Assembly: GCA_016193465.1 (NCBI GenBank)
Contig: JACPSE010000130.1
Span: 1-38,887 of the forward strand
Length of the DNA: 38,887 bases
Origin: Deltaproteobacteria bacterium
Lineage (GTDB): Bacteria > Desulfobacterota > Binatia > UBA9968
Direction: 5' to 3'
The notes beneath the pieces were generated by a model that was given only the letters and a program-made list of their open reading frames with translations, was not told the origin of the DNA and did no database searches. A program made the translations under genes and the position numbers. Each line of letters begins with the position of its first letter. Position 1 is the stretch's first letter. This document shows, piece after piece, positions 1-38,887 of the stretch.

Positions 1-188
1 GAGGAGCAAGTAGGAGAGCAGAGAAGTTCGGGCTAGGCTTTCCATGCTGTTCGGCGCTCCTCGGCTCTACCGAGGTGATTGTGGCCCCGGGTGGCGGGGC
101 GTACAGAGATGGCGCGCCAAATTGACCTTTGAAAGAACCGGATTCACCGTTGGCGGCGAGGATGGCTAGAGAAAAGGGCAACCGGTTT
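1..188. other. No gene recognised at window edge
   Basis: No convincing reading frame, RNA gene or repeat is visible here. The stretch holds a short hairpin-like CTCGG/CCGAG pair near 60-76. It lies downstream of the minus-strand gene that ends at 189 and may contain its 3' untranslated region. Confidence 0.4.
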
Positions 189-560
189 TTATCTCTTGGG
201 TAACCGCCGGAACCCCTGGCGCTGAAAGGCTTCTTCGGGCTTAGATGATTGTTTCAATAGTCTGGCGGCCTTGGTCCCCAACACGTCGTTGAGGAAGCTC
301 GTATCATTCATATGATCCCGCATTCGTTTGACCTTTTGGCGGATTTCATTCCTGCGCACGAGGTCGTTTTTGGCTGCTTTTAAATCATCGATAGAGAGGG
401 TAACGTTAGCCTCGCTCCTCTGCATAACCAGGTGGAGCGTGAAGTTTCGCTCACCCCCTTCACTCCCGTCACGGAGCGCGTAGTCCAGTTTCTTGTCAAT
501 GCTCCGTATGATTTCTCTTAGAGTTGCTTCGTCCTCCTTGAGCACGTCGCGTCCTAGCAT
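189..560 (-). CDS. Small hypothetical protein, charged and helical
   Basis: This 123-residue protein is not recognised. It is rich in Lys, Arg, Asp and Glu, has no membrane segment or signal peptide, and reads as mostly helical. A run near residues 15-25 (LREIIRSIDKKLDYALRDG) suggests an amphipathic helix. The frame stays open 14 codons further upstream, but the ATG at 560 is preceded by a strong GGAGGG ribosome site at good spacing, so I chose that start. It is transcribed away from the binding-protein gene at 890. It looks like a genuine gene because of its ribosome site, but no function can be assigned. Confidence 0.6.
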   Translation of the reverse strand: MLGRDVLKEDEATLREIIRSIDKKLDYALRDGSEGGERNFTLHLVMQRSEANVTLSIDDLKAAKNDLVRRNEIRQKVKRMRDHMNDTSFLNDVLGTKAARLLKQSSKPEEAFQRQGFRRLPKR

Positions 561-820
561 GATCCCTCCTGCTTTTCGGGCTGCACCAAAAACAGCCGTC
601 ACGGCCCCAGAAAGCTTATAGGGGCTCGGAAAAGCTCAACTTTCTAAAAAGTCTCCAGCGGAATGAACTGTACGCGATTATGACTCAAAGGTCAATCTAT
701 CCGTCTCCATAACGCTCTAGCCTTTGACAGTTTCGATGAAGAGTTCTTCCAGAGGGATTTTTCACCCTATAAGGCCTTGCTCGCAGGAGTACTGGATCAG
801 GGTGGCTAGATTTTTCCGAT
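561..820. other. Intergenic region between divergent genes
   Basis: This stretch separates the minus-strand small gene from the binding-protein gene at 890. A short plus-strand frame from 724 to 963 has no ribosome site and overlaps the real gene, so I treat it as chance. A TTGACA near 725 lacks a -10 partner. The convincing promoter lies at 821-849. Confidence 0.4.
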
Positions 821-849
821 TTGACACCCCGGAAAGCCTCTGTTATAGG
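821..849 (+). promoter_or_regulatory. Sigma70-type promoter for the binding-protein gene
   Basis: A consensus TTGACA at 821-826, an exact 17-nt spacer and TATAGG at 844-849 make a good vegetative promoter. Transcription would begin near 856, leaving a leader of about 34 nt before the ATG at 890. The same TTGACA-17-TATAGG pattern precedes bactofilin at 17463. Confidence 0.65.
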
Positions 850-889
850 GCTTTACGGCTGAGAGGTTACCAGCAAAGGAGAAGCCGAA

Positions 890-1864
890 ATGTCAAAAAA
901 TCTCTTCCTCGTCGCCCTCATTATGCTTGTGGCTTCGCCAGCATCGGCGCAGATGAAGGTTAGGATCAACTGGACGGCTGTCACCGGCGCACAGAGCGGC
1001 GTCTTTGTCGCCCATGAGGAGGGGCTCTTCAAGAAGAGTGGCTTGGAGGTGGAACTGATTCACATTCCCTCTAGCTCGCGCGGCATCCAGGCCATTCTGG
1101 CTGGAGAGCTCGCCTTTTCCTATATGGACGGTCTGAACACGGTTCAAGCCAATCTCAAAGGCGCCGGTCTGGCGCTTGTCGTTGGCGCGACCAATCGCCA
1201 GGTCTTCTCTCTGATGGCCCGGCAGGAAATCAAGAAGGCGAGCGAGCTTAAAGGAAAGAAGATAGGGATTACGCGCGTTGGCTCGTCGACCCATACGGCG
1301 GCACTCTATGCGCTGAACCAAGCCGGTCTGAAGCCCAACGACTATCAAATCCTTCCTCTGGTTGAAGTGCCTAATATTCTGACCGCGCTGCTCGCCGGCC
1401 AGATCGATGCGGGGGTGGTCTCGCCGCCCACGAACAGTCGAGCGCGCAAAGCGGGGTTTAATGAGCTGTCCAACTTGGCGAAGGATGGACCTGAGTACGT
1501 CTCGGTGGCGATCGGCACGACGCGCTCTTATATCAAGGCCAACGAGGATATCGTGCGCCGAGTGGTCCGCTCCTATGCCGAGGCCGTCCACCTTTTCAAA
1601 ACCAACAAGGCCGTCGGGATCCGGGTGTTGCAGAAGTATACTCGCGTCAAAGATGCGGACATCCTCGAAGATGCCTATGGCCAGTTCCGGGAGTACCTGG
1701 AGAGCCCGCCCTACGTGAGCCGGAAAGGAATCGAGGCGATACTATCCGAGCTGGGTGAAAAAGAGCAGGCTGCGCGCCAGGCGAAGCCGGAGGATTTCAT
1801 GGATATGCGCTTTATGGCCGAGCTCGAGAAAGAAGGGTTTTTCAAAAAGGCTGCGGCAAAGTAG
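890..1864 (+). CDS. ABC transporter substrate-binding protein, SsuA/NMT1 type
   Basis: This 324-residue periplasmic binding protein belongs to the NMT1/THI5-like (SsuA/TauA) family, which delivers small organic ligands to an ABC importer. Residues 1-21 form a signal peptide ending SPASA before Gln22. Mature-domain hallmarks include GLFKKSGLEVELIHIPS near 45, the AILAGELAF segment near 68-76, the ELKGKKIGI hinge near 119-127 and LTALLAGQIDAGVVSPP near 164-180. The ATG at 890 follows an AAAGGAG ribosome site. No permease or ATPase gene is adjacent, so it must work with a transporter encoded elsewhere or act as a free ligand sensor. It converges with the aldolase gene. The ligand cannot be read from sequence; the neighbouring genes make an aromatic or organic acid plausible. 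Confidence 0.85.
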   Translation: MSKNLFLVALIMLVASPASAQMKVRINWTAVTGAQSGVFVAHEEGLFKKSGLEVELIHIPSSSRGIQAILAGELAFSYMDGLNTVQANLKGAGLALVVGATNRQVFSLMARQEIKKASELKGKKIGITRVGSSTHTAALYALNQAGLKPNDYQILPLVEVPNILTALLAGQIDAGVVSPPTNSRARKAGFNELSNLAKDGPEYVSVAIGTTRSYIKANEDIVRRVVRSYAEAVHLFKTNKAVGIRVLQKYTRVKDADILEDAYGQFREYLESPPYVSRKGIEAILSELGEKEQAARQAKPEDFMDMRFMAELEKEGFFKKAAAK

Positions 1865-1914
1865 TCGATGGCCTTTGCCGGAGCGAGCGGTCGGCTACCT
1901 ACAACGGGCCCGTT

Positions 1915-2517
1915 TTAACTCCGCTTGCGCTCTTTTTTCGCCCGCCGGACGAAATAATTCCACATAGAGCTCAAGCGGTGCGGCGTGTAGATCTGCTCGA
2001 ATTTTAGCTTGGCCTCTTCATCGCTGGTCCAAGAGGGTTCGCCGGATGCGGTGGCAAGCAGTTGAATCCGCGCCGCTTTTTCCAGGAAGACCGCATAGAG
2101 GGTCGCCACCTCAATGGAATCCCCCACGACTGTCGAGCCGTGATTGCCGTCGTAGAAGATGCAGCCCTCGTGGCTGATGGGCCGCAGCCGCTGGAGGAGC
2201 GAGCCGAAGGCCGTTGCATAAGGTGGATGGCTGTGGACGACGCAGTTGACGTCCGGGCGGGCCTTATAGATCTCCGTATGGATGAAGATCTCCGAGTGAC
2301 GCTCATATTTGCCCTCGATCTTCTTGCCGTCTAAATTGCAGACGATGATGTGCTGCGGCCGAATCTCCTCGAAGCCGAAGCCATGCGGCTTCATAAGGAT
2401 CTTGTCCTGTTTGGGGATCCTGACCGAGACATGGCCGAGGATATTGTCCCAGTGCCCTTCGATCGCCAGAATATTGCACGAGTAGGCCAGGGTCTGTTTC
2501 AGCTCTTTTAAATTCAT
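1915..2517 (-). CDS. Class II aldolase/adducin-family protein, shortened
   Basis: This 200-residue protein belongs to the class II (zinc) aldolase/adducin family, which cleaves hydroxy-acid or sugar-phosphate C-C bonds or decarboxylates them. Visible active-site elements are Glu76 in ERHSEIFIH, the metal-binding HSH at 95-97 in VVHSHPPYATAFG, and a later NHG at 125-127 that would supply the third His. Only 27 residues separate HSH from NHG, where family members usually have about 60, so roughly 30 residues of the core are missing in frame. It is the last gene of a minus-strand group behind the acyl-CoA ligase (gap about 90 nt). Whether the shortened fold still binds metal is uncertain. Confidence 0.8.
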   Translation of the reverse strand: MNLKELKQTLAYSCNILAIEGHWDNILGHVSVRIPKQDKILMKPHGFGFEEIRPQHIIVCNLDGKKIEGKYERHSEIFIHTEIYKARPDVNCVVHSHPPYATAFGSLLQRLRPISHEGCIFYDGNHGSTVVGDSIEVATLYAVFLEKAARIQLLATASGEPSWTSDEEAKLKFEQIYTPHRLSSMWNYFVRRAKKERKRS

Positions 2518-2604
2518 GTTGTCTCCTCCCGGTAGTGTCGGCCTCAGGGAACGCGCCTTCGGCTGCGGCCGATGGGCCAGTACTTTAACCGAACCTTCCC
2601 GCTC

Positions 2605-4200
2605 CTACGTCCGCAGCCTCATTCGCGCCCCCCTCGGCCTCGTCTCAGTTGTGCCACTTTCTATCTGCGACCGCGCGCGCAGCTTAAACCTCTGGATTTT
2701 GCCTGTGACCGTCTTGGGCAGGTCGTCGACGAACTCGATCCAGCGCGGATATTTGTAAGGGGCGAGCTTGTTCTTAACCAGGGACCGGAGCTCTTCTTTA
2801 AGCCGGTCGCTCGATTCGTATTCGTGCTTCAACAAAACATAGGCTTTCGGTTTGATCAGCCCATCGTCATCGGCGTGTCCTGTGACGGCAGCCTCGAGAA
2901 CCGCAGAGTGCTCGAGCAGCGTGTTTTCGATCTCGATCGGAGAGACCCACATGCCCCCGACCTTCAGCATATCGTCGGAGCGACCGCAGTACCAGTAGTA
3001 GCCCTCTTCGTCGCGGTAATAGGTGTCTCCGGTCTTGAGCCATGCCCCCAGCATGGTTTTCTTAGTCTGCTCGTGCTTGTTCCAGTAGTACGGAGCGTTG
3101 GCGTCGCCCTTGACCAGGAGATTTCCCACCTGTCCGACCGGCACCTCCCGCCCCTCTTCGTCCACAATCTTGGCCTCAAACGCTGGGGTCACTTCACCGC
3201 TGCAGCCGGGCTTTACCCTGCCGGGACGGTTGGCAAGAAAGTCATGGGTTGCCTCCGTAGAGCCCACCACGTCGAGGAGTTCGTTGCCAAACTTCTGCTT
3301 CCATTGGTGGAATAAGGCCGGGGGGAGCGGCTCACCCGAGGAGAGGCAAATTCGGAGCGAGCTCAGGTCATATTTTTTTTCGACCCGCAGAAGCCGGGCA
3401 TAGAGCGTGGGCACCGAGAAGAAGAAGGTCGGGCGGTTTCTTTCTATCACCTCGAGGACCCTCTCCGGTTCCGGACGTTCAGGCCACAGCACCGTCGACG
3501 CGCCGAAGCGAAAGGGAAAATAGAGTGAGTTTCCTAAGCCGTAGGCAAAGAAGAGCTTCGAAGCGGAGAAACAGATATCATTCTCGGTCATTCCTAGCAC
3601 CGGCTTTACGAATAGGTCGGTGATCGTGATCATGTCATGGTGCAGATGGACAGCCCCCTTGGGCGATCCCGTGCTGCCAGAGGTGTACTGCCACATACAC
3701 ACGTCGTCCTTGCTCGTGGGCTCCGCTTCGAGCCTGGTCGAGGCCTTGGTCACTTGAGATTCGAAAGAGAGCGCCCGCCCTTCGGGCCTTCCCACCACCA
3801 GGACATGTTTCAGAAAACGCGAGCGCTCCCAGATTTGCCTCACTTCAGGGAGAACGGACTCGTGAACAATGAGGATCCTCGCTCTACTGTCCTGAATCAG
3901 GTATTCGTAGTCCTTGGGCTTCATCCAAGGATTGGTTGGGATGGGCACAGCGCCGATTTTGATCGCGCCGAAGAAGCTGAAGGCAAATTCGGGGGAATCG
4001 GGCAATACCAGCAGGACCCGCTGCTCGATCTCCAGTCCGAGATCTTTCAGGACATTGCCGGTTTGGTTGACCTGCTCGAAGAGCTCCTGATAGCTCAGCC
4101 GCTGGTCCAGATAGTAGATCGCAGTCTTTTTGCCCCGACCTTGGCTGATATTCTCGTCCACGAAGGTTGTGGCTGCGTTGTAGATATCAGGAAGGTCCAT
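2605..4200 (-). CDS. Benzoate-CoA-ligase-like acyl-CoA synthetase
   Basis: A 531-residue member of the ANL adenylating family, closest by motif to benzoate-CoA ligases. These activate aromatic or related acids with ATP and CoA in the cytoplasm. The ATP loop YTSGSTGSPKG is at 172-182, the GSTEATH motif at 313-319, TGD at 390-392, the hinge region YCGRSDDMLKVGG at 404-416, and the catalytic lysine is Lys501 in KTVTGK. The segment KLFFAYGLGNSLYFPF near 215-230 is typical of the benzoate-CoA-ligase branch. The C-terminal 20 residues are an Arg-rich extension. It lies between the aldehyde dehydrogenase and the aldolase on the same strand, which suggests activation of an aromatic acid released by those enzymes. 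The exact substrate is inference. Confidence 0.87.
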   Translation of the reverse strand: MDLPDIYNAATTFVDENISQGRGKKTAIYYLDQRLSYQELFEQVNQTGNVLKDLGLEIEQRVLLVLPDSPEFAFSFFGAIKIGAVPIPTNPWMKPKDYEYLIQDSRARILIVHESVLPEVRQIWERSRFLKHVLVVGRPEGRALSFESQVTKASTRLEAEPTSKDDVCMWQYTSGSTGSPKGAVHLHHDMITITDLFVKPVLGMTENDICFSASKLFFAYGLGNSLYFPFRFGASTVLWPERPEPERVLEVIERNRPTFFFSVPTLYARLLRVEKKYDLSSLRICLSSGEPLPPALFHQWKQKFGNELLDVVGSTEATHDFLANRPGRVKPGCSGEVTPAFEAKIVDEEGREVPVGQVGNLLVKGDANAPYYWNKHEQTKKTMLGAWLKTGDTYYRDEEGYYWYCGRSDDMLKVGGMWVSPIEIENTLLEHSAVLEAAVTGHADDDGLIKPKAYVLLKHEYESSDRLKEELRSLVKNKLAPYKYPRWIEFVDDLPKTVTGKIQRFKLRARSQIESGTTETRPRGARMRLRT

Positions 4201-4217
4201 ATCCTCGCTATGCTCGG

Positions 4218-4275
4218 AATCTCAAATTACAGATCTCAGATTAAATTTGAAATTTGCCATTTGAGATTTGAAATC
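4218..4275. repeat. Intergenic palindrome built from ATCTCAAAT words
   Basis: The arms AATCTCAAAT (4218-4227) and ATTTGAGATT (4259-4268) are exact reverse complements. The interior repeats similar words such as ATTTGAAATTTG. The 14-mer TGAGATTTGAAATC (4262-4275) recurs exactly at 19793-19806 in the atpH-atpA gap. It lies between the ligase and aldehyde dehydrogenase genes and may be a dispersed non-coding element. A role as an RNA hairpin is possible. Confidence 0.65.
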
Positions 4276-4286
4276 CCCAAAGGGGC

Positions 4287-5759
4287 CTATTCGCCGCCGC
4301 CGGCCTCGGATTGGGTTTCCGTCGCGATCACCACGGATTTCGCCTCCGTATAGTGTTCGATCGCCTCGCTGCCATGTTCCTTGCCGATGCCGCTTTGTTT
4401 GACTCCACCGAACGGCAATTCGTCATAGATGATCTGCGCCGAGTTGATCCAGGTATAGCCGGCCTCGATCCGCTCCGCAGCCAGCATGGCTCTATTAATG
4501 TCTCGCGTCCACACCGATGAGCCCAAACCGAAGATGGAGTTGTTCGCCTGCTCGATGGCATGATCCAGATCCTTAACCTGGACGATGGGAAGGGCCGGGC
4601 CGAAGCATTCTTCCTGCAGAATCCGTGAAGCCGGGTCGACGTCGGCGAGCAGCGTAGGCTGCAGGAAGAACCCCTTATCATAGTCGCCGCCTTTAGGCCG
4701 CTGGGCGCCGTAAAGCAATTTCGCCCCGCGCCTGACCGCGTCCTCGATCTGTTCTTCGACCTCCCGCCTCTGCTCCGCGGTGTGCAAAGGTCCCATCAGC
4801 GTGTCCGGCTTGATGCCGTTTCCGATCCGAAGTTTTTTCACTTTGTCTACCAGTTTTTCCATGAACAGGTCGGCGATTTTGTCGAACAGGTAAAGCCTCT
4901 TGACAGCAAGACAGGCCTGGCCGCAGTTGAAAAACCTTCCTACGGAGGCAGCGCTGACGGCCCGGTCCAGATCCGCGTCATCGCAGACGATCATGGGATC
5001 ACTGCCGCCCAATTCCAGGGTCACGTGTTTGAAGTCCTTGGCAGCGGACTGCATGACGTGTCTTCCCGTGTCGGTTGCGCCGGTAAAGCCGATTTTGCGC
5101 ACCGTAGGATTTACCAGCAGCTCCTCGCCAACGACGCTTCCCGGACCGGTGACAAGATTGATGACTCCTTTGGGACCTCCTCCTTCCTGAATCGCTTTGT
5201 CGATTGACTCGACACAACGAAGCGCGGTCAGAGGGGTCGTCCCGGCCGGTTTGACCACAACCGTATTGCCGGCCAAGAGGGCGGGTCCCAGCTTGTTGCC
5301 CATGAGCGACACGGGGAAGTTCCACGGCACGATCGCGCCGCAAACTCCCAGAGGCTTGCGCAAAATGAGACCGTGCCGCCCGTTGTCGAGCACCACGGCC
5401 CCGGTGCGCAGGCACTTCGCCATGCCGCCGTAATGATCCAGGGTGTGCACGAAGCGGCGGATTTCCAGAATCGACTCACGGATCGGTTTTCCCTGCTCGC
5501 GCGTGAGCAGGTTTGCCAGCTCCTTTTCTTGTTGGGTTACCAGCCGGCCGGCCTCGAGAAGAATGGCTCCGCGTTTAGCCGGCGCCATTTCAGACCATTT
5601 TTTCAAGGCCCCGGCGGCTACTGCTATAGCCCGACGGGCGTCATTTACAGTTCCCTTGGGTACGGTGTCCACGACCTCGCCGGTGGCGGGGTTTCGAACT
5701 TCGGTAGCTTGTTTGCTCTCCGAGTCCTGCTGCTCACCGGCTATGAGAAACTTCGCCAT
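4287..5759 (-). CDS. NAD(P)-dependent aldehyde dehydrogenase
   Basis: This enzyme oxidises an aldehyde to the acid with NAD(P). It has the length (490 residues) and motifs of the class 1/2 ALDH family: PWNFPVSLMGNKLGPALLAG near 145-164, the cofactor-binding FTGATDTGRHV near 225-235, the general-base Glu249 in VTLELGG, and the catalytic Cys283 in FFNCGQACLA. The frame is open for 55 codons upstream, but I chose the ATG at 5759 because a GGAGG ribosome site sits 6 nt before it and the protein then begins where family members begin. It is the first gene of a minus-strand group with the ligase and aldolase, and diverges from the molybdenum hydroxylase gene. An aldehyde-to-acid-to-CoA-ester sequence with the ligase is plausible. 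Confidence 0.9.
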   Translation of the reverse strand: MAKFLIAGEQQDSESKQATEVRNPATGEVVDTVPKGTVNDARRAIAVAAGALKKWSEMAPAKRGAILLEAGRLVTQQEKELANLLTREQGKPIRESILEIRRFVHTLDHYGGMAKCLRTGAVVLDNGRHGLILRKPLGVCGAIVPWNFPVSLMGNKLGPALLAGNTVVVKPAGTTPLTALRCVESIDKAIQEGGGPKGVINLVTGPGSVVGEELLVNPTVRKIGFTGATDTGRHVMQSAAKDFKHVTLELGGSDPMIVCDDADLDRAVSAASVGRFFNCGQACLAVKRLYLFDKIADLFMEKLVDKVKKLRIGNGIKPDTLMGPLHTAEQRREVEEQIEDAVRRGAKLLYGAQRPKGGDYDKGFFLQPTLLADVDPASRILQEECFGPALPIVQVKDLDHAIEQANNSIFGLGSSVWTRDINRAMLAAERIEAGYTWINSAQIIYDELPFGGVKQSGIGKEHGSEAIEHYTEAKSVVIATETQSEAGGGE

Positions 5760-5985
5760 AAAAGTCCTCCATTCTGACCTAGAATTTAAAAAACAATCAT
5801 TTTCATGGCAGGATGTCAAGAATGGATGCCGCGCCAGTTGACCCGATAGCGCCGCTTTGCTATTGACATGGGGTCCTTTTGGAGTTAATGGTTGTGCCCT
5901 TTTCCAGAAGCCGCAACTCAGCAATAACGGTCCGTCCTATGTCAGGAAATGGCTTAAAGATTTTCTCTGCGGGCGCTCGTTTCCG

Positions 5986-8295
5986 ATGATGGCCCGGACG
6001 CCACCCCCTTTTCAACTTCAGGTGGTCGGGAGATCGGTCACGCGCATCGACGCGCGTGACAAGGTCACCGGCGAGGCCCGATATTCGGCTGACTATCTGG
6101 AAGCAGAGGCTTTGCAGGGCAAGACGCTACGCAGCCCCTATCCTCACGCCGAAATCGTCGGGATCGACGCTTCGAAAGCCGAAGCGCTGCCCGGCGTGCG
6201 AGCGGTGGTGACGTTTCACGATGCGCCCGAGTCTCCGTTTGAGGAAGGTGACGAGAGCGTTCCGGAGAGCCCCGTTCAGCCGGTTTACGTTCTTAACCGC
6301 GTCGTGCGCCACGTGGGCGACGAAGTGGCGGCCGTCGCGGCCGACACGCTCGAGATCGCCGAGGAAGCGATGGGGAAGATTGAAGTTGAATACAAGATTC
6401 ATCCTTTTGTTCTGGACGCGGAGGCGGCGGTTCTACCCGGCGCGCCTTTGGTGCGCGGCGGAGGCAGGAACGTGGCCGGGAGGAAGCCGATCCTCCTGGA
6501 ACGGGGCGACGTTGTGGCGGGCATGGCTGAAGCCGATGTTGTGGTCGAAGGGACTTATCGCACTCAGGCAACGAGCCCACTATCGCTCGAGCCACGTTAC
6601 TGCGTCGCGCGATGGCAGGGCGGACGCCTGACAGTTTGGAAATCGAGCCGCAATGTCTACGGCGATCGCAGACGCTTGGCCAAGGTTTTTGGCCTGCCGC
6701 CCGAGGGGGTCCGTGTCATCGGCCTGTATTTGGGAGCGGGCTTTGGCGCCAAGGACGAGACGCGGCTTGCCGCGATCACGGCATTGCTGGCGCGGAAAAC
6801 AGGGCGGCCCGTGCGCATGGGATACACGCGCGAGGAGGAGCTGGGGTTCGGCAAATGGCGCCACGCGACGGTTAACCGAATTCGGATGGGCCTTAAGCGC
6901 AACGGCTCGATCATCGCCATCGATTCGAGGAGCGTGTTAAATACCGGGCCCTACGCGCCCGGATTCGGCGTGGCGGAGCGCCTCGGTCACGGGTTAACTT
7001 ACCTCTACACATGTGCCAACGCCCGTTTTGAAGGAAAAGTGGCTTTCACCAACAGCCCGGTGGCCGGCTCCTATCGCGGGCTGGGGGCGCCCCAGGCCCA
7101 TTTCGCCCTTGAGTCGCTGGTGGACGAGGCTGCCGAGCGTCTTGGGATAGATCCGCTCGAATTTAGAAAGCGCAATCATGTCCGGCCGGAGGGACAGGCA
7201 GGACATTACCAGCCGGGTGAGGAGCTGGTCCCGCCGCAGCCGATTGAGGGAGGCATCCCCTTCTCGAGTAACTTTCTGGCGGAGTGTCTGGAAGAGGGCG
7301 CCAAGAGAATCGGCTGGAAACCGCGGCCGCATGGGCCAAGAAAACTCAAAGTGAACGGCAGATACCGCGGCATGGGTATGGCGTGCTGTATCTACAAGAC
7401 CGGTCAGTCCAATTCGTCGGCCACCGTCAAGGTTAAAGCCGACGGCACTGCGGAGCTTTTCATGAGCATCATGGAGATTGGTCAAGGTGCCTGGACGATC
7501 CTCATGCAGATTGCAGCCGAGACCCTCGGACTCCGCTTCGACGACATAAAAGGGGTATTTGCCGATACCGAAACCACTCCCTTTTCGCACGGCACGTCGG
7601 GAAGCACGACGACCTTTACCTCCGGATTAGCGGCTCTGCGAGCGGCCAAGGATGCCAGACTGCAAATCTTGGAGACAGCCTCCCGCCTGCTCGAGGTTGA
7701 TGCCGGCGAGCTCGAGATCCGCGACGGCATGGTATTTGTGCGCCGCGCTCCGGATCAGCATCTCCCCCTAAGCCATATTGTCGCGCGGCGGGAAGGCCGT
7801 GAAGTCATCGGCCAGGCAAGCGTGCGCGCCGGGAGCAAAACGCATATTATCAACTCCTTTGCAGCCCACTTCGCCGAGGTTGAGGCGGATCCCGACAGCG
7901 GCGCGATCCGGGTTCTCAGGTATGTGGCGGTGCACGACTCCGGGCGCGTGGTCAATCCGGAGACTGCTTATGGGCAGATCGTGGGCGGCGTGGTCCAAGG
8001 ACTCGGCTACGCCCTGATGGAAGAGATTCCTCTCGACCCGGAAAGCGGCGCGCCGCAGGCGCTCAACCTGGACAGCTTTAAAATACCCAACCTGATTGAT
8101 GTGCCTTTGATCGAGCCGGTTCTGCTCAACCTTCCCGACCCGATCGGGCCCTACGGCGCCAAAGCCTTAGGCGAGCCTCCGCTCGTGCCTGTGGCCGCTG
8201 CCATTGCCAACGCTGTTTACGACGCCACCGGCGTGCGCATGCGCGAGTTGCCGATCACCGCTGAGAAAGTCCTGGCTGGCCTCAACGCAAGGTAG
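5986..8295 (+). CDS. Molybdenum hydroxylase large subunit (xanthine dehydrogenase family)
   Basis: This is the molybdopterin-binding subunit of the xanthine dehydrogenase/aldehyde oxidase family, about 769 residues from the ATG at 5986. The N-terminal hammerhead domain begins at VVGRSVTRIDARDKVTGEARY. The molybdopterin-site motifs are GAGFGAKDE, SYRGLGAPQAHFALES, EIGQGAWT and, near the C terminus, GAKALGEPP with the catalytic Glu. Enzymes of this family normally need an FAD subunit and a 2Fe-2S subunit; neither is nearby. The frame is open to a TTG at 5857, but the upstream residues do not look like the family. There is no clear ribosome site, so the start is uncertain. A TTGACA at 5863 may be the -35 of a weak promoter. 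It diverges from the aldehyde dehydrogenase. Confidence 0.85.
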   Translation: MMARTPPPFQLQVVGRSVTRIDARDKVTGEARYSADYLEAEALQGKTLRSPYPHAEIVGIDASKAEALPGVRAVVTFHDAPESPFEEGDESVPESPVQPVYVLNRVVRHVGDEVAAVAADTLEIAEEAMGKIEVEYKIHPFVLDAEAAVLPGAPLVRGGGRNVAGRKPILLERGDVVAGMAEADVVVEGTYRTQATSPLSLEPRYCVARWQGGRLTVWKSSRNVYGDRRRLAKVFGLPPEGVRVIGLYLGAGFGAKDETRLAAITALLARKTGRPVRMGYTREEELGFGKWRHATVNRIRMGLKRNGSIIAIDSRSVLNTGPYAPGFGVAERLGHGLTYLYTCANARFEGKVAFTNSPVAGSYRGLGAPQAHFALESLVDEAAERLGIDPLEFRKRNHVRPEGQAGHYQPGEELVPPQPIEGGIPFSSNFLAECLEEGAKRIGWKPRPHGPRKLKVNGRYRGMGMACCIYKTGQSNSSATVKVKADGTAELFMSIMEIGQGAWTILMQIAAETLGLRFDDIKGVFADTETTPFSHGTSGSTTTFTSGLAALRAAKDARLQILETASRLLEVDAGELEIRDGMVFVRRAPDQHLPLSHIVARREGREVIGQASVRAGSKTHIINSFAAHFAEVEADPDSGAIRVLRYVAVHDSGRVVNPETAYGQIVGGVVQGLGYALMEEIPLDPESGAPQALNLDSFKIPNLIDVPLIEPVLLNLPDPIGPYGAKALGEPPLVPVAAAIANAVYDATGVRMRELPITAEKVLAGLNAR

Positions 8296-8304
8296 TCATA
8301 CCCC

Positions 8305-8533
8305 TTTTGTGAATCTCAACTGTTTAACGGTTTTGCATGATGACATCTAAAAGGACCGGCCGTCCAGTGTCCTTTAGCGCTCGCAGCGCTCTTTTTAAGG
8401 CGTCGCCGAGCTCTCCAGGCTCGGTCACAGGCCCGAAGCTCTGGATATCGTACGCCTGAGCCAGGGTGGCGAAGTTTACTTCGGGCCTTTCCAATCGAGT
8501 CCCGACAGTTCGGTTTTCAACCGGGCGGCGGCG
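8305..8533. repeat. 229-bp direct repeat, left copy
   Basis: This stretch is 225/229 identical to 15516-15744 in the same orientation and without gaps. The differences are at 8322, 8423, 8499 and 8529. It contains the last 69 codons and stop of the thiamine-diphosphate enzyme gene plus about 19 nt beyond the stop. Together the copies bound a 7.2-kb block holding the flavoprotein-to-PrpD genes. Similarity ends abruptly on both sides. Confidence 0.95.
8324..8533 (-). pseudogene. 3' remnant of thiamine-diphosphate enzyme gene
   Basis: Read on the minus strand, this fragment encodes the C-terminal 69 residues and stop codon of the acetolactate-synthase-like enzyme that is intact at 15535-17301. 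The rest of the gene is absent. Its upstream part overlaps the 3' end of the flavoprotein gene in a different frame. It has no start codon or ribosome site of its own and is a by-product of the duplication that created the flanking repeats. Confidence 0.85.
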
Positions 8534-10011
8534 TTCTTTCCGGCGATGCGCCCGGTTACAGCACCCCGTGTAAGCCCGGTGCCGCCGGGGTAATTGTAAT
8601 AGAAAAACCCGGCGGTCAACTCTCCGGCCGCATAAAGGCCCGGGATGGGCCGATCCAGCCGGTTAAGTACCTCGCAACGGGGGTTGATCTTCAGGCCGCC
8701 ATAGGTGAATGTCAGCCCGCAGGTGGTGGCATACGCCAGAAAGGGTGGTGTATCAATCTTTTGCGCCCAGTTGGATTTCGGGGGATAGACTTCTTTTGTC
8801 CCTTTACCGTCGTGGATCACTTCGTTGAAAGGACGGTCCTCCATGACGCCGTCGTTGAACTCCTGAACGGTCTGCATCAGGACAGTCGAGTTGAGCTCGA
8901 GCATCTCGGCTAGCTCAGCGATGGAGTTGGCCGACACGGGTGTCGCCCCTTCATAGTCCAGGCGACCGAGAGGCCCCTTGACCTTAGCGTCAAAGATCTG
9001 GTAAGCGATGCCGCCTGGCTGTTTGAGGATCTCCGCCCCTATTTTTGCGTAGGTATAAGCACGAAAATCCTCGCCCTCGTCCAGAAAACGACGGCCTTCG
9101 GTATTGACCATGATCCCAAGGGTCCAGCCGTAGCGCTGTGTTGCATGGCGCCGGCTGCCCAGGTCGAAGAACGCCGCCTCATAGTCGTTCGCATCGGCGT
9201 CGATGGGCGTCGCGTGACCGCCGCTATAGTGGCCGAACGGCTGCGCCCCGATCTCTAACGCCATCTTGATTCCGTCTCCCGTGTTGTACTTGGTGCCCCG
9301 CACCTTGGCCAGATCCCAGCCGCTTCCCAGGTACTGAGCACGCAGGTCGGGGCTCGCCTGGAAGCCGCCGGCAGCAAGAACCACGCCTTTGCAGCGGATC
9401 TCCACGAGCCCTTCGGGGTTCTGAGCAACTACGCCACAGACCCAATTCCTGTCGTCGGTGATGAGACGAATGGCCGCGGTCTCGAACCGGACGTTGATTC
9501 CCCTCTGCTGGAGGATGCGATACCACATATTGACCAGCCCAGCGCCTCCATCTTTGGCACGAAGGAACTCACAGCCATGATGGAAGCGAAGGCGTCCGCC
9601 TTCCGGATTTGCAGCGCTGTACTGGATCTCCCAGTGGATGCCTAATTCTCGCATCCACAGAACCGTGGGGTAAGACTCGTTCACCAACAGTGCCGCCAGC
9701 TCGGGCACTGCCTTTCCCCGGGTCACGCGCATCACGTCCGCGTAAAAATCGTCCTTGGTGTAGGGAACGAGGTCAATCTTCTGCCATTCGCTTTCTGGCA
9801 CGTCCGGTAAGAGAGGTTTTGCGTCAGGTATACCATTGTATGTGTGGCGAAACCGAGCACCGGCGGTGTACCACGAATTCCCGCCTTTCTTGCCTTCCGG
9901 AGCCTTTTCCAGGACTAAAACCTTGGCCCCGGCATCATGGGCGGCAACTGCCGCCGCCTGGGCTGCATTCCCCAACCCGACTACAACCACGTCGTAGTTC
10001 ACCGTTTCCAC
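8476..10011 (-). CDS. TcuA-like FAD-dependent dehydrogenase (fumarate reductase flavoprotein family)
   Basis: An FAD-binding oxidoreductase of about 511 residues in the succinate dehydrogenase/fumarate reductase flavoprotein family, most like tricarballylate dehydrogenase TcuA. TcuA desaturates a CH-CH bond next to carboxylates. The dinucleotide fold is seen in YDVVVVGLGNAAQAAAVAA, followed by GGNSWYTAGARFR. The C-terminal FAD motifs are GLYAAGELTAG and YPGGTGLTRGAVTGRIAG. An AGGAGG site lies 7 nt before the GTG at 10011 and 4 nt before a TTG at 10014; I prefer the GTG. The last 18-19 codons (8476-8533) lie in the direct repeat and are a frame-shifted reading of the thiamine-enzyme 3' end, so the natural C terminus has been replaced. 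It diverges from the leuC-like gene. Confidence 0.85.
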   Translation of the reverse strand: METVNYDVVVVGLGNAAQAAAVAAHDAGAKVLVLEKAPEGKKGGNSWYTAGARFRHTYNGIPDAKPLLPDVPESEWQKIDLVPYTKDDFYADVMRVTRGKAVPELAALLVNESYPTVLWMRELGIHWEIQYSAANPEGGRLRFHHGCEFLRAKDGGAGLVNMWYRILQQRGINVRFETAAIRLITDDRNWVCGVVAQNPEGLVEIRCKGVVLAAGGFQASPDLRAQYLGSGWDLAKVRGTKYNTGDGIKMALEIGAQPFGHYSGGHATPIDADANDYEAAFFDLGSRRHATQRYGWTLGIMVNTEGRRFLDEGEDFRAYTYAKIGAEILKQPGGIAYQIFDAKVKGPLGRLDYEGATPVSANSIAELAEMLELNSTVLMQTVQEFNDGVMEDRPFNEVIHDGKGTKEVYPPKSNWAQKIDTPPFLAYATTCGLTFTYGGLKINPRCEVLNRLDRPIPGLYAAGELTAGFFYYNYPGGTGLTRGAVTGRIAGKNAAARLKTELSGLDWKGPK

Positions 10012-10153
10012 CAATTTTCCTCCTTCGAGATCCGTATCATTCTGCTCGTGAAAGTGTCAAGTGTTTGTAGGCTATTGTAATGCAAGTTGGGAAGTAGTAA
10101 TTTGCCCTGCGCCAGAGAAAAGTTAGGCAGAATTTTCAAGCGGGGGTGAGGTC

Positions 10154-11434
10154 GTGAGCCAAACCATGGCGGAGAAGCTCTTGTCCCGGCATAACCTAGC
10201 TGGGGTCCCGGTGAAAGCCGGGGATATTGTTGAGGCCAGGATTGATGGCGCGATGAGTCACTACAACTTCGTCGAGCCGGTGCACCAACTGGCGGTGCAG
10301 GCGGGCTTCCCGGAGGGCTTGCCGCGGGTGTGGGACCCAGATCGGATCTTTATCTTGCTGGACCACCACCAGCCGGCCCTCAGTCAGGAGCTGGCTGATG
10401 CAAACCAACTCATGCGCCGGCACGTAGAGCGGTTAGGCATCAAGTGCTTTCATGATGCCGAGCCGGGCATCGCTCACCAGATGATGGCTGACTACGGCCT
10501 GGCGCGTCCCGGTGAGTTGGTGGTGGGGAATGACTCGCACACTATTAGCTACGGTGCACTTAACGTTGGGAGCACCGGGATCTCCAGGGTAGACACGCTC
10601 TATGTGCTTCTGTTCGGTGAGCTGTGGTTCCAGGTGCCGAATTCAGTGAAGGTTGTCTTGGAGGGCCATCACCCTAACTACCCCATTGCCAAAGACATCA
10701 TTCTCTACCTGGCGGGCAAATACGGTGACGATTTTGCGGGAAGCATGTCCGTTGAGTACACTGGCTCCCTTGTTCCCCAGCTCAGCATTGCTAGCCGGAT
10801 GTGCCTCTCCGCCCACGGAGTGGAGGTTGGGGCCAAGTTTGCCTTATTCCCGGCTGACGAGAGGACTCGCGAATTTCTCCGGGGTCGCACAGATAAGCCT
10901 TACGAACCCTTGGAGGCCGACCCGGACGCCGAGTACGAAAAAGAGATCGTACTGAATGTAGACGAGATGCCCTTCATGGTAGCCAAGCCCCACCAGTTCG
11001 GCAACGTGGCCCCCGTGGATGAGGTGACAGGAATCAAAATTGTCCAGGCGCAGATCGGCTCTTGTGCCAATGGCCGCTTCGAGGACATTGAGATTGCAGC
11101 CCGGATACTTAAGGGTCGCAAGGTGGCAAAGGGGGTGCGCTTTATCATCTCACCCGCTTCCCAACAGGTTTATCTCCAATGTCTAAAGGCGGGGTTAGTG
11201 GAGTGGCTCGTGGAGGCGGGCGCTCAGGTTGTGACCCCGGGGTGCGGCGTCTGCCAGCCGAAGGTCGGGTTCCTTTCCGATGGAGAGGTTTGTATCACCG
11301 CAACCACACGGAACTATAAAGGGCGAAAGGGCAGCCTGAATGCCGAAATCTATCTTGCCGGTCCGCTCACCGTTGCCGCTGCAGCGGTGGCCGGAGAGAT
11401 CGTGAACCCAAGGGAGGTGTTCCGTGAGCTTTGA
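10154..11434 (+). CDS. LeuC-like large subunit of an aconitase-family hydro-lyase
   Basis: A 426-residue large subunit of the isopropylmalate isomerase/homoaconitase branch, which dehydrates and rehydrates hydroxy di- or tricarboxylates on a 4Fe-4S cluster. The three cluster cysteines are Cys304 (IGSCANGRFED), Cys364 and Cys367 (GCGVCQP). The active-site segment GNDSHTISYGALNVGSTGIS is at 125-144. The start is a GTG after a GGTGAGG ribosome site, and its 3' end overlaps the small-subunit gene by 11 nt. No leuA or leuB is present, and the neighbours are a TcuA-like dehydrogenase and a lyase-family gene. Catabolic use, such as hydration of an aconitate-like or dimethylmaleate-like product, is more plausible than leucine synthesis. 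The substrate is inference. Confidence 0.88.
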   Translation: MSQTMAEKLLSRHNLAGVPVKAGDIVEARIDGAMSHYNFVEPVHQLAVQAGFPEGLPRVWDPDRIFILLDHHQPALSQELADANQLMRRHVERLGIKCFHDAEPGIAHQMMADYGLARPGELVVGNDSHTISYGALNVGSTGISRVDTLYVLLFGELWFQVPNSVKVVLEGHHPNYPIAKDIILYLAGKYGDDFAGSMSVEYTGSLVPQLSIASRMCLSAHGVEVGAKFALFPADERTREFLRGRTDKPYEPLEADPDAEYEKEIVLNVDEMPFMVAKPHQFGNVAPVDEVTGIKIVQAQIGSCANGRFEDIEIAARILKGRKVAKGVRFIISPASQQVYLQCLKAGLVEWLVEAGAQVVTPGCGVCQPKVGFLSDGEVCITATTRNYKGRKGSLNAEIYLAGPLTVAAAAVAGEIVNPREVFREL

Positions 11435-11936
11435 TCTGAACCAGGTGATACGGGGTCGCGTCTGGAAATTCGGAGACTCGGTGGATACCGATGCCATCAA
11501 CCCCTATTACCTGTATCCCACTATGGAGGAATTGAAGAAGCACACGATGGAGTCGTATCGGCCGGAGTTTCCCAAGGAGGTCAAACCAGGGGACATCCTG
11601 GTGGCGGGGCGGAACTTTGGTTGCGGCTCTAGTCGTCCGGGTCTGGTGCTTCGTGAGGTAGGTATCGCGGCTGTTGTGGTGGAGTCCGTGTCCCGCTTAT
11701 TCTTGCGCAACAACATCTCCCGGGCCATGCCGATCTTTATGGCCCCAGGAGTGTCGGGCATTGTAAAGGATGGAGAGACCCTGGAGGTTGACTACGCGCA
11801 GGGGCTTGTGCGGAACCCTGCTACGGGCGCCAGCGTGGCGTTGCGCAAATTCCCGCCCTTGATTGAGAAAATTTTTCAAAGCGGCGGGCTCCTGGAGTTT
11901 GCTCGCCAGCGCTATTTGGCTGAGACAGCGCGGTAG
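11424..11936 (+). CDS. LeuD-like small subunit of an aconitase-family hydro-lyase
   Basis: A 170-residue swivel-domain partner of the preceding large subunit. Hallmarks are DTDAINPYY at 21-29, the substrate-loop sequence YLYP at 29-32, and the active-site loop GCGSSRP at 66-72. Family members usually read GSSRE there, so Pro replaces the Glu. Translation starts at a GTG inside the last codons of the large-subunit gene, which implies coupling and equal synthesis. The length matches the bacterial/archaeal LeuD2-type small subunits of about 165 residues. The altered loop and the setting argue for a substrate other than isopropylmalate. Confidence 0.87.
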   Translation: MSFDLNQVIRGRVWKFGDSVDTDAINPYYLYPTMEELKKHTMESYRPEFPKEVKPGDILVAGRNFGCGSSRPGLVLREVGIAAVVVESVSRLFLRNNISRAMPIFMAPGVSGIVKDGETLEVDYAQGLVRNPATGASVALRKFPPLIEKIFQSGGLLEFARQRYLAETAR

Positions 11937-11974
11937 TTATATAGAGAGCGCCAGCATCTTGGGGAGGCATCCTG

Positions 11975-12895
11975 ATGACTCAGCCTACGACTAAACTCAA
12001 AAAGCTACTTCATCGCAAAGATAAAGTCCTCGCCGTTCTGGGGGCGCCCAATGCCTTTCATGCGAGAATCATGGAAGCTAGCGGGGTCGAAGCCTGTTTT
12101 GTCGGAACCAACATCACTGGAGGAAACCATACCGGTCTGCCAGACCTGGGTGTGTTATCAATGTCGGAATGCGTGGAAATCGGAAAATGGATCGCCCGCA
12201 GTGTCAAGATTCCAGTCATTCTGGACGGCGATACCGGCCACGGCGGGATCATGGCTGTGCGCCGCTTAGTGCAAGAGTGCATTGATGCTGGCCTCGCGGG
12301 CCTGCGGCTCGACGATCAGCCGTTGGAGCAAAAACGTCGCACCCTTTCAGCGGGTATCGCAATCGTCTCTCGTGAAGAGGCCGTGGCGCGGTATCGGACG
12401 GCAGTGGATATGAAGGACGAGTTAGACCCCGATTTTGTCATCATGAGCCAGTGCTATGCGCGCGACGCGATTGGGGGCGGGTTGGCTGAGACCTTAAAGC
12501 GGCTGCGGCTCTACGAGAAAGAGGCTGGCGTGGACTGGGTGCAATTTGAGGCGCCTCACTCGATTGAGGAGATCAAGCAAGCACGCAAAGTGGTTAAAGG
12601 TTTTTTTTCCGCCATGAAGGGTCGTCTCCCCCGGGCCTTGACATTGGAAGAACACAAGGCTTTGGGGTTGAATGCCGCCTGGTACACTTTTCTTCCCGAC
12701 TACGTGATCAAGGCTGCCGCGTGGTCTTTCTTACGAGAGTTTCAAAGGAAGGGGATTGCGGCCTGGTATGAGTTTGTCGACAAGAGCCCTGATACTCCTT
12801 TTACGGGTGGCAAGGCGTGGGAATGGGAGGCGGCCGGCCTGGCAAAGCTGGCAGAGTTAGAGGCTAAATATTTTTCCAAGAAGAAACGGAGGTAG
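11975..12895 (+). CDS. Isocitrate-lyase/PEP-mutase family enzyme lacking the catalytic Cys motif
   Basis: A 306-residue TIM-barrel enzyme of the isocitrate lyase/PEP mutase superfamily, which makes or breaks C-C or C-P bonds next to carboxylates with Mg2+. The metal-binding DGDTGHG is at 84-90 and the LDDQ at 112-115. Where methylisocitrate and isocitrate lyases have K-R-C-G-H, this protein reads K-R-R-T-L (120-124), so the acid/base cysteine is absent. Superfamily members without it include decarboxylases and mutases. A GGGGAGG ribosome site precedes the ATG. It follows the leuD-like gene by 38 nt and precedes the binding-protein gene by 5 nt. It probably acts on the product of the hydro-lyase, as a lyase or an oxaloacetate-decarboxylase-like enzyme. 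Confidence 0.85.
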   Translation: MTQPTTKLKKLLHRKDKVLAVLGAPNAFHARIMEASGVEACFVGTNITGGNHTGLPDLGVLSMSECVEIGKWIARSVKIPVILDGDTGHGGIMAVRRLVQECIDAGLAGLRLDDQPLEQKRRTLSAGIAIVSREEAVARYRTAVDMKDELDPDFVIMSQCYARDAIGGGLAETLKRLRLYEKEAGVDWVQFEAPHSIEEIKQARKVVKGFFSAMKGRLPRALTLEEHKALGLNAAWYTFLPDYVIKAAAWSFLREFQRKGIAAWYEFVDKSPDTPFTGGKAWEWEAAGLAKLAELEAKYFSKKKRR

Positions 12896-12900
12896 AGTGT

Positions 12901-13929
12901 ATGAAAAAGACAATCTTTTTTCTATTCGTTTTTTTCCTGGCTGTTTCGAGAGTTGAAGCTCAGACCGATTTCTATAAGGGGAAGCAAGTGAAAATCGTGG
13001 TCGGGGCTGCTGCAGGCGCGGTTAGTGATCTGTATGCCCGTACCGTTGCCCAATATTTGCCTAAGCACATTCCCGGCAATCCAGATATGATTGTGCAGAA
13101 TATGCCTGGCGGGGGCAATGTTATCGCGGCTAACTACGTTTACAGCATTGCCAAGCCCGACGGACTCACCCTCGGGGCATTTCTGCCAGCCGTCTATTTC
13201 GAACAACTTCGCGGGCGCAAAGAAGTTCAGTTTGACTGGGCCAAGTTTGCCTGGATCGGTTCGCCCGAGGAAAACGACGAGGTACTGTCCGTAAGGTCAG
13301 ACACGCCCTATAAGACTCTGGCGGATATCCGCAAAGCCAGCGAGCCGCCGCGGTGCGGCTCCACAGGAATTGGATCCTCGACCTATTATTTTCCGAAGCT
13401 CTTGGAGGATGTGTTCGGCGTGAAATTTAACGTCGTCACCGGCTACCCAGGGGGGCGCGAGCTGGATTTGGCAATAGAGAGGAATGAGGTTCAATGCCGT
13501 GGCGGGACCATCAACGCTCTGTTCGGTCGCGACCCCTCACGGACGTGGGCTAAGACCGGATTCATTCGGATGCTTGTCCAGGGAGGGGCAAAACGGGATC
13601 ACAGGCTACCTGATACGCCTACGATCTGGGAGCTGATGAAGACGGAGAAGATCCCCGAGGCTAGCAGGTCGGTTGCTACGGTAATCCTTTCTCCAGGTAC
13701 TTTCGGTCGGCCAATAGTGGGAACCCCGGGTATTCCTGCGGATCGGATCACGGTTTTGCGCGAGGCCTACGCAAAGATGCTGCAAGATCCAGAGTTTTTA
13801 GCAGATGCTAAAAAAAGGCAGTGGGAAATAAATCCGATCAGTGGCGAAAGGTTGGAAGCCCTGGCAAAGGAAGTGATTAACCAGCCGCCAGAAGTCATCG
13901 AGCGGATGAAAAAAATCTTAGGGAAATGA
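12901..13929 (+). CDS. Tripartite tricarboxylate transporter substrate-binding protein (TctC/Bug type)
   Basis: A 342-residue periplasmic receptor of the TctC/Bug family, which presents carboxylates to a TctA/TctB membrane pair. Residues 1-21 are a signal peptide (KKTIFFLFVFFLAVSRVEA). The mature part opens with FYKGKQVKIVVGAAAGAVSDLYARTVA as a strand-loop-helix, followed by MPGGGNVIAANYVY near 69-82, both characteristic of the family. The AGGTAG ribosome site overlaps the preceding stop codon, so it is co-transcribed with the lyase. No TctA or TctB gene is in the window. Its place in the cassette suggests uptake of the di- or tricarboxylate that the flavoprotein and hydro-lyase process. Confidence 0.83.
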   Translation: MKKTIFFLFVFFLAVSRVEAQTDFYKGKQVKIVVGAAAGAVSDLYARTVAQYLPKHIPGNPDMIVQNMPGGGNVIAANYVYSIAKPDGLTLGAFLPAVYFEQLRGRKEVQFDWAKFAWIGSPEENDEVLSVRSDTPYKTLADIRKASEPPRCGSTGIGSSTYYFPKLLEDVFGVKFNVVTGYPGGRELDLAIERNEVQCRGGTINALFGRDPSRTWAKTGFIRMLVQGGAKRDHRLPDTPTIWELMKTEKIPEASRSVATVILSPGTFGRPIVGTPGIPADRITVLREAYAKMLQDPEFLADAKKRQWEINPISGERLEALAKEVINQPPEVIERMKKILGK

Positions 13930-13936
13930 AGATCCC

Positions 13937-13962
13937 GCGGTGGAAGATGGCACCGCTCTTTT
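13937..13962 (+). terminator. Possible intrinsic terminator
   Basis: GCGGTG (13937-13942) pairs with CACCGC (13951-13956) across an 8-nt loop, followed by TCTTTT. It starts 8 nt after the binding-protein stop codon. The stem is only six pairs and the T-tract short, so it may be partial. The next gene begins after a 129-nt gap. Confidence 0.35.
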
Positions 13963-14058
13963 CCCAATCTCACTCCTAGCAGGAAGATTCCACTTATAGC
14001 CTCTTAGCGAACCTCTAAGAAGGCCATTTGGAGTTCACAGAGAAAGGGGAGAGTCGTG

Positions 14059-15408
14059 ATGGCGACTGCGCAAGGTCCGACAGCGCGGTTCTGTGAGTGG
14101 GCGTGCTCTACCAGCTATCAGGACCTGCCTGAGGAGGTGCGCAAGGAAACGGTGACCCTCCTCTATGACATGGTGGGGGGGCTTATTGCCTGCTCTACCC
14201 TGCCTACCTGTCTGCCGGTTGTGGAGTTGGTGAAGGCCCTTGGGGGACGCCAGGAGTGCAGCATCGTGGGGCATCCAGTGAAGACGTCGGTGTTGCATGC
14301 CGCCCTAGCTAACGGCACCATCGGTCACGGTGATGAGGTGGATCCTACCGGGCAAAGAGGCACCGGCCACTTTGCTGCCGTGACGGTGCCCACGGCCTTA
14401 TGCATGGGCCAGTATGTGGGTGCCTCCGGCCCTGAGTTTCTGAGAGCTCTGGCTGTGGGCTCCGAGATGGCGGCCCGCACGATCAGCATCCTGCTTCACG
14501 CCGTGGATCACGCACGGCGAAACTTCGCTGACACTGTGGGTGCCGCGATGGGAGCCGCGGTCACCGCCGGTCTCCTCCTGGGGCTGGACGCTCGTCAAAT
14601 GGAGCACGCGCTCGGGTTAGCAGCTTGCCACGCCTGTGGGCTGAACTCCGTGTACCACGATCCCACCCACGACTCTAAGTCTCTCCAGCGCGGTGCAGCG
14701 GCCTATGGGGGCACTTTGGCTGCCCTGCTGGCCCGGCGAGGGTTTCACGGGCCTCCCGAGGTCTTAACTCAGGAGCACGGCCTCTTTGATGCCTTCGCCG
14801 GTGCCGCCGATTTGGGGAAACATGTAGTGGAGGAGTTGGGGGAAACCTACCTGATGCGGCAGGTTGCCTACAAGAGGTTTCCCGTGGGGGGCCCGAACCA
14901 GCCGGCGCTCTGGGCGTTCTTGCAGATTATGAAAAAACACAAAATCCGGGCTCAGGATATTGATTGCGTGGAGGTAAGTCTCTCCCGGGGCGCCTTTCAT
15001 ACGGTGACCACTCTGGAGCACCCGTCGGTTCATATGCCCACGGTTCTTTCCCTGGCAGCGGTCTTCGGGGATGTGACATTTCAGCACATCCATGAAGAGC
15101 GTTACTCTCAGGACCCGCACGTGGGAGCCTTCAAGGAGCGCGTCACGCTCCTGCCCCAGCCGGGGTTGGCAACTCCAGGACAGCGCCTCGATATCCAGCT
15201 CCGGGTGCTGACCCGGGGAGGGAGTGTACTCACCCAGGAGACGGGCTATCCCCTGATGGATGAGGAGGAATTGCGGCAGAAGTTCCGTGCGCTGGCAGGC
15301 TTGCGGGCAACGCAAGAGAAAGTGCTAGAATTGGAACAGAAGCTCAAAGGCATCGAGAGGGTGGATAACGTGGCGCCCCTGGTCAGTGAGCTTGAGATGG
15401 CATCCTGA
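14059..15408 (+). CDS. MmgE/PrpD family protein
   Basis: This roughly 449-residue protein belongs to the MmgE/PrpD family, whose characterised members dehydrate 2-methylcitrate or isomerise related acids such as aconitate. Family features are the all-helical first domain (SYQDLPEEVRKETVTLLYDMVGGLIACS), ANGTIGHGDEVDP near 82-94, and the KRFPVGGPNQPALWAFLQIMKK region near 275. A GGGGAG ribosome site lies 7 nt before the ATG at 14059; a GTG directly upstream is a poorer start. It ends the cassette bounded by the 229-bp repeats. With the hydro-lyase it could handle isomers of the same tri- or dicarboxylate. The specific reaction is not readable from sequence. Confidence 0.83.
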   Translation: MATAQGPTARFCEWACSTSYQDLPEEVRKETVTLLYDMVGGLIACSTLPTCLPVVELVKALGGRQECSIVGHPVKTSVLHAALANGTIGHGDEVDPTGQRGTGHFAAVTVPTALCMGQYVGASGPEFLRALAVGSEMAARTISILLHAVDHARRNFADTVGAAMGAAVTAGLLLGLDARQMEHALGLAACHACGLNSVYHDPTHDSKSLQRGAAAYGGTLAALLARRGFHGPPEVLTQEHGLFDAFAGAADLGKHVVEELGETYLMRQVAYKRFPVGGPNQPALWAFLQIMKKHKIRAQDIDCVEVSLSRGAFHTVTTLEHPSVHMPTVLSLAAVFGDVTFQHIHEERYSQDPHVGAFKERVTLLPQPGLATPGQRLDIQLRVLTRGGSVLTQETGYPLMDEEELRQKFRALAGLRATQEKVLELEQKLKGIERVDNVAPLVSELEMAS

Positions 15409-15515
15409 TCGCCCGAAGATACTGATGCCCGACCGTAGAACAATTCAACATAGGACACTTTATCAATATAGTACCTAAAAGCAGTTACAATGACAGTTTG
15501 GTGTGGCAATTCCTT

Positions 15516-15744
15516 TTTTGTGAATCTCAACTCTTTAACGGTTTTGCATGATGACATCTAAAAGGACCGGCCGTCCAGTGTCCTTTAGCGCTCGCAGCGC
15601 TCTTTTTAAGGCGTCGCCGAGCTCTCCAGGCTCAGTCACAGGCCCGAAGCTCTGGATATCGTACGCCTGAGCCAGGGTGGCGAAGTTTACTTCGGGCCTT
15701 TCCAATCGAATCCCGACAGTTCGGTTTTCAACCGGGCGGTGGCG
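15516..15744. repeat. 229-bp direct repeat, right copy (in functional gene)
   Basis: This partner of 8305-8533 spans the intact 3' end of the thiamine-diphosphate enzyme gene and 19 nt beyond its stop codon. Because the full gene continues from it, this copy is the original and the left one is the duplicate. Recombination between the two would remove 7,211 bp and leave this gene intact. Confidence 0.95.
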
Positions 15745-17301
15745 GTCCAAAGCGACGACGCGCTGGTGTTCTTCATCGTTGTAATAGGAACGGTTATTGA
15801 AAACGATCATCAGCAGGGGGATGTCGTAATGGGAAGCGGTCCAGAGAGCGCTCGGGCCGAAAAGAAAGTCTCCATCCGGCTGAACGCCGACGCAGAGCTT
15901 CCCCGAATGCTTCAGCGCCAGGGCCGCACCTAAAGAAATCGGCAGTCCCACGCCCACGCCGCCATGCCAGCGTCGCCCCACAAACTGGTTAAAGTGGCGA
16001 CAGTCCAAAAAATGCTTTTCCTTGAGGCCGCTGCTACTGTGAGTCAGGACCCAGTCCTCACCTTTGAGAGCCTGCGCCATCTCGGTCGCGAGCCGCGCCA
16101 TCGATATGGGCTTTTCGTCCCACTTTTGCTTCGTCTCTTCAGCCAGCGCGGCCTGGAGTTCCGACCGAATGGTCTGTATCTGGGCGCGCCGTTGCTCGAT
16201 TTCAGCTCCCATCTTTTCCAGGGCCCTCTTTTCGTCCTTGAGCCGGCCCAAGAGCTCCGGCAAAAAGATGCGCGTTTCCGCCTGAATCGCAAGGTCCACT
16301 TGAGCCAGCTTGTCATAATCCTGGGCCCAGCTTTTGATCAGCAGATTCTTGACGCTGACGTGGATAACTCTGGCATCCGGAGAAAGAAGAGGCAGAGGTA
16401 TCCGGTCAGAGCTATCGTTTTTTCGCTCACTCAGGGCGCCGAAGAGATCGGCTACATCGAGCGCCAAAACGAGGTCGGCTCGCGCCAAGACGGCCCCTTC
16501 GGCGCCGGTCAGGTTCAGCGGGTGAAGAAAAGGAAAATTGAGCCTTCCTCCACGGTCCAGCACCGGAATAGCGAGCAGTTCCGTCAGTTCGAGCAAGGCA
16601 TGGAATCCTTGCTCGGTCCTGCCCACGCAATCGGCCACGATGACAGGCCACTTCGCCTCAAGGAGCCAGCGCACAGTCTTCTCAAAGCCTTCTTCGCTAG
16701 ACTGCAGCGGGAGAGGCGCCGGATAGCGGCTTAGATCAGGGAGCGGAATCTCTTCCGTCATGCGACTTTCCTGGAGCGCTGCGTCATAGCACAGGTAAAC
16801 CGGCGCTTGGGGTTCCGCCACGGCGAGCCTGTAAGCCCGGATGAAAGATTCAGGAATGCTCGCGATGCTTGCAGGCTGGTCATCCCATTTGACGTAATTC
16901 CTTACCTGCTCTGCCTGCACCAGCGCGGTATGCACCCAGTCGGCTCCCGACCTTCGTTGCGACGTGTCCATGGGACCGGTGCCGCCGAGAACCAGCACCG
17001 GCACGCGACTGCTCCATGCGTTGTAGATTCCCATCGTGGCGTGCTGCAGACCGACGATGTTATGAACAATGGCAGCCATAGGCTTCCCGGTGACGCGCGC
17101 GTAACCAAAGGCCATGGAAACAGCGATTTCTTCGTGACAGCAGAGGACTATCTCCGGAGCCTTATTGCCGCCATAGTTGACCAGCGAGTCGTGAAGCCCT
17201 CGGAAAGAGGCTCCAGGATTGAGGGCGACGTATTCGATTGTGAAAGCCTTGAGGAGATCGACGATCAGGTCGGAGCCGTACGCGGGTTTTTTCTCTACCA
17301 T
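15535..17301 (-). CDS. Thiamine-diphosphate-dependent enzyme, acetolactate-synthase-like
   Basis: A 588-residue ThDP enzyme with the three-domain layout of acetolactate synthase and benzoylformate decarboxylase. It would decarboxylate or ligate a 2-keto acid. The catalytic Glu is in CHEEIAVSMAFGYARVTG near 57. The cofactor motif runs from PDGDFLFGP (about 475) to FNN (about 503). A coiled, charged insertion lies near 370-400 (EKMGAEIEQRRAQIQTIRSE). The frame is open 56 codons further upstream, but a GGAGG ribosome site precedes the ATG at 17301 and family similarity starts there. Its 3' 210 nt are duplicated at 8324-8533. It diverges from bactofilin. No regulatory subunit is present, so a biosynthetic IlvB role is unlikely. 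Confidence 0.85.
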   Translation of the reverse strand: MVEKKPAYGSDLIVDLLKAFTIEYVALNPGASFRGLHDSLVNYGGNKAPEIVLCCHEEIAVSMAFGYARVTGKPMAAIVHNIVGLQHATMGIYNAWSSRVPVLVLGGTGPMDTSQRRSGADWVHTALVQAEQVRNYVKWDDQPASIASIPESFIRAYRLAVAEPQAPVYLCYDAALQESRMTEEIPLPDLSRYPAPLPLQSSEEGFEKTVRWLLEAKWPVIVADCVGRTEQGFHALLELTELLAIPVLDRGGRLNFPFLHPLNLTGAEGAVLARADLVLALDVADLFGALSERKNDSSDRIPLPLLSPDARVIHVSVKNLLIKSWAQDYDKLAQVDLAIQAETRIFLPELLGRLKDEKRALEKMGAEIEQRRAQIQTIRSELQAALAEETKQKWDEKPISMARLATEMAQALKGEDWVLTHSSSGLKEKHFLDCRHFNQFVGRRWHGGVGVGLPISLGAALALKHSGKLCVGVQPDGDFLFGPSALWTASHYDIPLLMIVFNNRSYYNDEEHQRVVALDRHRPVENRTVGIRLERPEVNFATLAQAYDIQSFGPVTEPGELGDALKRALRALKDTGRPVLLDVIMQNR

Positions 17302-17391
17302 GGATCCTCCGCTAGCGATGACGCGCTGGACCGGCTTGCCGGCAGTAACTTTTTTATGTTTCATCGAATTTGTATGGCCGGCGTCCTGCCA

Positions 17392-17421
17392 GATATACGC
17401 TTGCCAGGGTTTTTGAGTCAA
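17392..17421 (-). promoter_or_regulatory. Candidate promoter of the thiamine-enzyme gene
   Basis: On the minus strand TTGACT (17421-17416), an 18-nt spacer and TATATC (17397-17392) give a reasonable promoter. It would start transcription near 17385, about 84 nt before the ATG at 17301. Confidence 0.4.
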
Positions 17422-17462
17422 GACTGATGGTAGATGGATCTTTTTCAACGCTCTGGTCTCTT

Positions 17463-17491
17463 TTGACAATGGTCGCCCTCAATGCTATAGG
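17463..17491 (+). promoter_or_regulatory. Sigma70-type promoter for the bactofilin-atp operon
   Basis: TTGACA (17463-17468), a 17-nt spacer and TATAGG (17486-17491) match the pattern seen at 821-849. The predicted start near 17498 leaves a leader of about 34 nt that contains a run of nine Gs. It is the only clear promoter before the ATP synthase genes. Confidence 0.6.
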
Positions 17492-17531
17492 AAAATTCTG
17501 TCCGTGTCGTAGGGGGGGGGATCTTGTTATC

Positions 17532-18059
17532 ATGGCTTGGTTTGATCGCGCTCCGGGAGAGAAGAGGAACCCCTCCGAGGCTCCCCCGCATCCACCTTTG
17601 AGTCCGGCAAAATCCGGAGAAGAAGCCCCGGCGGAATCTGCAACCGAGGAGATGGTTGCTTATCTCTACAAAGGGAGTCGGGTGACCGGGCAACTGACCT
17701 TTCACGGTCCGGCAAAGATTGATGGGTGTGTGGAGGGGGAGGTCCTGTGTCACGGGATGCTGACCATCGGAGAAGAGGCAGAGGTCCGGGCAAAAATTTC
17801 GGGCAAAGTGGTTGTTATCCGTGGCAAGGTAGAGGGCGATGTGGCAGCTAAGGAAAAGGTAGAACTGGAAACGCCTGCGCGGCTCTTGGGCAATATCGAT
17901 GCCCCCCGGCTGACCATCACAGAGGGTGTGGTGTTTGAAGGTTATTGCTCTATGGGAGGGGCAAGGGAAAAGCGTGAAGTCCTGAGTCCGCCGAGATCGG
18001 GTAACGAGACAGCCCTGGAAGGCGAGGCCCCGAAACTTGGCCACAAGTTGGAACAATAG
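17532..18059 (+). CDS. Bactofilin, polymer-forming cytoskeletal protein
   Basis: A 175-residue bactofilin (DUF583), a protein that polymerises into filaments and scaffolds envelope or chromosome-organising functions. A disordered Pro/Glu-rich tail (residues 1-45) leads into the beta-helical core from VAYLYKGSRVTGQLTF to about 145, with the regular turns KIDGCVEGEV, VRAKISGKVVVIRGKVEGDV and ARLLGNIDAPRLTITEGVVFEG. The tail after 150 is again low in structure. The frame is open further upstream, but the ATG at 17532 gives the usual bactofilin length. The ribosome site is poor, only a G-run about 11 nt upstream. In delta-type proteobacteria a bactofilin gene commonly sits between parB and the atp genes; here the par genes lie 20 kb away. 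Confidence 0.88.
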   Translation: MAWFDRAPGEKRNPSEAPPHPPLSPAKSGEEAPAESATEEMVAYLYKGSRVTGQLTFHGPAKIDGCVEGEVLCHGMLTIGEEAEVRAKISGKVVVIRGKVEGDVAAKEKVELETPARLLGNIDAPRLTITEGVVFEGYCSMGGAREKREVLSPPRSGNETALEGEAPKLGHKLEQ

Positions 18060-18201
18060 GCTTCGGTTCGCGGTTCATCTCATCCCCACATCCTAGGTTC
18101 CTTTCCAGATGGCGCGTGGAGGTAGGCTCATTTTTTATGGGTCTGGCACGGTCTGTTATCTGGGGAGGTATGATATGCATGCTCAGGCGCCCAGATAGTC
18201 T

Positions 18202-18630
18202 ATGATCACAGTAGATTATACCATCCTCATTCAGGTTGCTGCCTTTCTCGTCTTTTGGTTTCTTTTAACCAGGTTGCTCTTTAAGCCCTTCATCGGCCTG
18301 CTTGAGGAAAGGGAACGAAGGACCGGGGGAGTCAAGGCCGAGGCCGCAGCGCTCAAGGAGGAAGGCGGGCGTTTGCTGAAGGAGTACGAATACGCAATTG
18401 CCAAAGCCAAAGATGAGGGCCGTGCCATGAAGGAGGGAATCGTGCAAGGGGCCCGCCAGGCGCGGGAGCGCCTGTTGGCTCAAGCGCGAGAGGAAGCGTC
18501 TAGGATGCTGGAAGCGGCCCGGGAGGAGATTCAAAAAGAGTTGCAAAAAGGGCGGGAGCTTGCCGGGCGAGAGGCTGAAGCGATGGCGCGCCAGATGGCG
18601 GAAAAGATTCTTGGAAGGAAGGTTGGATGA
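18202..18630 (+). CDS. atpF': F1Fo-ATP synthase subunit b'
   Basis: The first of two b-type stator subunits, 142 residues. One N-terminal membrane segment (about 6-27, TILIQVAAFLVFWFLLTRLLF) anchors it. The remainder is a long charged helix (30-138) that forms the peripheral stalk with subunit b. Its stop overlaps the next start as ATGA (18627-18630), so translation is coupled. Paired b/b' genes ahead of atpH are known from delta-type proteobacteria and phototrophs. The 142-nt gap to bactofilin contains no further gene. Confidence 0.9.
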   Translation: MITVDYTILIQVAAFLVFWFLLTRLLFKPFIGLLEERERRTGGVKAEAAALKEEGGRLLKEYEYAIAKAKDEGRAMKEGIVQGARQARERLLAQAREEASRMLEAAREEIQKELQKGRELAGREAEAMARQMAEKILGRKVG

Positions 18631-19175
18631 GACTCTTCGCAATGCTCTTTGTCTCTGAGCTCTGGGCGGCCTCTTCTGCGGGGGTTGAGGAGCATGCAGC
18701 CTCGGTGACTCAGCTTATTTTTCCATTAATCAACTTCCTCATTGTTCTCTATCTCGTCAAGCGCTTTGTGCTGCCGCTGGTTAAGGGCCATCTCCGTTCC
18801 CGGCGCGAGGAGCTCGTAGCGGCGCTGGGGGAGGCGGACGAGAGCAAGCGGAGCGCTGAGGCAATGGCGCGAGATTACCGTGCCCGCCTGGCGCGCTTGG
18901 AAGAGGAGACCGGGACGATTCAAGAGGAGTTGCGCGCGGAAGGGCGACGGGAAAGGACCAGGCTGCTGAGAGAGGCGGCAGAGATCGCCAGCACGATTAA
19001 GACTGACGCTGATTTCCTCGTGGAGCAGGAGATCAAATTGGCGCGGCAAAAGCTGCGGGAGGAGTTTGCCCGCTTGGCCCAAGCGGCAGCGCAGCGGCTG
19101 GTGCAAGATAACCTGACGGCGGGCGATCAGAAACAGTTGGTGGAAGACTTCTTAGGCGGAGTGGCGCAGCGATGA
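18627..19175 (+). CDS. atpF: F1Fo-ATP synthase subunit b
   Basis: The second b-type stator subunit, 182 residues. After a signal-like leader (1-17) a membrane helix runs from about 27 to 50 (VTQLIFPLINFLIVLYLVKRFVLPLV), followed by a continuous charged coiled coil to about 165. It pairs with b' to link Fo to the delta and alpha subunits. It overlaps the genes on both sides by 4 nt (ATGA), typical of tight stoichiometric coupling in this operon. Confidence 0.9.
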   Translation: MRLFAMLFVSELWAASSAGVEEHAASVTQLIFPLINFLIVLYLVKRFVLPLVKGHLRSRREELVAALGEADESKRSAEAMARDYRARLARLEEETGTIQEELRAEGRRERTRLLREAAEIASTIKTDADFLVEQEIKLARQKLREEFARLAQAAAQRLVQDNLTAGDQKQLVEDFLGGVAQR

Positions 19176-19714
19176 TCGAGGGGAGCTTAAGTCGAAGATA
19201 CGCTAAGGCCCTTTTCGAGCTAGCGCTGGAAGAGCATGGAGAAGACGAGATCGGCCAAGAGCTCGAACGGTTTGTCGCGGCCTATGTCGGCTCGGCCCTA
19301 CAGACGGTGTTGAATAACCCCGCCTTTCCTTTGGGGAGTCGGAAAAATGTGGTTGTGGAGGTGTCTCGGGCCTTGCAGACCTCGCCTGTTGTGCTTCATT
19401 TTTTATCCCTTTTACTAGAGCGGGATCGCTTGACCTTCCTTCCCTCTATCGCTTCCGGGTATCGCCGCCTGTTGGACGAAAAGAAAGGGCGCGTGGAGGC
19501 GCAGGTGGTCTCTCCCGGCCCCTTGGAGGCGGCAATGTTGGATCGGTTACGCGAGGCGCTCAGCAAGGTCTCGGGGAAAGAGGTGATCCTGCAGCAAGAG
19601 AGCGAGCCCGGGCTGATCGGCGGCTTAGTGATTCAGTTGGAAGGTAAGGTTTATGACGCCAGCGTGCGCACTCAGATTGAAAAGATGAAAGAGCGCATCG
19701 AGCGCGGCTATTAA
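19172..19714 (+). CDS. atpH: F1Fo-ATP synthase subunit delta
   Basis: A 180-residue delta subunit (OSCP family), which caps F1 and binds the b stalk. The N-terminal six-helix domain starts with [16 protein letters not shown], and the C-terminal signature near 140-172 reads [32 protein letters not shown] split across the strand pair typical of the family. The start codon overlaps the atpF stop (ATGA). A 161-nt gap with a palindromic element follows before atpA. Confidence 0.92.
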
Positions 19715-19769
19715 AGAGCGAGGAGATTGCCTGGAAATACCTCTCAAGGCCGATGCTGGCCCTTCGGGA

Positions 19770-19810
19770 TCTCAAATCTCAAATTGCAAATCTGAGATTT
19801 GAAATCTGCG
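19770..19810. repeat. Palindromic word-repeat element between atpH and atpA
   Basis: TCAAATCTCA (19772-19781) and TGAGATTTGA (19793-19802) are exact 10-bp inverted arms around an 11-nt loop, with further copies of the same words on each side. TGAGATTTGAAATC (19793-19806) is shared with the element at 4262-4275. The transcript could fold into a hairpin ahead of atpA. Confidence 0.65.
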
Positions 19811-19875
19811 ATTCCGAGCGCAGCGAGGACATGTCGGCCCTTCGAGGCATCCCCAGGCAACATGAGGAGGGTCAT

Positions 19876-21384
19876 GTGGAAATAGGTACTGCAGAGATTA
19901 GTCGGATTATCAAGGAGCAGATTCGAGACTACGAAAAGACGGTTGAAATTCAAGAAGTGGGCACGGTCCTTTCCACCGGTGATGGAATTGCCAGGATCTA
20001 CGGGCTCGATCGGGTGGCTGCCGGGGAGCTGTTGGAGTTCCCTCATCGGATCTACGGCGTGGCGCTGAATCTCGAAGAGGACAATGTGGGCGCTGCGCTC
20101 TTTGGCGAAACCCACATGATCAAAGAGGGAGATACCGTAAAGCGCACCGGCAGGATTGCCGAGGTGCCTGTGGGTAGGGCACTGGTTGGAAGAGTGGTGA
20201 ATGCCTTGGGAGAGCCGATTGACGGTCGCGGGCCCATCGACACCAAAGAGAGACGGAGGATCGAGCTCAAGGCGCCGGGGATTGTGGCGCGCCAGCCCGT
20301 CAAAGAACCACTGCAGACCGGGCTTAAGGCGATTGACGCGATGATCCCTATCGGACGGGGCCAGCGGGAGTTGATTATCGGTGACCGCCAAACAGGCAAG
20401 ACAGCGCTGGCAATCGATACCATCATCAATCAGAGAGGGGGCGATGTTATCTGCATCTATGTCGCCATCGGGCAAAAGCGCTCCACGGTGGCGCAGGTAG
20501 TGGATAGGTTGAGACAGTACAGCGCCATGGACTACACCATTGTTGTTTCCGCCACCGCCTCTGAGTCCGCCCCGCTCCAATACATCGCTCCTTATAGCGG
20601 CTGCACGATGGGAGAGCACATGCGCGACAACGGCGCCCACGCCCTTTTAATCTACGATGACCTCTCCAAGCATGCCGTGGCCTACCGCCAGCTCTCTCTT
20701 CTCCTGCGTCGCCCCCCCGGCAGGGAGGCCTTTCCGGGAGATGTTTTTTATCTCCACTCGCGTTTGCTCGAGCGCGCCGCGAAGCTTAACGAGTCCCGCG
20801 GTGGCGGCTCTCTAACCGCTCTCCCCATCATTGAGACTCAGGCCGGCGACGTCTCGGCCTATATTCCCACTAACGTGATCTCGATCACCGACGGCCAGAT
20901 TTTTCTCGAAAGCGACCTCTTTTACTCCGGCGTCCGTCCGGCCATCAACGTGGGCATCTCAGTCTCTCGCGTCGGCGGCAACGCCCAGATTAAGGCGATG
21001 AAGCAGATCGCCGGCAGCCTCAGGCTGGACCTCGCGCAATACCGCGAGATGGCGGCCTTTGCGCAGTTCGGCTCCGACCTCGACCAGGCGACGCAGAGAC
21101 AGCTCAACCGTGGCAGCAGGTTGGTGGAGATCCTCAAACAAGGCCAGTACGAACCTCTTCCCGTACAGAAGCAGATCCTGATCATCTACGCTGCGACCAA
21201 CGGCTTTGTCGACCATCTGCCGGTCTCGGCGCTCAAAAAATACGAGCAGGAGCTCTACGCCTTCGTCGAGTCGAGGCATCCGGATTTGCTTCCTGAGATT
21301 GTCCGGAAACGCGAGCTGAATGAGGAGTTGCGCGCCAAGATGAAAAAAGTCCTAGAGGAGTTTAACGCGAACTTCAAAGAATAG
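19876..21384 (+). CDS. atpA: F1Fo-ATP synthase subunit alpha
   Basis: The 502-residue alpha subunit, the non-catalytic nucleotide-binding part of the F1 hexamer. The Walker A loop GDRQTGKT is at 169-176, and the family signature [14 protein letters not shown] lies near 355-368. The frame is open 41 codons further upstream, but that stretch is the palindromic repeat and intergenic DNA. I chose the GTG at 19876, since GAGGAGG lies 5 nt before it and the protein then begins [15 protein letters not shown] like other alpha subunits. An ATG-only gene caller would place the start wrongly. Confidence 0.96.
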
Positions 21385-21388
21385 TTTT

Positions 21389-21460
21389 GAGTAATGAGTG
21401 CTCAGTCAAGAGGGTAAAGCCTCGGTCCTCGATACTCATCACTCGGAACTCGCAACTGAG
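21389..21460. repeat. Imperfect palindrome between atpA and atpG
   Basis: GAGTAATGAGT (21389-21399) pairs with ACTCATCACTC (21434-21444) with one mismatch, and CTCAGT (21401-21406) pairs with ACTGAG (21455-21460). The words GAGT and ACTC recur through the interval. It fills nearly the whole 78-nt gap and resembles the elements at 19770 and 23758 in design but not in sequence. Confidence 0.5.
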
Positions 21461-21462
21461 AC

Positions 21463-22323
21463 ATGGCGACGCTTAAGGCCATAAGAAAGCGGATCGGCTC
21501 GATCCGCAACACGCAGCAGATCACCAAGGCGATGAAGATGGTCTCTGCCGCCAAGCTCCGGCGCGCCCAGGAGGCGGTGCTCCAGGCGCGTCCCTACGCG
21601 GAGAAGATGGCGGCGTTGCTCAAGAACCTCTCGGCGCGGGTTTCCGCCGAGGCGCATCCGCTGCTCACGGTAGGGGAAGAGAAAAAGGTGCAGCTATGGC
21701 TGTTGACCGCAGACCGCGGCCTTTGCGGCGGTTACAATGCCAACCTGATTCGGGCGGCGGAGGGGTTCCTGCGCAGCCACGGCAAGGAAAAAGAGATCCA
21801 ACTCGCCGTGGTCGGGCGTAAGGGGGTGGACTACTTCCGCCGGCGCAAGGTGGAGATGGCCGAGCGCTATATCAATATCGGCGGTCGTCCAGCCGAAGAG
21901 TTGGCCGCGGAGATGGCCCAAAAGATGATTGCCGGCTTTCTCAAGGAGGAGTGCGACGGGCTCTATATTCTCTACAGCCGGTTTCGCTCTGCCCTGTCTC
22001 AAGTGCCGACCTTGGAAAAGCTCATTCCGGTAGCGGCCGAGGGCGAAAAGGGTGAGGGCCAGGCCACTGAGTATCTCTATGAGCCTGGATTGGAGGCGCT
22101 GCTCGCGAGTCTGCTGCCCAAGGTAGTGGAGGTGGCGATCTACAGGGCTTTACTGGAGGCCTCTGCCAGCGAGCACGGTGCGCGCATGACTGCCATGGAT
22201 TCCGCCACGTCCAATGCGGCGGAGATGATCAGCACTCTCACTTTGCAGATGAACCGCGCGCGCCAGGCCTCGATCACCAAGGAGCTTCTTGAGGTTGTTT
22301 CCACCGCCGAGGCGTTGAAGTAA
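21463..22323 (+). CDS. atpG: F1Fo-ATP synthase subunit gamma
   Basis: A 286-residue gamma subunit, the rotor shaft of F1. The N-terminal helix reads LKAIRKRIGSIRNTQQITKAMKMVS. The middle has LTADRGLCGGYNANLIR near 76-92. The C-terminal signature is SEHGARMTAMDSATSNAAEM followed by LTLQMNRARQASITKELLEVVSTAEAL, all standard for gamma. No good ribosome site precedes the ATG because the gap is filled by the palindromic element, so translation may depend on local RNA structure or readthrough. Confidence 0.95.
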   Translation: MATLKAIRKRIGSIRNTQQITKAMKMVSAAKLRRAQEAVLQARPYAEKMAALLKNLSARVSAEAHPLLTVGEEKKVQLWLLTADRGLCGGYNANLIRAAEGFLRSHGKEKEIQLAVVGRKGVDYFRRRKVEMAERYINIGGRPAEELAAEMAQKMIAGFLKEECDGLYILYSRFRSALSQVPTLEKLIPVAAEGEKGEGQATEYLYEPGLEALLASLLPKVVEVAIYRALLEASASEHGARMTAMDSATSNAAEMISTLTLQMNRARQASITKELLEVVSTAEALK

Positions 22324-22340
22324 GGATTGGAGGGCAGTAA

Positions 22341-23753
<1,413 letters not shown>

Positions 23754-23757
23754 AAGA

Positions 23758-23830
23758 AGGCAACAGGCAGTAGGCACTAGGCAGTAGGATGGGATTTCTA
23801 CTCTTGCCTGTTGCCTCATGCCTAGTGCCT
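23758..23830. repeat. Interleaved double palindrome between atpD and atpC
   Basis: Two perfect 12-bp inverted pairs are interleaved rather than nested. AGGCAACAGGCA (23758-23769) pairs with TGCCTGTTGCCT (23805-23816). AGGCACTAGGCA (23772-23783) pairs with TGCCTAGTGCCT (23819-23830). The A-B-A'-B' order means the RNA could form either hairpin or a pseudoknot. It fills most of the atpD-atpC gap. Confidence 0.7.
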
Positions 23831-23841
23831 TTAATTCAGTC

Positions 23842-24258
23842 ATGGCAGAGAAAATCAGACTGAGACTAGTGACACCGAGTCGGCTCCTCCTCGATGAGGA
23901 GGTCGATGAAGCCACAGGCCCCGGCGTCTTAGGCGAGTTCGGTGTTCTCCCTAAGCACATCTCGTTTCTGACGCTGTTAGCGGTGGGCGAGATGAGCTAT
24001 AAACAGGGCGCGGAGCGGCACCATCTGGCGATCAGCGGGGGATACGCCGAGGTGCTGGACGACGTGATGACCGTTCTGGCGGACGCCGCGGAGTACGCCG
24101 ACGAGATCGATACCGAGCGGGCGCGCGCCGCAAGGGAGAGGGCGGAGAAGAGGGTGGAAGAGTTAAGTGGTGAAGATAAAGAATTCGCCGCGGCCGAGGC
24201 GGCCCTGCGCCGTGCCCTGGTGCGCCTGCAGGTCGCGGGCAAAGAGGCAAGAAGATAA
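23842..24258 (+). CDS. atpC: F1Fo-ATP synthase subunit epsilon
   Basis: A 138-residue epsilon subunit, which joins gamma to the rotor ring and inhibits ATP hydrolysis. The N-terminal beta sandwich reads RLRLVTPSRLLLDEEVDEATGPGVLGEFGVLPKH in consecutive strands. The C-terminal helices from about 88 are rich in Ala, Arg and Glu. The start is the ATG at 23842; an in-frame ATG 24 nt upstream lies in the palindromic element and adds residues the family lacks. There is no clear ribosome site. Subunits a and c are not in this window, in keeping with species where they form a separate operon. Confidence 0.92.
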   Translation: MAEKIRLRLVTPSRLLLDEEVDEATGPGVLGEFGVLPKHISFLTLLAVGEMSYKQGAERHHLAISGGYAEVLDDVMTVLADAAEYADEIDTERARAARERAEKRVEELSGEDKEFAAAEAALRRALVRLQVAGKEARR

Positions 24259-24273
24259 GCAAAGGAGCATTTT

Positions 24274-25407
24274 ATGGCAAAAGCTGCGTTCAAGCCCCAA
24301 CGGGCCATGTGGAGCAAAATGTTCACCTACGATTACTGGATGGAATCCCTCGGAGTTCCCATCCGCAGGGGCTACTATATTGAGGACCTGAGAAAACTTG
24401 AAGTCGGCTGGTGGGAAGAGCGCCAGTGCAAAACCGCCTTCATCCAGCTTGCCGGACAGGAGGGCGTTAGCTCGGCGCGCGTGACCGAAATTCCTCCAGG
24501 GGAGAAGCTGCCGCCTTTAAAATTCGCTCTGGACGAGATTGTCTATGTCGCCACCGGGCGGGGTTTGACGACCATCTGGTACGACAACAGCAGCACAAAG
24601 AAAAGCTTCGAGTGGCAGGAGCACAGCCTATTTATGATCCCGCACGGTTGCACGCACCAGTTCAGCAACATGCAGGGAGACAAACCCGTGCGCTTGCTCC
24701 ATTACAGTTACCTTCCGCTCGCCATGTCAGCCATTTCTGATCCCGATTTCTTCTTTAACAATCCTCACGCCAGCCCGGATGACTTGGCGGAGCAGGATAC
24801 CTACTACTCGGAGGCGAAGATGGTGCAGCAGCCAGCAAGTTCCAATCCTTGGGGTAGAACCATTTATTGGTACGGCAATTTTTTCCCCGATATGAGGGCG
24901 TGGGATAAACTCGATGTCAACAAGAGAAGAGGGGCCGGCGGCAAAAGCGTTGCTATTATGTTCCCAAATTCGGAAGTGTTTGCCCACATGTCGCTCTTCG
25001 GGGCCCAAGCCTACAAGAAGGCCCACCGCCACGGCCCCGGACGCGTCATCATCATCCCGGCAGGTGAAGGCTACTCGGTCATGTGGGAAGAAGGAAAAGA
25101 AAAAGTCGTTGCCCCCTGGCACGAGTGCAGCCTTTTTGCCCCACCCAACCGTTGGTTCCACCAGCATTTCAATGTCGGCGACGAGCCTGCCAGGTACCTG
25201 GCCCTGCATTCCCCGATGCAATTCTACGGACACGCAGAGAAGGTTGAGGACCGGGCAAAAGATCAGATCGAGTACCCCGATGAGGATCCCTGGATCAGGA
25301 AAAAGTTCGAAGAAGAGCTCGCCAAAAGGGGGGTTCAGTCCCTCATGCCTGATGAAGCTTACACCAACAGGGAGTACGAGTGGTCCAAGGCCATGGGGAA
25401 GCGGTAA
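24274..25407 (+). CDS. Bicupin protein, first paralogue
   Basis: A 377-residue protein with two cupin barrels. Cupin 1 spans about 60-150 (VTEIPPGEKLPPLKFALDE, then MIPHGCTHQFSN) and has weak metal ligands. Cupin 2 spans about 225-320, with HRHGPGRVIIIPAGEGY supplying two His, and WFHQHFN near the end supplying further His residues, so a metal site is plausible there. It starts 15 nt after atpC with an AAAGGAG ribosome site and may be read from the ATP synthase operon. The protein at 26995 is a same-length paralogue, roughly three quarters identical by eye, and eutA lies between them. The function is unknown; a role tied to the EutA-served enzyme or its substrate is inference. Confidence 0.82.
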   Translation: MAKAAFKPQRAMWSKMFTYDYWMESLGVPIRRGYYIEDLRKLEVGWWEERQCKTAFIQLAGQEGVSSARVTEIPPGEKLPPLKFALDEIVYVATGRGLTTIWYDNSSTKKSFEWQEHSLFMIPHGCTHQFSNMQGDKPVRLLHYSYLPLAMSAISDPDFFFNNPHASPDDLAEQDTYYSEAKMVQQPASSNPWGRTIYWYGNFFPDMRAWDKLDVNKRRGAGGKSVAIMFPNSEVFAHMSLFGAQAYKKAHRHGPGRVIIIPAGEGYSVMWEEGKEKVVAPWHECSLFAPPNRWFHQHFNVGDEPARYLALHSPMQFYGHAEKVEDRAKDQIEYPDEDPWIRKKFEEELAKRGVQSLMPDEAYTNREYEWSKAMGKR

Positions 25408-25441
25408 TGCGGGTTCAGCTTGGTCGAAAAGAGGTAATTTC

Positions 25442-26962
25442 ATGCACGATCTCGACGAAGGCCATGGCCACGAAGATTTCGCGGAGATAGGGCCAGACAC
25501 TATTATAGAAGACATTGAAGGGCTGGAGATGTTCACGCTCAAAAGCGTGGGCATCGACATCGGCTCTTCGACGTCCCATTTGGTTTTCTCTCAACTGATC
25601 CTGAGACGTGAAGGAGCATCGCTCTCGGCGCGCTTCAAGGTCGCGGAAAGAAAGGTGCTATTCCGTTCCAAGATCATGCTGACCCCTTATCTTTCCGGCA
25701 CTCTGATTGACATAGGGAAAGTCAGGCAATTCATTGAAGAGGCTTACGGAGAGGCCGGTGTCGTCCCGGAAGATATCGACACTGGAGCAGTCATTATCAC
25801 CGGGGAGGCTCTCAAAAAGGAGAACGCCCAGCCCATCGTGGAATACTTTGCCAAGTATTCGGGAAAATTCATCTGCGCGGCGGCGGGTCACAATCACGAG
25901 GCGCTCCTCGCCGCGTATGGGTGCGGGGCCGTCGATCTCTCGAAGGCCGGGCACAAGACCGTCCTCAATGTGGACATGGGAGGCGGCACCACGAAATTCG
26001 CGCTGGTTGAAAATGGAATTGTCACGCAAACGGCCGCGATCAACGTCGGGGCTCGTCTGATCGCCTTTGACGACTCCAACGTGGTGACGCGAATCGAAGA
26101 TGCCGGAAGAACCCTCATGACCGAGCTCGGCTCCCGCGTTGAAATCGGCAAGAAAATTACCAAGAAGCAAAAAGAGGACTTCGCTGCTTTGATGGCAAAG
26201 ATCCTTTTTGAGCTGATCGAGCGTGGGATCTCTTCTCCGCTCGCCAGACAGCTCATGGTGACGGCCCCGTTAAAGAACTACGGTGGGCTCAGTCAGATCG
26301 ACACCATTGTGTTCTCGGGAGGCGTCTCAGAGCATGTTTACGACCGCGACCGGACCTCCTATGGAGATGTCGGCCCCATCTTCGGCAAAAATGTCAGAGA
26401 CTGCCTGAAAAAGCTTCCCAAGAAGAGCCTCCTTGGGGAGCCGGCTGAAGGAATTCGGGCCACGGTTATCGGGGCCGGGGAATATACCGTACAGGCAAGC
26501 GGGAACACGAGTTACATCTCGAACCCTGGGGTCTTGCCGGTCTTCGGCCTGAAGGTTGTCCGGGCACCGTTAAAGCAAGGCCGGCCCGTGCTCGAGGCCT
26601 TGAAGCAGTCGCTCGCGAAGTTCGACCTTGCCTCTTTTGCCTCCGGACTTGCCCTATCCTTGTCTCTCGACGAACAACTGGATTATAAAACTATAAGGGA
26701 GGTGGCGGAGGGAGTGGCTGCCATCTGCAAAAGCTCGGAACCCGACAAGAGCCCTCTCTATCTTGCCCTGGACCTCGATGTCGCAAAATCGCTTGGCGGC
26801 ATTTTGAAAGAGGAGCTCGAGATCGACCGGGAGGTCATCGCCATTGATGGAATCGAGGTGGGCGACCTGGACTACATTGACATTGGCGAGCCCATGGGGA
26901 TCACAGAGGTCATTCCCGTAACCGTTAAGTCTCTGATGTTTCCGGGGACCAAGTTGAATTAG
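25442..26962 (+). CDS. eutA: EutA-like reactivase for ethanolamine ammonia-lyase
   Basis: A 506-residue actin-fold ATPase of the EutA family, which exchanges damaged B12 cofactor out of ethanolamine ammonia-lyase. The phosphate loops are SVGIDIGSSTSHLVFS near 35-50 and NVDMGGGTTKFALV near 178-191, and the adenosine motif is TIVFSGGVSEHV near 290. The N-terminal 33 residues are a His- and acid-rich extension (HDLDEGHGHEDF) absent from enteric EutA. The frame is open 176 codons upstream, but that overlaps the cupin gene; the ATG at 25442 has a GAGG site 7 nt upstream. No eutB or eutC is present. Its client may be encoded elsewhere or be another B12 enzyme. Confidence 0.85.
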   Translation: MHDLDEGHGHEDFAEIGPDTIIEDIEGLEMFTLKSVGIDIGSSTSHLVFSQLILRREGASLSARFKVAERKVLFRSKIMLTPYLSGTLIDIGKVRQFIEEAYGEAGVVPEDIDTGAVIITGEALKKENAQPIVEYFAKYSGKFICAAAGHNHEALLAAYGCGAVDLSKAGHKTVLNVDMGGGTTKFALVENGIVTQTAAINVGARLIAFDDSNVVTRIEDAGRTLMTELGSRVEIGKKITKKQKEDFAALMAKILFELIERGISSPLARQLMVTAPLKNYGGLSQIDTIVFSGGVSEHVYDRDRTSYGDVGPIFGKNVRDCLKKLPKKSLLGEPAEGIRATVIGAGEYTVQASGNTSYISNPGVLPVFGLKVVRAPLKQGRPVLEALKQSLAKFDLASFASGLALSLSLDEQLDYKTIREVAEGVAAICKSSEPDKSPLYLALDLDVAKSLGGILKEELEIDREVIAIDGIEVGDLDYIDIGEPMGITEVIPVTVKSLMFPGTKLN

Positions 26963-26994
26963 GACGAAATCGCGATAGCGAAGGAGAAGTACCT

Positions 26995-28128
26995 ATGGCA
27001 AAGCCTGCATTCAAACCACAACGGACCATGTGGAGCAAAAAGTTCACCTACGACTGCTGGATGGAATACACAGGCGTCCTCGTCCACAGAGGATTTTTTG
27101 TGGAAGATTTGAGGAATGTGGAAGTCGGCTGGTGGGAGGAGCGCCAGTGCAAAACCGCCTTCATCCAGTTGATGGGACAGGAAGGGGTGAGTTCCACCCG
27201 CATCACCGAGATTCCCGCGGGCGAAACCACGCGCCCGCTTAAGTTTTCTCTCGATGAAGTCGTGTACGTGGTTTCCGGAAGAGGTCTGACGACCATCTGG
27301 TATGATGGCAGCAGCACTAAGAAGAGTTTTGAGTGGCAGCAGCACAGCATGTTTTTGATTCCCCACGGCACGCACCACCAGTTCAGCAACATGCAGGGGG
27401 ACAAGCCCGTGCGGCTGCTTCACTATAGCTACTTTCCGCTGGGTTTGTCGGCCGTTCCCGATCCCGACTTTTTCTTCAACAACCCCCGTGTGACTCCGGA
27501 TGATCTTTCGAATCAGGAAGATTTTTACTCTGAAGCGAAAATGCTGGAGTCTCCGGAGATGGACGAGGCCCTGGGATTGCGCTTTTACTGGTACGGGAAT
27601 TTTTTCCCCGACATGAGGGCCTGGGATAAACTGGACACGAACGTTAGGCGCGGGGCCGGAGGCAAGAGCGTTTTTATTCAGTTCCCTGACTCGGAGGTGT
27701 CGGCGCACATGTCAGTTTTCACCTCCCAGACCTACAAGAAGGCTCACCGTCACGGCCCCGGGCGCGCCATCATCATCCCCGCGGGTGAAGGCTACTCGAT
27801 CATGTGGGAAGAAGGTAAAGAAAAAATCGTCGTCCCCTGGCATGAGTGCAGCTTGTTCGTTCCCCCCAACCGCTGGTTCCACCAGCACTTCAACGCAGGG
27901 GCCACGACAGCACGATACCTCGCTCTGCATCCTCCCATGCAGTTCCACGGGCACGCGGAGAAGATCGAAGATCGAGCCAAAGACCAGATTGAGTACCCTG
28001 ATGAGGACTCCTTTATCAGAAAGAAGTTCGAGGAAGAGTTGGCCAAGCGGGGCGTGAAGTCCCTTATGCCTGCGGAAGCCTACACCAACAGGGACTTCGA
28101 ATGGTCCAAAGGCATGGGGAAACAGTGA
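26995..28128 (+). CDS. Bicupin protein, second paralogue
   Basis: This 377-residue bicupin aligns without gaps to the one at 24274, with the same HRHGPGRAIIIPAGEGY and WFHQHFN metal-site motifs in its second barrel. In the first barrel MIPHGCTHQFSN becomes LIPHGTHHQFSN, giving an extra His that could restore a metal ligand, so the two copies may differ in activity. An AAGGAG ribosome site precedes the ATG, 32 nt after eutA. The gene order bicupin-eutA-bicupin suggests a heteromeric pair or two related substrates. No biochemical function is recognised. Confidence 0.82.
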   Translation: MAKPAFKPQRTMWSKKFTYDCWMEYTGVLVHRGFFVEDLRNVEVGWWEERQCKTAFIQLMGQEGVSSTRITEIPAGETTRPLKFSLDEVVYVVSGRGLTTIWYDGSSTKKSFEWQQHSMFLIPHGTHHQFSNMQGDKPVRLLHYSYFPLGLSAVPDPDFFFNNPRVTPDDLSNQEDFYSEAKMLESPEMDEALGLRFYWYGNFFPDMRAWDKLDTNVRRGAGGKSVFIQFPDSEVSAHMSVFTSQTYKKAHRHGPGRAIIIPAGEGYSIMWEEGKEKIVVPWHECSLFVPPNRWFHQHFNAGATTARYLALHPPMQFHGHAEKIEDRAKDQIEYPDEDSFIRKKFEEELAKRGVKSLMPAEAYTNRDFEWSKGMGKQ

Positions 28129-28160
28129 GGACAAACTGAGACAGGCGCTCGCACGGGCAG

Positions 28161-29018
28161 ATGGCTGAATATTTTTCCCTTCAGGCTGCCCTCTGTTTTG
28201 CCATTTCCCATGTTTTGATCCGCCGGGGTCTGGTGACGTCGAATGCCATCACCGGCTCTTTTGTCTCCCTCGGCCTGACAGCGCTTATTCTCTGGCTGCT
28301 GTTGCCGTTTTTTGTTCCTTTAGCGACTCTCTGGACGCCTGCCGTGTGGTATTTCCTCGCGGCCGGCATCTTCGCCCCGGGTCTGGGTCGCACCTTAACC
28401 TATGTGGGGATTGAAAAAGTCGGCGTGGCCCGTGCTGCACCGATCGCCAATTCCTATCCGATGTTCGCATCCCTGTTGGCCGTGTTTTTATTGAAGGAGG
28501 TCTGGACGCTTCAGAACTTCCTGGGCACAACCCTTGTGATCTGTGGCATCGCAATTCTCTCAAGCTCCCATGGGGGACAGGTTCAATGGCGCCGCGTCGA
28601 TTTATTTTACCCGGTCGTGGCGGCCTTGGGCTTTGGAATATCGAGTAATCTCAGAAAGCTCGGTTTAATGGTGAGCAATGTTCCGTTCATGGCGGCGCCC
28701 GTCGCAGCGACGACGGCTTTTGTCTTTTCCGTGTGTCTGCTCCAGGCACGAGGGGGACGCCGGGTATTCATATTGTCACGCGCCAACTGGGGATGGTTAT
28801 TTGCCGGGGGGGTTGCCAATACGGCGGCCACGCTGTCGGTATTTCACGCCCTTAGTTTTGGCAACGTGGTTGTTGTGGAACCGCTGGTGGCGAGCAACCC
28901 TGTCTTTTCTCTCATCCTTTCTGCCATTTTTCTCAGGGATTTGGAGATGATCACGCTCCGGGTGGTGCTGGGCGCGCTCTGCGCCGTGACCGGCACGACC
29001 CTGGTCATAACGCGTTGA
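28161..29018 (+). CDS. EamA/DMT-family transporter
   Basis: A 285-residue integral membrane protein with about ten hydrophobic segments in two homologous halves (EamA repeats near 3-135 and 150-283). The first-half signature APIANSYPMFASLLAVFLLKE and the second-half VVEPLVASNPVFSLILSAIFL carry the conserved Pro motifs of the drug/metabolite transporter superfamily. Such proteins export or import small metabolites. It follows the second bicupin by 32 nt on the same strand, so it may move the substrate or product of that set. There is no strong ribosome site. It converges on the LLM oxidoreductase with an 11-nt gap. Confidence 0.85.
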   Translation: MAEYFSLQAALCFAISHVLIRRGLVTSNAITGSFVSLGLTALILWLLLPFFVPLATLWTPAVWYFLAAGIFAPGLGRTLTYVGIEKVGVARAAPIANSYPMFASLLAVFLLKEVWTLQNFLGTTLVICGIAILSSSHGGQVQWRRVDLFYPVVAALGFGISSNLRKLGLMVSNVPFMAAPVAATTAFVFSVCLLQARGGRRVFILSRANWGWLFAGGVANTAATLSVFHALSFGNVVVVEPLVASNPVFSLILSAIFLRDLEMITLRVVLGALCAVTGTTLVITR

Positions 29019-29029
29019 GCGGGACCGTC

Positions 29030-29938
29030 TTAGGGCTTGAGCAAGGGCAGAACCCCTTCCCCGAGAAGGTCGAGTTGCTTGAGATCGGCGATAGCCGCGC
29101 CGATGATGAGAGTATCTGGACCTTTAGAGAATAGAGAGCGGATGCGTTCAGCGCAGGCCTCGGGCGGCCCGACGAGGAGATGCTTTTCAACATCCATCCT
29201 GACCGCTCCGTAATAACGCTGGAGATAGGCCTCACAGGCATCCACTGCCTTTGCCTTGTTCTCATCAATCGCTATAAAGGTGAGACCGGCCTTTTCGATT
29301 TTTTCAGGATCGCGCCCAGCCGAGACAGCAAAGCCGGAGATCTTCTCCCAAACGGAGGGAAAATCGTGGATAGCGGAGCTGCCGCAGATGTAACCGTCGG
29401 CAAGCCGCGCCACGCGCCTTAGCACGACATCCGCGCTTCCTCCCATCCAGATGGGAGGATGGGGAGATTGAATCGGCCGCGGGCCGATGGTGAGGTTCTC
29501 CACCTGAAAAAACCTCCCCTTGTGCGTCACACCCTCTTCGCTGCAGAGTCTCTTGACCAGCTTGATCGCCTCTTCTGCCCGGCCTCCCCGATGTTCGAAA
29601 GGAAGCTCCACCGCGGCGAAATCATTCGCCCGGCTACCGAAGCCGATGCCCAGCGTCACGCGCCCGCTGGAGAGGAAATCCAAAGTAGCCACGCTCTTGG
29701 CCAAAAGCGCGGGGTGTCTTAATCCGGCTAGAAAGACCGAGGTGCCGATCCTGATTTTCTTGGTGACCGCCGCAGCAGCGGCGAGGAGCGTGAAAGGCTC
29801 CAGGTTGTCATAGGCGATCCGGTCGATAGTCCAGAACGAGTGGAGTCCCATCTCCTCGCATTTTTTGGCTGCAGTAGTGACATGGACAGGCTGGATCTGG
29901 GGCGCCGGGTTGACGAAGCAGAAGCCGATCTTTTTCAT
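29030..29938 (-). CDS. LLM-class flavin/F420-dependent oxidoreductase
   Basis: A 302-residue luciferase-like TIM-barrel oxidoreductase, using F420 or FMN. Family elements include AAKKCEEMGLHSFWTIDR at 23-40, VTKKIRIGTSVFLAGLRHPALLAK near 58-81, LDFLSSGRVTLGIGFGSR near 86-103, and PIWMGGSADVVLRRVARLADGYI near 162-184. An AAGGAG ribosome site lies 8 nt before the ATG. It is a single gene, divergent from the small gene at 30111. The substrate and choice of cofactor cannot be decided from sequence. Confidence 0.87.
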   Translation of the reverse strand: MKKIGFCFVNPAPQIQPVHVTTAAKKCEEMGLHSFWTIDRIAYDNLEPFTLLAAAAAVTKKIRIGTSVFLAGLRHPALLAKSVATLDFLSSGRVTLGIGFGSRANDFAAVELPFEHRGGRAEEAIKLVKRLCSEEGVTHKGRFFQVENLTIGPRPIQSPHPPIWMGGSADVVLRRVARLADGYICGSSAIHDFPSVWEKISGFAVSAGRDPEKIEKAGLTFIAIDENKAKAVDACEAYLQRYYGAVRMDVEKHLLVGPPEACAERIRSLFSKGPDTLIIGAAIADLKQLDLLGEGVLPLLKP

Positions 29939-30004
29939 TTGCCCTTCTCCTTCCGCTTAGTTTGCGATATGAGAACACAAGTCGGGATCTAAATCTACCA
30001 AGTT

Positions 30005-30085
30005 CGTGCTCGTGTTCGGAAAAATCAAAAGTCGAAGCATCCGGTCCGATTTTGCCTCTCTCCACGAGCAAGAGCCACGAGCACG
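30005..30085. repeat. Palindromic word-repeat element before the 92-residue gene
   Basis: CGTGCTCGTG (30005-30014) and CACGAGCACG (30076-30085) are perfect inverted arms, and CCACGAGCA occurs twice on the right side. AAAATC and GATTTT form a smaller pair inside. The design of short words reiterated into a loose palindrome matches the elements in the atp operon. Confidence 0.5.
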
Positions 30086-30110
30086 GACACGCAAAGGAGG
30101 AAAAGCCCAG

Positions 30111-30389
30111 ATGTATAGGTACTACCCTAACAATGGCCCCTGGTCTTTCTTGGTTCAGCGCCTCATTGATGAGGCGATACAGGAAGGGGCCGACGTTAAC
30201 GAATGTTTTCGCAGGGGCAACTTCATCGTCTCCCCGGCTGCGGCCCATAAAACCTATACCGAAGCGCGCTGTCCCAAAGAGCTAAGGATCTGGCAGGCCA
30301 ACGAGGGCGGCTCGGCCCACTGCATGGGTGACAACCGCGCCCAGGCCTACTCCTATATGTTCGACTGGCTGGCGGATCAGTTGGGCTAG
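30111..30389 (+). CDS. Small conserved-looking hypothetical protein
   Basis: A 92-residue protein that I do not recognise. It is soluble, aromatic-rich (YRYYPNNGPWSFLVQR), and has two Cys (positions 39 and 54 region ARCPKE, and HCMGDNRAQAY near 72). An AGGAGG ribosome site lies 9 nt before the ATG at 30111, which decides the start. The last 26 codons recur, 71/78 identical, at 30849-30926 as a broken copy, so the gene has been partly duplicated. It is divergent from the LLM gene and convergent with the antitoxin gene. Confidence 0.65.
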   Translation: MYRYYPNNGPWSFLVQRLIDEAIQEGADVNECFRRGNFIVSPAAAHKTYTEARCPKELRIWQANEGGSAHCMGDNRAQAYSYMFDWLADQLG

Positions 30390-30395
30390 GAGCAA

Positions 30396-30731
30396 TTAGA
30401 CGAAGACGCCTTCTTCTAGCTGAGCTACGGCAGCGAGAAGCTTGTCGTATTGTCCCTTGGCCAAAAGATCAAGAGGACGTTTCCCCCCTAAGGAGTCGTT
30501 GTATGCATGCAGCCAGCGCTCAACCCCCTCGGGCTTAAGAACCTGCCTCAACTTGCGGTCAATGTAGGCAATTTTCTCCAGCTTTTCACGGTGGTGGCTA
30601 GAAGGGTTCACGCCTTCTTTCTTCCACCTCATCACTGTACGGGAAGTAGTGTTAAGGAACCTGGCCAGGGTCTCAATGGAGATCGAAAAATCCTGTGTAA
30701 TCTGCTCTATTGTTCGGGTCTGAAGCGCCAT
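30396..30731 (-). CDS. Orphan antitoxin, Xre/MbcA/ParS family
   Basis: A 111-residue protein with an N-terminal helix-turn-helix (about 18-40, SIETLARFLNTTSRTVMRW) and a C-terminal MbcA/ParS/Xre toxin-binding domain (about 70-108, ERWLHAYNDSLGGKRPLDLLAKGQYDKLLAAV). Proteins of this kind neutralise RES-domain NAD-degrading toxins and repress their own promoter. No RES toxin gene lies beside it; downstream is only the convergent 92-residue gene. An AAGGAG site precedes the ATG at 30731; a TTG five codons earlier is unlikely. A dyad just upstream could be its operator. Confidence 0.78.
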   Translation of the reverse strand: MALQTRTIEQITQDFSISIETLARFLNTTSRTVMRWKKEGVNPSSHHREKLEKIAYIDRKLRQVLKPEGVERWLHAYNDSLGGKRPLDLLAKGQYDKLLAAVAQLEEGVFV

Positions 30732-30747
30732 AATTGTCTCCTTCAAT

Positions 30748-30780
30748 TTGACAGTAGCACTTCTACTGTGTCGCTGTCAA
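30748..30780 (-). promoter_or_regulatory. Promoter with overlapping dyad for the orphan antitoxin
   Basis: On the minus strand TTGACA (30780-30775) and TACTGT (30756-30751) are spaced by 18 nt. They are overlaid by two dyads: ACAGTAG/CTACTGT (30751-30757 and 30763-30769) and TTGACAG/CTGTCAA (30748-30754 and 30774-30780). This is the layout expected for autorepression by a DNA-binding antitoxin. Confidence 0.5.
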
Positions 30781-30848
30781 TGTCATGACATGAAAGATGA
30801 CGCTTCTAGGAGTTTTCGCCAAAGAGAATCGTGCCTTTCTCGTAAACG

Positions 30849-30926
30849 TCGGCCCACTGCATGGGCGACAACCGCGCCCAGGCCTACGCCTATATGTTCG
30901 ACTGGCTGGCGGAGAAGCTGAGCTAA
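30849..30926 (+). pseudogene. 3' fragment duplicated from the 92-residue gene
   Basis: This is 71/78 identical to 30312-30389 and ends in its own stop codon (TAA instead of TAG). It would encode SAHCMGDNRAQAYAYMFDW and a few more residues, but an in-frame TAA lies at 30843-30845 and there is no start codon. Four of the seven changes fall in the last four codons. Confidence 0.8.
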
Positions 30927-31032
30927 TCAGTGTTGGGCTATTTCAATGTACCAAAGCATCCTGAGGGCTCAAAACCTCAGCCCTCAATGCCTACAGGCCC
31001 AAAGACAATCCCCTCCCTCCAAGAGGAGGTCA

Positions 31033-31060
31033 TTGACAAGGATTCTATCCTTGCTATAGT
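31033..31060 (+). promoter_or_regulatory. vapBC promoter with operator in its spacer
   Basis: TTGACA (31033-31038), a 16-nt spacer and TATAGT (31055-31060) form a strong promoter. The spacer holds the perfect palindrome AAGGAT-TCT-ATCCTT (31038-31052), a likely operator for the AbrB-type antitoxin. The -10 box ends 6 nt before the ATG at 31067, so the transcript is probably leaderless. Confidence 0.65.
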
Positions 31061-31066
31061 AAGGAC

Positions 31067-31369
31067 ATGTCTAAGGTCACGTCAAAGCTCCAGGTTACCA
31101 TTCCCAAGGCCATCGCGCAGGCGTACGACATTCGCCCTGGAAGTGAACTCCGCTGGGTGGCAGCAGGCGATGCCATACGGGTGGAGTCAGAAGGCGCGCG
31201 GGTGTGCTCCGGCCTACCGGTTGAGAAACGGCTGGCACTCTTCGTCCGTATGATGAAACGCATTGATCGCTTCTCTGCCCCTCCTCCTGCGCCTCGCGGT
31301 GAGGGTCGCGGTTGGACGCGGGAAGAACTCTACGCCGAACGCCTTGAGAGATATGGCCGGCCTCGTTGA
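31067..31369 (+). CDS. vapB: VapB-type antitoxin with AbrB/MazE domain
   Basis: A 100-residue antitoxin. The N-terminal swapped-hairpin AbrB domain (about 3-45, SKVTSKLQVTIPKAIAQAYDI followed by RPGSELRW) binds DNA. The C-terminal half, with a Pro-rich linker near 72-82, would wrap the toxin. It overlaps vapC by 17 nt. There is no ribosome site; the promoter's -10 box lies right before the ATG, which suggests leaderless translation and autoregulation through the palindrome in the promoter spacer. Confidence 0.82.
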   Translation: MSKVTSKLQVTIPKAIAQAYDIRPGSELRWVAAGDAIRVESEGARVCSGLPVEKRLALFVRMMKRIDRFSAPPPAPRGEGRGWTREELYAERLERYGRPR

Positions 31370-31781
31370 CACCAACATTCTCGTTTACGCCTACGACAAG
31401 CGCGATCCTAAAAAGCGCTCGCGTGCTCGCGACTTCCTTGAGCGCGGCATTGAGGAGCGGTCCCTCGTTCTCTCGCATCAGACAGTTGTCGAGTTTGTCT
31501 CCGTCGTCTATCGACCTCACGGGCCGCAGGGAGAGCGTCTCATGCCCCTTGAGGAAGCCGTCACGCAGGCTGAAGCCCTCTTTGATACTTTCCCAGTTGT
31601 TTATCCAACAGAGGGTGTCTTCCGCCTTGCCCTTCGCGGCATGGCTACCTACCGTCTACCTTGGTTTGATGCCCATATGTGGGCTTACGCTGAGTTTTAC
31701 GGACTCTCGCCCCTTTATACGGAGGATTTCGAATCTGGTATCCGGATCGGCACGGTGGAGATCGTGAACCCACTGCGATAA
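31353..31781 (+). CDS. vapC: VapC-type PIN-domain toxin ribonuclease
   Basis: A 142-residue PIN-domain protein, a Mg2+-dependent RNase that as a VapC toxin cuts tRNA or rRNA. The acidic active site is visible as Asp6 (LVDTNILVYAYD), Glu47 (TVVEFVSV), Asp106 (PWFDAHMWAYA) and Asp125 (YTEDFESG). I chose the ATG at 31353 because it places the LVDTN motif at the N terminus as in the family. The start lies inside the 3' end of vapB, giving coupled translation. Confidence 0.85.
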   Translation: MAGLVDTNILVYAYDKRDPKKRSRARDFLERGIEERSLVLSHQTVVEFVSVVYRPHGPQGERLMPLEEAVTQAEALFDTFPVVYPTEGVFRLALRGMATYRLPWFDAHMWAYAEFYGLSPLYTEDFESGIRIGTVEIVNPLR

Positions 31782-32165
31782 GGCAACCGGTTACTGCTTT
31801 GTTTCAGGTCTAACGGTCCCGAAGTTATCTCGAATATCACACGGAACTTCCTAAGACCCTTAGCTCGAAGATCCAGAAGAGTCTTCTGCGTATAGAAACA
31901 AAGTCCCCGGCACAGCGGATCTTTGATCGGCTAGCGGTGGAGAAAAAATGAAATGAAGTTCACGACAACATGCTATCCGTATAGCTGAACTGCAAAGCTT
32001 GACAGTTGGGGCGTTGGAGTTCTCTTGAAAAGGACCAATGAGCAAGCAACCGGCTGGGGGATTGAACCTGCGATCTTGTGGCGGTCTCACGAAGAAACTT
32101 GAAAAATAAACCTGTACCAATCTATTATCACTTATTGGTATACTCTCCAGGTTGGCAGAATTGAT
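31782..32165. other. Gap between vapC and methyltransferase remnant
   Basis: No supported gene is present. A 202-codon minus-strand frame (31860-32468) has no ribosome site, runs antisense over the methyltransferase remnant and lacks recognisable domains. A TATACT -10-like box at 32139-32144 lies shortly before the remnant but has no -35. The region is probably decayed DNA. Confidence 0.4.
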
Positions 32166-32519
32166 ATGCGGCCAAGTGTTAATCCGTCCAAAAGAAGTTG
32201 GTGGAAAGAGCCTCCTCCTGGGACAACTCATCAGCTTCCAGACGGGGACATTGTATGTACCGATGCCCTCTCCTTTCTCCGTGCTCTTCAAGATGAAACC
32301 GCCGACATTATATTTCTTGATCCTCCGTTCAATCTTGGGAAACGGTATGGAAGGAATGGCCGACAGAATGGCCGAATAGAAGAAGGCAAGTATCTGGATT
32401 ACATGAGCCAAGTTGCCGAACGGTCTATTGATGTCTTGAAAGCAGGTGGTTCTCTTTACCTTTACCACATACCAAGATGGGCTTTTACAAGTACTACCCG
32501 ACCTTCCACGAGGTCTTAA
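32166..32519 (+). pseudogene. Truncated N4/N6 DNA methyltransferase
   Basis: The 117-codon frame encodes only the start of a DNA adenine/cytosine-N4 methyltransferase. The catalytic motif DPPFNLGKRYG is near residue 53, preceded by PDGDIVCTDALSFLRAL and followed by YLDYMSQVAERSIDVLKAGGSLYLYHIPRWA. Family similarity stops at PRWA, after which the frame reads 10 unrelated residues and ends. The S-adenosylmethionine and target-recognition parts of a roughly 300-residue enzyme are missing. No restriction enzyme gene is nearby. Confidence 0.75.
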
Positions 32520-32605
32520 TGTAGCGAAGGGTTTGTTCAGCGGCTGCTACACCACGACAATAGGTGTAGGAATACCTCTCCTATCTGTTCGGTTGAGGTC
32601 TATTC

Positions 32606-32815
32606 CTACCCCTCAACGTAGGTCACGACATCGGCCAGGGCTTGTTTCTCATCCTCAAACGGCCCGCCGACAATGTTGCTGTCCGTATCGTCCCCATCGA
32701 CGTAGCCTAAATACTGCCAGTTAACGTCATCTTCGAAGGCGGTCTCCGCGTCTTTAGCTTCGACAAGGTACTTAGTCCAGGTCCTTCGCTCGCGCTGAAT
32801 GATAAACCAAGCCAT
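32606..32815 (-). CDS. Small acidic hypothetical protein
   Basis: A 69-residue acidic protein, not recognised. The N terminus (WFIIQRERRTWTKYLVEAKD) suggests a beta-strand and helix; the rest is rich in Asp and Glu. A near-perfect AGGAGGT ribosome site 5 nt before the ATG and a good promoter at 32853-32881 argue that it is real. It resembles the 75-residue gene upstream in size and charge, and both may belong to one family of small acidic proteins. Confidence 0.65.
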   Translation of the reverse strand: MAWFIIQRERRTWTKYLVEAKDAETAFEDDVNWQYLGYVDGDDTDSNIVGGPFEDEKQALADVVTYVEG

Positions 32816-32852
32816 GAGACCTCCTAATGCTTTCAGTTATTTCGCTAAGCAG

Positions 32853-32881
32853 ATTATCAGGCGAACACGGGTGAAGGTCAA
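32853..32881 (-). promoter_or_regulatory. Promoter of the 69-residue gene
   Basis: On the minus strand TTGACC (32881-32876), a 17-nt spacer and GATAAT (32858-32853) each match the consensus at five of six positions. Transcription would begin near 32846, leaving a leader of about 30 nt that carries the AGGAGGT site. Confidence 0.5.
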
Positions 32882-32921
32882 GGAAATTTCAGGGTCTAAG
32901 AAGGTGCGCAGTGCTGCAAGC

Positions 32922-33149
32922 CTAAGTGCCGGGGTCTGCTGGATCGTTAAGGAAGAACCCCGCCCTATACGAGCCGACGGTTAGGACTCCTTTTTCATCG
33001 ACATCGGCCCAGAAAAGACCGTCGTCCTCATCCATTGCAACATGGATTTCCTTGGTCACCTCATCCCGCTCATCCTCGATTTCAAAGGGTCCTTGAGCAA
33101 ACGGCTCTATGCCACTCTCGACCTCTATAAGGTAGTACTTCTTTTCCAT
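32922..33149 (-). CDS. Small acidic hypothetical protein
   Basis: A 75-residue acidic protein, not recognised. It begins EKKYYLIEVESGIEPFAQGPFEIED and reads as alternating strands and short helices. A GAGGAGGAG ribosome site precedes the ATG. Its start lies inside the last 25 nt of the upstream 134-residue gene, so the two are probably translated together. No domain or partner can be named. Confidence 0.62.
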   Translation of the reverse strand: MEKKYYLIEVESGIEPFAQGPFEIEDERDEVTKEIHVAMDEDDGLFWADVDEKGVLTVGSYRAGFFLNDPADPGT

Positions 33150-33529
33150 CTTTTAGCTCCTCCTCTTCGTGGTTTTGTTTTAGGTTCTACTCCTATCCTA
33201 GGGTCGTTGGCTAAGATTGCCTCAACGAGGGCGCGGGCGGTCTCTTCGAAGTCGTCGTCGGATTCCGGCAGGTAGAGCCACTTTTTGAGAACGGGATGGA
33301 CGATCAGTTCCTTATGACTGCGGCAAAGGGACTGATGGTGTTTCTTCTCTGTTGGGATAAGCAGTCCATTCCAGGGCTCCTCGCGCGCAGCCAAAACCAA
33401 GACGAGCCGGCCATAGAGATAACAACCTCGGCAGCCGAACATCGCCTTCTCGATATAGGAGGGTTCCTCTAACAAAGGCTCAACAACCCAATGGAAGGGA
33501 TGTGACCTGGCTGTCTTTGGACCTTTCAA
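33125..33529 (-). CDS. Uncharacterised protein, possibly TfoX/YjbR-like
   Basis: A 134-residue soluble protein. The pattern MFGCRGCYLYGRLVLVLA near 29-46, then LLIPTEKKHHQSL and HPVLKKWLYLPE near 78-90, looks like a conserved single-domain family. MFG followed by a Cys/Gly stretch recalls TfoX N-terminal-like proteins, but I cannot assign it firmly. The start is a TTG with no ribosome site; the promoter's -10 box lies only 12 nt upstream. It overlaps the 75-residue gene by 25 nt. Confidence 0.6.
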   Translation of the reverse strand: MKGPKTARSHPFHWVVEPLLEEPSYIEKAMFGCRGCYLYGRLVLVLAAREEPWNGLLIPTEKKHHQSLCRSHKELIVHPVLKKWLYLPESDDDFEETARALVEAILANDPRIGVEPKTKPRRGGAKRWKRSTTL

Positions 33530-33541
33530 GGGCTTCAGGAC

Positions 33542-33570
33542 AGTATAGCGAGGCCGGGGCGAGCGGCCAA
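33542..33570 (-). promoter_or_regulatory. Promoter of the 134-residue gene
   Basis: On the minus strand TTGGCC (33570-33565), 17 nt, then TATACT (33547-33542). The -10 box ends 12 nt before the TTG start at 33529, leaving a leader of about 5 nt. It is back-to-back with the promoter at 33577-33605; their -35 boxes are 6 bp apart. Confidence 0.5.
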
Positions 33571-33576
33571 TGGTCC

Positions 33577-33605
33577 TTGACGGGGAAGGTCATAGCCACT
33601 ATAAT
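33577..33605 (+). promoter_or_regulatory. Promoter of the phd-relE pair
   Basis: TTGACG (33577-33582), a 17-nt spacer and a perfect TATAAT (33600-33605). Transcription would start near 33612, about 17 nt before the antitoxin ATG at 33629. It faces away from the promoter at 33542-33570. Confidence 0.65.
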
Positions 33606-33628
33606 GGCTAGAAAAAAGGGTAAAGCAT

Positions 33629-33898
33629 ATGGCCGAGATTCACAAATTTGTTCCGATTACTAAGGCGAAAAACGAGCTCTTGGAGCTTATCCGTCAGGTA
33701 GAGAAGGATGACAGTACCATTGCCGTGACCAAGAACGGCGTGCCGGCGGCGGTGATTCTGAGCATGGAGAAGTTCGAGGGCTTGATAGAGACTTTGGATA
33801 TCCTCAGCGACGAGGAGACTATGAAGTCTCTTAAGAAATCTATCCATCAGGGCCGCGCAGGAAAATGGGTTTCCTATGATGAGGTTTTCGGCCGTTGA
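33629..33898 (+). CDS. Phd/YefM-family antitoxin
   Basis: An 89-residue antitoxin of the Phd/YefM family. The DNA-binding N-terminal fold is visible as FVPITKAKNELLELIRQVEKDD, followed by STIAVTKNGVPAAVILSMEKFEGLIETLDIL. The C-terminal 25 residues would bind the toxin. It has a weak ribosome site and a strong promoter, and its TGA overlaps the toxin's TTG start (TTGA), so the pair is translationally coupled. Confidence 0.85.
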   Translation: MAEIHKFVPITKAKNELLELIRQVEKDDSTIAVTKNGVPAAVILSMEKFEGLIETLDILSDEETMKSLKKSIHQGRAGKWVSYDEVFGR

Positions 33899-34182
33899 CG
33901 AGTTACCGCGCCCGCTTCACCCGTGAATCATCCCGTCTCATAGCTAAACTCCCGCCGGAGGTAAAAAGGCTCGTCCGGTCTGCCATTGATGACTTGCGTC
34001 AAGATCCTTATCGAGGCTCGGAATTGGCTGGAGAGTTTAGCGGATATCGCTCCCTCAAGATTCGCCGCTACCGCATCATCTACAAGTTAAATGATGAGGA
34101 ATCTTTCTTGGAGATCTATCATGTGGGTCACCGTAGAGATGTTTATGAAACCCTGCGTGAGCTATTATCCTATCTAAGCTAA
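33895..34182 (+). CDS. RelE/ParE-family toxin
   Basis: A 95-residue toxin of the RelE/ParE superfamily, which cuts mRNA on the ribosome or poisons gyrase. The fold is evident from YRARFTRESSRLIAKLPPEVK, LRQDPYRGSELAGEFSGYRSLKIRRYRIIY (in segments) and the C-terminal LEIYHVGHRRDVYE. The Arg cluster and Tyr near the end suggest an mRNase like RelE. It starts at a TTG overlapping the antitoxin stop. Confidence 0.85.
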   Translation: MTSYRARFTRESSRLIAKLPPEVKRLVRSAIDDLRQDPYRGSELAGEFSGYRSLKIRRYRIIYKLNDEESFLEIYHVGHRRDVYETLRELLSYLS

Positions 34183-34217
34183 CGGGGCCAGTTCGGGCCT
34201 TTGAGGCCGAAATCCGA

Positions 34218-34661
34218 TCAAAATAGCGGCGGCTGGCTCTGAGCCGGTGACGAAGCCCCAAGCAGCTTGGCGGCCTTGTTCACGTCGCGCGGCTTCACCC
34301 AGAGGAGCGCGCCGTATCTGCCAGCCCCGGCCGATACCGCCTGAACCGCGGTTATGTTAATCTTGGCCTCGGCAAGTTTCCCGACGATCTCAGCCATCGC
34401 TCCGACCCTGTCCTCCCCTTGGATGAGGAAACCTGTCTTAGCTCCAACGAGCTTTAACTTGGCCTTTTTGGCTGCGGCCTTTAGCGCCGCGGCGTCAGCG
34501 GGTACAAAGTCGATCTGAGCCCGCCGCCCTTTGGGAAAGCCTGAGAAGGCGAGAAGGTTGACCCCCTCGTCCCGCACCAGGCTCAGCAGCCGGGCACCCT
34601 CCCCCGGCTTGTCGGGAACCTCACTATAGAAGTACTGGACTCGCTGGATTGTGTCTGCCAT
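34218..34661 (-). CDS. ACT-domain protein, tandem ACT
   Basis: A 147-residue protein made of two ACT-like ligand-binding domains. Domain 1 is about 8-70 (YFYSEVPDKPGEGARLLSLVRDEGVNLLAFSGF in segments). Domain 2 is about 76-135 (TGFLIQGEDRVGAMAEIVGKLAEAKINITAVQAV in segments). ACT domains bind amino acids to regulate enzymes, but this protein has no catalytic part. An AAGGAGGG ribosome site lies 8 nt before the ATG. It is convergent with relE and divergent from mnmE. The ligand is unknown. Confidence 0.78.
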   Translation of the reverse strand: MADTIQRVQYFYSEVPDKPGEGARLLSLVRDEGVNLLAFSGFPKGRRAQIDFVPADAAALKAAAKKAKLKLVGAKTGFLIQGEDRVGAMAEIVGKLAEAKINITAVQAVSAGAGRYGALLWVKPRDVNKAAKLLGASSPAQSQPPLF

Positions 34662-34782
34662 GGCTTGGCCCTCCTTTTTAAGAAAACTCGTTAGGGAAAC
34701 AGTCGGGTGACAGTGGAACCCTAACCATCTCGTCCCTCCATGTCAATCCAGCGGGATTGGTTTTCGAGCCTTGAGACTCTAG

Positions 34783-34810
34783 TTGCCTTCACTCAAAAAG
34801 TTGTTAAGAT
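34783..34810 (+). promoter_or_regulatory. Candidate mnmE promoter
   Basis: TTGCCT (34783-34788), a 16-nt spacer and TAAGAT (34805-34810) each match four of six consensus bases. The -10 box ends 13 nt before the ATG at 34824, so the leader would be only about 7 nt, and no ribosome site is seen. Confidence 0.4.
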
Positions 34811-34823
34811 GAGACCCTCTCAA

Positions 34824-36200
34824 ATGTACAAGGAAGATACCATAGCAGCGGTGGCTACGCCTGCCGGCGAAGGTGGAGTTGGGATCGTGCGCGTGAGCGG
34901 CCCTGATGCCGAACGGATCGCAAAGCAGATTTTCTCCCGCAGCGGGGGAAGAAACGGCACTTTGCGCACTCATACCCTTCACTACGGGACTATCCGCGAG
35001 CCTAAGACCGGGGAGGCGCTGGATGAAGTGCTGCTGACCCTTATGCGCAGGCCACGCAGTTACACCGGAGAAGATGTGGTGGAGGTCCATTGCCACGGAG
35101 GCCCCTTTTTAGTTCGTCGCGTGTTAGGACTTATCCTCTCTTGCGGAGCGCGCCATGCCGAGCCGGGGGAGTTTACCAAAAGGGCCTTTCTCAACGGTCG
35201 TCTTGACTTGGCACAGGCCGAGGCGGTTCTAGACCTGATCCGCGCGCGCACGGATAAAGGGATGCGCCTGGCTTTGGGACAGGTGCAGGGCGAGCTCTCT
35301 AAATGGGTTGGAGAGCTCCGCGAGGAGCTACTGAATATTTTGCTCCAGGTGGAGGCCGCCATCGATTTTCCCGAGGAGCAGATCGAGTTGCTTCAAAGGG
35401 ATCAGTTGGCGGCTAAGCTCGAAGCATTGAGAGAGAAAATCGCGGGACTTATAGCTAGCTACGAGTGGGGCAGGCTGTTTCGCGAGGGGGCAAGGGTCTG
35501 TATTGCCGGGCGGCCCAACGTGGGGAAATCGAGTCTTCTCAATGCGCTGCTCGGTGAAGAGCGGGTCATCGTGACGCCAGTACCAGGAACTACTAGAGAT
35601 GTTATCGAGGAGAGTATCAACCTTGGCGGCTTGCCAGTGGCGCTATGGGATACTGCCGGCATTTGCGAGACCTCCGACCAAGTAGAGAGCATAGGCGTTG
35701 GCTTTTCGCTGAGACGCATTGAAGAAGCCGACGCCGCTCTTGTGGTAGTGGATGGGTCATCTTCGATTAGCCTGGAGGATCGCTCTGTTCTCAGAGCCGT
35801 AAAGGGGAAGAAGGGGTTGGTTGTGATCAACAAGATAGATTTGCCCCAAAAGGTGGGAATCTCACAAGTAAAAGAGCACGCTCCTGACAAAGATACCATC
35901 TCAGTCTCGGCAAAATCGGGAGCAGGGCTGGATGATCTCAGACATGCCTTGCGAAATCTCCTCCTGGAAGCCCGGTGTGAGCCCTCTATCGTGGTGAGCA
36001 ATCTGCGTCATAGAGCGGCCCTGGAGAGAGCGGAAAAATCCCTGGGCGAAACAGGGATGGCACTGACCAAGGGGTTTCCTCCAGAAATCATCGCCGTTGA
36101 TCTCCAGGAGGCCAAGGAAGGGCTTGAGGAGGTCATCGGAGTGATTAGCAGCGATGATATTTTAAAACGTATTTTTGACCAATTTTGTGTTGGAAAATAA
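34824..36200 (+). CDS. mnmE: tRNA uridine-5-carboxymethylaminomethyl modification GTPase MnmE
   Basis: A 458-residue GTPase that, with MnmG, modifies the wobble uridine of several tRNAs. The tetrahydrofolate-binding N-terminal domain begins DTIAAVATPAGEGGVGIVRVSG. The G domain has GRPNVGKSSLLNALLG, the switch region PGTTRDVIEE, DTAGI and NKID. The C terminus ends in the conserved Cys motif FCVGK. The frame is open 28 codons upstream, but the ATG at 34824 gives the usual length and N terminus. It precedes mnmG by 12 nt. Confidence 0.96.
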   Translation: MYKEDTIAAVATPAGEGGVGIVRVSGPDAERIAKQIFSRSGGRNGTLRTHTLHYGTIREPKTGEALDEVLLTLMRRPRSYTGEDVVEVHCHGGPFLVRRVLGLILSCGARHAEPGEFTKRAFLNGRLDLAQAEAVLDLIRARTDKGMRLALGQVQGELSKWVGELREELLNILLQVEAAIDFPEEQIELLQRDQLAAKLEALREKIAGLIASYEWGRLFREGARVCIAGRPNVGKSSLLNALLGEERVIVTPVPGTTRDVIEESINLGGLPVALWDTAGICETSDQVESIGVGFSLRRIEEADAALVVVDGSSSISLEDRSVLRAVKGKKGLVVINKIDLPQKVGISQVKEHAPDKDTISVSAKSGAGLDDLRHALRNLLLEARCEPSIVVSNLRHRAALERAEKSLGETGMALTKGFPPEIIAVDLQEAKEGLEEVIGVISSDDILKRIFDQFCVGK

Positions 36201-36212
36201 ATACTTATAATC

Positions 36213-38084
36213 GTGGACTATAATATTTACGATGTAATTGTGGTTGGCACTGGCCATGCGGGAATTGAAGCATCTTTGGCGGCGTCACGCATGGGCGCGA
36301 GGACATTGGTGCTCACTTTGAACCTGGATCACATTGGTCAGATGTCCTGTAATCCCGCCATCGGTGGCATTGGCAAGGGGCATCTGGTCAAGGAGATCGA
36401 TGCCCTTGGCGGTGAGATGGGGCGAGCCATTGATGCAACCGGAATCCAATTCCGCACCCTCAACACGAAGAAAGGGCCGGCAGTGCGGGCATCCAGGGCG
36501 CAAGCCGATAAGGCGCTCTACCGGCAACAGATGAAGCGAGTTCTGGAAAACTGCCCGAATCTAACTCTTCGGCAGGGCAGCGTAGAGAGGCTTTTGGTTG
36601 AAGGTGGAGAGGCTAAGGGTGTGGAGACTCAAATCGGAGAGATATTTTACGGTCGGAGAGTTATTTTAACCACCGGAACATTCTTGAGAGGTCTTATCCA
36701 TGTTGGCGACAGGAACTATTCTGCGGGAAGAGCAGGAGACTTTGCAGCCCAGGGGCTGAGCGATTCTCTCAAAGAGTTTGGCTTTAAGGTCGGGCGCCTC
36801 AAGACCGGTACCTGTCCCAGGCTGGATGGGCGGACCATTGATTATAGTCGATTGCAGGCGCAGTATGGAGACGATCCACCCGCCCCCTTCTCATTTTCTA
36901 CAGAGAAGATCTCTCAGAGACAGCTCCCCTGTCACATAACTTATACTAACCGCCGAACCCACGAGATCATCAAGTCAGCCATCCATCGCTCCCCCATGTA
37001 TTCCGGGATCATCAAAAGCCGGGGACCACGCTACTGCCCATCGATTGAAGATAAGGTTATTCGCTTTGCGGACAGAGAAAGACACCAAATATTCCTCGAG
37101 CCAGAGGGTTGCGATACAATAGAGGTCTACCCCAACGGCCTTTCAACGAGCCTTCCGCTCGATGTCCAGATCGAGATGGTCCGGTCGATCGAGGGGCTGG
37201 AGCGGGCTGAGATCATGCGTCCGGGCTACGCAATAGAATACGACTATGTTGAGCCAACCCAGCTCCATCCATCTCTCGAGACAAAGCTTATCAAGGGGCT
37301 CTATCATGCCGGCCAGATCAACGGAACGACTGGCTATGAAGAGGCTGCGGCTCAAGGCCTTATGGCGGGAATAAATACCGTCTTGAGTCTCCGTAGAGAA
37401 GAGCCAATAGTGATCGGGCGGGATACAGCCTATATCGGTGTTCTAATTGATGATCTCGTAACCAAGGGAACCGACGGAGAGCCATATCGTATGTTCACTT
37501 CGCGCGCGGAGTACCGCCTGCTGCTCAGGGAAGACAATGCTGACCTGCGCCTGACAGATATCGGCTATAAAGTCGGCCTTGCGACTGAGGAGGCGTACCG
37601 GCGCTCGGAGGATAAAAAGAGACGAATAACAGCTCTCGTTGAGGCGCTCGAACATGGCAGGATAGAGACAGCGCCGGGGATCAATGGCCGCCTCGAATCG
37701 CTGGGTTCTGCTCCGTTGCGGGGCCAGAGCTCTCTGGCTCAGCTCCTGCGGCGCCCCGAGATATCTTTTTCAGATCTGGCCCTGTTTGCCCCGGAGCTTG
37801 CCGGGGTTTCTACGCACCTGGGGCTTCAGGCCGAGGTCGAAATCAAATATTCGGGCTATGTTCAGCGGCAGATGGAGGGGGTGAAGAGATTTCGCAAAGT
37901 TGAAGCGGTGCGCCTGCCCGTAGATCTGGACTATGCAGTGATCGCTGGTTTGTCGCGTGAAGTGCGCGAGAAGCTCGCCCGAATTCGCCCGCGTACCCTA
38001 GGCCAGGCCGCGAGAATCTCTGGTGTTACCCCAGCAGCTATTTCCCTGCTCTCTGTTTACCTGAAGAAACAAAAGGTCGCTTGA
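36213..38084 (+). CDS. mnmG: tRNA uridine-5-carboxymethylaminomethyl modification enzyme MnmG (GidA)
   Basis: A 623-residue FAD enzyme that acts with MnmE. The FAD fold is VIVVGTGHAGIEASLAASRMG; the usual GGGHAG reads GTGHAG here. Signature segments are SCNPAIGGIGKGHLVKEIDALGG and GLYHAGQINGTTGYEEAAAQGL. The helical C-terminal domain extends to the end with normal length. The start is a GTG without a ribosome site, 12 nt after mnmE, and a chance-looking TATAAT touches it. The neighbour downstream is not rsmG but a LAGLIDADG-like gene. Confidence 0.96.
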   Translation: MDYNIYDVIVVGTGHAGIEASLAASRMGARTLVLTLNLDHIGQMSCNPAIGGIGKGHLVKEIDALGGEMGRAIDATGIQFRTLNTKKGPAVRASRAQADKALYRQQMKRVLENCPNLTLRQGSVERLLVEGGEAKGVETQIGEIFYGRRVILTTGTFLRGLIHVGDRNYSAGRAGDFAAQGLSDSLKEFGFKVGRLKTGTCPRLDGRTIDYSRLQAQYGDDPPAPFSFSTEKISQRQLPCHITYTNRRTHEIIKSAIHRSPMYSGIIKSRGPRYCPSIEDKVIRFADRERHQIFLEPEGCDTIEVYPNGLSTSLPLDVQIEMVRSIEGLERAEIMRPGYAIEYDYVEPTQLHPSLETKLIKGLYHAGQINGTTGYEEAAAQGLMAGINTVLSLRREEPIVIGRDTAYIGVLIDDLVTKGTDGEPYRMFTSRAEYRLLLREDNADLRLTDIGYKVGLATEEAYRRSEDKKRRITALVEALEHGRIETAPGINGRLESLGSAPLRGQSSLAQLLRRPEISFSDLALFAPELAGVSTHLGLQAEVEIKYSGYVQRQMEGVKRFRKVEAVRLPVDLDYAVIAGLSREVREKLARIRPRTLGQAARISGVTPAAISLLSVYLKKQKVA

Positions 38085-38131
38085 GCCGTTGCCTTGGACA
38101 AATTGGCGCTCCATGGCCTGTTTGGGTGGTT

Positions 38132-38147
38132 TTTTCCACGTGGAACT
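38132..38147. promoter_or_regulatory. Candidate parS centromere site
   Basis: The 16-mer matches the parS consensus TGTTCCACGTGGAACA at 14 of 16 positions, with a perfect central TTCCACGTGGAA palindrome. It lies about 490 bp before parA, where parS sites are often found, and its last base is the first base of the -35 box of the following gene. ParB binding here is expected from homology. Confidence 0.7.
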
Positions 38148-38175
38148 TGACGGTGAAACGGATTTGGGATATAGT
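38147..38175 (+). promoter_or_regulatory. Promoter of the LAGLIDADG-like gene
   Basis: TTGACG (38147-38152), a 17-nt spacer and TATAGT (38170-38175). The -10 box ends 9 nt before the ATG at 38185, so the leader is only about 3 nt. The -35 box abuts the parS candidate, so ParB could block it. Confidence 0.55.
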
Positions 38176-38184
38176 CCGGCGCAT

Positions 38185-38544
38185 ATGGCTGAGCTAAGTT
38201 CATTTGAGGAGGGATTTCTTGTCGGAGTTTTAGTTGGAGAAGGGCACTTTGGGGGGGATGGTAAGCAAGCTCAAGTGACGCTCCGCATGCATACGCGTCA
38301 TGAAAAACTATTTCGTTGGCTTTTGGAGAAATTCCCGAGATCAAAACTGTATGGTCCCTATTCGCATGGGGGGCGGAACTACTACCAATGGATGGCCCGC
38401 GGTGAATTTTTGCGCGAAGAGATCCTTCCTATTCTAACCCACCATGTGAACTTTCTCGACGACCACGTTCGGACGCGTATTGAAAGCATGTGTGTGCTGT
38501 ACGGGATGCCGGCTTTCTTTGATGCCCGAGATAAGGCCCCCTAG
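38185..38544 (+). CDS. LAGLIDADG-like homing-endonuclease-fold protein
   Basis: A 119-residue protein with one LAGLIDADG-type motif, FLVGVLVGEGHFGGDG (residues 10-25), followed by QVTLRMHTRHEKLFRWLLEKF as the usual strand-helix pair and an internal WMARGEFLREEILPIL. A single motif implies a homodimer if it cuts DNA. The conserved acidic residue of the motif appears as Glu19. I chose the ATG at 38185 because the promoter's -10 box is just upstream and the motif then sits at the N terminus. It occupies the place of rsmG between mnmG and parA. It could equally be a domesticated DNA-binding regulator. Confidence 0.72.
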   Translation: MAELSSFEEGFLVGVLVGEGHFGGDGKQAQVTLRMHTRHEKLFRWLLEKFPRSKLYGPYSHGGRNYYQWMARGEFLREEILPILTHHVNFLDDHVRTRIESMCVLYGMPAFFDARDKAP

Positions 38545-38586
38545 AAAAATTTTTATTGCCAAAACGAGACTTTTGTGCTAATGGGA

Positions 38587-38615
38587 TTAAAGATATAACT
38601 ACTTGATATTACAAT
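38587..38615 (+). promoter_or_regulatory. Candidate parA promoter
   Basis: TACAAT (38610-38615) is a good -10 box; TTAAAG (38587-38592), 17 nt upstream, is a weak -35. The box ends 7 nt before the GTG start of parA at 38623, in AT-rich DNA with no ribosome site. This suggests a leaderless parA transcript. Confidence 0.45.
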
Positions 38616-38622
38616 ATATTTT

Positions 38623-38887
38623 GTGTCTAAAATCATAGCAATAGCAAATCAAAAGGGGGGCGTCGGTAAAACCACTACCGCAGTCAATCTGGGCGCTTCC
38701 CTGGCGGCTGCGGAAAGGAAAACGCTGCTCGTGGACGTTGATCCGCAGGGCAACAGCACTACTGGTCTTGGGATCGACAGAAGCAAAGTGCGGCACAGCC
38801 TCTACCATGTGCTCATAGGAGCCGCTTCTCTGGAAGAGGTTTTCTGCGATACCGCCCTTCGTTGTCTCTTGGTTGCTCCGGCGACCA
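38623..38887 (+). CDS. parA: Chromosome-partitioning ATPase ParA (Soj), 5' part
   Basis: The first 88 codons of a ParA/Soj ATPase, cut by the window end. The deviant Walker A motif [18 protein letters not shown] starts near residue 10, and Walker A' [14 protein letters not shown] follows near 38-51. ParA moves ParB-parS complexes to segregate chromosomes. The GTG at 38623 gives the family start [12 protein letters not shown]. parB should follow beyond the window. Confidence 0.93.

Follow-up and report, generated by a model that had tools for sequence, protein, structure and literature searches.

Gene content of the locus

The window, which is the whole stretch of DNA that was analyzed (38,887 nucleotides, positions 1 to 38,887 of contig JACPSE010000130.1 in assembly GCA_016193465.1 of a Deltaproteobacteria bacterium), contains a group of catabolic genes that lies between an aldehyde-dehydrogenase gene on the left and bactofilin and ATP-synthase genes on the right, and within this group the end of one gene is found twice. 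The features are as follows, where ThDP is thiamine diphosphate.

5824-17456, no strand: interval that is extra compared with relatives, from the aldehyde-dehydrogenase gene to bactofilin; the homology of the relatives stops at 5823 and resumes at 17457-17459
5857-8295, plus strand: xdh, molybdopterin-binding large subunit of the xanthine-dehydrogenase type; homology starts near 6016
8296-8304, no strand: junction between the end of xdh and the left repeat copy
8305-8533, minus strand: left repeat copy, which lies between xdh and tcuA and duplicates the end of the ThDP gene without its head
8476-10014, minus strand: tcuA-like FAD dehydrogenase (NCBIfam NF006130, above cut-off)
8527-8536, no strand: junction between tcuA and the ThDP gene end, placed by alignment with the genome's own tcuA paralogue on contig C234 and with the right repeat copy
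10154-11434, plus strand: large subunit of the LeuC/aconitase family
11424-11936, plus strand: small subunit of the LeuD/DmdB family
11975-12895, plus strand: lyase of the PrpB/isocitrate-lyase superfamily
12901-13929, plus strand: TctC-type receptor
14056-15408, plus strand: MmgE/PrpD-family gene, closest to two paralogues on the genome's own contig C35
15516-15744, minus strand: right repeat copy, the native 3' end of the ThDP gene (its last 69 codons, the stop and 19 bases beyond)
15535-17469, minus strand: gene for a ThDP-dependent enzyme (best NCBIfam match PRK08327, below cut-off)

The ThDP gene is intact in the window; homologues of its product align from about residue 55, and the true start of the gene is probably near 17304. 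Literature searches for tricarballylate dehydrogenase with electron transfer flavoprotein, and for dimethylmaleate hydratase with dimethylmalate lyase, found no paper.

The repeat pair and its junctions

The two copies are direct and gapless, are identical at 225 of 229 positions, and lie 7,211 bp apart from start to start, exactly as described in an earlier note on this DNA. The mismatches in the left copy are at 8322, 8423, 8499, and 8529, which leaves exact runs of up to 100 bases. Since the alignment shows that the sequence at 8529 already agrees with tcuA, the copied stretch itself amounts to about 224 bases with three differences. A search of the 4.5-Mb assembly (E 0.001) found the repeat at these two places only. 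In a survey of 26 loci, none shorter than 8 kb (434 kb in total, the window included), three pairs were found with at least 100 bases and at least 88% identity, namely the 8305/15516 pair (97.8% over 232 bases) and two more direct pairs of 88.6 and 89.1%.

The right copy is the genuine end of the ThDP gene, with a reading frame that four homologues share, and the left copy is a headless duplicate derived from it, both as previously proposed. The sole difference that can be polarized also identifies the right copy as the source, because it shares an Ile with all four homologues at the position where the left copy has Thr. The left copy is nevertheless not simply dead, since the tcuA-like open reading frame ends in it: this frame differs from that of the ThDP gene, it has its stop codon inside the copy, and the copy provides the final 16-18 codons of the tcuA-like gene.

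Homology of xdh to its counterpart in the related genome G005 (88% amino acid and 86% DNA identity) stops at 8300, so the left end of the repeat is sharp to within a few bases. On the other side, homology to tcuA relatives starts at 8527-8528 in four loci and at 8520 in one, and at 8527-8536 there is a short, imperfect shared sequence of at least two and up to about eight of ten bases, as judged from the tcuA paralogue on C234.

A draft of 238 contigs could have been misjoined through the repeat, and a near repeat of 229 bases is a classic place for such an error. Internal differences limit exact runs to 100 bases or less, however, and the gene order of both flanks agrees with that in relatives, and we regard a misassembly as quite improbable. 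Each copy also lies between convergent genes and has, on the plus strand, a hairpin accompanied by a T run. A shared transcription terminator was rejected as an explanation of the repeat, as the hairpin folds no better than shuffled sequences (z −0.09) and terminator-like sites are not clearly enriched in the region (15 versus 12.1, sd 3.6). Within the copies there is one 10-base inverted pair in each and one extra in the right copy.

Gene order in related genomes

The earlier note read 8305-15744 as a single cassette that was inserted into, or duplicated with, the end of the ThDP gene, such that its removal would restore a convergent xdh/ThDP arrangement. On such a model the block would have entered an older convergent xdh/ThDP site and duplicated the gene end on entry, or would have integrated by a single crossover from a circle that carried this end. 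The geometry fits, as loss of the block by recombination of the repeats would bring xdh next to an intact ThDP gene. The comparison with relatives, however, points elsewhere. Contigs of twelve relatives around the right-flank ATP-synthase genes were compared, six of which extend as far as the aldehyde-dehydrogenase gene of the left flank. None of these six has an orthologue of any of the eight genes that run from xdh to the ThDP gene (one carries a ThDP paralogue of 29% identity). Since xdh and ThDP orthologues are absent there too, the extra DNA comprises 11.6 kb rather than 7.2 kb.

Within this interval the genes differ from each other in their nearest relatives and in their contexts. In three relatives (G014, G011, and G017) the lyase gene adjoins left-flank genes, accompanied in two of them (G011 and G017) by tctC, and xdh, tcuA, and the repeat are absent there. 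It is therefore unlikely that the six "cassette" genes arrived as one block. In the same pair of genomes, this one and G005, xdh DNA is 86% identical versus 70% for the bactofilin/ATP-synthase DNA. Orthologues of tcuA are followed by an ETF-beta-type gene in seven of ten distinct places outside the window, and that gene is absent here. Judged by these comparisons, the genes of 8305-15744 do not appear to form one unit with a shared history, and the interval is better described as a patchwork of genes of different origin.

Neither an xdh/ThDP pair nor an empty site with a single copy of the repeat was seen in 25 family genomes (this one included), but many contigs end nearby and four of six xdh orthologues lie at contig ends, which makes this a weak negative. 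Where the downstream side of the ThDP orthologue is visible, as in G010 and G015, a solute-binding-protein gene comes next, and neither xdh nor prpD was seen as a neighbor of the ThDP gene end in relatives. The xdh gene of G005 is followed by an open reading frame without Pfam or ThDP match and that of G021 by an antitoxin-type gene. Together with the mobile-element results given below, these observations make insertion of a single cassette distinctly unlikely, and restoration of an older xdh/ThDP arrangement by removal of the block finds no counterpart in these genomes.

Search for mobile-element features

Some integrative elements target the 3' end of a protein gene and leave it restored after insertion, as in the icd/e14 type. 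The left repeat might accordingly be the remnant of such an element, with the ThDP gene 3' end as its attachment site and an integrase that has since been lost. The locus is like these elements in that a gene 3' end occurs twice in direct orientation, once at each border of the block as such insertion would need, and in that the gene is intact. It is unlike them in that neither integrase nor other element genes, nor an empty site, were found. The Pfam scan covered 39 open reading frames, in a window that has 84 of at least 100 amino acids, many of them overlapping, and among those scanned there was no transposase or integrase, as the earlier note had stated, nor any gene for another recombinase or for phage or conjugation functions; neither a site-specific recombinase nor other element genes are present among the six genes enclosed by the repeats and the genes next to them. 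Inverted pairs of at least 14 bases number 13 in 8200-15900, none of which links both ends of the block. No match was obtained in a phage collection, and in a plasmid collection 17 records matched, none covering more than 80% of the block; the eight of these that were listed have coverages of 2-8%, and six of the eight are annotated as tcuA. A literature search on gene-end islands found no paper. We consider an integrative-element remnant extremely improbable, and most likely the left repeat neither marks a mobile cassette nor is an attachment site.

Two other indications were pursued and set aside. A tRNA or RNA element as insertion site was rejected, as the window gave neither tRNA nor Rfam matches, and base composition was uninformative as to foreign origin (GC 0.53-0.62 in the block versus 0.55-0.61 in the flanks).

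Origin of the left repeat copy

A headless gene-end copy is an ordinary kind of genome scar, and the reading that we favor, with about an even chance of being correct, is that the left repeat is the scar of a local illegitimate duplication within a patchwork catabolic cluster. In the first step, which is supported by the comparison with relatives, genes of differing origin would have gathered in the space that separates the aldehyde-dehydrogenase gene from the bactofilin/ATP-synthase genes. A tandem duplication would then have started inside the ThDP gene, at about 15747, and taken in prpD, tctC, the lyase gene, leuD, and leuC before stopping at the 3' end of tcuA, where the few shared bases at 8527-8536 would have served for the join. 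The ThDP gene would have stayed whole in this event, and a second, headless version of its end would have come to lie behind tcuA. In a third step, most of the second unit would have been deleted up to xdh, with the gene end of about 224 bases remaining. In principle, recombination between the copies could still delete or re-amplify the 7.2 kb.

A tandem duplication starting in mid-gene should give just such a copy, which lacks the head, is direct, and lies downstream of the parent, and the locus has both the direct repeat and a new junction that leads from within a gene to a point farther downstream. The locus resembles the remnant of a segmental tandem duplication in its direct orientation, in the headless copy downstream of an intact parent, and in what may be a short shared sequence at the junction, and it differs in that the remainder of the second unit is gone and the duplication itself is deduced. 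No second copy of prpD to tcuA is found in 7000-17500, so the second unit, if it existed, must have been deleted; and because it left no other trace, the tandem step is indistinguishable from a short copied filler and the third step is unseen. The shared bases at the junction agree with the tandem reading, but they are few, match imperfectly, and were judged from a paralogue.

The filler would have arisen if, during the joining of xdh and tcuA, a repair polymerase had switched template, as in the MMBIR model, and for a short while used the nearby end of the ThDP gene, over about 224 bases, before moving on. The ends of the left copy match the edges of the neighboring blocks, with xdh homology up to 8300 and tcuA from 8527, and microhomology and repeated template switches have been reported at amplification junctions in starved E. 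coli (PMC3161906). The junctions in that study are alike in their short shared bases, small copied segment, and complex structure, although they were reported for amplifications, whereas here there is the end product only. By itself, templated filler predicts neither the direct orientation nor the mid-gene start, and we consider it unlikely.

If the left repeat is indeed the scar of a local duplication, its readable junction shows the gene-by-gene build-up of a catabolic cluster beside core genes in an uncultivated lineage. It also cautions that direct repeats of a gene end are not to be taken as the borders of a cassette without a check of gene order in relatives.

Consistent with the tandem-duplication reading, two further headless direct copies, each downstream of a longer copy, were found in 148 kb of this genome.

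Window, 30312-30388 and 30849-30925, direct: headless copy pair, 92% identity
Contig C35, direct: headless copy pair, 695 bases, 89% identity

Against their use as parallels, the copy on C35 is not strictly a gene end, because the last approximately 42 codons of its parent are missing, and the longer copy in the window (30006-30389) may be no more than what is left of a gene. A broader proposal is that recombination at the repeats is still active and lets this lineage amplify or lose the 7.2-kb block, and that a lineage-specific process recurrently copies gene ends past a neighboring block, as headless downstream copies (three in 148 kb); this we hold to be very improbable.

The direct repeat and its original copy

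A direct repeat joins positions 8305-8533 (left copy) and 15516-15744 (right copy), which are 225/229 identical and 7,211 bp apart, just as the earlier note had given them in coordinates, identity, orientation and spacing. The pair is far beyond chance, because only three repeat pairs of at least 100 bases and at least 88% identity occur in 26 loci, each 8 kb or longer and together 434 kb with the window counted, and this one alone exceeds 90%. No further copy is present elsewhere in the genome's own 4.5-Mb, 238-contig assembly, of which the window is one complete contig.

A 644-codon ORF for the thiamine-diphosphate (ThDP) enzyme has its 3' end in the right copy; the true start of this ORF is probably near 17304, since matches to homologues begin only around residue 55. 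The reading frame across the repeat is preserved in an alignment of four ThDP homologues, in keeping with the earlier claim that this copy is the real gene end. The single polarisable difference is Ile in the right copy and in all four homologues and Thr in the left copy (the other two are uninformative), and thus the left copy is the derived one. Mismatch 8529 falls where the sequence already follows the tcuA-like gene, homology of which to relatives starts at 8527-8528 in four loci and at 8520 in one, which leaves a copied stretch of about 224 bases that differs at three positions. The tcuA-like ORF enters the left copy out of frame and stops inside it.

The interval in related genomes

Six genes lie between the copies (tcuA-like, leuC, leuD, a PrpB/isocitrate-lyase-type lyase gene, tctC and prpD), and these had been proposed to form a cassette inserted between xdh on the left and the ThDP-enzyme gene on the right. 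Among 25 family genomes searched with both host genes (own included), xdh orthologues (E <=1e-200) were found in six others, none of which had xdh and ThDP matches both at E <=1e-200 on one contig. This negative has limited reach: the sequence downstream of xdh is visible only in genomes G005, where an ORF without a Pfam match follows, and G021, where an antitoxin-type gene does; in G008, G010, G004 and G023 the match is truncated or stops no more than 150 bases short of the contig's end. With the right copy as DNA query, only the two places in the window and ThDP homologues in G010 (66%) and G015 (68%) were found. Both flanks of the larger region are conserved:

890-5924: left-flank genes (NMT1-type receptor, class II aldolase type, AMP-ligase, aldehyde dehydrogenase)
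from about 17457: right-flank genes (bactofilin, ATP synthase)

An ATP-synthase subunit search gave matches in 22/24 genomes, and contigs around these genes were compared in 12 other family members. Both flanks are reached by six of the 12, in which the interval from aldehyde dehydrogenase to bactofilin measures 4.9 (G002, same genus), 1.5 (G012), 1.7 (G006), 1.8 (G010), 2.0 (G013) and 7.7 kb (G007), and 11.6 kb in the window. The contigs of G003, G005, G009, G004 and G008 stop short of the aldehyde dehydrogenase, and G011 has different genes for 12 kb upstream of bactofilin. The intervals of G002 (searched with 67 bases masked), G012, G006 and G010 hold no match to the six genes, xdh or ThDP at E 0.01, and those of G013 and G007 none at E 1e-5, barring a 29%-identity ThDP paralogue in G007. 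Hence the extra unit is the entire interval, with xdh and ThDP as part of it, and the proposed insertion between these two genes is not upheld. The contents of the relatives' intervals vary (amidohydrolase, weak Xre-antitoxin match, glyoxalase, AMP-ligase, MATE pump, sulfatase-modifying type). The G002 interval shares pieces with the window at 30396-30791 (80% DNA) and 33169-33493 (76% DNA), beyond the ATP-synthase genes, so the area has been rearranged.

Window 4229-4267 and 19748-19808 are partly inverted copies of each other, and both match one short piece of the G006 interval (locus L104); they are a dispersed A+T-rich repeat.

Patchwork origin of the block

Judged by its nearest relatives, the block is a patchwork. 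The window's xdh is 88% (protein) and 86% (DNA) identical to that of G005, a different genus, whereas the bactofilin/ATP-synthase DNA of the pair is only 70% identical, which suggests that xdh was transferred. The nearest tcuA is in G007 (78%), and the genome itself has two paralogues (75%, 73%); leuC and leuD reach at best 58% and 53%, in G015 and G008; the nearest relatives of prpD are on the genome's own contig C35 (61%, 60%); and those of ThDP are in G010 and G015 (73%), where a solute-binding-protein gene comes after.

The lyase (79% in G014, 75% in G011, 71% in G017) is near the same aldehyde dehydrogenase in all three genomes with relative orientation kept, as a direct neighbour in G011 and separated by an amidohydrolase gene in G014 and G017; in G011 and G017 the lyase gene has tctC after it. 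The left-flank genes of these genomes have similar identities (70-85%), suggesting a long-standing association of lyase and tctC with the left flank. This association is not universal, however, since a partial lyase gene in G019 (3.7-kb contig) adjoins an amidohydrolase without the left-flank genes, and no lyase orthologue occurs between the flanks on the six contigs that reach both.

Junctions and formation of the left copy

The left copy passes into tcuA at 8527-8536, where the genome's own tcuA paralogue on contig C234 and the right copy have a short imperfect sequence in common, as illegitimate joining would predict. On the opposite side, xdh is homologous to G005 as far as 8300, and by 8305 the copy has begun. 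Close tcuA relatives were found in 'Deltaproteobacteria bacterium' records, one of which is probably G004, as its ETF genes are identical. An ETF-beta-type gene follows the tcuA orthologue in 7/10 distinct places outside the window (C38, G007, G004, G008:C178, G023, G017 and G010:C16) and was not found after it in C234, G010:C347 and G008:C632; the window has the ThDP gene end in this position instead. The count comes from 14 loci, less L034, L062 and L063, each showing a place or genome already counted (L062 and L063 by identical match values) and L105 as too distant (48%).

The left copy is most likely an ordinary duplication scar and not a cassette border. In the favoured account, which has roughly even probability, a tandem duplication would have started inside the ThDP gene and extended downstream to tcuA, giving a whole ThDP gene, then the block, then a headless, directly oriented copy of the gene end; the remainder of the second unit would have been lost afterwards, leaving the present arrangement. 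Two other headless direct copies lie downstream of a longer copy in 148 kb of the same genome, small counts from a set in which the window itself was picked for its repeat:

window 30312-30388 / 30849-30925: direct, 77 bases, 92%; the first is the 3' end of ORF 30006-30389 (no Pfam match), the second lies past gene 30396-30746 (minus strand, weak Xre-antitoxin match)
contig C35 (L115) 3132-3826 / 3998-4692: direct, 695 bases, 89%; the shorter copy, which is headless, lies downstream of a 458-codon ORF (UGSC family match) and lacks about 42 codons from that ORF's end

Loci of other genomes (287 kb) hold one direct and one inverted pair (at least 45 bases, at least 88%, within 10 kb). The nearest rival to a duplication scar is a short filler copied through template switching; microhomology junctions and repeated template switches are among the features described for starved E. 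coli (PMC3161906). An assembly error is a less likely alternative.

Predicted function and neighbouring genes

By family, the block genes suggest tricarboxylate or branched-dicarboxylate handling (TcuA-type dehydrogenase, LeuCD/DmdB-type dehydratase, PrpB/isocitrate-lyase-type lyase, TctC receptor and PrpD-family enzyme), and the six may form one pathway. Of the six, tcuA alone scores above an equivalog cut-off (NF006130), and leuC and leuD score above cut-offs at the subfamily level.

TcuA-type dehydrogenase genes adjoin ETF-type beta and alpha genes in L045 (6067-11397), L062 (6274-9536), L063 (4132-7533), L143, L144, L145, L147, L148 and L152, with a CCG-domain iron-sulfur protein preceding the set in L045, L143 and L152. 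This is apparently an ETF-linked form of the family, and a literature search pairing TcuA-type dehydrogenase and ETF names found no paper.

Near the Xre-like gene of the window is a PIN-domain gene (31263-31781, Pfam PF01850). In G002 a copy of the 30312-30388 fragment is also near an Xre-like gene (L101 10710-10760), which is followed by an ORF with masked bases (L101 10172-10687) that has no counterpart at this place in the window and that, by eye, we take to resemble a RES-domain toxin.
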